Positions 1 to 41,649 of a stretch of DNA of 41,649 nucleotides are shown here, in pieces. Within the stretch, counting starts at the first letter, position 1; each line of letters begins with the position of its first letter. Origin of the DNA: Anaerolineaceae bacterium. GTDB taxonomy: Bacteria > Chloroflexota > Anaerolineae > Anaerolineales > Villigracilaceae. The stretch spans positions 1 to 41,649 of the forward strand of contig VFJR01000068.1 in NCBI GenBank assembly GCA_009885945.1. The letters are read 5' to 3'. The notes beneath the pieces are model-generated. The model was not told where the DNA came from and did not search any database. It was given only the letters and a program-made list of their open reading frames with translations. The translations under genes and the position numbers were made by a program.

Positions 1-1779
1 ACTCCTGCTATTTCGCAGGAAAATAAAATTAAAATTGCTGATAAGCAGGCGCGTCGAGATCAGTTAACTCCATTATTGAATCTATACCAACAGATCTATA
101 CCAACTTGGTGGTACTTGGAAACCCCGGGGCTGGTGTAGATACGAATAGCCTTGTATTAAGTCGCTTGCAATCCACTTTAGACCTCTATCAAAAGATATA
201 TTTAAATCTAATCAACTCCAGAGAAGCCATTCGTTTGGCTCGTTTGCAAAATACCCCTAATGTTGTGCAAATTGAAGCTGCTAGCGTGCCAGGAAGCCCC
301 ACACGCCCGAGACCGCTTAATGATTCTATTCTTGCCGCTGTCTTTGGATTAATGCTTACGGCTGGCATTGCTTTTCTGATCGAATATCTTGACGATACGA
401 TTAAGACCCCAGAAGACGTTGAGCGGCAATTATCTCTGTCTGTGATTGGCTATATTGGGGATATGCAATTTGAGAACAAAGTTGATGAAGTGCTTTTTGT
501 TACCAGCCAGCCTCGCTCCCCAGTTGCAGAAGCTTTTCGTTCTTTGCGTGCCAACCTTGAGTTTGCAAGTGTGGATAAGCCCCTGCATACCATTTTGGTT
601 ACCAGCCCAAGCCCGGGGGAAGGCAAAACAACAGTTGCCAGCAACCTTGCGGCGATTGTTGCACAGGCCGGCAGAACAGCTATTTTGGTCGATGCAGATT
701 TGCGCCGTCCGCGTGTGCATCGTCTTTTGGGCATTTCCAACAGACTTGGTTTAACCGATTTATTTAGAGACCATTCCAGCTTTAAATCTGTGCGTAATGA
801 GTGGAGTGCTAACGCTGGATTGACTGTAATTACCAGCGGTTCTTTGCCTCCAAACCCTGCCGAGTTACTCGGCTCTGATCGCATGCTTTCTATTTTAGAA
901 GAATTGTCATCTGCCTCAGATTTGGTGATTGTCGATAGCGCCCCAACCGTCGTTGCTGATGCGCAGGTGTTAGCCTCTCGCGTAGATGGCGTTGTTTTGG
1001 TGATTAGACCTGGGCATACCAGTATCAAAGATGCAATGATCGCCTGTGAGCAATTTCAGCGCGCGGGCGGGCGTGTGCTGGGTGTTGTATTCAATCGAAT
1101 TCCAAAAAATGAGGAACGCTATTACGGCGGTTACCAATATTATTCCGGGCATTATTACACTGACCAGCCAAGTGCGCTGGAACAGAACGACAAATCGATG
1201 ATGGGAAAAATACAAGACTGGCTCCCCTGGAAAAAATCAGCCGTTATCAGTGAAAGCATTGAACCAAATAGTGATGCTGTAGCGGTAGAGCCAGATCAGA
1301 TGTTATCGGCTTCCATTCCTGTCAAGTCAACTCCTAAAAAAGTGTCTGATGTGGCAGCTACAACTTCGGCACCTTCTGTCTCGTTGAATCCTTTAAACAC
1401 CAAAACAATTTTAGGTTTGGAATCTGTGATCGGTTCAGAGTTTTTATTCCGCATTCATCAGGTACAAAAGGGTGAAAAGCTAGTTGCGATTGCGCGTAGC
1501 GACGGCACCACTATCTCTGCCATCGCTTCTATCAATCATAATTTTTCAACACCTTTTAAAGATGATCAGGTGATCATTATTCCTGTAAAGCAAATGGACG
1601 TTAGTCATCATCCTTCTTTTGAAGCTTACCGAATTTCAGAGAGCGTCACTTTGCAGAAGCTTGCCGCGAGCATGAAGCTGGACCCTGCGCAATTGCAATA
1701 CTATAACGGCATTGAGCCGGACTACCTGCTGACAGAAGGTGAGTGGGTCATCATTCCGCGCGGGAAAAGCAAGATCTAA
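1..1779 (+). CDS. Tyrosine autokinase of polysaccharide assembly (Wzc/CpsD/EpsB type), 5'-truncated, with LysM tail
   Basis: The frame is open from base 1 with no stop, so the gene starts left of the window; the first in-frame start-like codon (TTG at 76) is internal. The visible part begins with the end of the periplasmic coiled coil. The proline-containing stretch GSPTRPRPLND and the second membrane helix follow (nt ~310-400). The BY-kinase domain has Walker A SPGEGKTT (nt ~610-635), Walker A' ILVDADLRRP, and a Walker B-like VIVDSAP. A tyrosine cluster RYYGGYQYYSGHYY (nt ~1120-1160) would be the autophosphorylation tail. Known role of the family: controls chain length and export of EPS or capsule with a Wzx/Wzy system. 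Unusually, ~200 residues follow the tyrosine cluster: a low-complexity linker, then two LysM-like repeats (nt ~1440-1560 and ~1620-1770). The next gene starts 17 nt downstream. Kinase identity is secure; the role of the tail is unknown. Confidence 0.93.
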   Translation, partial: TPAISQENKIKIADKQARRDQLTPLLNLYQQIYTNLVVLGNPGAGVDTNSLVLSRLQSTLDLYQKIYLNLINSREAIRLARLQNTPNVVQIEAASVPGSPTRPRPLNDSILAAVFGLMLTAGIAFLIEYLDDTIKTPEDVERQLSLSVIGYIGDMQFENKVDEVLFVTSQPRSPVAEAFRSLRANLEFASVDKPLHTILVTSPSPGEGKTTVASNLAAIVAQAGRTAILVDADLRRPRVHRLLGISNRLGLTDLFRDHSSFKSVRNEWSANAGLTVITSGSLPPNPAELLGSDRMLSILEELSSASDLVIVDSAPTVVADAQVLASRVDGVVLVIRPGHTSIKDAMIACEQFQRAGGRVLGVVFNRIPKNEERYYGGYQYYSGHYYTDQPSALEQNDKSMMGKIQDWLPWKKSAVISESIEPNSDAVAVEPDQMLSASIPVKSTPKKVSDVAATTSAPSVSLNPLNTKTILGLESVIGSEFLFRIHQVQKGEKLVAIARSDGTTISAIASINHNFSTPFKDDQVIIIPVKQMDVSHHPSFEAYRISESVTLQKLAASMKLDPAQLQYYNGIEPDYLLTEGEWVIIPRGKSKI

Positions 1780-1795
1780 TTTTGCAGATGTGTGA

Positions 1796-3007
1796 ATGCA
1801 AATTAAACATAAGCCAATAGATATACAAGATCTGCCCGCCGGTAATAACTTGGTGCGGCAAAAAAATATAATTGCAAAATTTATTAAAGACTGTCTGGCA
1901 CACCAGTTGTTTCCGGGCAGTCTTTTTCCTATACCGCCCAATGACATTAATTGGAATCTGCTGTATCGCGAATTATCCCGCCAGCGTTTGACTGGTTTTT
2001 TTTGCGCCTTGGGTAAATCGCAAAAAGACGTTTGGAATGCTCAGTTTTACGAGCAGTTACGCGCCGACCGTTACAGCCTGCAGTTTTACGGGGACCAGTC
2101 CTCAGCGCAGAGTCGAGGCGTTTTATCAGCGTTGGAAAAGGCAAATGTTAAATGTATCGTGCTAAAGGGTTGGGCTTATATCCAAACTGTATATGGGGGC
2201 GATCATAGCCTGAGAGTTTGTGAAGATATTGACATTCTGGTGCAGCCTGAAGATGTTGATCGCGTTGAGGCGATCTTGGAAATGGAAGGCTGTGAAAAGG
2301 ATGCTGAAAGCTGGCAGGGTTATGCGCGCCAATACATGAATGCAGAGCGATATTTTTTTACTGCCCAGCCCAATGGTGTGCAAAGTAAATTTTCTATTGG
2401 CTTGCATTGGGGCTTATTGCATATTCCGGCATATGACAAGAATCGGATTGATGTAAATTCGCTTTTTCAACGCGCTCAACCTTTGCAGTTGTTTGGTGGT
2501 AACGCGCTTCAATTATCTGTGGAAGAGCACATTGTTTATGCGTGTGCCCATCAAGTTCTGCATCATCGTTTCGACAGCGCCTTGTTTCGATATTATGAAT
2601 TGAGCGCAACTCTTTTGAAAGAAAAAGTGAATTGGGAACTGGTTTCGAAACTGGCTGTGCAATGGCAATGTCTTATCCCTTTGCAGGTGACTCTGCGGCA
2701 AGTGAATATGTTGTGGGGCGAGGTTGTTCCATTACAAGTGCTGAACGAGCTTGAACTAGTACGTCCCAATTTAATGGAAGTATTTATTGCGAGATGGATC
2801 AAATTATTTCGAGGCAAAGACACATTTGATCATCTGCTGACTTGGTTTACATTCCCAGATTGGAAACAAAGAGTCGTTATCGTTTTTAAAGATGTTTTTC
2901 CCAGCCCTGCTTATATGCAAAAAAGATATGGCAAAGCCCCGCTAGGCTTTGTTCCTTTTCTTTACCTTGTCAGATTTGTACATGCAATCACTTCTTTTTT
3001 TAACTGA
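1796..3007 (+). CDS. Nucleotidyltransferase family protein (PF14907-type)
   Basis: 403 aa, no signal peptide. The signature is VKCIVLKGWAYIQTVYGG followed by R-x-CEDIDILV (residues ~120-150). This LKG...R...D-x-D pattern belongs to the uncharacterised NTP_transf_5 family, whose paired Asp residues resemble the metal site of pol-beta-type nucleotidyltransferases. The C-terminal half is helical and has no motif I recognise. Such proteins occur in EPS loci and also in lasso-peptide clusters that contain an HPr-kinase-like gene; both contexts exist here, with the tyrosine kinase 17 nt upstream and the lasso-type genes ~9.7 kb downstream. The acceptor (sugar, peptide or protein) cannot be told from sequence. 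The ATG at 1796 has only a weak Shine-Dalgarno, and the short spacing suggests cotranscription with the kinase gene. Confidence 0.8.
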   Translation: MQIKHKPIDIQDLPAGNNLVRQKNIIAKFIKDCLAHQLFPGSLFPIPPNDINWNLLYRELSRQRLTGFFCALGKSQKDVWNAQFYEQLRADRYSLQFYGDQSSAQSRGVLSALEKANVKCIVLKGWAYIQTVYGGDHSLRVCEDIDILVQPEDVDRVEAILEMEGCEKDAESWQGYARQYMNAERYFFTAQPNGVQSKFSIGLHWGLLHIPAYDKNRIDVNSLFQRAQPLQLFGGNALQLSVEEHIVYACAHQVLHHRFDSALFRYYELSATLLKEKVNWELVSKLAVQWQCLIPLQVTLRQVNMLWGEVVPLQVLNELELVRPNLMEVFIARWIKLFRGKDTFDHLLTWFTFPDWKQRVVIVFKDVFPSPAYMQKRYGKAPLGFVPFLYLVRFVHAITSFFN

Positions 3008-3017
3008 TGGTATTCAT

Positions 3018-3070
3018 CGTCCCGAAGGTTTGAGCGGCTTAACAAGGTTTTTCAAGAAACCTTCGGGACG
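3018..3070. terminator. 14-bp perfect inverted repeat, terminator-like
   Basis: Bases 3018-3031 are an exact reverse complement of 3057-3070 (arm CGTCCCGAAGGTTT), with a 25-nt loop. It lies 11 nt after the stop of the nucleotidyltransferase gene. Only a short, interrupted T-tract follows (TTCTTAG), so it could be a weak terminator or a REP-type palindrome. Confidence 0.5.
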
Positions 3071-3153
3071 TTCTTAGTAAGGTCAATTATCAAGAAAAAC
3101 TTGCAAATGTGAAGGGTATTTTAGGGACTTTACAAAAATGACATACATATTTG

Positions 3154-3182
3154 TTGACAGACTGCCTTGTAAAAAGTAAACT
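3154..3182 (+). promoter_or_regulatory. Sigma-70-type promoter for the giant surface protein gene
   Basis: A perfect -35 TTGACA (3154-3159) is followed by a 17-nt spacer and a -10-like TAAACT (3177-3182, 4 of 6 matches to TATAAT). Transcription would begin near 3189. The implied 5' leader is ~135-150 nt and contains the structured element described next. Confidence 0.6.
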
Positions 3183-3188
3183 TGTTCT

Positions 3189-3319
3189 ATATATTAAGTA
3201 TGATTACGGATGCAATGACCCTGTGCTGAATTTTGGTCGCTATTCCTTCGTTTAAGGTATGGCTCAGGAGAGCGAATAGCGAAACCGGCCGTGGGCTGAT
3301 TTCGCTATTTTATTTTTAA
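3189..3319 (+). promoter_or_regulatory. Structured 5' leader with mutually exclusive folds: candidate attenuator or riboswitch of unassigned class
   Basis: Fold 1: 3237-3245 (TCGCTATTC) pairs perfectly with 3274-3282 (GAATAGCGA). This closes a three-way junction with a small CCTT/AAGG hairpin (~3245-3257) and a GCTC-AGGA-GAGC hairpin (3262-3273). Fold 2: 3275-3284 pairs with 3300-3309 to give an intrinsic terminator. Bases 3275-3282 belong to both, so the folds compete. That is the usual layout of an expression platform for transcription attenuation. I could not match the junction to a known riboswitch; the GEMM c-di-GMP, TPP, cobalamin, SAM, fluoride and glycine signatures are absent. Pairing is seen in sequence; ligand control is inference. 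Confidence 0.55.
3275..3319 (+). terminator. Intrinsic terminator inside the leader of the surface protein gene
   Basis: AATAGCGAAA (3275-3284) pairs perfectly over 10 bp with TTTCGCTATT (3300-3309). The 15-nt loop contains a small GCC/GGC stem. A T-rich run TTATTTTT follows. It sits ~20 nt before the start codon, so it would cut off the transcript before translation unless the upstream fold forms first. Confidence 0.65.
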
Positions 3320-3336
3320 GCTTTATGGAGAACGTT

Positions 3337-6300
3337 ATGCAAAAGAAAATTAATTATTATTTTAACCTAAGCACTTTATTTATTTTTATATTTTCACAAG
3401 TTGTCGTACCTTCAGCGGTTGCGGCTTCTGCGGTTGATGCTTCAACAACACAGCCGATCACCCTTGCGGATATGGAGCTCGCTTCAGTTGCCGCGCCCGG
3501 ACCTGACCCTGCCCCCAACGGCTACTCAGTAGCTGACCCGGGCAGTTACCAACCGTCAAAATTTTCATCGCTGCAAGAGATTGCAAGTATGCTGGGGAAT
3601 AATAATTATGTCGCGCCCCTTATCCCTACCTCGCGCACAACTGCGAATTTAAAAATCTATCCAATCACAGCCTATAACTTGATCGTAGATTCGAATGTGC
3701 TTGCACCTTCCTCTTACGGTCCTTCTGCGGCGACGATTGGCGCCAAGTTCTGTAACGAATCAAACGCGGCAATGACCGATGTATGGATGTATGCCGGTGA
3801 TTTTAACTCAGACAATGATGAGGTTCCTGATGAAGCGAACGATAAAACTCCGGGCTTGTATCCTCAGCGCACAAGCATCACCGAAAACCCCGGTTTGAAT
3901 GGTCCTACCCAAGTAGATAGCGGTGACACCACCCGCATGTATGCCTTGAAACAGGAGTCTGGTACTTTAAATTCTGTTGTAGACGCCTCCCGCCGTTATG
4001 TCGGTGATCTTGCTGTAGGTCAATGTCTCACTCAATATTGGCTTATTTCCTACCCTCGCAAAGCCTATGTAGGCGGCACTTGGGTCAGCGTAACCGGCGG
4101 CATCAAACCAGAAGATGACCTCTGGCTTCCTTATTATTTTTGGGCAACCTCTAACGTAACTGGTTCTACTCCATCTTATGTTTGGCGCCCGCTGACCATG
4201 CGCAATGAAATCTCTGCGATGGCGAATAAGATTTGGCCCAATGGCGACAATAAAGTGCCAGATGAATATGTGAGCGCGATTCAACAAGTATTGGGCTGGG
4301 ATACTTGGACACCTAACGATCCCTCTGGGGCGACTGCTTACCCCGGTGAAACTGTAACCAGCCAAGGCATTTGGTATGACTTAGGCAATGTAGGCGCCGG
4401 CTTCGATAATAATGGCGATCTTGTGCCGGACCGCAATATTTGGGTCCAGCCCATTGGTGATGCATCAGCTTACGACCCGGGCTGTTTCCGTTTGGTGCGC
4501 ACGTATGGTCTTGTCATTATTAAATTGAACGATGGCACTGAAATGCTGATTCCCTTTGTGGATGAAATGTATTTTGAAAATATACCCGATAATAATACTG
4601 GGGCAGTAGGTTTGGTGTTTTATGAATACATCGCCTTGGACGGCGCTTGTAGCGCAGGTTTAACCCCTTATCAAGAAGTTGCCTCAGGGTACGACAACGA
4701 GAAATTCAACGGCGACTTTGGCGCGGGTATTCCTCCAATTCAAAGCCGTGCAACGAACATGTTGTTCGATAAGACCGGTGCAGGTTCCATCGCCTTGGGT
4801 GGGACGATCAATTATTCCCTAAAATTTACTTTACCGGATATTGACGGCGGTACTTCAGATACCGTTACTGTGGGTAGTCCATCTGTTGGCGCACCGCTGA
4901 CATTCTTTGATACAGTTCCCTCTGGCTTGCAATTTGATAGTGATTCTTACAGCACTACTGTAGACATGACCAATTACTCGCCAGATCCTCAGCCAGCTAC
5001 AGTATTAGTTTCTAAAGACAGCGGCACAACCTGGTATGACATCAGCCTGACCGCTTCTCGAGATGCGATCTGCGGCGTTGGCGTTTGGCCCTGTTATGTA
5101 CCCAGCACTTCACCGAATAATCTTGTCATGATTCAATGGCGTTTGAATTCAGGTATCACCAGCCCCAACGGTTCTGATGTGATTGGCGAAGTTGTTTTTA
5201 GCGCCTTTGTGCCTAACGCATATACAGGAAATACTATTAGCAATACTGCTTGTATGACCATGGGTACTACATCTGGTTTTATATGCGATGATCTAATCAC
5301 TGTTGTATCAGGCACATCTGCTATTCAAGGGACAGTATGGAAGGATGATAGTGTCACTGGCGGCGTACTTGCGAATGCAATTCAAGACGGCACTGAAGCC
5401 GGTATTGGCTCCGGCACACCCATTACGGTCTGGTTATATTGGGATAATAACGGCGATGGCGATTACACCGACTCAGGTGATTTTTTATATGCTACTACCA
5501 CCAGTGATGCAAGCGGCAATTATTGTTTTGACGGCACACCTCTTGTTTCAACCTGTCTCACTGGATCAGGTGGTTTACTTGCCACCACTGGTTCAGCGCG
5601 CTACATTATTGTTGTAGACACACTCGACCCTCAACTCCCGACCGGCTATGGACCTACTACAGCTACATCTTATAAGAATATAGCACTTGCCGCCAGCACA
5701 CTTTACGGCGACGACGCCAGCGAGCCCTCTGACTTTGGCTTTGGGCCTGCATTAACTTTGGACAAAAACCTAGCAACCACCACTGCCGTAGTCGTTGGGG
5801 ATACGGTCACATACTCTATTTTACTAACCAACCACATGCCCGGAGATGGCAGCGGGGGTTCTGCATGTGTTTACAAATCATGGTCGCCGTTGGAAGGCAA
5901 TCAATCAACAGGAGTGCCGCCCAATAAACGATTTGCTAATACTTTGACCCAATCTCCTCCTAACCCGACCAACGCCTTTAACTCTGTTGGGTTTGATAGT
6001 GTGTATGCAATTTCAGATTTTTCTACCGGCGCCAATCAAGTCTTAGGCGCTACGAATTACACTTTCGGTCCTCAGAGCGGCACGATTACCAAGGTCAATT
6101 TGCGTGCTCGCTATTATGTGTCAACCGCGCTGGTGGATGATTTTGCACACATCGGTTATTACACTGGCGGAACACTCCATGCTACGAAAACATACACGAC
6201 CGCTGAAGTTAATGCACATATAGGGTTTGCCAATAGTGGTTATTTAGATTGGGACTTTGGCGCCACCAACCCGGCTACCGCCGCTAACTGGCAATGGAGT

Positions 6301-9300
6301 GAGCTTGCTTCCGGCAACACCATCCAAATGTTGTTTGGAAATGATAAGGCCGCCAGCGCAGACATAAGTTTAATGCACTTGGACGGTTTAGTCTTGGAAG
6401 TTACTACTACAGGCACCTGCGGCGGCATTTCTACCACTCTTAATCCTGTCCCACTAACCGATACATTCAACAGCTCCTACTTTACTTTTATTTCGTCTGA
6501 CCCGCCAGTTTCATCTACAGGCGCTGGCTCACTCACTTGGAATAATGTCGGTCCCATTTACCCCGGGCAAACCCGTGTTGTCACAGTGAATATGCGCGCC
6601 ATTCAAAATGGTACTACTACAAATACCGATAACACCGCCACCAGCACAAGCTCAAAATTTGCCAGCGGATTGCCCGCCAACTCGCCGGTGACAGATACGG
6701 CAACCGTTGTGATCGGTACAAATGCTGCAACTCGTTCACTTTCCGGGCATGTTTTTGATGACAATATCACTACAGGCTGGCTCACTGCGGCATGGTCTGA
6801 ACCCGGCACGGCTCAAGCCGGTTACGATGGAAGTGATTCCGCGATCCCATATATTCCAGTTGATCTTTATGCTTGTGTGATCGCTGGTGTGCCTGTCACA
6901 GCCATTAGCGATAATAAAGCCTGTAATGACGCCAGCGTTGGCGGAACTTGGCAATACTTACAATCCACCTCTACCAACACCAGCGGTGATTACACCTTCT
7001 CAAACTTGCGCCAAGGATATTATTATGTTGTCGTTCATTCTGAATATATAGTCGGTTCACAAACGGCAGATGTCAACCAGAATGGCGTTTGTACAGTATG
7101 CGATAGCAAATCTGGATTAACTACAGATAACGTTAATAATTCTCCTTTCCCTGGTGATCTAAGCAACAACACTACCATCACTAACGTAAACTTTGGTTAT
7201 AACGTCTCAAATAGCACATACAATATAGGTGATACGCTCTTCTATGATTGGAATGGCGATGGTATTCAAGATGGCACAGACGAGCCAATGTCTGGCATTA
7301 CGATTGAGCTTCTCGGTCCTGATGGGACCGTAATTGCAACCACTACCACAAATTCTAGCGGTGTGTATGGTTTTAGCGCACGCCCTGTTGGGTATTACAC
7401 AGTTCGGGTTGCAACAAGTTCACTTCCATCCGGCGTAACCCAAAGCCTCGATCCAGATGCCACCAAGGATAATCAAAGTTCATTCAACCTTACAGCCAAT
7501 GATCTAACCCGAGATTTTGCCTATCAGCCTGTTGGCAGCGGGACTATTGGCGATACAGTTTTTGTTGATCTAAATGGTAATGGATTAAAAGGTTCTGCCG
7601 AAGAGGGCCTCTCTGGCGTTACTGTCAAATTACAGGTAGATTTGAATGGCGATGGAACTTATGTAACTATTGCAACACAGACCACCTCATCTACCGGCGC
7701 TTATTTGTTTGAAGGCCTGCCTGTAGGCGCAAGCTATAACTATCGTGTTGTTGTGGAATTAAGCGCCGCCAACCTTGCTATTATTCCAAACGATGTCATT
7801 GGCAACGATTACCTCAACTCGACCGGCACAAAAGACGTTACCCCAACTCCGGATATTATTTATATCAATGCCAGCATTACAACTGCTTCACCAAATTACC
7901 TCACCGCCGATTTTGGCTTCGCGCCTCCCGCCTCTTTTGGCGATACAGTGTATCAAGACATTAACGGCAATGGCACCCAAGACCTTAACGAGCCAGGCAT
8001 TAGCGGTGTTACTGTCAACCTTTATTACTTTACAGACCTTGGCGATGGAAATTTTGCTTATGATGTTGGCGAGCCTTTCTACGACCTGAATAGCAGTGGT
8101 ACGCGTCAAGTGGGCGAATCTTTCTTTGATAAAGACGGTCGTTATCAACCCGGCGACACCGTTGGCGCATTCTACGCAACTGCTACTACAGACGCAAACG
8201 GAAAATATCAATTTGCTGGATTGTTGCCCGGCTACTACGTCGCTCAGGTCACCCCGCCAGCTGGTTCTACCTTAACCGGCGATCCTAACACTGACGGTAT
8301 TTCCTGCTCAACCCTGACATTAAGCACTGAACCCCCCAGCACAATCTGCGATCATCGTGACGGCATGCGCTTATACAACGGCACCAATTACCTAGGCGCA
8401 GATTTCGGCTACCAACTGCCCGGCGCCTTCGGTGACACCGTTTGGATTGACACCAATGGCAATAACAAAGTAGATATTGGTGAATCTGGCATTGATCAAA
8501 TTACGGTCACTGCTACAACGACTGTTCCAGCCAATACCACCGTGACAGTTAATGGTACGACCTACACTGCAGGACAGCCTATTTCTCTTTCTGCTATCAC
8601 AGATGCAAATGGAAATTATTTCTTCTCCGGTATAACCATCGGCGGAGCAATTCCTGCAAACGTAACCTGGATTGTTACCGTGAATACAGCCGACCCAGAC
8701 TTCCCCGTTGGCTTGACGAACGTTAGCGACCCCGATCAATTAACTGCGTGTAATATTCCCGGCAACCCAACTTGTACGGGCTACAACAGCGCCACTAATG
8801 TAGTGATGAATCCGTCAGGTGCGATCACGCAAGTTGGTGCATTGACCACCAACAGCGCAGATGGCGATGCATCTGATGTGCTTAAGTTGGACGCCGACTT
8901 CGGTTATCGTTTTGTGGGTATTACAGATATTAGCGGCACGATCTGCGGAGAAACTACTACAGTCAACGGCTTCTGCGGTTCGAGCAATATTGCTCCTACT
9001 GGAATTGGGGCTGGTGAAATTGTGTACGATAATGTGACTGTATATCTCTACAGACTCGACGAAACCGGCGGAACCCCAGGCAATGGCATATTAGATGCCG
9101 GCGAGACAACCATATTGGTTGGTACTACAATTACAAATGCCAATGGCGATTATGCTTTTTATGATGTTGCGGATGGTACCTATTATGTTATTGCGATTGG
9201 TGCACCGCAGGATGGTTTAGATCTCACTTCTACAGCCGCGACAGTTAATGCTGGCGCTGATAATGACGCCAATCAAACTGGGCAATATCAGGAAACCGTG

Positions 9301-12300
9301 GCAGGAGATGGTGATACCCTTTCTGCCTATCAGGTTGTTCACGTTGCCGCCAACGACACATCTGTAACCGATCGCGACTTCGCTTTTCAAAACAGATTAA
9401 CGTATGACTATGGCGATTTGCCGGTTGCATATTCTATGACCAGACTAGATGACAATCCAGATGGGGCGCGTCACACCATCTCGGGATTGTATTTGGGTGC
9501 GGTGGCTCCTGATGCCGATGGAAATGGTTACCCCAGCGCAACTGCTTCTAATGACGACAATGTTGGCGATGATGAAGAGGGTGTGACCTTTACAGGTACT
9601 TGGACAAATGGCGACAATGGTGGCAGTTTAAGCGTTGTGGTCACTGGTTCGGGTTATTTGGTGGGTTGGATTGACATTAACGGCGATGGTGACTTTAATG
9701 ATGGGTTTGACGATGGCGATGGTAATTTCTCTGAGACGGGCGAATGGCGCGAATATATTATTAGCCAAGCTGTCACAACGGGAACTTACCCATTCACTGT
9801 TGATATCCCGGCTGGCACACTTTCTGCCACGCCAAAAATATTTAATACGCGTTTCCGCTTGTTTACGACCATGCCTTTATTGCCTGCACTCTCCTACACA
9901 GGCGCGGCAACCGGTGGTGAAGTAGAAGATTATCAAATTTCAGTTGTTCTGAATGGCACCCCAATCATTCCGCCGCATACGACCCCGGTTACACTGTCTT
10001 ACTTCCAGGCTCAACGGCGCGGAAGCAAAGTGGAATTTAACTGGTCTACCGCCACTGAGACATCCAATCTCGGTTTCAATTTGTATGTTGAAAATAATGG
10101 TCAACTAATTCAAATCAACCAAAATATGATCCCCTCGCAGGTGGTTGATTCCTTGAATCGTCATGATTATTCACTCAGCGTAAATATGGGCGGTGATACC
10201 TTCTACATTGAAGATGTTAGCGTCTTAAACGAAACGACCCGCCACGGACCCTTCAGACTCGGCGCGAAATATGGCGATCGCATAAAGGAAAATAAGATTG
10301 ATTTAGCGGCAATTGAAGCTGAACATAATCAATTGCAGGCTCAAAATCAAAATAAAATTTTGAAGGACCTGAAAAGACTCCCATCAAGTATTTTGCAATT
10401 ACCTTTCTTAAAACCGACTCAGGAAATGCAGTTAGTAAATACTCTTAATCTAAAAGTTCGTAAAACAGGTATCTATCGTGTGACCTATGAAGAGCTTAAG
10501 AGCGCTGGTCTTGATCTAGCTGGCGTGTCTGTTAAAAAGCTCACTCTGACCAATCGCGGCAAAGTTGTCCCTATCTATGTGGATGCGCTAAATAATAAAA
10601 GCGCAGGCGGAAGCTTCGGAGCAGGTAAATTTATCGAATTCTATGCTGAGGCTCTCGATACCATTTACACCGATACAAACATCTATACTTTGCAGGTTGG
10701 TAAATCTCAAGCAAATCGTATTTCAGAAGATAATGGCGCGCCTAGCCGAAACATAATACCTTCAGCCTCTTATACAGAAACTATACTGGTCAATAAACAG
10801 ATCGTTTACTCCAATATAGCCCCTGGAACGGATGTTTGGTTTGATACAGCAATGTTAACTGCTAAGACAGCTAAGAGTTGGACATTTAATTTTCAAGTTA
10901 ATGGTTTGGCAGATGCTAGTGCGCCAGCCTCTCTTGACTTAGTTGTCTGGGGCGTCACAAACTTTAGCCAGAACCCGGACCATCATTTGCTGGTCAGCAT
11001 TAATGGCGTTTCTTTGGCAAACCAAACCTTCGAAGGATTGGTGGAACATAAGATCAAGGTTTCGTTGCCAGCCGGCACATTGCATGAGGGCTCGAATACA
11101 CTTCAATTAACCTTGCCGGGCGATACTGGGGCGAGATCAGACCTTGTCAATCTCGATAAATTTAGCATCAGTTATCAGCGTTTCTTCGCCGCGACTGATG
11201 GAAAGATCGCATTTACAGCAACAGGTAAGGTCTTTACTGTTACTAATTTGCCGGGCAAAGACGTTGTTGTTTATCGTATTGATAACAAAGGCATCGTGCG
11301 CCTGCAAAAAACGAATGTTGTTAAGGGAAGCGGGAATACATACACTGCTACTTTTGGCGGTACAAACGCAGAAGCAAAGTATCTCGTTTCTACCGTTGAG
11401 GTTTTGTCTGCTCCAACTCTTGAGCCGACCCGCTTACAGGTGAACCTGAACAACCCCGCCCAATATTTGATAATTTCCCACCCCGATTTTATTGACGGAC
11501 TTCAACCGTTGATACAGGCTCGTAGAGCGCAAGGTTTGACTGTTAGCGTTGTGGACGTCACTAACATCTACACCCAATATAGTTATGGCATCTTTGACCC
11601 GCTAGCCATTCAGAAATACATTGCATATGCTAAGAAGAGTCTGGGCGCAAAATACGTTTTATTGGTCGGTGGTGATACTTATGACTATCGTAACTATCTC
11701 GGCATAAACAGCATAAGCTTTATTCCTTCGTTATATGTAACTACTGGCAGAGTAGCCAAGTTTGTGCCTGTTGATCCATTATATGCGGATGTAGATAACG
11801 ATAATGTGCCAGACCTTGCCATTGGGCGCTTCCCAGTACGCACCCGCGCCGAATTGGATTTGATGGTGAATAAAACGCTGGCATATACTAATAAAAATTA
11901 TGGAAAAACGGCAGTGTTCACTTCTGATAAATATGATGGCGTTGTTTCCTTCAAGGAAATTAACGCAAGCCTGTCAGCCGACTTACCCGCTGGCTGGTCT
12001 TCTGAGAACATCAATCTGGACGATCTTAGCGTGTCAGCAGCGCAAAGCCAACTGTTTGCTGCAATGAACAGAGGCACTGCTCTGGTTACCTTCACCGGTC
12101 ACTCAGGTCCGACATCCTGGACCTTTAGTAACTTATTCAATACTCAGGTTGCGGCAACGTTAACCAATGCTGGACGTCCCTTTGTGCTAGTGCAATGGGG
12201 CTGTTGGAACACATATTATGTTGACCCGCTCAATAATAACCTTGTGCAGAGCTTCCTCTTCTCTGGGGATAAAGGCGCTGCGGCAGTCTTTGGCGCGGTG

Positions 12301-12492
12301 ACCTTGACTGATTCCTCGTCAGAGGCGGCGCTGGGCGTCTTGCTCACTCCGCGTATGATCCAGCCGGGTATGCCAATGGGCATGGCTTTACAAGATGCCA
12401 AGCGTGAGCTAGCCAAGACCCACCCGGAGCTTCTGGATGTTTTGCTCGGCTGGACTCTTATGGGCGATCCTGCTTTGGTGGTTCAACCTTAA
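3337..12492 (+). CDS. Giant secreted multidomain surface protein with SdrD-B-like repeats, GEVED domain and C25 (gingipain-like) protease
   Basis: About 3050 aa. An ATG at 3325 is in frame, but GGAG at 3327-3330 lies 6 nt before the ATG at 3337, so 3337 is preferred. Residue numbers below count from 3325. A signal peptide (basic N-end, hydrophobic core LFIFIFSQVVV, cleavage near AVAA) is followed by a DUF11-like domain (~480-630). SdrD-B/Cna-B-like domains start near 665, 1137, 1300, 1406, 1537, 1701 and 1867, several with Ca-binding-like DxNGDGxxD. A second DUF11-like fold (~810-1130) carries an insertion. A GEVED domain (~2030-2205) and an Fn3-like module (~2220-2310) follow. The C-terminal ~340 residues match peptidase family C25: GAKYVLLVGGDTYDY, DPLYADVDND, AIGRFPVRT, catalytic-type His2926 in TGHSG and Cys2960 in QWGCWN. 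It ends without an LPXTG or other sorting motif. Likely a secreted adhesin-protease; its substrate is unknown. Confidence 0.88.
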   Translation: MQKKINYYFNLSTLFIFIFSQVVVPSAVAASAVDASTTQPITLADMELASVAAPGPDPAPNGYSVADPGSYQPSKFSSLQEIASMLGNNNYVAPLIPTSRTTANLKIYPITAYNLIVDSNVLAPSSYGPSAATIGAKFCNESNAAMTDVWMYAGDFNSDNDEVPDEANDKTPGLYPQRTSITENPGLNGPTQVDSGDTTRMYALKQESGTLNSVVDASRRYVGDLAVGQCLTQYWLISYPRKAYVGGTWVSVTGGIKPEDDLWLPYYFWATSNVTGSTPSYVWRPLTMRNEISAMANKIWPNGDNKVPDEYVSAIQQVLGWDTWTPNDPSGATAYPGETVTSQGIWYDLGNVGAGFDNNGDLVPDRNIWVQPIGDASAYDPGCFRLVRTYGLVIIKLNDGTEMLIPFVDEMYFENIPDNNTGAVGLVFYEYIALDGACSAGLTPYQEVASGYDNEKFNGDFGAGIPPIQSRATNMLFDKTGAGSIALGGTINYSLKFTLPDIDGGTSDTVTVGSPSVGAPLTFFDTVPSGLQFDSDSYSTTVDMTNYSPDPQPATVLVSKDSGTTWYDISLTASRDAICGVGVWPCYVPSTSPNNLVMIQWRLNSGITSPNGSDVIGEVVFSAFVPNAYTGNTISNTACMTMGTTSGFICDDLITVVSGTSAIQGTVWKDDSVTGGVLANAIQDGTEAGIGSGTPITVWLYWDNNGDGDYTDSGDFLYATTTSDASGNYCFDGTPLVSTCLTGSGGLLATTGSARYIIVVDTLDPQLPTGYGPTTATSYKNIALAASTLYGDDASEPSDFGFGPALTLDKNLATTTAVVVGDTVTYSILLTNHMPGDGSGGSACVYKSWSPLEGNQSTGVPPNKRFANTLTQSPPNPTNAFNSVGFDSVYAISDFSTGANQVLGATNYTFGPQSGTITKVNLRARYYVSTALVDDFAHIGYYTGGTLHATKTYTTAEVNAHIGFANSGYLDWDFGATNPATAANWQWSELASGNTIQMLFGNDKAASADISLMHLDGLVLEVTTTGTCGGISTTLNPVPLTDTFNSSYFTFISSDPPVSSTGAGSLTWNNVGPIYPGQTRVVTVNMRAIQNGTTTNTDNTATSTSSKFASGLPANSPVTDTATVVIGTNAATRSLSGHVFDDNITTGWLTAAWSEPGTAQAGYDGSDSAIPYIPVDLYACVIAGVPVTAISDNKACNDASVGGTWQYLQSTSTNTSGDYTFSNLRQGYYYVVVHSEYIVGSQTADVNQNGVCTVCDSKSGLTTDNVNNSPFPGDLSNNTTITNVNFGYNVSNSTYNIGDTLFYDWNGDGIQDGTDEPMSGITIELLGPDGTVIATTTTNSSGVYGFSARPVGYYTVRVATSSLPSGVTQSLDPDATKDNQSSFNLTANDLTRDFAYQPVGSGTIGDTVFVDLNGNGLKGSAEEGLSGVTVKLQVDLNGDGTYVTIATQTTSSTGAYLFEGLPVGASYNYRVVVELSAANLAIIPNDVIGNDYLNSTGTKDVTPTPDIIYINASITTASPNYLTADFGFAPPASFGDTVYQDINGNGTQDLNEPGISGVTVNLYYFTDLGDGNFAYDVGEPFYDLNSSGTRQVGESFFDKDGRYQPGDTVGAFYATATTDANGKYQFAGLLPGYYVAQVTPPAGSTLTGDPNTDGISCSTLTLSTEPPSTICDHRDGMRLYNGTNYLGADFGYQLPGAFGDTVWIDTNGNNKVDIGESGIDQITVTATTTVPANTTVTVNGTTYTAGQPISLSAITDANGNYFFSGITIGGAIPANVTWIVTVNTADPDFPVGLTNVSDPDQLTACNIPGNPTCTGYNSATNVVMNPSGAITQVGALTTNSADGDASDVLKLDADFGYRFVGITDISGTICGETTTVNGFCGSSNIAPTGIGAGEIVYDNVTVYLYRLDETGGTPGNGILDAGETTILVGTTITNANGDYAFYDVADGTYYVIAIGAPQDGLDLTSTAATVNAGADNDANQTGQYQETVAGDGDTLSAYQVVHVAANDTSVTDRDFAFQNRLTYDYGDLPVAYSMTRLDDNPDGARHTISGLYLGAVAPDADGNGYPSATASNDDNVGDDEEGVTFTGTWTNGDNGGSLSVVVTGSGYLVGWIDINGDGDFNDGFDDGDGNFSETGEWREYIISQAVTTGTYPFTVDIPAGTLSATPKIFNTRFRLFTTMPLLPALSYTGAATGGEVEDYQISVVLNGTPIIPPHTTPVTLSYFQAQRRGSKVEFNWSTATETSNLGFNLYVENNGQLIQINQNMIPSQVVDSLNRHDYSLSVNMGGDTFYIEDVSVLNETTRHGPFRLGAKYGDRIKENKIDLAAIEAEHNQLQAQNQNKILKDLKRLPSSILQLPFLKPTQEMQLVNTLNLKVRKTGIYRVTYEELKSAGLDLAGVSVKKLTLTNRGKVVPIYVDALNNKSAGGSFGAGKFIEFYAEALDTIYTDTNIYTLQVGKSQANRISEDNGAPSRNIIPSASYTETILVNKQIVYSNIAPGTDVWFDTAMLTAKTAKSWTFNFQVNGLADASAPASLDLVVWGVTNFSQNPDHHLLVSINGVSLANQTFEGLVEHKIKVSLPAGTLHEGSNTLQLTLPGDTGARSDLVNLDKFSISYQRFFAATDGKIAFTATGKVFTVTNLPGKDVVVYRIDNKGIVRLQKTNVVKGSGNTYTATFGGTNAEAKYLVSTVEVLSAPTLEPTRLQVNLNNPAQYLIISHPDFIDGLQPLIQARRAQGLTVSVVDVTNIYTQYSYGIFDPLAIQKYIAYAKKSLGAKYVLLVGGDTYDYRNYLGINSISFIPSLYVTTGRVAKFVPVDPLYADVDNDNVPDLAIGRFPVRTRAELDLMVNKTLAYTNKNYGKTAVFTSDKYDGVVSFKEINASLSADLPAGWSSENINLDDLSVSAAQSQLFAAMNRGTALVTFTGHSGPTSWTFSNLFNTQVAATLTNAGRPFVLVQWGCWNTYYVDPLNNNLVQSFLFSGDKGAAAVFGAVTLTDSSSEAALGVLLTPRMIQPGMPMGMALQDAKRELAKTHPELLDVLLGWTLMGDPALVVQP

Positions 12493-12500
12493 TCAATATG

Positions 12501-12534
12501 ATGTAGCGGGCTCTGTAAAATGAGCCCGCTACAT
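12501..12534. terminator. 13-bp perfect inverted repeat after the surface protein gene
   Basis: ATGTAGCGGGCTC (12501-12513) is an exact inverted repeat of GAGCCCGCTACAT (12522-12534) with an 8-nt loop, 9 nt past the stop codon. The stem is strong and GC-rich, but no T-run follows on the + strand. It probably ends or stabilises the long upstream transcript. Confidence 0.6.
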
Positions 12535-12611
12535 CAATAAAAATTATGAATTCAATGATCGTGAGCTGAAAATTGGACCGTGCCTTTGTTTCAAAAGGCC
12601 AGGGCTTAGGT

Positions 12612-12654
12612 AAGCAAATAGCAGACCAACTGTAATGGGTTTTGCCATTTGCTT
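12612..12654 (+). promoter_or_regulatory. Possible stem-loop in the leader of the cyclase gene
   Basis: AAGCAAAT (12612-12619) pairs with ATTTGCTT (12647-12654) across a 27-nt loop, and CTTTAATTATT follows. It could be a weak terminator or attenuator ahead of the lasso-type genes. No convincing -35/-10 pair was found in 12535-12728; TTGCAA at ~12664 is the best -35-like match but has a poor -10. Confidence 0.25.
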
Positions 12655-12728
12655 CTTTAATTATTGCAATCCTTAGCATTAGGTAATAATTCGTGAGTGT
12701 ATATAGTCCTAAGTAGTAGGAAAAATTT

Positions 12729-14540
12729 ATGAGCGCATTTGCCGTTGTGTATGAAAGATTAAATTCATCAGCCGACCCTATAATGCTGGAGCGAGTTCTC
12801 GGGCGTTTACAGCATCGTGATGTGGATGGCCGCGACGTGTTTGTTCTCGGCAATGTAGCAATGGGACATATACACTTTTGGACTACCCCCGAAGAGGTGG
12901 GTGAGCGCCAGCCGCTGGCGATAAAAGATGAGCCGTTCCGTATTGTTTTTGACGGACGAATTGATAATCGCGATGAGTTATTTTTAAAATTAAATCTTCA
13001 GCCTGATGAAGGCAACCTGCTGTCAGATGCTCAACTTATGCTGCATGCGTATGCCCGCTGGAATGAAAATTGTTTTAAATTCTTTGTGGGTGAATTTTCA
13101 TTGGTGATTTTCGATGAAATAAACAACCAGCTTGTTTGCGCGCGCGACCATTTAGGTGACCGAACTTTATTTTATACAACTCAAGATACACAAGTTGTTA
13201 TTGCTTCAGAACCCTGGGCTGTGGCGGGTGTAAATAATTCAAAACCTGATCTCAACGAAAAAGCAATTGCGCACTATTTTGCATTGCAAGCAACAGAAGA
13301 CGGGCAAACTTTCTTTAATAATGTTTACGAACTACTACCCGCGCATGTGATGACGATTGATGTGTTGAGCCAGCGTATGATACGTTACTGGAAGCCAGAT
13401 ATGCATAAAAAAATCCGTTATAAAACGGATGAAGAGTATGCAGAGCATTTTCGCAAATTGTTGGAAGAAAGCGTTCGTTGCCGTATGCGCTCCAATGCGC
13501 CGGTGGGTGTCTTGATGAGCGGTGGACTAGATTCAACTTCAGTTGCTTGTTTAGCTGCACGCATGAAAACTCCACAGCAATTAACAACAATTTCATTTGT
13601 ATTCGATGAATTAGCAGACTGTGACGAGAGAGAATATATCAATGCTGTAAAAGAACAGTGGCAAACCCATTCCATTCAAATTCCTTGTGATGATGCCTGG
13701 ACGTACAAGGGTTGGGAAAGCTGGAAGCGCAATCCCAACCAACCCGAAGGTAACCCCTATCGGCTGGTTAAAGAACGCGTTTATCAAAGAGCGTCCCATG
13801 AAGGACTTCGAGTATTGTTAACCGGCGGGTTTGGTGACCATTTGTATGATGGATTGGAAAATTGGTTGCTGGATTTGATTTTGGATAATCGTATCAAGCA
13901 GGCAGTTCAAGGTGTTCTTTATAACATCCGCAATTTTGGTGTACGCCAAGCCCTGAAAGCCCCGTCTGCGCGGCGATTGGCAAGATTTATTCTTGATAAA
14001 ATACCTGTTGGCAGGTATTTGCACGCTAAGCACACTTCACGTGTATGGCTGACATCTTTTTCACTGGAAAATATTAACCCAAAACCCGTCGATCGCGCTT
14101 TTGAAGATAAGCACAATTTGCTTGGTTTACCAGCTGCAAAAAGCAGTACTGGTGAAATTTATAATGCAAACCGATATAAGCTGGAACTGCGCCACCCTTA
14201 TCGTGACCGCCGTTTGATTGAATTTATCTTGGCTGTGCCCGCATATCAACTATATTTTTGCGGCGTTTATAAATACATCCTGCGCAGCGCAATGCAAGGC
14301 ATTCTGCCGGAGATTATCCGTATTCGGCGTCAAAAGACTTCATTGGTGTCCTTGCTTTCTCGTGGAATTGAACGCGAAAAAAATAGTTTACAGGAGCTCC
14401 TTCAAGCTCCGAATGCACGTTGGCGTAAATTTGTAGAAGCATCATGGCTTTTACCGCGTTGGAATGTACAAATTACGCCAGATACAGATGGTCCTCAAGC
14501 TCTTATTCCGTGGTTATGCCTTTCTTTTGAAGCTTGGTAA
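12729..14540 (+). CDS. Asparagine-synthase-like lasso cyclase (ATP-dependent macrolactam synthetase, McjC/LarC type)
   Basis: 603 aa. The N-terminal half (~1-220) has the class II glutamine amidotransferase fold pattern (IVFDGRIDNRDELF, CARDHLGDRTLFY). Residue 2 is Ser, not the catalytic Cys of true asparagine synthetase, so it should not release ammonia from glutamine. The C-terminal synthetase domain has the PPi loop SGGLDS (264-269) and an ATP-site stretch LLTGGFGDHLYDG. Known chemistry of lasso cyclases: adenylation of an Asp/Glu side chain in the core and closure onto the N-terminal amine. Assignment as a cyclase rather than an EPS-locus asparagine synthase homologue depends on the precursor gene 30 nt downstream. 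An AGGAAAA Shine-Dalgarno precedes the ATG. Confidence 0.85.
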   Translation: MSAFAVVYERLNSSADPIMLERVLGRLQHRDVDGRDVFVLGNVAMGHIHFWTTPEEVGERQPLAIKDEPFRIVFDGRIDNRDELFLKLNLQPDEGNLLSDAQLMLHAYARWNENCFKFFVGEFSLVIFDEINNQLVCARDHLGDRTLFYTTQDTQVVIASEPWAVAGVNNSKPDLNEKAIAHYFALQATEDGQTFFNNVYELLPAHVMTIDVLSQRMIRYWKPDMHKKIRYKTDEEYAEHFRKLLEESVRCRMRSNAPVGVLMSGGLDSTSVACLAARMKTPQQLTTISFVFDELADCDEREYINAVKEQWQTHSIQIPCDDAWTYKGWESWKRNPNQPEGNPYRLVKERVYQRASHEGLRVLLTGGFGDHLYDGLENWLLDLILDNRIKQAVQGVLYNIRNFGVRQALKAPSARRLARFILDKIPVGRYLHAKHTSRVWLTSFSLENINPKPVDRAFEDKHNLLGLPAAKSSTGEIYNANRYKLELRHPYRDRRLIEFILAVPAYQLYFCGVYKYILRSAMQGILPEIIRIRRQKTSLVSLLSRGIEREKNSLQELLQAPNARWRKFVEASWLLPRWNVQITPDTDGPQALIPWLCLSFEAW

Positions 14541-14569
14541 ATTTTATTATTTATTTTATGGAGACTTTT

Positions 14570-14779
14570 ATGCTTTTTCATTCTCAAATATCGAACACCC
14601 TTCAGCCGCCGAATGTGGATGAAGTTGACCAGAAGCGCCTTAAGCTGTACAGTAAACCATGTTTGGAAGAGTTGGGTGATTTGCGCGCATTAACCTTGGG
14701 AGGCTCCCCAGGTAGCGGTGATAGTGGCGCTGATTTTTGTGAAATTCCGGGCAGTGGCGGCGTTGGTAACTGTTTATAA
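14570..14779 (+). CDS. Lasso-peptide precursor (69 aa: 43-residue leader, 26-residue core)
   Basis: The frame is open from an upstream ATG at 14534. GGAG at 14560-14563 lies 6 nt before the ATG at 14570, so this start is preferred. The leader holds YSKPCLEELGDLRALT, an exact fit to the lasso leader rule Y-x2-P-x-L-x3-G-x5-T that is read by the PqqD-like B1 protein. With the conserved Thr at -2, the predicted core begins GGSPGSGD: Gly1 would be the ring amine and Asp8 the acceptor, giving an 8-residue macrolactam. The tail is Gly/Ser-rich with Cys14 and Cys25, which could form a disulfide, and ends Asn-Cys-Leu. It sits between the cyclase and kinase-like genes. No larger family member is missing; the length is normal for a lasso precursor. 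Confidence 0.87.
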   Translation: MLFHSQISNTLQPPNVDEVDQKRLKLYSKPCLEELGDLRALTLGGSPGSGDSGADFCEIPGSGGVGNCL

Positions 14780-14784
14780 TTTTT

Positions 14785-15672
14785 ATGCCTTATTACCGTA
14801 TCGCCTTGCAGGATATTCATTTTGCCTATCCTATTGTGGAGTTGGATTTTTGTGAAATAAAAAAAAACAGGGTCTTAGCGGCTGTCCAGTCTCCCCCTAA
14901 ATTATTGTTTGAGAGCGTATTGATTTCCCACTCTTTGGGATGGGTTGGTAATGCAAACCGTCAAGTGGAGATTTGGTCAGCGCCAGCGGGATTCCTCTTC
15001 AAGGTCGAAGGTGGAAGCGGGTTTTATATGTCGGAAGATGGGCAAGAAATTTCCCTGATCAATCATCAAAAAGAGCAGGTGGGGCAGTTTGCTCTACCTG
15101 CTCTTTTAATGGATTTGGATCGTGAAATTTTGCTTGGTCCCGTCATTGTTTTTACTTTAGCGTTACGCAATACGTGGAGTTTCCACACTAGCGCCGCCAT
15201 GTTCAAAGATAAAATAATTTTATTTATGGGCGAATCGGGTATGGGGAAATCAACGTTGGCAAGATATATTTCCACTCAAAAAAATTGGCGATTGGTTGCC
15301 GATGATATTTTGCCAGTTATCGCGGATGATATTAGTGTAATGGCGTTACCGCGTTTTCCCCAACTAAAATTACCAATCAACGCACAACCGGGTGTTTCTT
15401 TGCCTGAGCAATTACCAATACACGCTATTTGCATCTTGCAAACTGTAGATAAAAATGCTGCTCCTCATTTAAACTTTATTCAGCCTAGTTTGGCAGTCAG
15501 AGACATCCTTGCTCATACTGCGGGTACTCGTATGTTCACGCCTGAATTGCTGGCGGCGCATTTGAATGTTTGCGCGAAAATAGTAAAGCTCCTGCCTGTT
15601 TATCATTTGTCCTACCCCCATAGAAAAGAAATCCTTCCAGAAGTTAAGGATGTTTTGGAAAATATATGCTGA
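14785..15672 (+). CDS. HPr-kinase/phosphorylase-like protein of the lasso cluster
   Basis: 295 aa. Walker A is GESGMGKST (residues 149-157), followed by WRLVADDILPVI, the acidic ADD motif typical of the HPrK C-terminal fold. The N-terminal ~140 residues are an unassigned beta-rich region. Related proteins are regular members of lasso clusters, where some phosphorylate the precursor's C-terminal residue, and also of EPS/exosortase loci. This core ends in Leu with no C-terminal Ser, so the phosphorylation target is unclear (internal Ser residues exist). It begins 5 nt after the precursor stop and overlaps the next gene by 7 nt, so it is cotranscribed with both. Confidence 0.82.
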   Translation: MPYYRIALQDIHFAYPIVELDFCEIKKNRVLAAVQSPPKLLFESVLISHSLGWVGNANRQVEIWSAPAGFLFKVEGGSGFYMSEDGQEISLINHQKEQVGQFALPALLMDLDREILLGPVIVFTLALRNTWSFHTSAAMFKDKIILFMGESGMGKSTLARYISTQKNWRLVADDILPVIADDISVMALPRFPQLKLPINAQPGVSLPEQLPIHAICILQTVDKNAAPHLNFIQPSLAVRDILAHTAGTRMFTPELLAAHLNVCAKIVKLLPVYHLSYPHRKEILPEVKDVLENIC

Positions 15673-15947
15673 CACTGGCTTCCAAAATTAATATCCCCGA
15701 CTATATTCATGTAACCACTGTGGACAAAGACACTGTTTTGCTAAATACCCGCACAAACAAATATTTTGCATTAAAAGATGTGGGCGCGCGAATATGGAGT
15801 TTGCTTAAAGAATATAAGCATTTAACTGAAATCCATGCGGTTTTATTACGCGAATATGATGTTGAAGAAAAGCAAATGGAAATAGATTTACTCGAATTGA
15901 TCGAGCAGTTTTGGAAGGGCGGGTTAGTAGAAGTGATTCACGAGTAG
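15666..15947 (+). CDS. PqqD-family RiPP recognition element (lasso B1 protein)
   Basis: 93 aa. The pattern DTVLLNTRTNKYFALKDVGARIWSLL followed by a helical C-terminus is the PqqD/RRE winged-helix fold. In lasso systems the stand-alone B1 protein binds the leader's YxxP...L motif and hands the precursor to the B2 protease and the cyclase. The start overlaps the kinase-like gene. No transglutaminase-like B2 domain is fused to it, and none is encoded before the convergent regulator genes, so the leader peptidase must come from elsewhere or the pathway differs. Confidence 0.85.
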   Translation: MLTLASKINIPDYIHVTTVDKDTVLLNTRTNKYFALKDVGARIWSLLKEYKHLTEIHAVLLREYDVEEKQMEIDLLELIEQFWKGGLVEVIHE

Positions 15948-15962
15948 TGTAACAAGAGGTTT

Positions 15963-16108
15963 TTCATAACCATTCAGCCATAAGCTACATACATAATCAT
16001 GTCCCTGCGAGGCGCTCTTGTTTTTTGCCGAAGCAGTCTGCAAATGACTGGAGATTGCTTCGGCGGAAGAGCAAAACCCGCCTCGCAAAGACATGGCTGG
16101 GTAGTTAC
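15963..16108. repeat. Long imperfect palindrome (REP/MITE-like) between convergent genes
   Basis: Nested arms pair: CATGTC (15998-16003) with GACATG (16090-16095), TGCGAGGCG with CGCCTCGCA, GCTCTT with AAGAGC, and GCCGAAGCA with TGCTTCGGC. The central loop is ~21 nt. Outside these, TCATAACCATTCAGCCAT on the left corresponds, with several mismatches, to the inverted ATGGCTGGGTAGTTACGA on the right. The form resembles the widespread 'TTGCGAGG...GAAGCAATCT' palindromic repeats. It occupies almost the whole gap between pqqD-like (+) and HD-GYP (-) genes and could also act as a two-way terminator. Confidence 0.7.
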
Positions 16109-16115
16109 GATTTTT

Positions 16116-17492
16116 TCACAAGTTTTTATTGATACCCTGAATCATATCAAGCACTAGCTCGACCAGTTTTGGGTCAAAAAGCTTGCCCGACTCGTTCTTA
16201 ATATAGGTTTGAACTTCAGGGATTGGCATTTTTTTTCTGTAAGGGCGGTCACTGGTTAATGCATCCCATACATCAATAATCGTGAATAATCTTGCTGATA
16301 AAGGGATTTCTTCGCCTTTTAGTCCCCGTGGGTAACCGCCCCCATCCCAATGTTCATGATGGCAATATGGAATATCCAAAGCAGGGCGTAAATATGTGAT
16401 GGGATGTAACATTTCATATGCATAAATTGGGTGGCGGCGCATTTCTACCCATTCTATTTCGGTAAGAGAGGCGGGTTTTTGTAAAATATCATCTTTGATC
16501 GCAATTTTACCCATATCGTGCAATAACGCCCCGCGCCGTATGTGAATAAGCTCGCTTGCGTTAAAACCTAAGTGAGGCGCAATTTTTTCGGTTAATTCAG
16601 TTACTCGTTGTGTATGCCCCTCAGTTTCACGATCCCGTAAATCCAATGCGCGTACCCAGCCTTCAATGGTTCGTTCGTAGGCTTCCCCTAATTCTTTGTG
16701 GGCATTCGTTAGTGCTTCCTCTGCTTTTTTACGTTCTGTAATATCCCGCGAAGCAGACTGAATCTCCAATAATAATTTTGAATTATTTAATATCATCCGC
16801 GCAGATGTTTCAAGCCATATATAAGCACCATTTTTTTTCAACGCGCGATAGACAATGGTATAGGTTTTCGTAGTAGGCACTTTTTTTTCTAGGAATTGTT
16901 GAATAAGATCTTTATCTTGCGGGTGAATAAATTCGAGACTGTTTTTGCCGATCAATTCCTCAGGAGAATACCCGAGGATGTTCAAACAAGCAGGCGAGGC
17001 ATAAAGAAAAGTACCATCGGGTGCATTGCGCGAAATCATATCGCTAGCATTTTCAGCCAATAAACGAAATTGTGCTTGAAAATGAATTCTTTCAGCCCGC
17101 GACTTCCATTGATCGATGGCTCGTTCTGCAAAATGAGGCATGTCCATCATGGATTCTGGTGATTTAACAACATAATCCACAGCGCCCGATTTCAAGGCTT
17201 CCACAGCGATCTTTTCATTACCATAACTGGTCATTAGAATTACAGGCGTGGAAAGTGGGTCCAGAGGATCCAGTGTGTCCGATAATAATTCTAAGCTTTC
17301 CCCGTCTGGGAGACGCCAATCGGCAATAATTAAATTAGGGTTGTCTGACCTAATATATGAGCGTGCTTCTGTTAGTGAGCGCGTACGATGTAATTCAAAC
17401 TCAGACGAATACCCGTCAAATGCTCTCTCAATTAATTCTGCATGAGGGTCTTCGTCTTCGATCAAAAGAATACGGATCATTTCATTTGCCAT
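16116..17492 (-). CDS. Response regulator with REC, PAS and HD-GYP domains (probable c-di-GMP phosphodiesterase)
   Basis: 458 aa. The REC domain (1-125) has acidic residues ED/D near 12-15 and phosphoacceptor Asp58 in IIADWRLPDG. A PAS domain (~140-260) contains SRNAPDGTFLYASPACLNILGY and ends with the PAC-type SRDITERKKAEE. HD-GYP (~275-450) shows the metal-binding HDMGKIA, then RRHP, HHEHWDGGGYPRGLKGEEIP, DVWDALTSDRPYR. All expected HD-GYP residues are present, so catalysis of c-di-GMP hydrolysis to pGpG or GMP is likely. It lies 12 nt downstream of a REC-only gene and is probably translated from the same mRNA. The neighbouring EPS and surface genes are plausible c-di-GMP outputs (inference). 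Confidence 0.92.
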   Translation of the reverse strand: MANEMIRILLIEDEDPHAELIERAFDGYSSEFELHRTRSLTEARSYIRSDNPNLIIADWRLPDGESLELLSDTLDPLDPLSTPVILMTSYGNEKIAVEALKSGAVDYVVKSPESMMDMPHFAERAIDQWKSRAERIHFQAQFRLLAENASDMISRNAPDGTFLYASPACLNILGYSPEELIGKNSLEFIHPQDKDLIQQFLEKKVPTTKTYTIVYRALKKNGAYIWLETSARMILNNSKLLLEIQSASRDITERKKAEEALTNAHKELGEAYERTIEGWVRALDLRDRETEGHTQRVTELTEKIAPHLGFNASELIHIRRGALLHDMGKIAIKDDILQKPASLTEIEWVEMRRHPIYAYEMLHPITYLRPALDIPYCHHEHWDGGGYPRGLKGEEIPLSARLFTIIDVWDALTSDRPYRKKMPIPEVQTYIKNESGKLFDPKLVELVLDMIQGINKNL

Positions 17493-17504
17493 CGAGTTGA
17501 TATT

Positions 17505-17948
17505 TTATTTACCGAGGTGTGTATTCCATCTAAGCCAATAGAAACCCAAGTCATCCATTAATTTTCGAAATTCTTCAAATCCCACTGGCTTAACCAAATA
17601 ACTATTAACATGGTGGTTATAAGCCCGTACAACGTCTTTTTCTGCATCAGATGTCGTTAGTATAATGATCGGAATGCTTTTCAGATCTTCCGTCTCTTTG
17701 ATGATATGTAAAACTTCCAATCCGTCAACCTTGGGTAAACGCAGGTCAAGCAAGATTACATGCGGTCGGGGACTGGTTTCAGGATTTTCAAAACCATCGC
17801 GGCGAATTAAATAATCAAGCGCAGATTGCCCGTCCAGAAAATGAATAATTTTATTGCCGATGGTATGCTCTTCCATGGTTCGGATTACCAATTCTGCATG
17901 ATCTTTATTGTCTTCTACCAACATTACTAATATCGGTTCGCCAATCAT
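17505..17948 (-). CDS. REC-only response regulator (Rcp1-like)
   Basis: 147 aa, a single receiver domain: VEDNKDH near the start, phosphoacceptor Asp68 in HVILLDLRLPKVDG, Thr in ILTTSD, Lys in YLVKPVGFEEF. The extra length before Asp68 is typical of Rcp1-type receivers that partner phytochrome-like or hybrid histidine kinases. It has no output domain, so it likely relays phosphate or controls its neighbour by protein contact. A good Shine-Dalgarno (AGGAG, 5 nt spacing) precedes ATG at 17948. It is first in a two-gene unit with the HD-GYP gene. No cognate kinase is adjacent. Confidence 0.92.
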   Translation of the reverse strand: MIGEPILVMLVEDNKDHAELVIRTMEEHTIGNKIIHFLDGQSALDYLIRRDGFENPETSPRPHVILLDLRLPKVDGLEVLHIIKETEDLKSIPIIILTTSDAEKDVVRAYNHHVNSYLVKPVGFEEFRKLMDDLGFYWLRWNTHLGK

Positions 17949-18009
17949 AGTTACTCCTAAATTTGATTGGTCAATTGTAATCTATTAATTCGTCCGCCTA
18001 CTTCCATGA

Positions 18010-18015
18010 TATAAT
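18010..18015 (+). promoter_or_regulatory. Consensus -10 box upstream of the STAS gene
   Basis: A perfect TATAAT lies 39 nt before the STAS start codon. No good -35 is present at 17-nt spacing, so this is a partial match only. Confidence 0.3.
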
Positions 18016-18053
18016 TTTTGTATAAATTATATCCAACTCCGGAGGATGGCCTA

Positions 18054-18389
18054 ATGGAAATCAGCAATCAGGATTTTAAGCATTGTACTTTACTTGCGGT
18101 TAAGGGGCGTGTAGATAGTTCAACAGCTCCACAATTTAGCCAGGCACTAGCAGATGTGGCAGAAAAAGGCATGTATAAAATTGTTGTAGATATGACTGAG
18201 TTGGAATATATGTCCAGCGCAGGTTTCCGTGCCTTGCTTGCAACCCAGCGAGATTGCAAGAAATATAACCGCGGAGAGCTTATTCTTTCTGTGGTACCTG
18301 AAAGAATTCGAGAAGCTCTTGAACTTGCAGGTTTTACCGAACTCTTCAAGCTGTTTGACGATAACACCGCCGCAGTCGGCCACTTCTAA
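18054..18389 (+). CDS. STAS-domain anti-sigma factor antagonist (SpoIIAA/RsbV-like)
   Basis: 111 aa from the ATG at 18054, chosen because GGAGG (18041-18045) lies 8 nt upstream; an earlier ATG at 18018 has no such site. The sequence GRVDSSTAPQF and the phosphorylation loop YMSSAGFRAL are diagnostic. Ser55 aligns with the regulatory Ser of SpoIIAA. In partner switching the unphosphorylated antagonist binds the kinase encoded next and releases the kinase's target; the phosphatase two genes downstream would reactivate it. It covers the usual full length of the family. Confidence 0.93.
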   Translation: MEISNQDFKHCTLLAVKGRVDSSTAPQFSQALADVAEKGMYKIVVDMTELEYMSSAGFRALLATQRDCKKYNRGELILSVVPERIREALELAGFTELFKLFDDNTAAVGHF

Positions 18390-18424
18390 TTTTTTAGCGG
18401 TGACCTCATTAATGTATGCGAAGG

Positions 18425-18460
18425 AAGCCGCCTCATCTTTGTTGATTGAGGCGGCTTTTA
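18425..18460 (+). terminator. Intrinsic terminator between the STAS and RsbW-like genes
   Basis: AAGCCGCCTCA (18425-18435) pairs perfectly with TGAGGCGGCTT (18447-18457) over an 11-nt loop, followed by TTAATTT. It lies 15 nt before the RsbW-like ATG. It would make the antagonist more abundant than the downstream kinase and phosphatase. Confidence 0.7.
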
Positions 18461-18472
18461 ATTTCAAACCCA

Positions 18473-18880
18473 ATGCCTAAAGAAACTTTCCAAGCAAAAT
18501 TTGAATACCTTGATGAAATCCGCGAGTTTGTTGGTGCAATTGCAACGCAAGGCGGTTTTTCTGACAAGGAAATTTATAATATTCAGCTTGCTGCTGATGA
18601 AGCTGCGTCCAATATCATCGAACATGCCTATGAGGGTATTAAAGATGCGCTCATGGAAATTACCTGTAACATGGAAGGCAGTACTATCACAATATCCATG
18701 TTTGATAAAGGTAAATCGTTTGATCCATCAAATGTGAAGCAGCCGGATGTTGAGGCTGACCTTTCTGAAAGACAGATTGGCGGGCTTGGTGTTTTTCTTA
18801 TGCGAAAAATAATGGATGACGTACATTACGAATCCAACTCTAAAGGCAACCTGCTCGTAATGAAAAAACGAAGGGGATAG
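18473..18880 (+). CDS. RsbW/SpoIIAB-like anti-sigma serine kinase (HATPase_c_2)
   Basis: 135 aa from ATG at 18473; an in-frame TTG at 18446 lies inside the terminator stem and is not a credible start. GHKL motifs are present: N-box AADEAASNIIEHAY, G1-like FDKGKSFDP, and G2-like GGLGVFLMRK. The family phosphorylates its STAS partner on Ser and sequesters a sigma factor or another target. The target is not encoded nearby. Six bases separate it from the phosphatase gene. The start has no clear Shine-Dalgarno. Confidence 0.92.
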   Translation: MPKETFQAKFEYLDEIREFVGAIATQGGFSDKEIYNIQLAADEAASNIIEHAYEGIKDALMEITCNMEGSTITISMFDKGKSFDPSNVKQPDVEADLSERQIGGLGVFLMRKIMDDVHYESNSKGNLLVMKKRRG

Positions 18881-18886
18881 CGGCGC

Positions 18887-21800
18887 ATGGCTGTTACAGC
18901 ATCCGCCAAAGGGAAAAAGCGTTCTGCAGAAGCACGCGACTGGCGTCTGCTTGCCAGTTTGGGGGAACAACTGATCAATGAAAATTCCTTGGTCGCACAA
19001 CGCGACCGAATCGTCAAAACTATTAACTCGCTTATTGAAGGCAAAGTAGATGTTTGGCTGGACGAAAAATTGTTTCGTCTGCCAAATTGGACTGTTGAGT
19101 CTTTATTTACAGCCCAGCCTTCACTAGAGGGGATGAAGCGTGCGCTTGCGGCTGGAAAAACCTTCACACAACAAACAGCAGTAGATAAACGAACCGCTTC
19201 GCGTGGAACCTTTGTTGCGGTCCTGCTTGCGGATCAGAATCTTACCCTCGGCGCGATTCAGGTTTCGCGTTCTAAAGGACATGGTTTTAGTTCAGAGGAA
19301 TTAGATCTGCTCGAAGGGTTAGCACAGATAGTAACTGTCGGCTTATTTGCATCTCATCGCGTTGAAGTCGAACGATTTCGGCTGGGACAATTGAACCTTG
19401 TTCGCGAAGTAAGTGCGCAAATCGCAAATGTTTTAGATATCAATGAATTAGCATTGCGCGTTACTGACCTTATCCAAAAAACATTTAATTACTATTATGT
19501 TGCATTCTTTACGCTTAACACCGAATTAAATTGTTTAAGCTTCCGCTCCAGTGCCACTGCTTCGCGCAAAGGGCGTAAGAAAGCCAGTATTTCTCTGCAA
19601 GTGGATTTAGGGCAGGGCATTATTGGTAGAGTGGCAGTTAAGGGTGAGCAGATTATGAGCGCGGATGTACGGGCAGACCCACGCTACCGATTTGTAGACA
19701 GCCTTCCTGAAACACGTTCAGAGCTTGCCCTACCCTTAAAAATCGAAGATCGTATCCTCGGTGTACTGGATGTGCAAAGCGACAAACTAGACGCCTTTCA
19801 CCCAAATGACCTGCTTATCCTTAATGCGCTAGCAGATAATATTGCCCGCGCATTAGAAGGTGCGCGCTTATATAATGATCTTAGCCGCCGCGCAGAACAG
19901 CTTTCCTTAATTGCTCAAGTAAGCAGTGTTGTCAACTCAACGCTTGATCTAAAAATGTTGCTTCAGCAAGTTGCAGATCTTGTCTATGAGCGTTTTGGCT
20001 ATCCGTGTATTCAAATGTTCACTGTGCATCCAAATCGCCGCTTAATTGAGTTTCGTGCTGGGAATGGCAAACTCGCAAAAGAGTTAAATGATTATGTTTT
20101 GCCTTTAGATGACCCTATGGGCATTATTCCTTGGGTAGCACGTGAGGGCAAAGCAATTTTAGAGAAAAATGTAAAGGCAAGCCCGATCTATCGTCAATCG
20201 CCATCAGTGCCAGAAGGTATATGCTGTGAATTAACCATTCCTTTGGTGTTTGATAAGCAAGTATTGGGCGTTTTGGATATTCAATCTGACGAAGAGAATG
20301 CCTTTAATGAAGAAGATCGCTTAATGTTTGAAGCAGTAGGGGCAACAATAGCTACCGCCATTCGTAACGCAGATTTGTATCGTTCTGAACAATGGCGGCG
20401 GCGTGTGGCAGACAGTCTGCGTGAAGTTGCAGGCTTGTTATCAGATAATGTAAGTCTTGAGCAAGTATTAGATGCCATTCTCACTGAATTAGAAAAAAAC
20501 CTACCAGTTGATATTTCTGCTATTTGGCTGCTGGGTGAAAATGATATGTATTTGGCTGCTGTGCATGGGTTTGATAGCAGTGCCATTGAAAATGCGCGTC
20601 GTGAATCACCAGACGCGGCAATTGTTTTGGCAAGCGCATTAGTTGCAGACGCTCCTATCATTCGTAAAGCTGGTGATTCTATTGGTCCTTTGGGACTCGC
20701 TGCAGGTTTTAAGGATGACTATTCATCCATTGGGGTGGCTTTGCATGTGGCAGGCGTGCCAGTGGGATTAATTACACTTGTGCATCACACCCCATTAAGA
20801 TATGGGCATGAAGCGCAAGCGATGGCAGTTACCTTTGCAAGCTATGCGGCTGTTGCTATTGAAAATGCGCGTTTGTATGATGCCGCGCAAGAACAGGCGT
20901 ACGCTTCAGCAGCATTATTACAAGTAGCTCAATCAGTAGTGAGTATGAATGATCTGGAAGAAATTCTTGGCTCCATTATTCGTATTATGCCGATCTTGGT
21001 AGGGGTAGGGCGGACATTGCTATATTTATGGGATGACGAGCGTGATACGTATGTTCCTTGGGAAGAATATGGATTAACGGAAGATGAAGAAACTTTTTTT
21101 TGGGAGCATGAATTTTTATTAGGTGAATATCCACTTTTAGACGCGGCGCGCGAAAATAATCGGCTGGTGACACAGCCTGTTGAAGCTGAATCAAGCCCCA
21201 GTTTATGGATGAACGAACTTCCTGATTTGGCGCAGCTTGAAGCCAATCAATTATTTAATGGGCGTTTGCTCATTAGTGTGCCGCTTTCTATTAAAAATGA
21301 TTTATTTGGATTTTTATTGGTAGAAGAAGCGCTGGAAGGAAAAAGATTTCGCTCGCGTCGTTTAGAAATTATTAATGGAATTGCTCAGCAAGCCGCGCTT
21401 GCGATTCAAAATGATCGCTTGCAGCAGGAACAAGTAGTGCGCGGCCGCCTCGAAACGGAAGTGCAGCTGGCTCGCCAAATTCAGCAGACGTTTATCCCGG
21501 ACGTTTTACCGCAATTTCCAAATTGGCAGCTCTCTGCGCGTTGGATCACTGCTCGCCAAGTGGGCGGCGATTTTTATGATGTGATTCAATTAACCCCAAA
21601 TAAATTAGGTCTTTTCATTGCGGATGTAGCAGATAAAGGCATGCCCGCGGCATTGTTTATGGCATTGACTCGCACGCTGGTACGCGCGGCTGTCTTGGAA
21701 ACTGAATCGCCTGCTGTTGCATTGCGCCGCGTGAATGAACTGCTTTTGCCTGATACAAAACAAGGGATGTTTGTGACTGCAGTGTATGCAGTATTGGATA

Positions 21801-22177
21801 TGGAGCGCGGCGAATTGACGTATGTAAACGCGGGGCATAACCCGCCATTTTTGGTGATGAATGCACAAGGCCAGACGCAGAAATTAAAACGAACTGGCGT
21901 GGCATTAGGCGTAATGGAACAACCCAATATGCGTGAAGAGATCATTCAGGTTGCGCCTGGTGATAGTATTTTGTTTTACACAGACGGATTAAGTGAAGCG
22001 TTTGCGGAAAATGGAGATATGTTCGGAGACGGCAGATTGGTGGACGCTTTGCTTAGCAAAAAATTTACATCAGCAGATGAGTTGTTAAGTGTGGTTGAAA
22101 CACGTGTGTATGATTTTATTGGTGAGAACCCCTTAGGAGATGATTTGACTATGTTGGGTCTTTTTAGGGCTGAATAG
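18887..22177 (+). CDS. RsbU/SpoIIE-type PP2C phosphatase with five GAF domains
   Basis: 1096 aa. GAF or GAF-like domains fall at about 60-170 (divergent), 175-325, 345-495, 510-660 and 680-840. A coiled linker leads to the SpoIIE phosphatase domain (~860-1095). Phosphatase motifs: VGGDFYDV, FIADVADKGMPAALFMA, YVNAGHNPPFLV, FYTDGLSEAF, and the final DDLTMLGLF carrying the metal-binding Asp residues. The role would be to dephosphorylate the STAS protein encoded two genes upstream when GAF ligands or redox/light cues are sensed. No transmembrane helix is seen, so it should be cytoplasmic. An AAGGGG Shine-Dalgarno sits upstream. The number of sensor domains is high for this family. Confidence 0.93.
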   Translation: MAVTASAKGKKRSAEARDWRLLASLGEQLINENSLVAQRDRIVKTINSLIEGKVDVWLDEKLFRLPNWTVESLFTAQPSLEGMKRALAAGKTFTQQTAVDKRTASRGTFVAVLLADQNLTLGAIQVSRSKGHGFSSEELDLLEGLAQIVTVGLFASHRVEVERFRLGQLNLVREVSAQIANVLDINELALRVTDLIQKTFNYYYVAFFTLNTELNCLSFRSSATASRKGRKKASISLQVDLGQGIIGRVAVKGEQIMSADVRADPRYRFVDSLPETRSELALPLKIEDRILGVLDVQSDKLDAFHPNDLLILNALADNIARALEGARLYNDLSRRAEQLSLIAQVSSVVNSTLDLKMLLQQVADLVYERFGYPCIQMFTVHPNRRLIEFRAGNGKLAKELNDYVLPLDDPMGIIPWVAREGKAILEKNVKASPIYRQSPSVPEGICCELTIPLVFDKQVLGVLDIQSDEENAFNEEDRLMFEAVGATIATAIRNADLYRSEQWRRRVADSLREVAGLLSDNVSLEQVLDAILTELEKNLPVDISAIWLLGENDMYLAAVHGFDSSAIENARRESPDAAIVLASALVADAPIIRKAGDSIGPLGLAAGFKDDYSSIGVALHVAGVPVGLITLVHHTPLRYGHEAQAMAVTFASYAAVAIENARLYDAAQEQAYASAALLQVAQSVVSMNDLEEILGSIIRIMPILVGVGRTLLYLWDDERDTYVPWEEYGLTEDEETFFWEHEFLLGEYPLLDAARENNRLVTQPVEAESSPSLWMNELPDLAQLEANQLFNGRLLISVPLSIKNDLFGFLLVEEALEGKRFRSRRLEIINGIAQQAALAIQNDRLQQEQVVRGRLETEVQLARQIQQTFIPDVLPQFPNWQLSARWITARQVGGDFYDVIQLTPNKLGLFIADVADKGMPAALFMALTRTLVRAAVLETESPAVALRRVNELLLPDTKQGMFVTAVYAVLDMERGELTYVNAGHNPPFLVMNAQGQTQKLKRTGVALGVMEQPNMREEIIQVAPGDSILFYTDGLSEAFAENGDMFGDGRLVDALLSKKFTSADELLSVVETRVYDFIGENPLGDDLTMLGLFRAE

Positions 22178-22261
22178 ATTTTACAAATTTTTTACATCGA
22201 AATCATACATGTGTAACGTGGGTATTCTAAAATATTATCGTAACCTAAAAGGAGGCTTACG

Positions 22262-22774
22262 ATGAAAAAGACAGCGTTTAAAAATATTTTGTTGGGAATG
22301 GTGGCATTGGTTTTGGTGATTTCAGCACTGCCTGTGAATAGCGTATTTGCGCAGGGTGAAAGTCAGCCAAAGCATGAGATTACACCTGAAAATTTGGAGA
22401 AAGTTTGGGCACATCAATTAAAGGCATACGAAAAGATGGGCAAGCTATTCTCAAACTTAGATGCCATACTTACAAAGGCGCAAGCAAGAATTGATGAAGT
22501 CAAAGCCAATGGCAAGGATGTCTCAACTTTGCAATCTGCGTTAGATGCCTTTGAAGCGGCGATCAAGAATGCTAAACCAATATACCAGAGCATGAACGGC
22601 ATTGTTACGGCGCATCAGGGCTTTGATAGTTCTGGCAAAGTAACAGATCAAGCGAAAGCTTTAGAAACCGCTAAGCAAATGCGCGAGAAAATGCAGGCAT
22701 TCAAGTTGAAAATGAACGGTACAGGCAAAGCATTTCACGAGGCTGTAAAAGCCTTTCGCGAAGTAAATAAATAA
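22262..22774 (+). CDS. Small secreted helical protein of unknown function
   Basis: 170 aa. A clear signal peptide (MKK..., hydrophobic ILLGMVALVLVISAL, cleavage near VFAQ) is followed by ~140 residues predicted to be almost entirely helical, rich in Lys, Ala and Gln, with no Cys. Heptad-like spacing suggests a coiled-coil or helical bundle exported to the cell surface. I do not recognise a family. An optimal GGAGG (22251-22255) lies 6 nt before the ATG. It starts 85 nt after the phosphatase gene and probably has its own promoter, though none was convincing. Confidence 0.8.
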   Translation: MKKTAFKNILLGMVALVLVISALPVNSVFAQGESQPKHEITPENLEKVWAHQLKAYEKMGKLFSNLDAILTKAQARIDEVKANGKDVSTLQSALDAFEAAIKNAKPIYQSMNGIVTAHQGFDSSGKVTDQAKALETAKQMREKMQAFKLKMNGTGKAFHEAVKAFREVNK

Positions 22775-22805
22775 TCATTTGTTCTTCAAGTTTAATTTTC
22801 ACCCA

Positions 22806-22848
22806 TAACCGCCGATAACAGATAACTAACTGCTGTTTTCGGCGGTTA
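22806..22848. terminator. Terminator-like inverted repeat
   Basis: TAACCGCCGATAACAG (22806-22821) pairs with CTGTTTTCGGCGGTTA (22833-22848) with one mismatch and an 11-nt loop. No T-run follows. The loop side contains GATAACA-GATAACT heptamer-like units. It lies between the small secreted protein and ridA. Confidence 0.45.
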
Positions 22849-22939
22849 TAGTGTATGCAGGGATAATTTTTTTAAAATGTACGATGATACGAAAAAGAAG
22901 TAGAATCAAATAATTCAATTCAAACTGTAAAGAGGTGCT

Positions 22940-23353
22940 ATGTTTACATCGGAAGGTAAAAAAATCATACATACTGATAAGGCTCCAAAAGCCATTGGTC
23001 CATATTCGCAGGCTGTGCGTGCCAATAATTTTATTTACACAGCTGGGCAAGTTGCTTTGGATCCTATTTCTGGTGAATTGGTTGGGTTAACGGTTGAGGA
23101 ACAAACTCAGCAGGCGCTCACCAATTTGTTCAATGTTTTGGATGCAGCTGGTTCTGGCTTGAAATATGTGATCAAAACTACCGTTTTTTTAAAAGATATG
23201 AACGATTTTTCAAAAATGAATTCTGTTTACGCAGAGTTTTTCAATGAAGGATTTCCTGCGCGCAGTACAGTAGCAGTTGCAGGGTTGCCCAAAGGCGCAT
23301 TGGTGGAAATTGAAGCCATTGCGATTCCTGCTCCTGTTCACGGCGGGGAGTGA
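22940..23353 (+). CDS. ridA: RidA family enamine/imine deaminase
   Basis: 137 aa, full family length. Signatures: GPYSQAVRANNFIYTAGQVALDP, VIKTTVFLKDMNDF, and the active-site Arg in FPARSTVAVAGLPKGALVEIEAIA. RidA hydrolyses reactive 2-aminoacrylate and related enamines formed by PLP enzymes, protecting other PLP enzymes. The protein is cytoplasmic and forms trimers. Its end overlaps the response-regulator start (GTGA), so it is translationally linked to the two-component pair, an unusual partner with no clear functional reason. Confidence 0.93.
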   Translation: MFTSEGKKIIHTDKAPKAIGPYSQAVRANNFIYTAGQVALDPISGELVGLTVEEQTQQALTNLFNVLDAAGSGLKYVIKTTVFLKDMNDFSKMNSVYAEFFNEGFPARSTVAVAGLPKGALVEIEAIAIPAPVHGGE

Positions 23354-24039
23354 GTTTGTCTGCTGAACTTATTTTAGTGGTAGACGATGAATCCTCGATT
23401 GTGCAGCTTGCGCGCATGTATTTAGAGCGTGAGAATTTTCGTGTGCAAGAAGCGGGTGATGGTGAATCTGCTTTTGATTCGATTGTAAAAAATAAACCAG
23501 CACTTGTGGTCTTGGATATAAACTTGCCCAAGTTGGATGGTTTTGAAGTGTGTCGAAAACTGCGCGCAGATAATAATCCCGTGCCTATTATTATGTTGAC
23601 CGCGCGTGATGAAGATATTGATAAGATATTAGGCTTGGAGTTTGGCGCAGATGATTACATGACCAAGCCGTTTAATCCACGCGAACTGGTGGCACGAGTG
23701 AAAGCAATTTTAAGAAGAAGTGATGCGCGCCAAACAGTTGGAAGTAAGACTGTGCATGTGGGTGATCTAACCATTGATTCTGCCAGCCGTGAAGCGCGTC
23801 TCGCTTCGCAGATTCTTGACCTGCGTACACAGGAGTTTGACCTTTTGCTAACTTTGGCAGAGCATCGCGGCTTGGTACTTTCGCGGGAACAGTTATTACA
23901 GAAAGCCTGGGGTTTTGACTTCTATGGGCAAACCCGCACTGTAGATGTACATATTGCCCATTTACGAAAAAAACTGGAGGGTGGGTCTGTGCAAATTGAA
24001 ACTGTGACTGGAATTGGCTATAAGCTTGTAGCTGAGTAG
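23350..24039 (+). CDS. OmpR/PhoB-type DNA-binding response regulator
   Basis: 229 aa if read from GTG 23350; GGGGAG lies directly against that codon, so TTG 23356 (5-nt spacing) may be the true start. The REC domain has DDE near 12-14 and phosphoacceptor Asp56 (GTG numbering) in VVLDINLPKLDG, with KPFNPREL later. A winged helix (~135-228) shows LDLRTQEFDLLLTLAEH and VDVHIAHLRKKL...IETVTGIGYKLV. It is followed 3 nt later by its histidine kinase. Target genes are unknown. Confidence 0.95.
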   Translation: MSLSAELILVVDDESSIVQLARMYLERENFRVQEAGDGESAFDSIVKNKPALVVLDINLPKLDGFEVCRKLRADNNPVPIIMLTARDEDIDKILGLEFGADDYMTKPFNPRELVARVKAILRRSDARQTVGSKTVHVGDLTIDSASREARLASQILDLRTQEFDLLLTLAEHRGLVLSREQLLQKAWGFDFYGQTRTVDVHIAHLRKKLEGGSVQIETVTGIGYKLVAE

Positions 24040-24042
24040 TAT

Positions 24043-25431
24043 ATGTTTAATTCACTGCGTTCCCGTCTTTGGCTTAGTTATGCATTACTAATTATTACCG
24101 CCCTTTTAATTGTTGCGGCGGCATTGTTAATTTATTTATTTCGCAACCCGATTTTATATCGTCAAGCTATTTGGAATTTAACAACAGCACAAAACTTAAT
24201 TACAGTCCAAGATGATAAATTGCTCAATACTGATATGGACAAGACTGGAGAATTGCTTCACGTCAGGCTTCTTCTGTTTTCTGCCAACCGTGAATTGATC
24301 TATGATACACAGTCTGGCACAAAACAGTTGTTGGGCTTTCCGCGCGCTACATTGTTGCGCAAAGCGCCGATTGTGAGAGATGCAAATGGTGCAGTTTGGC
24401 TGTATACATTTAAGCAATTGCCAGATCAAACTTGGTTAATGACAGCTACGCCGCGCCCAAAAGTTTCTGCGCTGGGATTTCTTGCCGATGAATTGATTCT
24501 GCCGTTTGTCCAGGGTGGACTGATAGCGTTGTTATTATCCTTAATTGTTGCATATTTAATTGCGCGCTGGATCGCAGATCCTTTGCAAGGTATGGTAACT
24601 GCGGCTCGGCAAATGCCGTCAGATGAGATTAAACTTATAGAATCGCATGGTCCGCATGAGGTTCAGGTTTTGACGCGGGCGTTCAATGCTATGGTTGCAC
24701 GTTTACAGGCAAGTCAAAGATCGCAGCGTGAGTTTGTTGCCAATGTTTCGCATGAATTGAAAACGCCGCTGACCTCTATTCAAGGGTTTGCGCAGGCATT
24801 GTTGGATGGCACCGCTGAAAATCCATCTGCAAGAGAGCAAGCCGCACAGATCATCTATGATGAATCAGGGCGGATGCATCGCATGGTGCTGGGACTGCTT
24901 GACCTTGCCCGATTGGATTCTGGAATTGCAAATATTAATATGACTTTGATGGATGTGGCTGCGCTGATAAAAGCCATTGTTGATAAATTTGAGCCGCTTG
25001 CTCAAAAAGCTGGAGTTAAACTTGTAATACAAACCGCGGATCATATGCCTTTGATTAATGGGGATGGTGATAGATTAGCGCAGGTCTTTATGAATTTGGT
25101 GGAAAATGCGCTGAAGCATACCCCTCGCGGCGGAATGATCACTTTGCGTATTGCAGTTGTGTTGGAGGAGATGTGTATATCAGTAATAGATACGGGCGCG
25201 GGCATTCCTATTGATGCACTGCCTCATATTTTTGAACGCTTTTATCAAGTAGATTCTTCTCGCAAAGCGGGCGAGAATCAAAGCGCTGGATTAGGACTGG
25301 CTATAGCCCACCAGATAATTCATGCGCAGGGTGGTAGAATAAGCGCCCATAGCAAAGTAGGCGAAGGCTCAACATTTGTTGTGTATCTGCCTCTTTCCTC
25401 TTCTAAAACTACAATATTAAGAAAGCAATGA
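24043..25431 (+). CDS. Membrane sensor histidine kinase (HAMP-HisKA-HATPase)
   Basis: 462 aa. TM1 at ~12-30, an extracytoplasmic sensor of ~125 residues, and TM2 at ~158-175. HAMP follows, then the H-box FVANVSHELKTPLTS with His237, N-box NLVENALKHTPRGG, G1 DTGAGIP, F-box HIFERFYQVD, and G2 SAGLGLAIAHQI. This is an orthodox PhoR/BaeS-type kinase paired with the preceding regulator. The sensor region has no recognisable ligand domain. Confidence 0.95.
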   Translation: MFNSLRSRLWLSYALLIITALLIVAAALLIYLFRNPILYRQAIWNLTTAQNLITVQDDKLLNTDMDKTGELLHVRLLLFSANRELIYDTQSGTKQLLGFPRATLLRKAPIVRDANGAVWLYTFKQLPDQTWLMTATPRPKVSALGFLADELILPFVQGGLIALLLSLIVAYLIARWIADPLQGMVTAARQMPSDEIKLIESHGPHEVQVLTRAFNAMVARLQASQRSQREFVANVSHELKTPLTSIQGFAQALLDGTAENPSAREQAAQIIYDESGRMHRMVLGLLDLARLDSGIANINMTLMDVAALIKAIVDKFEPLAQKAGVKLVIQTADHMPLINGDGDRLAQVFMNLVENALKHTPRGGMITLRIAVVLEEMCISVIDTGAGIPIDALPHIFERFYQVDSSRKAGENQSAGLGLAIAHQIIHAQGGRISAHSKVGEGSTFVVYLPLSSSKTTILRKQ

Positions 25432-25455
25432 TTTACTATTGCGTATTTCATCACC

Positions 25456-26451
25456 ATGCAGCCAACAGTTTCCATAATTATCCCCTGTTATAATGAAGAA
25501 GCAACCATTCATCATTTACTTGATGCCATTTTTGCGCAAACCTATCCGCGTGAAAAAATTGAAGTAGTGATAGCAGATGGTATTTCTATAGACAGTACAC
25601 GTGCACAGATTGATGCGTTTCAGAAACAACACGCAGATCTTGCTCTAAAAATTGTAGACAATATCTCCCGCACAATCCCATCGGCGTTAAATCTTTCAAT
25701 TAGATCATCTAATGGTGAGATAATCGTGCGTCTTGACGCTCATTCTGCGCCCATTCCAGAATATGTGCAGAGATGCGTTGATGCATTACAGGCTGGCAAA
25801 GGCGCAAATGTGGGTGGAATCTGGCAAATCAAACCCGGCGCGCAAACTTGGATCGCGCAATCCATTGCAATAGCGGCGGCGCACCCATTGGGTGTAGGTG
25901 ATGCTATGTATCGCTTAAATGCCAGCGCTGGCGCAGTAGATACTGTTCCTTTTGGCTCTTTTCACCGCTCATTGATCGAAAAAATTGGCGGGTTTGATGA
26001 GGCCCTTTTGGCAAACGAAGATTATGAGTTTAATACGCGCGTTCGGCAATCGGGCGGCGTGGTTTGGCTGGATCCCGCTATCCGTTCTACTTATTTTTCG
26101 AGAAGTACTTTGTTTGCTTTGGCAAAACAATATTATCGTTATGGTTTTTGGAAGTATAAAATGTTACAGCGTTATCCAAATACAATAAAATGGAGGCAGG
26201 CTTTACCTCCTGTATTTACCGTTATACTTTACACCTTGTTAATCATGTCTGTTTTTATTCCTTTTACGCGCTTTCTTCTTGCCCTACAATTAACCCTCTA
26301 TTTTGGCATATTAACTTTCGCTGCCGTGCAAGTGGTTAAAATACATCGAAAATTATTTCTTGTCTTGGGCCTGCCTCTTGCAATTGCAACCATGCATATT
26401 GCATGGGGCAGTGGTTTTCTCTCAAGCATATTTGTAAGGAAAAATGGCTGA
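25456..26451 (+). CDS. Family 2 glycosyltransferase (ExoA-like)
   Basis: 331 aa. GT-A fold motifs: VSIIIPCYNEEATIHHLL at the N-terminus, IEVVIADGISIDSTR, and the metal-site-like IVRLDAHSAP. The later GGFDEALLANEDYEFNTRVRQSGG is the ED acceptor/catalytic region. Two or three hydrophobic helices at the C-terminus (~245-320) suggest membrane association. This resembles succinoglycan ExoA-type transferases that add a sugar from UDP-hexose to a lipid-linked EPS intermediate. Its 3' end overlaps the sugar-phosphate transferase gene by 8 nt. The exact sugar is not determinable. Confidence 0.92.
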   Translation: MQPTVSIIIPCYNEEATIHHLLDAIFAQTYPREKIEVVIADGISIDSTRAQIDAFQKQHADLALKIVDNISRTIPSALNLSIRSSNGEIIVRLDAHSAPIPEYVQRCVDALQAGKGANVGGIWQIKPGAQTWIAQSIAIAAAHPLGVGDAMYRLNASAGAVDTVPFGSFHRSLIEKIGGFDEALLANEDYEFNTRVRQSGGVVWLDPAIRSTYFSRSTLFALAKQYYRYGFWKYKMLQRYPNTIKWRQALPPVFTVILYTLLIMSVFIPFTRFLLALQLTLYFGILTFAAVQVVKIHRKLFLVLGLPLAIATMHIAWGSGFLSSIFVRKNG

Positions 26452-27889
26452 TATTACCCGTCCTTCAATAAGATTACGTCCCAGCGAACAACGTGTCTTG
26501 TTGCTTGTTGGGGATGCTCTGGCGTCGTTGATCGCCTTATTTAGCGCATTATATTTTTGGCGTGAATATAACCGCTTTGTTTTATTAGGGCGCGGTTTTA
26601 CAGAAATCCAAATCACTAAATTTCAATTAACCATTCAAGTGCCAGGCTGGGTGTATATTTTGCCAATTATCTGGCTGTTACTAATGGTTGACCTATATGA
26701 GGTTCATGCCGCAGCCAATCTGAAGCGAACTTTCCGCGGTGTTGCCATTGCGGCTTTTTTAGGATTATTAGGATATTCACTGCTGTTTACTTTTAATCAA
26801 GAACCGAACGCTTTGCCGCGCATTGTCGTTGGTGCGTTTCTGATCATCGCTTCTCTCTTAACTTTTGGCTGGCGCAGTGCCTATATTCGGATCTACACCT
26901 CAGCCGGGTTAATGCGCCGTGTGCTGATCATTGGCGCAGGACATGCAGGGCATACTCTGGTAGATGCATATAAATCTATTAATCCCCCTCCTTTTTTTCT
27001 GGTGGGTTTTATTGATGATGACCGTAGTAAGAGCAATAAGAAGTATATGGGTGTTCCTGTGATCGGAACTAACAAGCGTTTACTAAAAATAATTGACGAA
27101 TATAAGATATCAGATATTGTTGTTGCGATTACGGGCGAGGTCAAGGGCAACGCCTTTCAAGCAATTTTGGAAGCGCAAGAATATGGAGTAGAAGTTACCC
27201 GTATGCCCATTATGTATGAAGAAATGATGGGGCGCGTCCCGATCCATCACCTTGAATCTGATTGGGTGGTGCGTTCCTTTGTCGATCAACTGCGCGTCAG
27301 AGGGCTTTATGAAGTGATAAAACGGCTCATGGATGTACTGGGCGGATTGGTAGGGCTGGCTATCTTTGGGTTTATCCTTCCTTTTGCTACCCTCGCCACA
27401 ATTCTGGATACTGGCTTCCCTATTTTTTATTCACAAGATAGATTAGGTTCACGCGGAACTTCATTTAAAATATACAAACTTAGGACAATGAAACAAAACG
27501 CAGAAGAAGATGGCAAGGCAAAACTTGCGTCTGAAAACGATCCGCGCATAACTCGTGTGGGTAATTTTCTGCGTAAAACTCGTTTGGATGAATTACCTCA
27601 ATTTTGGAATGTTTTGATTGGCGAGATGAGTCTGGTCGGTCCGCGCGCAGAGCGTGCTCAATTGATTACCCAATTCCAAAAAGAAATCCCATTTTATCGT
27701 GCGCGCTTATTGGTAAAACCCGGGCTCACTGGCTGGGCGCAAATTAATTACGGTTATGTAGCAGATGTGAAAGAGACCGCCGTCAAACTTGAATATGATC
27801 TTTACTATATTAAACACCGCAGTATTAGCATGGATATTCAAATTGTGCTGCGCACCATTGGCACAGTTCTGCGCAGAGGCGGCAGATGA
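26444..27889 (+). CDS. Polyprenyl-phosphate sugar-1-phosphate transferase (WcaJ/WbaP type)
   Basis: 481 aa. Four N-terminal membrane helices (~15-150) are followed by a Rossmann-like domain with VLIIGAGHAGHTLVDAY. The C-terminal catalytic region has MDVLGGLVGLAIFG, YKLRTMKQNAE, TRLDELPQFWNVLIGEMSLVGPRAE, and KPGLTGWAQINYGY. The enzyme starts EPS repeat-unit synthesis by moving a sugar-1-phosphate from UDP-sugar to undecaprenyl phosphate. It is likely the initiating enzyme for the polymer assembled with the tyrosine kinase at the left edge. The stop overlaps the next start (ATGA). Confidence 0.95.
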   Translation: MADITRPSIRLRPSEQRVLLLVGDALASLIALFSALYFWREYNRFVLLGRGFTEIQITKFQLTIQVPGWVYILPIIWLLLMVDLYEVHAAANLKRTFRGVAIAAFLGLLGYSLLFTFNQEPNALPRIVVGAFLIIASLLTFGWRSAYIRIYTSAGLMRRVLIIGAGHAGHTLVDAYKSINPPPFFLVGFIDDDRSKSNKKYMGVPVIGTNKRLLKIIDEYKISDIVVAITGEVKGNAFQAILEAQEYGVEVTRMPIMYEEMMGRVPIHHLESDWVVRSFVDQLRVRGLYEVIKRLMDVLGGLVGLAIFGFILPFATLATILDTGFPIFYSQDRLGSRGTSFKIYKLRTMKQNAEEDGKAKLASENDPRITRVGNFLRKTRLDELPQFWNVLIGEMSLVGPRAERAQLITQFQKEIPFYRARLLVKPGLTGWAQINYGYVADVKETAVKLEYDLYYIKHRSISMDIQIVLRTIGTVLRRGGR

Positions 27890-28812
27890 AGTATTTAGTG
27901 ACTGGTGGGGCAGGCTTTATAGGCTCCCATCTTGCGCAATCTTTGCTTGAGCTAGGCGCAAGTGTACGCATTTTAGATAATTTTTCTTCTGGTAAAGTTG
28001 AAAATATAAATGGTTTGGATGTTGAAATTATTACAGGCGATATTCGCGATGCTGATATAGTTGCGCGGGCTGTGCGTGGAGTGGATGTTATTTTTCATGA
28101 AGCCGCGTTTGTCTCTGTGCCCGAATCAATGGAAAAGCCGCAGGAATGTTTTGATATAAACATAACAGGCACGTCCATTTTATTTGATACTGCCCGTAAG
28201 GCAGGCGTCAAACGTATTGTAGTTGCCTCCAGCGCTGCGGTATACGGCGAATCAACAGCCATGCCATTGCAAGAAGAAACACCCTTGCAACAATTATCTC
28301 CTTATGCCACATCTAAACGTGTAGATGAAATGTATGCTCAATTGTTCACCTCGCAATTTGGCTTTGAAGTCGTTGCGCTGCGTTATTTCAATGTTTACGG
28401 TCCCCGTCAAAGACCAGATTCAATGTACGCCGCCGCGGTTCCAATTTTTATTCAACGCATGCTAGACAACAAACCAATAACCATCTATGGTGATGGCGGT
28501 CAAACCCGTGACCTTGTGAATGTCCGCGATGTAGTACAGGCAAATTTGCTTGCTTCCCAACATCCATCTGCGCCTGGGCAAATTTTTAACGTCTGCACTG
28601 GTGTAGAAACCCGCTTGCTGGATTTACTTGATATTCTTTATAAAATTTTCCCCAATGCCCCAAAGCACATTCATGCCGAACCACGTGCCGGCGATATCTA
28701 TCGTTCTATCGGCACACCGAAAAAGGCAATGGAACTTTTAGGCTATCAACCCCACGTATCTCTTGCAGAAGGCATCCAAGAAGCCGTGCAATCTATGCAA
28801 GCTTCCATTTGA
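27886..28812 (+). CDS. NAD-dependent nucleotide-sugar epimerase (extended SDR)
   Basis: 308 aa. N-terminal NAD motif VTGGAGFIGSHL, then GDIRD. The catalytic triad is visible as SSAAVYGES with YATSK, and RYFNVYGPRQRP follows. Most similar in form to UDP-glucose/UDP-GlcNAc 4-epimerases (GalE/WbpP-like), which supply UDP-galactose, UDP-GalNAc or related sugars for EPS. The start overlaps the sugar transferase stop. Substrate preference cannot be read from these motifs. Confidence 0.93.
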   Translation: MKYLVTGGAGFIGSHLAQSLLELGASVRILDNFSSGKVENINGLDVEIITGDIRDADIVARAVRGVDVIFHEAAFVSVPESMEKPQECFDINITGTSILFDTARKAGVKRIVVASSAAVYGESTAMPLQEETPLQQLSPYATSKRVDEMYAQLFTSQFGFEVVALRYFNVYGPRQRPDSMYAAAVPIFIQRMLDNKPITIYGDGGQTRDLVNVRDVVQANLLASQHPSAPGQIFNVCTGVETRLLDLLDILYKIFPNAPKHIHAEPRAGDIYRSIGTPKKAMELLGYQPHVSLAEGIQEAVQSMQASI

Positions 28813-28819
28813 TTTTCAG

Positions 28820-28847
28820 CCTTCAACCTGTAACTTTCAACTATTAA
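28820..28847 (+). repeat. Four degenerate heptamers (CYTTCAA-type) between EPS genes
   Basis: Consecutive 7-mers are CCTTCAA, CCTGTAA, CTTTCAA and CTATTAA. They fill most of the 44-bp gap before the dehydratase gene and resemble the short tandem heptamer repeats known from cyanobacteria. Confidence 0.6.
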
Positions 28848-28856
28848 TTTTCTAAC

Positions 28857-30746
28857 GTGATAACTTTCAAACCCTTCTCTCATATCCGTAATCGTTTCGT
28901 CTTCATCGGCGACATAGCCCTCATTATTGTTTCTGTGCTGGGTAGTTTTGCCTTGCGGCTTGATGTCAGTGAATTGCCATTTTATTTTCCTGCGGCAGTA
29001 TTAATGTGCGCGGTGGCTTTATTCATTAAGATTCCTGTTCATTATCTCTTTGGTTTATATCGCCGTTTATGGGTCTATGCCAGCACAAGTGAATTGCGTT
29101 TAATTACGGTTGCAGTTACAACCGCCTCCGTTTTAACTTCTGGCATCATGCTCTTATTAAGCAGTGCGGGCTACATTCAACCTGGCATGCCTCGTTCTGC
29201 ATTAGGCATTGACTGGTTACTCTCGCTTGTACTGATCGGCGGCTCGCGTTTTGCTTTACGTATTCTTTCTGAGCAATCAACAACCCCGCGCAATGGAAAA
29301 TCCAAACGCGCCCTTATCATTGGCGCAGGTGACGCAGGTGCATTGGTCGCGCGTGAATTGCAAAAATCTTCCTTGATCAACCTCATTCCAATTGGCTTTT
29401 TAGATGACGATGAATCTAAACAAAATCACCAAATCTATGGCGTTTCCGTTATCGGCAAAATAAACGACCTTTCTGCTATTTTAGATAATCAACAAGTGGA
29501 CGAAGTGATTATTGCTATTCCATCTGCGCCGGGGCAAATTGTCCGTTTGGTCAATGATGTTTGCCGTGCAAAAGGAATTTCTTCGCGTACCATGCCAGGC
29601 TTGTACGAATTGATTGGCGGCAAGATCAATGTCAGCCGTTTGCGCGAAGTAGATATTGCTGACCTTTTGCGCCGTGAGCCGGTAAAAATAGATGATCGCT
29701 TAATTGGCGGCAGTCTCACTGGTAAGCGCATACTTGTAACCGGCGCGGGCGGTTCCATCGGACGAGAAATTTGTCGTCAGGTTGCGCGTTGGTCTCCCAC
29801 CGAATTAATTTTGCTGGGTCACGGGGAGAACAGCATTTTTGAAGCCATGCTTGAACTGCGTGAAAATTACCCATCACTTTCATTGCATCCAGTCATTGCA
29901 GATGTGCGTGATGCGCAGCGCATTCAAATAATCCTCAAAGCCTATCACCCTGATGTGATCTTCCACGCCGCCGCGCATAAACATGTGCCTTTAATGGAAG
30001 CCAATATTGAAGAAGCCATCACCAATAATGTGATTGGCACGAATAACCTCGTTCAAGCCGCGCTGAAAGTTGATACAGAACGACTGGTCTTGATCTCCAC
30101 TGATAAAGCTGTGCGCCCTGTCAGCGTTATGGGCGCCACCAAACGCCTTGCCGAAATGATCGTTCTCGATGCCGCGCATCGCAGCGCACGTGCCTTTACC
30201 GTGGTACGTTTTGGGAATGTGCTCGGCAGCCGTGGTTCTGTTGTGCCTCTTTTCAAACAGCAGATCGCGCGGGGTGGACCAGTAACCATTACCCATCCAG
30301 AAATGATGCGTTACTTTATGACCATCCCAGAAGCCGTGCATCTTGTTTTGCAAGCCGCGTCTATGGGGCAGGGCGGTGAAGTCTTTTTGTTGAACATGGG
30401 GCAGCAAGTCAAAATCCTAGACCTCGCCGAAGATCTGATCAAACTCTCAGGACTTGAGCCTCATCGTGATATTGAGATCACTTTCACTGGCATTCGTCCT
30501 GGTGAAAAATTAAGCGAAGATTTATGGGAAGAAGGCGTTCATTTTCAACCCACTCAACATACTGAAATTTATCGCGCGGTTGAAGAAGAAAATGTTGATG
30601 GCGCCCTTCTGAAAAATGCTATTGATGAATTTGCCAAACTCGCCGCGCATGGTGAAACTGACGCTATTATTAATTTAATAGATCAATCCATTCCCAGCGC
30701 TGCTGTGCGTTCTGCTCCGCCGCCTGATATTACATCTGTGATCTAA
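28857..30746 (+). CDS. Membrane nucleotide-sugar 4,6-dehydratase (FlaA1/CapD/WbpM/PglF type)
   Basis: 629 aa from a GTG start. Four membrane helices occupy ~15-140. A first Rossmann segment, ALIIGAGDAGALVARELQ, precedes the catalytic SDR domain with ILVTGAGGSIGREICRQ, VIADVRD, HAAAHKHVPLMEAN, and the active-site stretch LISTDKAVRPVSVMGATKRLAE. The end has GIRPGEKLSEDLW. Long-form enzymes of this kind turn UDP-GlcNAc into UDP-4-keto-6-deoxy sugars for EPS, capsule or glycoprotein glycans. No clear Shine-Dalgarno precedes the GTG, and the gap before it carries heptamer repeats. One base separates it from the FemAB gene. Confidence 0.93.
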   Translation: MITFKPFSHIRNRFVFIGDIALIIVSVLGSFALRLDVSELPFYFPAAVLMCAVALFIKIPVHYLFGLYRRLWVYASTSELRLITVAVTTASVLTSGIMLLLSSAGYIQPGMPRSALGIDWLLSLVLIGGSRFALRILSEQSTTPRNGKSKRALIIGAGDAGALVARELQKSSLINLIPIGFLDDDESKQNHQIYGVSVIGKINDLSAILDNQQVDEVIIAIPSAPGQIVRLVNDVCRAKGISSRTMPGLYELIGGKINVSRLREVDIADLLRREPVKIDDRLIGGSLTGKRILVTGAGGSIGREICRQVARWSPTELILLGHGENSIFEAMLELRENYPSLSLHPVIADVRDAQRIQIILKAYHPDVIFHAAAHKHVPLMEANIEEAITNNVIGTNNLVQAALKVDTERLVLISTDKAVRPVSVMGATKRLAEMIVLDAAHRSARAFTVVRFGNVLGSRGSVVPLFKQQIARGGPVTITHPEMMRYFMTIPEAVHLVLQAASMGQGGEVFLLNMGQQVKILDLAEDLIKLSGLEPHRDIEITFTGIRPGEKLSEDLWEEGVHFQPTQHTEIYRAVEEENVDGALLKNAIDEFAKLAAHGETDAIINLIDQSIPSAAVRSAPPPDITSVI

Positions 30747-30747
30747 A

Positions 30748-31740
30748 ATGCCCATTGCATCGCTCACTGATTGGAATATTTTTTTACAAAACCATCCTGA
30801 CGTACATTTACTTCAAAGAGGTGAATGGGGAGAGCTCAAGAGGAATTTTGGATGGGAGCCTATCCGCATTATCTTTGATGATAAAACTGGCGCACAGATA
30901 CTCTTTCGACGATTGCCGTTGGGTTTGACGATCGGTTATATGCCGAAGCCTTGGACTGGCAATCAGCTATCAGTAATCAGCGATCAGGCTTGGGCGCAGA
31001 TTGACGCGCTGTGTAAACAACATCGCGCCATCTTTCTAAAAATCGAACCCGATGCCTGGGACGATACCCAATCACGCATCAAGCATCAGGCATTACGCAT
31101 TTCCCCTCATAACATTCAGCCTCCTTGCACCATCGTCATTGATATCAAAGACAGCGAAGAAGAAATCCTTGCACGCATGAAGCCAAAGTGCCGTTATAAC
31201 ATTCGCCTTGCCGAAAAAAAAGGCATCACCGTTCGTGCGTGGGATGATATTTCTGCTTTTTACGAAATGATGACGGTCACAGGCGGGCGCGATGGATTTG
31301 GCGTACATTCCAGAGAATATTATCAACGCGCTTATCAATTATTTCATTCTACAGATGCGTGTGAATTACTTGTTGCAGAATATGAAGGAAAGCCGCTTGC
31401 AGCCCTAATGGTTTTTGCAAATGAAAAGCGTGCATGGTATGTATATGGCGCATCAAATGATCAAGAGCGCAATAGAATGCCAGCCTATCTTTTGCAGTGG
31501 CAAGCAATTCGCTGGGCAAAGGCACGCGGTTGTGAAGAATATGATTTGTGGGGCGTGCCTGATGAGGATGAAGAAACACTCGAAGCGCAGTTTGAATCTC
31601 GTCATGACGGCTTATGGGGTGTTTATCGTTTCAAGCGCGGGTTTGGCGGTCAGTTAAAGCGCGCCGCTCAAGCTTTGGATAGAGTCTATCATCCATTATT
31701 ATATTGGCTGTATTTAAAATTTATAGGAAATAGAGGCTAG
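30748..31740 (+). CDS. FemAB-family aminoacyltransferase, copy 1
   Basis: 330 aa. N-terminal LLQRGEWGELKRNFGWEP, RMKPKCRYNIRLAEKKGI, AALMVFANEKRAWYVYGAS and YDLWGVPDED are FemX/MurM-type double-GNAT motifs. The family transfers amino acids from aminoacyl-tRNA to peptidoglycan precursors; homologues in EPS operons may modify glycans instead. It lies 1 nt after the dehydratase and 3 nt before a second copy. The peptide NQLSVISDQAW (residues ~72-82) is encoded by four ATCAGNN heptamers and looks like inserted repeat sequence. Confidence 0.88.
   Translation: MPIASLTDWNIFLQNHPDVHLLQRGEWGELKRNFGWEPIRIIFDDKTGAQILFRRLPLGLTIGYMPKPWTGNQLSVISDQAWAQIDALCKQHRAIFLKIEPDAWDDTQSRIKHQALRISPHNIQPPCTIVIDIKDSEEEILARMKPKCRYNIRLAEKKGITVRAWDDISAFYEMMTVTGGRDGFGVHSREYYQRAYQLFHSTDACELLVAEYEGKPLAALMVFANEKRAWYVYGASNDQERNRMPAYLLQWQAIRWAKARGCEEYDLWGVPDEDEETLEAQFESRHDGLWGVYRFKRGFGGQLKRAAQALDRVYHPLLYWLYLKFIGNRG
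30962..30989 (+). repeat. In-frame heptamer repeat (ATCAGNN x4) inside FemAB copy 1
   Basis: Consecutive 7-mers are ATCAGCT, ATCAGTA, ATCAGCG and ATCAGGC. They encode QLSVISDQA. Peptides of the QLSVIS type recur where such heptamer arrays invade genes in other genomes. Confidence 0.65.
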
Positions 31741-31743
31741 AAA

Positions 31744-32925
31744 GTGCAAAGCAGTATTTGGAATGAATTAATCTCAAAACTTCCCAACCCGCATTTTCTT
31801 CAATCTTATGAATGGGGACAGGTGAAGCAAAAATACGGCTGGACTCCTTATTATGCTGTTTGGGGTGCAAACGATGAATTTGTAGTTAATACCAATCCAG
31901 CTTCTCTTTCCTCATTCGTCTTTCCTCTCGTTGCTTCTGCTCTCATCCTCCAGCGCACTATTTCCTTTCGTGGTCTATTCAATATGTGTGTTTTTTATGC
32001 TCCCAAAGGTCCTTTGCTGGATTGGAGTAACCAATCATTACGCACCCGTGTGCTCAGCGATCTTGAATCTTTTACGAAAAAAAAAGGTGCCATATTTTTG
32101 AAAATAGATCCAGACATCAACGTAGGCCGTGGCGTTCCTCAAAGCGAGACAGATGCTCCAGATAAAACAGGAGCAGACATCCAGCTTGAAATGAAGCGCA
32201 GAGGTTGGGGATATTCTGCGGAGCAGATTCAATTTCAGAATACAGTTCATGTGGATTTATCAGCAAACGAAGAAGAAATCATCATGCGCATGAAACAGAA
32301 GACGCGTTATAACGTGCGACTTGCCGAGAAGAAAGGCGTTGTTCTGCGTGTAGGCAATTTAGATGATTTGCCAATGCTTTACAAGATGTACGCAGAGACA
32401 TCTGTGCGCGATGGCTTTGTGATTCGTGATGAAGAATATTACATGATGGTTTGGCGTTCATTTATGTCGCAGATCACAGGCGTTGCCCTGAGCTTGTCGA
32501 AGGGTCAAAGGTCTCAGCCATATGCAGTTCCATTAATTGCGGAAGTGGATGGCGAACCTGTGGCGGCGATATTTTTATTTATTTTTAGTGATCGCGCGTA
32601 TTATGTTTATGGAATGTCACGGGTTGCGCATCGTGAAAAAATGCCCACTTATCTTTTGCAATGGGAAGCAATGAAGTATGCAAAATCAATGGGCTGCGCT
32701 GTTTATGATCTATGGGGCGCGCCTGATGTGTTTGACGAAAGTGATTCGATGTGGGGAGTGTATCGCTTTAAGGAAGGGTTGGGCGGGGATGTGGTGCGCA
32801 CCTTGGGCGCGTATGACTTTGCGCCCAATATGTTGATTTATAAACTGTACACCGAAGTGATGCCGCGCCTATTGAATGTGATGAGGGTACGTGGAAAAAA
32901 GAAAACGCGCCAGGTTTTGGAATAA
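31744..32925 (+). CDS. FemAB-family aminoacyltransferase, copy 2
   Basis: 393 aa from GTG at 31744. It keeps the same order of motifs as copy 1: HFLQSYEWGQVKQKYGWTP, RMKQKTRYNVRLAEKKGV, AAIFLFIFSDRAYYVYGMS, YDLWGAPD, MWGVYRFKEGLGG. It is longer than copy 1 mainly because of extra segments near residues 50-80 and 130-165, plus a short insertion encoding ALSLSKG near residue 250 that comes from a palindromic repeat. It is the last gene of the EPS run and converges on the dlt-type operon with a 17-bp gap. Paralogy with copy 1 suggests tandem duplication and divergence, each perhaps adding a different residue. Confidence 0.87.
   Translation: MQSSIWNELISKLPNPHFLQSYEWGQVKQKYGWTPYYAVWGANDEFVVNTNPASLSSFVFPLVASALILQRTISFRGLFNMCVFYAPKGPLLDWSNQSLRTRVLSDLESFTKKKGAIFLKIDPDINVGRGVPQSETDAPDKTGADIQLEMKRRGWGYSAEQIQFQNTVHVDLSANEEEIIMRMKQKTRYNVRLAEKKGVVLRVGNLDDLPMLYKMYAETSVRDGFVIRDEEYYMMVWRSFMSQITGVALSLSKGQRSQPYAVPLIAEVDGEPVAAIFLFIFSDRAYYVYGMSRVAHREKMPTYLLQWEAMKYAKSMGCAVYDLWGAPDVFDESDSMWGVYRFKEGLGGDVVRTLGAYDFAPNMLIYKLYTEVMPRLLNVMRVRGKKKTRQVLE
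32486..32504. repeat. Palindromic repeat in frame inside FemAB copy 2
   Basis: CCCTGAGCTTGTCGAAGGG is a nearly palindromic 19-mer of a type dispersed in many bacterial genomes. It encodes ALSLSKG at a point where copy 1 has no matching residues, so it reads as an in-frame insertion. Confidence 0.7.
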
Positions 32926-32942
32926 ATTTTATACAACTAAAA

Positions 32943-33185
32943 TTAATTTTTGCGCGCTTTGTTGATCAGCGTTACAACGCCAATACATGCCCATATAAAA
33001 TTAAGCGTTGTGGCAGGGTATGCGCCTTGCTTGTACGTATAAAGAGTTAGCACGATCCCTGCAAAAATGTTTAATCCCTGATATAGATACGAATCGCTTT
33101 CTACTTTTTTGGCGGAAATTAAAACATAGGCAACCAGATAAAAAACTGTGCCGACCCAGCCGAGAATATCTATGATTTGATCCAT
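32943..33185 (-). CDS. Small membrane protein (CBU_0592-like)
   Basis: 80 aa with three predicted membrane helices (~4-24, ~35-52, ~58-76). The pattern DILGWVGTVFYLVAYVLIS followed by YQGLNIFAGIVLTLYTY fits the CBU_0592-type family of short inner-membrane proteins; function unknown. It begins 1 nt after the MOSC gene stop, so it is the last gene of the dlt-type operon. The 3' end faces the FemAB gene. Confidence 0.8.
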   Translation of the reverse strand: MDQIIDILGWVGTVFYLVAYVLISAKKVESDSYLYQGLNIFAGIVLTLYTYKQGAYPATTLNFIWACIGVVTLINKARKN

Positions 33186-33186
33186 T

Positions 33187-33984
33187 TTATTTAAGTATCT
33201 CCACGTTCATGCCAAGTCTCAACCTGCCGCTGTTTAACGGAATTGTGTTCATCCCGAAGATGGCGCCCAACTCATGCTTTCGATATTTTCCAAGTGTCTT
33301 GAGCGGTTCCTTGTTTTTGGCGAGTGTTTCTTTATCAATGGTGGTGACTTCACAGCGCGGGCATGGTTTGACGAGCGCCATTTCAACATCGCCAATTTTG
33401 ATGCGTTTCCATTGGTCTTCTGCAAACGGCTCACAACCTTTGATCACAATGTTTGGGCGAAAGCGATTCATCGGCAATGGGGAATCAAGCCGTGAGTTTA
33501 AGTCTTGAAGCGATTCTTCGGAGAGGATCAGGATCGGGTAGCCGTCTGCAAATCCAGTATGGTCATCTATATTAATAGCGTAATCAGAATTAACTGTGCG
33601 TTGAATTCCCTCAGCGATATGTACAAGCCGTACCGAGATGCCGAGCCAGTCGGAAAACCATTGCGCGCTCAGGTCGCCTTGGTCAATTGCAGAGACGCCT
33701 TTGCTTTTCCAAATATCGACCAGTTTTGTTTCGCCAATGGTTTGGATGGTATGTACAAGTATATCCATAGCAGGCGCGGATAAGGTCAGTGTGCCGTCTT
33801 CGAGTAATGGATTGATCAGCGCAAGTTTTGGATATTCACGCTGGGTGAGAAATTCACCTGCGCTTGTAATGACCATCATGCGGCGGTCATTTTGCAAGCC
33901 CATGCGTTCTACGTTAGATTCTGTTACATCAAATCCGCGGCAGGCTTTGATGGGATAATATGTGAGAGAGGAGAGTGTGATCAT
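33187..33984 (-). CDS. MOSC-domain protein with N-terminal beta-barrel (YcbX/mARC-like)
   Basis: 265 aa from ATG 33984, chosen because it overlaps the upstream stop as ATGA and has AAGGA 6 nt before it; a longer frame to 34026 is likely spurious. The N-terminal MOSC_N barrel is TLSSLTYYPIKACRGFDV...GLQNDRRMMV. The C-terminal MOSC domain has FRPNIVIKG and the molybdenum-ligand Cys region VKPCPRCEVTTID. Relatives bind molybdenum cofactor and reduce N-hydroxylated compounds, or handle activated sulfur. No 2Fe-2S domain is attached. The link to the dlt genes is positional only. Confidence 0.9.
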   Translation of the reverse strand: MITLSSLTYYPIKACRGFDVTESNVERMGLQNDRRMMVITSAGEFLTQREYPKLALINPLLEDGTLTLSAPAMDILVHTIQTIGETKLVDIWKSKGVSAIDQGDLSAQWFSDWLGISVRLVHIAEGIQRTVNSDYAINIDDHTGFADGYPILILSEESLQDLNSRLDSPLPMNRFRPNIVIKGCEPFAEDQWKRIKIGDVEMALVKPCPRCEVTTIDKETLAKNKEPLKTLGKYRKHELGAIFGMNTIPLNSGRLRLGMNVEILK

Positions 33985-34796
33985 TGAAATTCCTTGTAAA
34001 CTATTTTTGAAATTTGTGCCATGCAAGTGTGAGCTTGATCTTCATCATCGGCGGGGAATCCGCGTGTGAGGATGGTGATGGCGTATGGTTTGCGATTTTT
34101 AGAAGGGAAGACGATGCCTGTGTCATGATAAAAGGAACCTGTCCAGCCTGTTTTGTGCGCGACTTTGGCATACTTCGGCAATAGCGCTGGAATGCTTTCG
34201 TTAAATTCCTGTCCAAGCATAATGTCAATCATCTGCTGTGAGGCTTGAGCTGAAACTACTCTTTTTTCGGCGATCAAACTCATCATATGAGTTAGCCCGC
34301 GTGCAGATGCACTGTTGTTTAAGCCGAGCCGAAACGCGACATTGTCTTCCACGCCGCGCATAACTGTCACGCCTTGAATGCCCAGATTTTGTAAAAACGA
34401 ATTCACTTGTTTTGCGCCCACTTTTTCGATCAACATATTGGTGGCAAGGTTGCTGCTGCGCACGATCATCAAGCGCGTTAACTCATAAATCGTTTCGTTT
34501 TCGCCAATACGTGTATATAAACTTGTTTCTGCATCATCCACTATATCAAGTGAAAATGAACTGCCATCTGCAATGCTTGTAAATGTATTGATGATCGGAA
34601 TTTGGTCTTGCAGAGAAAAATTCCCAGCTTGTGCTTGACGAAATACTTCCAACATGACAGGCACTTTCATAGTGCTGGCGGGGTGTAGAGGCTCGTCAGC
34701 GTTGATGAATATTTCTCTTTGTGTTTGCAGGTCAAAAACTGCAACTTCGATTAGTTTGTCTGTGAATTGGGAGATGTAGGATTCGAGTTCGTTCAT
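33981..34796 (-). CDS. Class A beta-lactamase-like serine hydrolase
   Basis: 271 aa from the Met at 34796, which starts just before the domain (NELESYISQF); the longer frame to 34850 would overlap dltB. Penicillin-interacting motifs are present: S-x-x-K as PASTMKVP, SxN as RSSNLATN, and KTG as HKTGWTGSF. A GVEDN segment lies where class A enzymes carry the Omega-loop Glu. No signal peptide is visible from this start, which is odd for an enzyme acting on cell-wall peptides. It could be a beta-lactamase or a D-Ala-recognising hydrolase; its place inside a D-alanylation operon favours a cell-wall role (inference). Confidence 0.85.
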   Translation of the reverse strand: MNELESYISQFTDKLIEVAVFDLQTQREIFINADEPLHPASTMKVPVMLEVFRQAQAGNFSLQDQIPIINTFTSIADGSSFSLDIVDDAETSLYTRIGENETIYELTRLMIVRSSNLATNMLIEKVGAKQVNSFLQNLGIQGVTVMRGVEDNVAFRLGLNNSASARGLTHMMSLIAEKRVVSAQASQQMIDIMLGQEFNESIPALLPKYAKVAHKTGWTGSFYHDTGIVFPSKNRKPYAITILTRGFPADDEDQAHTCMAQISKIVYKEFQ

Positions 34797-34803
34797 AGGA
34801 AGT

Positions 34804-35979
34804 TTAGTTATGAAACAATCTTCCTGAAAATAACAATAACCCAAAACCAACCAAATGGAATGTGATCAAAATAGATATTGCTTGCCAGAAGAAGCCATTG
34901 TCATTGAGCAGGCGATTGCCTTTATATTTTTTGTCAAGCCAGTTTGTGGCGATGAGCAAAACGCCGTGATAAAAACCGTAGATAATGTAATGCCATGCGG
35001 TGCCGTGCCAGAGTCCCATCAGAGTCATAGTTAACAGGTAGCCGAGGTTGGATGCGGTTTGACTATTCTTAAACCATTTTCCTTTGAGCGCGCCAAAGAC
35101 GAAGCGGTTATAGATATGATCGCGAAACCAGAAAGAGAGACTCATGTGCCAGCGATTCCAGTAGTCACGGATGTCACGGGCGAGGAAGGGCTTGTTGAAA
35201 TTTTCGGGCATATGAATGCCGAAGAGGTAACTAAAGCCGATGGCGAATGAACTGTAGCCTGCAAAGTCAAAGAACAGGTAGAAGAAATAAGCGTACATGT
35301 ACGAAAGCGTATGCAGAAAATCTGTGCCTTGCGAAACGGGATCAAGCCAATATTGTTTGATCAACGCGGCGAGAATGAACTTATATAAAAAGCCTGTAAA
35401 GATACGCTGAACGCCGCCATCTACATCTTGCGCGAATTGCTCGCGGCTGCGCTCGCGATTCCAATCTTCGCTGAAGCGGCGGTAGCGGTCGATGGGACCA
35501 GAAGAGATGATGGGGAAGAACAGCAAAAAGGTCAGGTAGGGAAGCGGCTTTACATCTTTAATAAAATTATCTTGAATGCCGATGGTTACATCTAATACGC
35601 GGAAAGTAATATAAGATAATCCTAAAAAGAGTAGCGGATATTCGGGGTTGAAGAATGGAATAAATTTCGCCGCAAGCAAAGGCAGTAGATTAAAGAAAAG
35701 GGCTGTGTAATATGCCGCGCGGTTGATTCCTTTTTTACGAATTGAAAGAAAGGCAATTGTGATAACCCATTGCAAGACGGCATACCCCAGCAGAAGCGCA
35801 AGTTCTGAAACCCCGCGACCCATTACGACACGCGGATGAGTATATTGAATGCTCAACATAATGACTGTGGCAATGACCAGCCATGTGCGCCAGCCGCGTT
35901 TGAAGAAGCCAATGATTAAGGCGGGAATGATGACGTATAGCGAAACGCCAAAATAAAGGAAGTCTATATAAGGGGTCAT
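34804..35979 (-). CDS. dltB: MBOAT O-acyltransferase, DltB
   Basis: 391 aa, about ten hydrophobic helices. MBOAT signatures: ISSGPIDRYRRF, RDIRDYWNRWHMSLSFWFRDHIYNRF, and the catalytic-type His in LMGLWHGTAWHYIIYGFYHG. In the Dlt pathway DltB takes D-Ala from DltC at the inner face and passes it across the membrane to the DltX/DltD side. The start overlaps the dltA stop by 4 nt. The short C-terminus fits DltB better than the longer AlgI/PatA-type alginate acetyltransferases. Confidence 0.93.
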   Translation of the reverse strand: MTPYIDFLYFGVSLYVIIPALIIGFFKRGWRTWLVIATVIMLSIQYTHPRVVMGRGVSELALLLGYAVLQWVITIAFLSIRKKGINRAAYYTALFFNLLPLLAAKFIPFFNPEYPLLFLGLSYITFRVLDVTIGIQDNFIKDVKPLPYLTFLLFFPIISSGPIDRYRRFSEDWNRERSREQFAQDVDGGVQRIFTGFLYKFILAALIKQYWLDPVSQGTDFLHTLSYMYAYFFYLFFDFAGYSSFAIGFSYLFGIHMPENFNKPFLARDIRDYWNRWHMSLSFWFRDHIYNRFVFGALKGKWFKNSQTASNLGYLLTMTLMGLWHGTAWHYIIYGFYHGVLLIATNWLDKKYKGNRLLNDNGFFWQAISILITFHLVGFGLLLFSGRLFHN

Positions 35980-37442
35980 TGAAGTGTCTCTGCGAGTTTG
36001 CGGCGGTCTGCTTTGCCGTTGGATGTCATTGGAAATTCGGGTAGAAAAATAAATTTGCGCGGAATCATATATTCGGGAATGCGCTGGGCGAGTTCTTTTT
36101 TCATTGCCTGCATATTTTCAAAATCAGATTGATCTGTTTTGGTTTTCATAATGACAAAGGCGGCGAGATAATCGGCGTGTTCGCCTTTCATGACAGGGAT
36201 GATGACGGCATCTTGAATATTGGTCAAAGCATGTAAATTTGATTCGATGTCACCAAGTTCGATGCGATAGCCGTGTAATTTAATTTGGAAATCCATGCGC
36301 CCTTCATAAAAGACCATGCCGTCTTTATAGCGTCCCCAATCACCTGTGTGATAGGCGCGTTGACCGTTCAATTCAAAGAAGGCGCGTTCGGTCAGATCGG
36401 GGCGGTTGATATATCCAACGCTGACGTTTGGTCCGCAGATGATGATCTCGCCTCTTTCTCCGCTGAGAACCGGTCTGTTATCCTGATCGTGAATCAAAAT
36501 TTGAGTGCCGGGCATGGCATAGCCAATCGGCACAGGATTATATTTTGCAAGAATATCTTTTGTGATTTCAACCGATGTAGTGGCAACTGTCGCTTCGGTA
36601 GGACCGTAGGCGTTCCACAATTCAGTTTTAGGAAAACGCTTGAGCAAATCCACGCAGATTTCGGGGGCGAGCGCTTCGCCTGCCAGCCAGAAGCGGCTGA
36701 GGGTGGGAATCATATCTTCGCTGAAGGATTGATCCATCAAACAAAGCCGCGCAAAAGATGGCGTTGAAACCCACATGGTTGCATTTGAATTCTTGAGCGT
36801 GTGAAATAATTCTTTGAGATTCGCAATCTCATCTTTTGTCACGCTGACCAATGTGCCGCCCTGATACAGACTGCAATATAGATCTAAAATTGAAACATCA
36901 AAAGTAAATGGGGCTTGCCCAAGAATGACAGTATCTCTTGTTACTTTATGTTCAGGCACAGCCCAATTGAGAAAATTTTCTAAATTAGAGCGCGGGATGA
37001 CAACGCCTTTGGGGTTGCCAGTGCTTCCAGAAGTGAAAATAATGTACCAAGCATCGTCTTGCTTGCGTTCGCGCGGTGTGAAGTTTAAATTCTCTTTTGC
37101 GCCGTCAAGGACATCTCGAATCTTTTCAACGGTTAATACCATACTCGCTTGCGCTGTATCTACAACGGTTTTGATGCGTTGTTCTGGAAAATAATTTTCT
37201 AGTGGAATATAGGGATGACCAGATTTTGCACACGCAATAAAACCAATCGTCATTTCAATATGCTTGTGCCCAAGGATCACAATCGGGGAGTTATCATTGG
37301 GCAGGGCTTGCATCAAATATTCTGCAAGTTTGTTCGATTGAATAAACAACTCCTGATAACTTAGCGTTTGCCCACTGCTTTTGTGCGCAACTTTTTCAGG
37401 TTGAACTTGCGCCCAGTGATCAATTTGTTTAATGATATCCAT
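35976..37442 (-). CDS. dltA: D-alanine--carrier protein ligase, DltA
   Basis: 488 aa, usual DltA length. Adenylation motifs: YIIFTSGSTGNPKGVVIP (P-loop), WNAYGPTEATVA, YHTGDWGRYKDG, GRMDFQIKLHGYRIELGDIE, and the C-terminal catalytic Lys in TSNGKADRRKL. It activates D-alanine with ATP and loads it on the phosphopantetheine of DltC. It starts 3 nt after the DltX stop and overlaps dltB at its end, so translation is coupled along the operon. Confidence 0.95.
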   Translation of the reverse strand: MDIIKQIDHWAQVQPEKVAHKSSGQTLSYQELFIQSNKLAEYLMQALPNDNSPIVILGHKHIEMTIGFIACAKSGHPYIPLENYFPEQRIKTVVDTAQASMVLTVEKIRDVLDGAKENLNFTPRERKQDDAWYIIFTSGSTGNPKGVVIPRSNLENFLNWAVPEHKVTRDTVILGQAPFTFDVSILDLYCSLYQGGTLVSVTKDEIANLKELFHTLKNSNATMWVSTPSFARLCLMDQSFSEDMIPTLSRFWLAGEALAPEICVDLLKRFPKTELWNAYGPTEATVATTSVEITKDILAKYNPVPIGYAMPGTQILIHDQDNRPVLSGERGEIIICGPNVSVGYINRPDLTERAFFELNGQRAYHTGDWGRYKDGMVFYEGRMDFQIKLHGYRIELGDIESNLHALTNIQDAVIIPVMKGEHADYLAAFVIMKTKTDQSDFENMQAMKKELAQRIPEYMIPRKFIFLPEFPMTSNGKADRRKLAETLQ

Positions 37443-37445
37443 ACA

Positions 37446-37610
37446 TCAAAATCCCTGATAGACAAAATCTGGCGTAGAGAAATCGCCTTTGCCATACAAA
37501 ACAACCAACCCGGCGATGATCGCCAGGTAATACACGGTGATTAAAAAAATGCGCGCCCACGTGTTAGCGCGCAGTGCTGTGAAAAAATTCGTCAAACGCT
37601 TGGTTAACAT
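37446..37610 (-). CDS. dltX: DltX-like membrane microprotein (54 aa)
   Basis: This short frame overlaps the last 47 nt of dltD in another frame and stops 3 nt before dltA. It encodes MLTKRLTNFFTALRANTW, then a single membrane helix ARIFLITVYYLAIIAGLVVL, then YGKGDFSTPD and the terminal FVYQGF. The F-x-Y-x-x-F ending is the conserved DltX C-terminal motif (compare FIYNEF in Bacillus). Known role: DltX carries D-Ala on this tail tyrosine between DltB and DltD. The length, single helix, terminal motif and position next to dltA all fit. In Firmicutes dltX usually precedes dltA at the operon start; here dltC and dltD come first. The start could be a later codon, but the conserved part is unaffected. 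Confidence 0.85.
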   Translation of the reverse strand: MLTKRLTNFFTALRANTWARIFLITVYYLAIIAGLVVLYGKGDFSTPDFVYQGF

Positions 37611-38784
37611 AAACCCATCCTTTGCGGCTGGTGTGCGAAGCTAAATCCATACTGAAATAAGGATCAGTGTCATGCTCTTGAAAATCGATGACGGGGATTC
37701 CGTAAGGGTCAATCACTTCATGTAGTTTTTTATAATAACTATTTTGCGCTTGTTCAGAAACTCCAAGCCGTTCCCATAAATGAACATTCATTGGGCGGCT
37801 CATGATGAGCGGCTCTGCGCCCATTTCTGTCAATACGCGTAATGCAATATCCAAGTCCTCCCACTCTTTTGCGCCTAATACCCCTGCTTTAAATGAATCG
37901 TCTTTTGTGCCCACAGGAATTGGGTTATTCATCAAATCTTCGATTTGTTTCCACTTAAGATTATCCACCGCGTAAGGATTACTGTCTGTGTTTTTAATTT
38001 GCTCTGATTCGGCAACCGCCGCAACCGCCGCCCATTCAATTTGATTCGGCTTACGAGTGACTTTTAATTCTTCTGACGAGCGGTGTCGAATAAAATCTAC
38101 CGTTGCATAATGATCTTGCAGGCGAATAAAGACAAGTTGTAATTTCCCCAAAGGCATTGATGCATAATACAAAACTTGGTCTAAAGCAGAATCAGATGCA
38201 AGTTTTTCCAGCGCAAATTTTAAGAGCGGAGCGTCTATTAGGCTGTCTTGAAATAACAACATACGTTTTGCCGCAAGTTTTTTCGTTTCCATGCTCAGGT
38301 AGGGGCTATAGACTAATTCCATGCCTTGAAGTTGTGAAAAATTAGCCGCGTAATGTTCTGTGTTCACTTCACCGCGCGGCGCCATGGTCACAATAGCCGG
38401 TGTCATAGAGATAATCACCTTTTTACCGCGTACATCAACGCCGAGCGCCGCAACTTTCTGTGCCATCGTCAACGCAGATGCGCCCTTGTTGGAGACATCA
38501 AATACATTGAATCCAGTAGGGTAGGCGCTAAAAAAACGATAAGCCTGATAGGGAGTCTCTAGTAATTCAATTTCAGATCCGCCGATAACCAGCAAAAGAT
38601 CATCCTGCTGAATTGCCATGCGCTGAATAGCGCTGCCCTTGATGATATCCACGTGATAGATCGCCGCCACCGAATGAACATATTTTTGCTCAAACAAATG
38701 GGCGTATATTGTAAAAAGCACGACCGCCATAATGGATGAAAAAATGGCGGCAATTGAAGCGGTACTATGAGGCGTTTGTTTCAT
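37564..38784 (-). CDS. dltD: DltD-like D-alanyl transferase
   Basis: 406 aa. An N-terminal membrane anchor (~12-30) precedes an SGNH-hydrolase-like domain. The nucleophile-type motif is LVIGGSEIELL (residues ~65-75; GSSE in Firmicutes). The later region has DLASHTSRKGWVYVNQAFDEFF, which carries the catalytic-type Asp/His (DxxH-like) near the end. DltD acts outside the membrane, placing D-Ala on the final polymer. The start overlaps dltC by 4 nt, and the end overlaps dltX by 47 nt. Confidence 0.92.
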   Translation of the reverse strand: MKQTPHSTASIAAIFSSIMAVVLFTIYAHLFEQKYVHSVAAIYHVDIIKGSAIQRMAIQQDDLLLVIGGSEIELLETPYQAYRFFSAYPTGFNVFDVSNKGASALTMAQKVAALGVDVRGKKVIISMTPAIVTMAPRGEVNTEHYAANFSQLQGMELVYSPYLSMETKKLAAKRMLLFQDSLIDAPLLKFALEKLASDSALDQVLYYASMPLGKLQLVFIRLQDHYATVDFIRHRSSEELKVTRKPNQIEWAAVAAVAESEQIKNTDSNPYAVDNLKWKQIEDLMNNPIPVGTKDDSFKAGVLGAKEWEDLDIALRVLTEMGAEPLIMSRPMNVHLWERLGVSEQAQNSYYKKLHEVIDPYGIPVIDFQEHDTDPYFSMDLASHTSRKGWVYVNQAFDEFFHSTAR

Positions 38785-39026
38785 GCCTGTTTTGCTCGAG
38801 CGTTGATGTAATCAATAATCTTTTGCGGAGTCGCCCACTCGTCACGGTCAACATCGCCCGGCGCAAGGTCCAAGCTGAAATCTTCCGATAAAGCCAAGAC
38901 CAGCTCAATAGAGGCAAGCGAGTCGAGCAATCTTTCGCCAAACAGGTCAATGTTCAGATCTTTGCGTACCTGATCGGTACCCGTGAATCTTTCTAAATGT
39001 TTTAAAACAGTTTCATTTACAGACAT
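38781..39026 (-). CDS. dltC: D-alanyl carrier protein, DltC
   Basis: 81 aa acyl-carrier protein. The 4'-phosphopantetheine site is Ser36 in ERLLDSLASIEL, followed by a helix-rich C-terminus with WATPQKIIDYINARA. LLDS is the DltC-type version of the usual G-x-DS. It carries D-Ala from DltA to DltB. It is first of the dlt genes here and overlaps dltD by 4 nt. Confidence 0.93.
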   Translation of the reverse strand: MSVNETVLKHLERFTGTDQVRKDLNIDLFGERLLDSLASIELVLALSEDFSLDLAPGDVDRDEWATPQKIIDYINARAKQA

Positions 39027-39062
39027 GGTTTTCTCTCAAGCTTTTTTGGTGAACTTGCGAGA

Positions 39063-39296
39063 TTATACCATTTGACCCTCGTCAGCATCTTCGTCAAAAG
39101 ACTGTAATAACTCTCTCGCCTCTTTGATTTTTTGATCAGGCACAAATATCTCCACAAGGTCAAATGGGCTTTTGTATAAATAATGGGTGATGGCGCTTTC
39201 GATCAACTGCACTTCAATTCCTTGTGCTGTTAAAAAACTTTCGATGATCTCAGCCTTCCAGCGCCCATTCACTTCGGTGAGTTTTATATATTGCAT
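39063..39296 (-). CDS. DUF2007-like small protein
   Basis: 77 aa from ATG at 39296, which has AGGA 6 nt upstream. A longer frame to 39386 would read through a palindromic repeat and is not credible. YIKLTEVNGRWKAEIIESFL, then a beta-rich middle and FVPDQKIKEARELL, match the ferredoxin-like DUF2007 family (putative signal-transducing proteins). Function unknown. It lies 36 nt before dltC and may lead that operon. No Cys residues or membrane helix. Confidence 0.75.
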   Translation of the reverse strand: MQYIKLTEVNGRWKAEIIESFLTAQGIEVQLIESAITHYLYKSPFDLVEIFVPDQKIKEARELLQSFDEDADEGQMV

Positions 39297-39318
39297 GTTT
39301 TGTCCTAAAGCCATACTC

Positions 39319-39369
39319 GGTGGTTGAGTAGCCCTGAGCGTCCTTTGCGAAGGGCGTATCGAAACCACC
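39319..39369. repeat. Palindromic repeat A
   Basis: GGTGGTT (39319-39325) pairs with AACCACC (39363-39369), enclosing GAGTAGCCCTGAGCG and CGAAGGGCGTATCG. It is roughly the reverse complement of repeat B, 36 bp away. Confidence 0.7.
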
Positions 39370-39405
39370 AGTGAATAGGTGAACACAAAATCTCAGCATC
39401 GCACT

Positions 39406-39453
39406 GTTGGTTTCGATACGGGACGGAAGAGCACCGTTGCCTACTCAACCAAC
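39406..39453. repeat. Palindromic repeat B overlapping the STAND gene's 3' end
   Basis: GTTGGTTTCGATACG on the left and CTACTCAACCAAC on the right form an imperfect hairpin. These match repeat A in inverse orientation. The - strand reading GGTTGAGTAG supplies the last codons and the stop (LVE-stop) of the TPR protein. Confidence 0.7.
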
Positions 39454-41649
39454 GGTTTTGCTTCTATCACTTCACGCACACCTTTGAGCAAGCCCTCCTC
39501 ATCGCACTTGACCAATTCATCAAACAACCTCAGCACGGACTTGACCACCCCCGCATGCGGAGCGATCTTCCGCGCCTTCTTAAACGTTTCTATTGCCTCG
39601 GACAGAAGTTCATCCCGCCCACGACCCTCAATCGGCAATCGTAAATCACAAATCGTCAATCCTGAGAGCGCCAACCCCTTCGCATCCAGCGCGGAGTAAT
39701 ACTCGGGCGTCTTGACAAGGATTTCATCCGCCTGCGCAATGGACTTGGCAAAAGCCTCTTGCGCGGTTTCCCTTTCCCCTTGCCGCAGAGCGATGATTCC
39801 GTGCAGGGTGGAAACATTGAAAATGAAATGAGGCTGCTCATATTTGCCAGCATCTTGAACAACTTGCAAAGCATCTTTTAATTTATTAAAAAATAATAAC
39901 GCTTTCGCAAGTGTATTACTACTTTCAATACAAACTTCAGGACTGTTCATTTCCTGACCAATCCGAAGCGATTCTTGTGAATTTTTTATTGCGTTTTGCA
40001 AATCGCCTTTTTCTAGCCAAACATTAGCCAAACCATCCAAGCGTTTGCCCTCACCATATTTATTTCCAGTTTCACGAGCATTTTGCAGTGCTTGATTGTA
40101 AAAATCAATTGCCTTATCGTATTCTCCTAATATTTTATGTTGTTCACCAAGGTTGCTCAAATCCGTCCCTTCACCATGATGATCGCCGACCTCGCGGTCA
40201 ACAATCAATGCCTTGTCGTAGTATTCGATGGATTTGTGTGCGTGACCGAGATAGTTGTATGAACTCCCTAAATTGCCAAGAAACACTTCTTCCCATCTTC
40301 TATTTTTTAATTCCTGTGCGACACGAAGTCCAGACTCGAAATAAAGTAATGCTTCTTTGATCAGCCCAATTCTCTGATTGGCTACCCCTAACATATTCAT
40401 ATTTCCCATTACGAGTCCTTTATCGAATAACTTGTTTTTCACACGCAAATGTAAGTTGATTACCAAGTGGTAATGTCCCCACAAACGAAGGTAATCATAA
40501 TCTATGTTTCTTAAGACGTTGCAAGCAGTATCATGGTCTCCTGCTTCACAACGCAATTCAAATTCCGCCAGTTGCGCGGCGAGATCGTCCAGTTTTTTCC
40601 ATTCTGCGCGCGGTTTGCGGGCTTGCGCGAAGTAATCCGCGGCGCGGTTGAGTAGGTCATGTTGGGTAAAGGCATTTGTTAACCGCGAAGCACGCGAAGA
40701 GTGCAAAGACTCTTTTTTGTTTTTCTTAGCGTCCTTTGCGGTCTTCGCGGTTAATTCTTTTTCAACAGGGATAATACTGAAAGCATATTCCTTATCCGCA
40801 GGATGTAAATAGTAGCGTCCTGCCTCACGGCGGGCGAAATGCATATTCACCAAACGATTCAGCACCAGCGCGCTGTCAATGCTTGGCAAATGCGGCTGCA
40901 ACAGGTAATCAATCGCGGCGGGGCTGACAGGTCGGTTATACACAGCTAGCGCTTGCATCACTTTTTGCGCGTTCGGGTCAAGGCGGTTGAAGGCTTCGCC
41001 CACCAGTTTCTGCACCACTTCCTCGGGCAGGCTGATCTCGAGCAGTTCTTCGAGCGTGGTGTAGCGGTCAACCGACAGGATGGCATACAACGCTTCCAAC
41101 GCGCGCGGGTAGCCGCGTGTCTTTTCGCGGGCTTTATTCAGCAAGGCATCGGGCGCGGACTTGAGTCCCACGCGTCCGTCCGCGTCCATTTCACGCAGGA
41201 CGTTTTCCGCGTAAGGCGATTCGAGTCCTTCATCCAAACTCAGGTGATGCTGTCTGCCTGGCTCGCTGATCGCCAGGTCACGCGGCGCGATGCGCGTGGT
41301 GATGACCACTTTCACGGCATGGTGCTGTCCGCTGAGCAGGGCGTTCAGCGCCTCGCTCAATTCGCTGTCACGCAGGCTCAGGCTTTCGGGGTCGATCAGG
41401 GTTTCAAAGTTATCCAACAGCAGGATCACACGTCCGCTGGGGAAGGCATCCAACAGCGCGCGCATTTTATCGCCTGTGGACGTCTGCGGGTTCTTATAGA
41501 TTCCCTCCAGCCGCTCGGCGTCTTCCTTCGGAAGGAGTTTGCTCAAATCCGCGAAGACGTTCGCAAAGTTGACCCTGTGACTGCCCGTCTCGCTCAAATA
41601 GACGATCCCGTCGACTTTCATCTCGCCGAGGTCATCGGGAAGCTCGCCT
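39441..41649 (-). CDS. STAND/NB-ARC-type ATPase with TPR repeats, 5'-truncated
   Basis: At least 735 aa; the frame stays open to the right edge, so the N-terminus and P-loop lie outside. The visible NTPase part has the Walker B-like RVILLLDNFETLID and the sensor-like VKVVITTRIAPRD. A winged-helix-like region (RLDPNAQKVMQALAVY...) follows. The second half is TPR (motifs such as GNLGSSYNYLGHAHKSIEYYDKAL and GEQHKILGEYDKAIDFYNQAL; at least six units). Such proteins act as signal-triggered oligomeric switches in regulation or defence. Residues encoded at 40679-40754 (LTAKTAKDAKKNKKES...) derive from a palindromic repeat, and a heptamer array encodes LTICDLRLPIE further on. The C-terminus ends in repeat B. 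Confidence 0.85.
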   Translation of the reverse strand, partial: GELPDDLGEMKVDGIVYLSETGSHRVNFANVFADLSKLLPKEDAERLEGIYKNPQTSTGDKMRALLDAFPSGRVILLLDNFETLIDPESLSLRDSELSEALNALLSGQHHAVKVVITTRIAPRDLAISEPGRQHHLSLDEGLESPYAENVLREMDADGRVGLKSAPDALLNKAREKTRGYPRALEALYAILSVDRYTTLEELLEISLPEEVVQKLVGEAFNRLDPNAQKVMQALAVYNRPVSPAAIDYLLQPHLPSIDSALVLNRLVNMHFARREAGRYYLHPADKEYAFSIIPVEKELTAKTAKDAKKNKKESLHSSRASRLTNAFTQHDLLNRAADYFAQARKPRAEWKKLDDLAAQLAEFELRCEAGDHDTACNVLRNIDYDYLRLWGHYHLVINLHLRVKNKLFDKGLVMGNMNMLGVANQRIGLIKEALLYFESGLRVAQELKNRRWEEVFLGNLGSSYNYLGHAHKSIEYYDKALIVDREVGDHHGEGTDLSNLGEQHKILGEYDKAIDFYNQALQNARETGNKYGEGKRLDGLANVWLEKGDLQNAIKNSQESLRIGQEMNSPEVCIESSNTLAKALLFFNKLKDALQVVQDAGKYEQPHFIFNVSTLHGIIALRQGERETAQEAFAKSIAQADEILVKTPEYYSALDAKGLALSGLTICDLRLPIEGRGRDELLSEAIETFKKARKIAPHAGVVKSVLRLFDELVKCDEEGLLKGVREVIEAKPLVE
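39628..39662 (-). repeat. In-frame heptamer array (GATTNNN-type, five copies) in the STAND-TPR gene
   Basis: On the - strand the 7-mers are GATTGAC, GATTTGT, GATTTAC, GATTGCC and GATTGAG. They encode LTICDLRLPIE, which breaks the TPR pattern. Confidence 0.65.
40679..40754. repeat. 76-bp palindromic element in frame inside the STAND-TPR gene
   Basis: TTAACCGCGAAG (40679-40690) is a perfect inverted repeat of CTTCGCGGTTAA (40743-40754). The interior, AGTGCAAAGACTC...CGTCCTTTGCGGT, is also partly self-complementary. It encodes a Lys/Ala/Ser-rich linker between the winged-helix-like and TPR regions. Confidence 0.75.

Follow-up and report, generated by a model that had tools for sequence, protein, structure and literature searches.

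The window, a stretch of 41,649 nucleotides from an Anaerolineaceae bacterium, carries a lasso peptide gene cluster downstream of a gene for a giant secreted protein with a C-terminal Peptidase_C25 domain. Judged from the genomes compared, the pairing of C25 and lasso genes is a conserved arrangement and a tight genomic link, of which no earlier report was found; a search of the open-access literature (PMC) for lasso peptides linked to C25, gingipain or PorU gave none among the matches listed. The leader peptidase B2 is missing from the cluster, and the genome holds a single B2 gene, elsewhere. Taken as a whole, the reading that we favour by a little is that of a kinase-bearing lasso system in a conserved arrangement with a C25 protein, with a B2 that acts in trans and with a joint role at the cell surface.

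The lasso gene cluster and its precursor

Contiguous genes for a cyclase, a precursor, an HPrK-like kinase and a PqqD-like leader-binding protein lie exactly where the first-pass annotation had placed a lasso-type cluster (Table 1). The cyclase scores above the Asn_synthase and GATase cut-offs of the Pfam-type profiles, has Ser instead of Cys as residue 2 and keeps the SGGLDS motif; with the lasso cyclase model NF033535 it reaches 393 bits, under the cut-off of 525. The leader-binding protein B1 (RRE) is above the PqqD cut-off (PF05402). With the general profiles, the kinase is HPrK-like only via sub-threshold matches (21.4 bits vs a cut-off of 33.3). The precursor exceeds the cut-off of the NCBIfam lasso-leader model NF033521 (22.3 vs 19 bits), is preceded by GGAGAC ahead of its ATG, and is the sole one of its genome, in which no second NF033521 match was obtained even at E 10. 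Lasso genes of the same clade (clade I) are present in 22 genomes of the family, including the source genome, mostly in the same order; therefore, the cluster is beyond chance, and the lasso system of the window is almost certainly a real one of the kinase-bearing kind. The unit starts before the cyclase, since the C25 gene belongs with the lasso genes.

Table 1. Features in and around the lasso gene cluster (positions in the window)
Feature	Position	Strand	Basis
NTP_transf_5 nucleotidyltransferase, possible accessory	1796..3007	+	PF14907, 118.9 bits
Giant secreted protein, 3055 aa: SdrD_B repeats, GEVED, C-terminal PorU-like module with Peptidase_C25 (residues 2714-3052)	3325..12492	+	Pfam, fold match, synteny
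C25 domain with conserved His (GHSG) and Cys (WGCWN)	11464..12480	+	alignments
Lasso cyclase C, asparagine-synthetase type, Ser2 replacing Cys2	12729..14540	+	profile matches
Precursor A, 69 aa, predicted core GGSPGSGDSGADFCEIPGSGGVGNCL	14570..14779	+	leader profile and alignments
HPrK-like kinase K	14785..15672	+	375 bits (model made from the relatives)
PqqD-like leader-binding protein B1	15666..15947	+	profile matches
B2 slot of relatives; here a palindrome and two minus-strand genes	15948..17948	.	comparison with relatives
Palindrome	15998-16095		within B2 slot
HD/PAS response regulator	16116-17492	-	within B2 slot
Response regulator	17505-17948	-	within B2 slot

The precursor has the leader motif YxxPxL...G...T with the Thr at -2, and the residues K, Y, P, L, T, L, G and S are invariant in the 13 precursors that could be aligned (13 of 22), so that the motif positions, whose loss in homologues would have spoken against a lasso peptide, are kept. 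Gly1 and Asp8 of the core predict the 8-residue ring that had been proposed earlier, and a ring acid stands at position 8 or 9 in 21 of the 22 cores of the clade, with Gly1 being partly a product of the pattern by which the cores were delimited. The core had been called new-looking. It is in fact typical for its clade, in which GGSPGxGDSG is the common form, except for its two cysteines, which are indeed unusual: Cys occurs only in the cores of the window and of genome G144 among the 22. The tails of the cores differ strongly between genomes. The window core ends in Leu, and none of the 22 cores has a C-terminal Ser or Thr, while Ser follows the ring acid in 20 of the 21 cores having one; as a guess, this Ser is the phosphate site.

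Two further candidates in the source genome were set aside. The other asparagine synthetases (contigs C127 and C185) sit among glycosyltransferase-like genes, as judged by eye, and were rejected as second lasso cyclases, and the PqqD match on C63, a contig of 4.9 kb without cyclase or leader, has neighbours with Tat-like starts and is not a second lasso cluster.

Probable local loss of B2

In a profile search of the genome, no B2 (PF13471) was found within the window, and the single match lies on contig C86, which agrees with the first-pass annotation as far as the cluster itself is concerned. B2 is not a standing absence in such clusters, since it directly follows B1 in 17 of the 22 clade genomes (four have none there and one is not assessable), and a B2 that is always missing in the clade is thus ruled out. 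Clusters of relatives do carry the gene, a finding that the first-pass annotation had named as one that would speak against it; what it indicates is a loss at the window. In three genomes of one genus (G040, G050 and G079), on which the position of the B2 slot rests, B2 is followed by STAS and GAF/SpoIIE-type genes. Because these post-B2 genes stand 2.1 kb past B1 in the window, it is very probable from gene order that B2 was lost locally. The slot now holds a palindrome and two response regulator genes. Across the examined contigs of its own genome, the palindrome turned up once in full and once as a partial match of 29 bases, and thus did not prove to be a repeated element; a 12-base pattern gave 1 match vs 0.27 expected. 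A proper clade I B2 might sit in the missing part of the draft, which is 95.7% complete in 209 contigs and not closed, but the slot is assembled, other genes fill it and the conserved neighbours follow further on, which makes this explanation very unlikely.

Loss of B2, if real, could also mean that the cluster is decaying and makes nothing, and G117 (67% complete), with a broken cyclase, no B1 or B2 in the cluster and no PF13471 match at all, may be seen as an example of such decay. However, none of the four genes left in the window cluster has a broken reading frame, all of them are conserved, and the leader and ring are intact, so that decay is quite improbable here.

An orphan B2 on another contig

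That B2 acts from elsewhere had been proposed as one of two options, and the orphan gene keeps it a live one. The C86 B2 retains the catalytic Cys83 and His118. Its contig has a GC content of 0.448 against 0.449 for the window, and its tetranucleotide likeness to the window is 0.948, compared with 0.52-0.85 for stretches of nine relatives. Among the 30 B2 genes of the family over the cut-off, 28 share their fetched stretch with another lasso gene, that of G067 lies at the end of a contig, and the C86 gene is the one true orphan. It is not the native B2 in a new place, since it groups with those of G143 and G150 in another B2 clade than that of clade I (89/90 support with the bootstrap not settled, in a tree in which the G046 row, cut to 16 residues, is misplaced). 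Coming from another clade, the C86 B2 need not fit the B1 and leader of the window, which counts against it. From these gene contents, we consider it probable, with some reserve, that the C86 B2 works in trans on the window cluster. Two relatives show a similar situation: in G001 as in G098, a clade I cluster lacks both B1 and B2, and a PF13471 match, just one in each genome, stands elsewhere. In the open-access literature (PMC), no description of a lasso B2 acting from another locus was found among the matches listed. The nearest likeness is with unclustered lanthipeptide proteases, in which, as an excerpt of PMC8960859 has it, the maturation protease is encoded away from the cluster; these, however, serve lanthipeptides and not lasso peptides. 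With a single orphan B2 and a single cluster lacking B2, three small proteins would be enough to put lasso proteolysis in trans to the test.

The other option was a leader cut by another protease, for which C25 or a house-keeping enzyme may be considered. It is consistent with the lack of B2 beside the window cluster and with G035 (96% complete), which has a lasso leader, a cyclase and a kinase-like gene and yet no PF13471 match. Against it, C25 occurs alongside B2 too (e.g. in G144) and has a signal-peptide-like N-terminus on its protein, and the window genome does hold one B2; this option is therefore improbable. C25 as the substitute for B2 in particular is ruled out, since loci with B2 also have C25.

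The giant C25 protein and its link to the lasso genes

The C25 domain of the 3055-aa protein matches PF01364 with 237.6 bits. The modules of the family are 53-68% identical to that of the window, and the GHS and GCWN catalytic dyad is found in 22 of 22 (17 of 17 when aligned). The structural model aligns with RgpB (4ief) over 314 residues (Z 37.0, rmsd 2.4) and with PorU (6za2) over 544 residues (Z 21.4, rmsd 8.2). Thus, the predicted fold and the dyad appear to be those of PorU and the gingipains. Unlike PorU, the protein stays under the NCBIfam equivalog cut-offs (PorU 172.8 vs 420 bits, PorU2 165.2 vs 450), and it differs from both PorU and gingipains in that it ends after C25, without a sorting domain, and has SdrD_B repeats in front.

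The position of the cluster beside a secreted C25 protease, mentioned in the first-pass annotation, has turned out to be its best lead, for the protease is a conserved partner. Of the 152 family genomes, 19 have strong C25 matches, and the clade I lasso gene set is present in every one of these. Counted across the 152 genomes, cyclase against C25 gives 17/2/2/131 (Fisher p 2e-18, with genomes treated as independent of kinship). A same-strand lasso gene lies downstream of 21 of the 23 family C25 genes, within 700 bases for 20 of them, and the distance correlation over 18 loci is as high for C25 vs C (0.83) as for C vs K (0.82). G122 has C25-A copied as a unit. Exceptions are G071, whose genome lacks C25 and whose clade I cyclase has a different upstream gene; G004, with A-K-B1-B2 and neither C25 nor C; and G046 and G091, in which no lasso gene stands beside the second C25 and the C25, respectively. 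Weaker family matches (G039:C128, G098:C90, G033:C9 and G138) are of another kind, and the two that were fetched have no lasso genes.

Outside the family, the class was searched with no more than two candidates scored in each genome; among the matches listed, 20 stretches were fetched, 7 close and 13 more distant. Lasso genes lie downstream of C25 in 5 of 5 genomes with the same C25 clade, two related copies in G395 (36-38% identity) lack lasso C and A, and so do all 13 more distant control loci. In a quick tree, the lasso-linked C25 sequences form a separate clade that spans several families of the class (branch of 28 rows, 89 SH-aLRT, drawn open), and the link survives changes in gene order. 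Overall, these genomic patterns make a functional partnership of the lasso product with C25 likely.

Instead, the C25 and lasso genes might share no more than their regulation and their place in an operon that builds the surface (capsule, adhesin), with no direct contact between the products. EPS-type genes flank the window cluster, other lasso clusters in G098 and G120 stand by SdrD_B adhesins without C25, and paeninodins and LPPs of Bacilli lie near capsule loci according to a part of PMC13381572. Against this, the link withstands gene-order change and lies in a separate C25 clade across several families, and we regard mere neighbourhood as rather unlikely.

Proposed mechanism

The arrangement is headed by a giant surface protein that has a PorU-like C25 module; C, A, K and B1 come next, joined by B2 elsewhere in the family. 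B1 would hold the leader, the orphan C86 B2 would cut it in trans, C would close the Gly1-Asp8 ring, and K would phosphorylate the peptide at a site other than a C-terminal Ser. The product may then be exported and act on the cell surface together with the C25 protein. Its most likely part there would be that of a ligand or substrate, with the conserved ring being recognised and the variable tail presented or trimmed; granted a partnership, the chance that it takes this mode is somewhat short of even. A lasso peptide that is a dedicated inhibitor or latency factor, silencing its own C25 protease until needed, would suit the tight pairing, the C25-A unit copied in G122 and the conserved dyad. 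Variable tails facing C25 modules at 53-68% identity are, however, a poor fit for one fixed active-site ligand, and inhibition is unlikely. More speculatively, clade I lasso peptides may be dedicated cargo or ligands of the giant surface proteins with a PorU-like C25 module. The specific pair in this two-part surface system would be the precursor and the C25 protein, and other lasso loci of the genome could provide the cyclase and B2 in trans. The natural role of paeninodins is given as unknown in the part of PMC13381572 consulted, and a conserved partner of known fold such as C25 offers a direct way to ask for the role of kinase-bearing lasso peptides.

Comparison with known systems

With paeninodin/pseudomycoidin-type clusters, as outlined in an excerpt of PMC8498205, the window shares A, an HPrK-like K, B1 and C (B2 is usually present there), and with pseudomycoidin also a nucleotidyltransferase; nucleotidyltransferases of the NTP_transf_5 sort act with the kinase in pseudomycoidin in that account. 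The same family is also found near lasso genes in G001, G091, G098 and G143. The window differs in its lack of B2 and in its C25 partner, and no ABC exporter was recognised near the cluster; a motif scan over the lasso loci found no exporter, although the same scan overlooked ABC-type genes read by eye in G242. The paeninodin-type kinase phosphorylates a C-terminal Ser/Thr, whereas no clade I core ends so. The LPP RiPPs of Bacilli (SpI peptidase, RRE, HprK-like kinase and NTP transferase) resemble the window in their RRE, kinase and NTP-transferase parts and in lying near surface-polysaccharide genes, as far as a part of PMC13381572 describes them; they have a signal-peptidase-like protease and no cyclase, whereas the window has a cyclase. 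An arrangement of SpI, RRE, radical SAM, kinase and C25 was observed in G402 and similar loci.

Lasso genes of the window and the predicted core

The four contiguous lasso genes that the first-pass annotation had placed in the window (Table) are indeed present. The precursor (A) carries a lasso leader motif scoring above the curated cut-off, B1 is a PqqD-type protein, the cyclase (C) is related to asparagine synthetase and has Ser as residue 2, and the kinase (K) is HPrK-like, with sub-threshold matches only. The window precursor is the sole lasso leader of its genome in a genome search, and the window gene is the sole lasso cyclase found there with the cyclase of another lasso clade as query; two other matches of this query are ordinary-looking asparagine synthetases. 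On contig C63 of the same genome (L076), at a contig end, lies a second PqqD-like gene; after it come two similar small proteins whose starts are Tat-like and which contain SRRDAIKLLGAAAGAS.

The lasso clade of the window is present in 22 of 152 family genomes. The cyclase identified 19 of these; G004, G050, and G120 were recognised from A-K-B1-B2 only. The predicted core of the window is GGSPGSGDSGADFCEIPGSGGVGNCL. The ring acid is at position 8 or 9 in 21 of the 22 clade cores, Ser directly follows this acid in 20 of 21, and Cys occurs only in the window (14 and 25) and in its nearest relative, G144 (6 and 25). The conserved ring and variable tail suggest that the ring may serve a shared machinery and the tail a special function. 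Since none of the 22 cores ends in Ser or Thr, a C-terminal phosphate such as that of paeninodin is not possible in this clade.

Table. Coordinates of features in the window and in fetched stretches
Feature	Sequence	Position	Strand	Remark
Four lasso genes	window	12729-15947		
Two adjacent FemAB-like genes	window	30748-32925	+	first confirmed, second by eye
MBOAT (DltB-like), AMP-binding ligase (DltA-like), DltD	window	34804-38784	-	Dlt-type genes
Orphan B2	contig C86			153-aa frame between oxidoreductase-like and PlsY-like genes (neighbour names by eye)
PqqD-like gene, two small proteins	L076	3359-4867		
C25-A pair	L149	1-2395		
C25-A-K-B1-B2	L099	5.5-13 kb		
SdrD_B adhesin	L045	10180-13815		
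SdrD_B adhesin	L098	2246-4609		
Cyclase-precursor frame	L186	3805-5916		

Probable loss of B2 and possible action in trans

The leader peptidase B2 (PF13471) lies directly 3' of B1 in 17 of the 22 genomes, including G091, where the placement was pieced together from two contig ends; it is missing there in the window's genome, G001, G098, and G117, and G071 is not judgeable. G040, G050, and G079 share the arrangement B1-B2-F11-F12 (STAS-like and GAF/SpoIIE-like), with an anti-sigma-like gene between F11 and F12 in G040 and G050. In the window, B1 is followed by a palindrome, two minus-strand response-regulator genes, and then the same F11, F14, and F12. Since both flanks are retained relative to these B2-bearing genomes, the gene order indicates that B2 was lost in place.

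The window's genome has one PF13471 match, on the 14.6 kb contig C86, where the models used found no other lasso genes. This B2 retains the invariant Cys and His, and the contig composition matches its genome, but its closest grouping is with the B2 sequences from a different lasso clade, which speaks against a stand-in role. Among 30 family B2 genes, 28 are accompanied by a further lasso gene within the stretch fetched and one lies at a contig end; the C86 gene is the one true orphan, and it is found in the one genome with a cluster retaining B1 but lacking B2. If loci shared their maturation proteins, this would account for the orphan, as well as for the gene contents of G001 (three lasso clusters versus one PF13471), G098 (two versus one), and G120 (one cluster lacking B2, another lacking C). 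However, G035 (96% complete) counts against sharing, since its locus L152 has a lasso cyclase, leader, and kinase-like gene and the genome gives no PF13471 match. From gene content, we favour a scheme where the lasso would be made by the cyclase together with a B2 that acts in trans, guided by B1.

In G120, one locus (L099) reads C25-A-K-B1-B2 and lacks a cyclase, and its core, GTSTGGGWSLPPNR..., has no acid at positions 7-9; the second (L098) has A, K, C, and B1 and lacks B2. The product of the cyclase-less locus may be linear, or the cyclase may be borrowed.

Linkage to the C25 protein

The giant protein upstream of the cyclase is conserved in relatives by gene-neighbour clustering. In the window, SdrD_B repeats and a GEVED domain come before its C-terminal Peptidase_C25 (C25) module. 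Fibre-type domains also precede C25 in G144, G098, and G122, the three further members whose length was scanned. The last 680 residues of the window protein resemble PorU in sequence, below the cut-off, and in fold (predicted model, mean pLDDT 86.1).

Strong C25 matches occur in 19 of the 152 family genomes, each of them one of the 22 that carry this lasso clade. G056 is a twentieth, where a C25 fragment consisting of the 65 C-terminal residues lies at a contig edge immediately upstream of the cyclase; the exceptions are G004 and G071, which have lasso genes without C25. A same-strand lasso gene lies downstream of 21 of 23 C25 genes, within 700 bases in 20 and at 2.3 kb in G039. The link persists through changed gene order (C25-C-A-K; C-C25-A-K; C25-A-C-C25-K in G001; C25-A alone in G122). 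Over 18 loci, distances of C25 and of the kinase correlate with those of the cyclase at r 0.83 and 0.82, respectively, uncorrected for the species tree. In G122, the second C25-A pair (L149) has no other lasso genes and a precursor nearly identical to that of the full cluster.

C25 in itself is common: at an E-value cut-off of 1e-40, such modules are present in at least 174 of the 396 class genomes. Among the loci fetched, lasso linkage is limited to a close subset of 43% identity or more, in which all five (G516, G511, G242, G185, and G218) carry C25 upstream of a co-directional lasso C or A gene. The C25 of G395 (36-38% identity) has no lasso link, and no lasso C or A was found at the 13 more distant control loci. 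Lasso-linked C25 modules group together in the C25 tree. The lasso cluster itself is of a known kind; its pairing with C25 may be the new part.

At five of the 13 controls (G402, G489, G382, G164, and G248), C25 is instead accompanied by an RRE-like gene and a kinase-like gene, and at four of these also by a radical SAM-like protein; profiles confirmed the G402 set. At L201-L204 (G402, G489, G382, and G164), signal-peptidase-like, PqqD-like, radical SAM, and kinase-like genes lie immediately upstream of a giant C25 protein, and a second RiPP type paired with C25 is possible.

Surface context

Judging from genomic linkage, we favour a surface system: once made, the lasso peptide would encounter the C25 protein extracellularly, either as a ligand or as a substrate. 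With or without contact between C25 and the peptide, a role at the surface is plausible, because lasso clusters of other clades in the family adjoin SdrD_B adhesins without C25 (L045 in G098, L098 in G120) and kinase-bearing RiPPs of Bacilli are sited near capsule loci (PMC13381572). The Dlt-type genes of the window suggest D-alanylation of a surface polymer. In G511 (L186), one open frame holds both cyclase and precursor, with a ribosome-binding-like GGAG before the precursor's own ATG.
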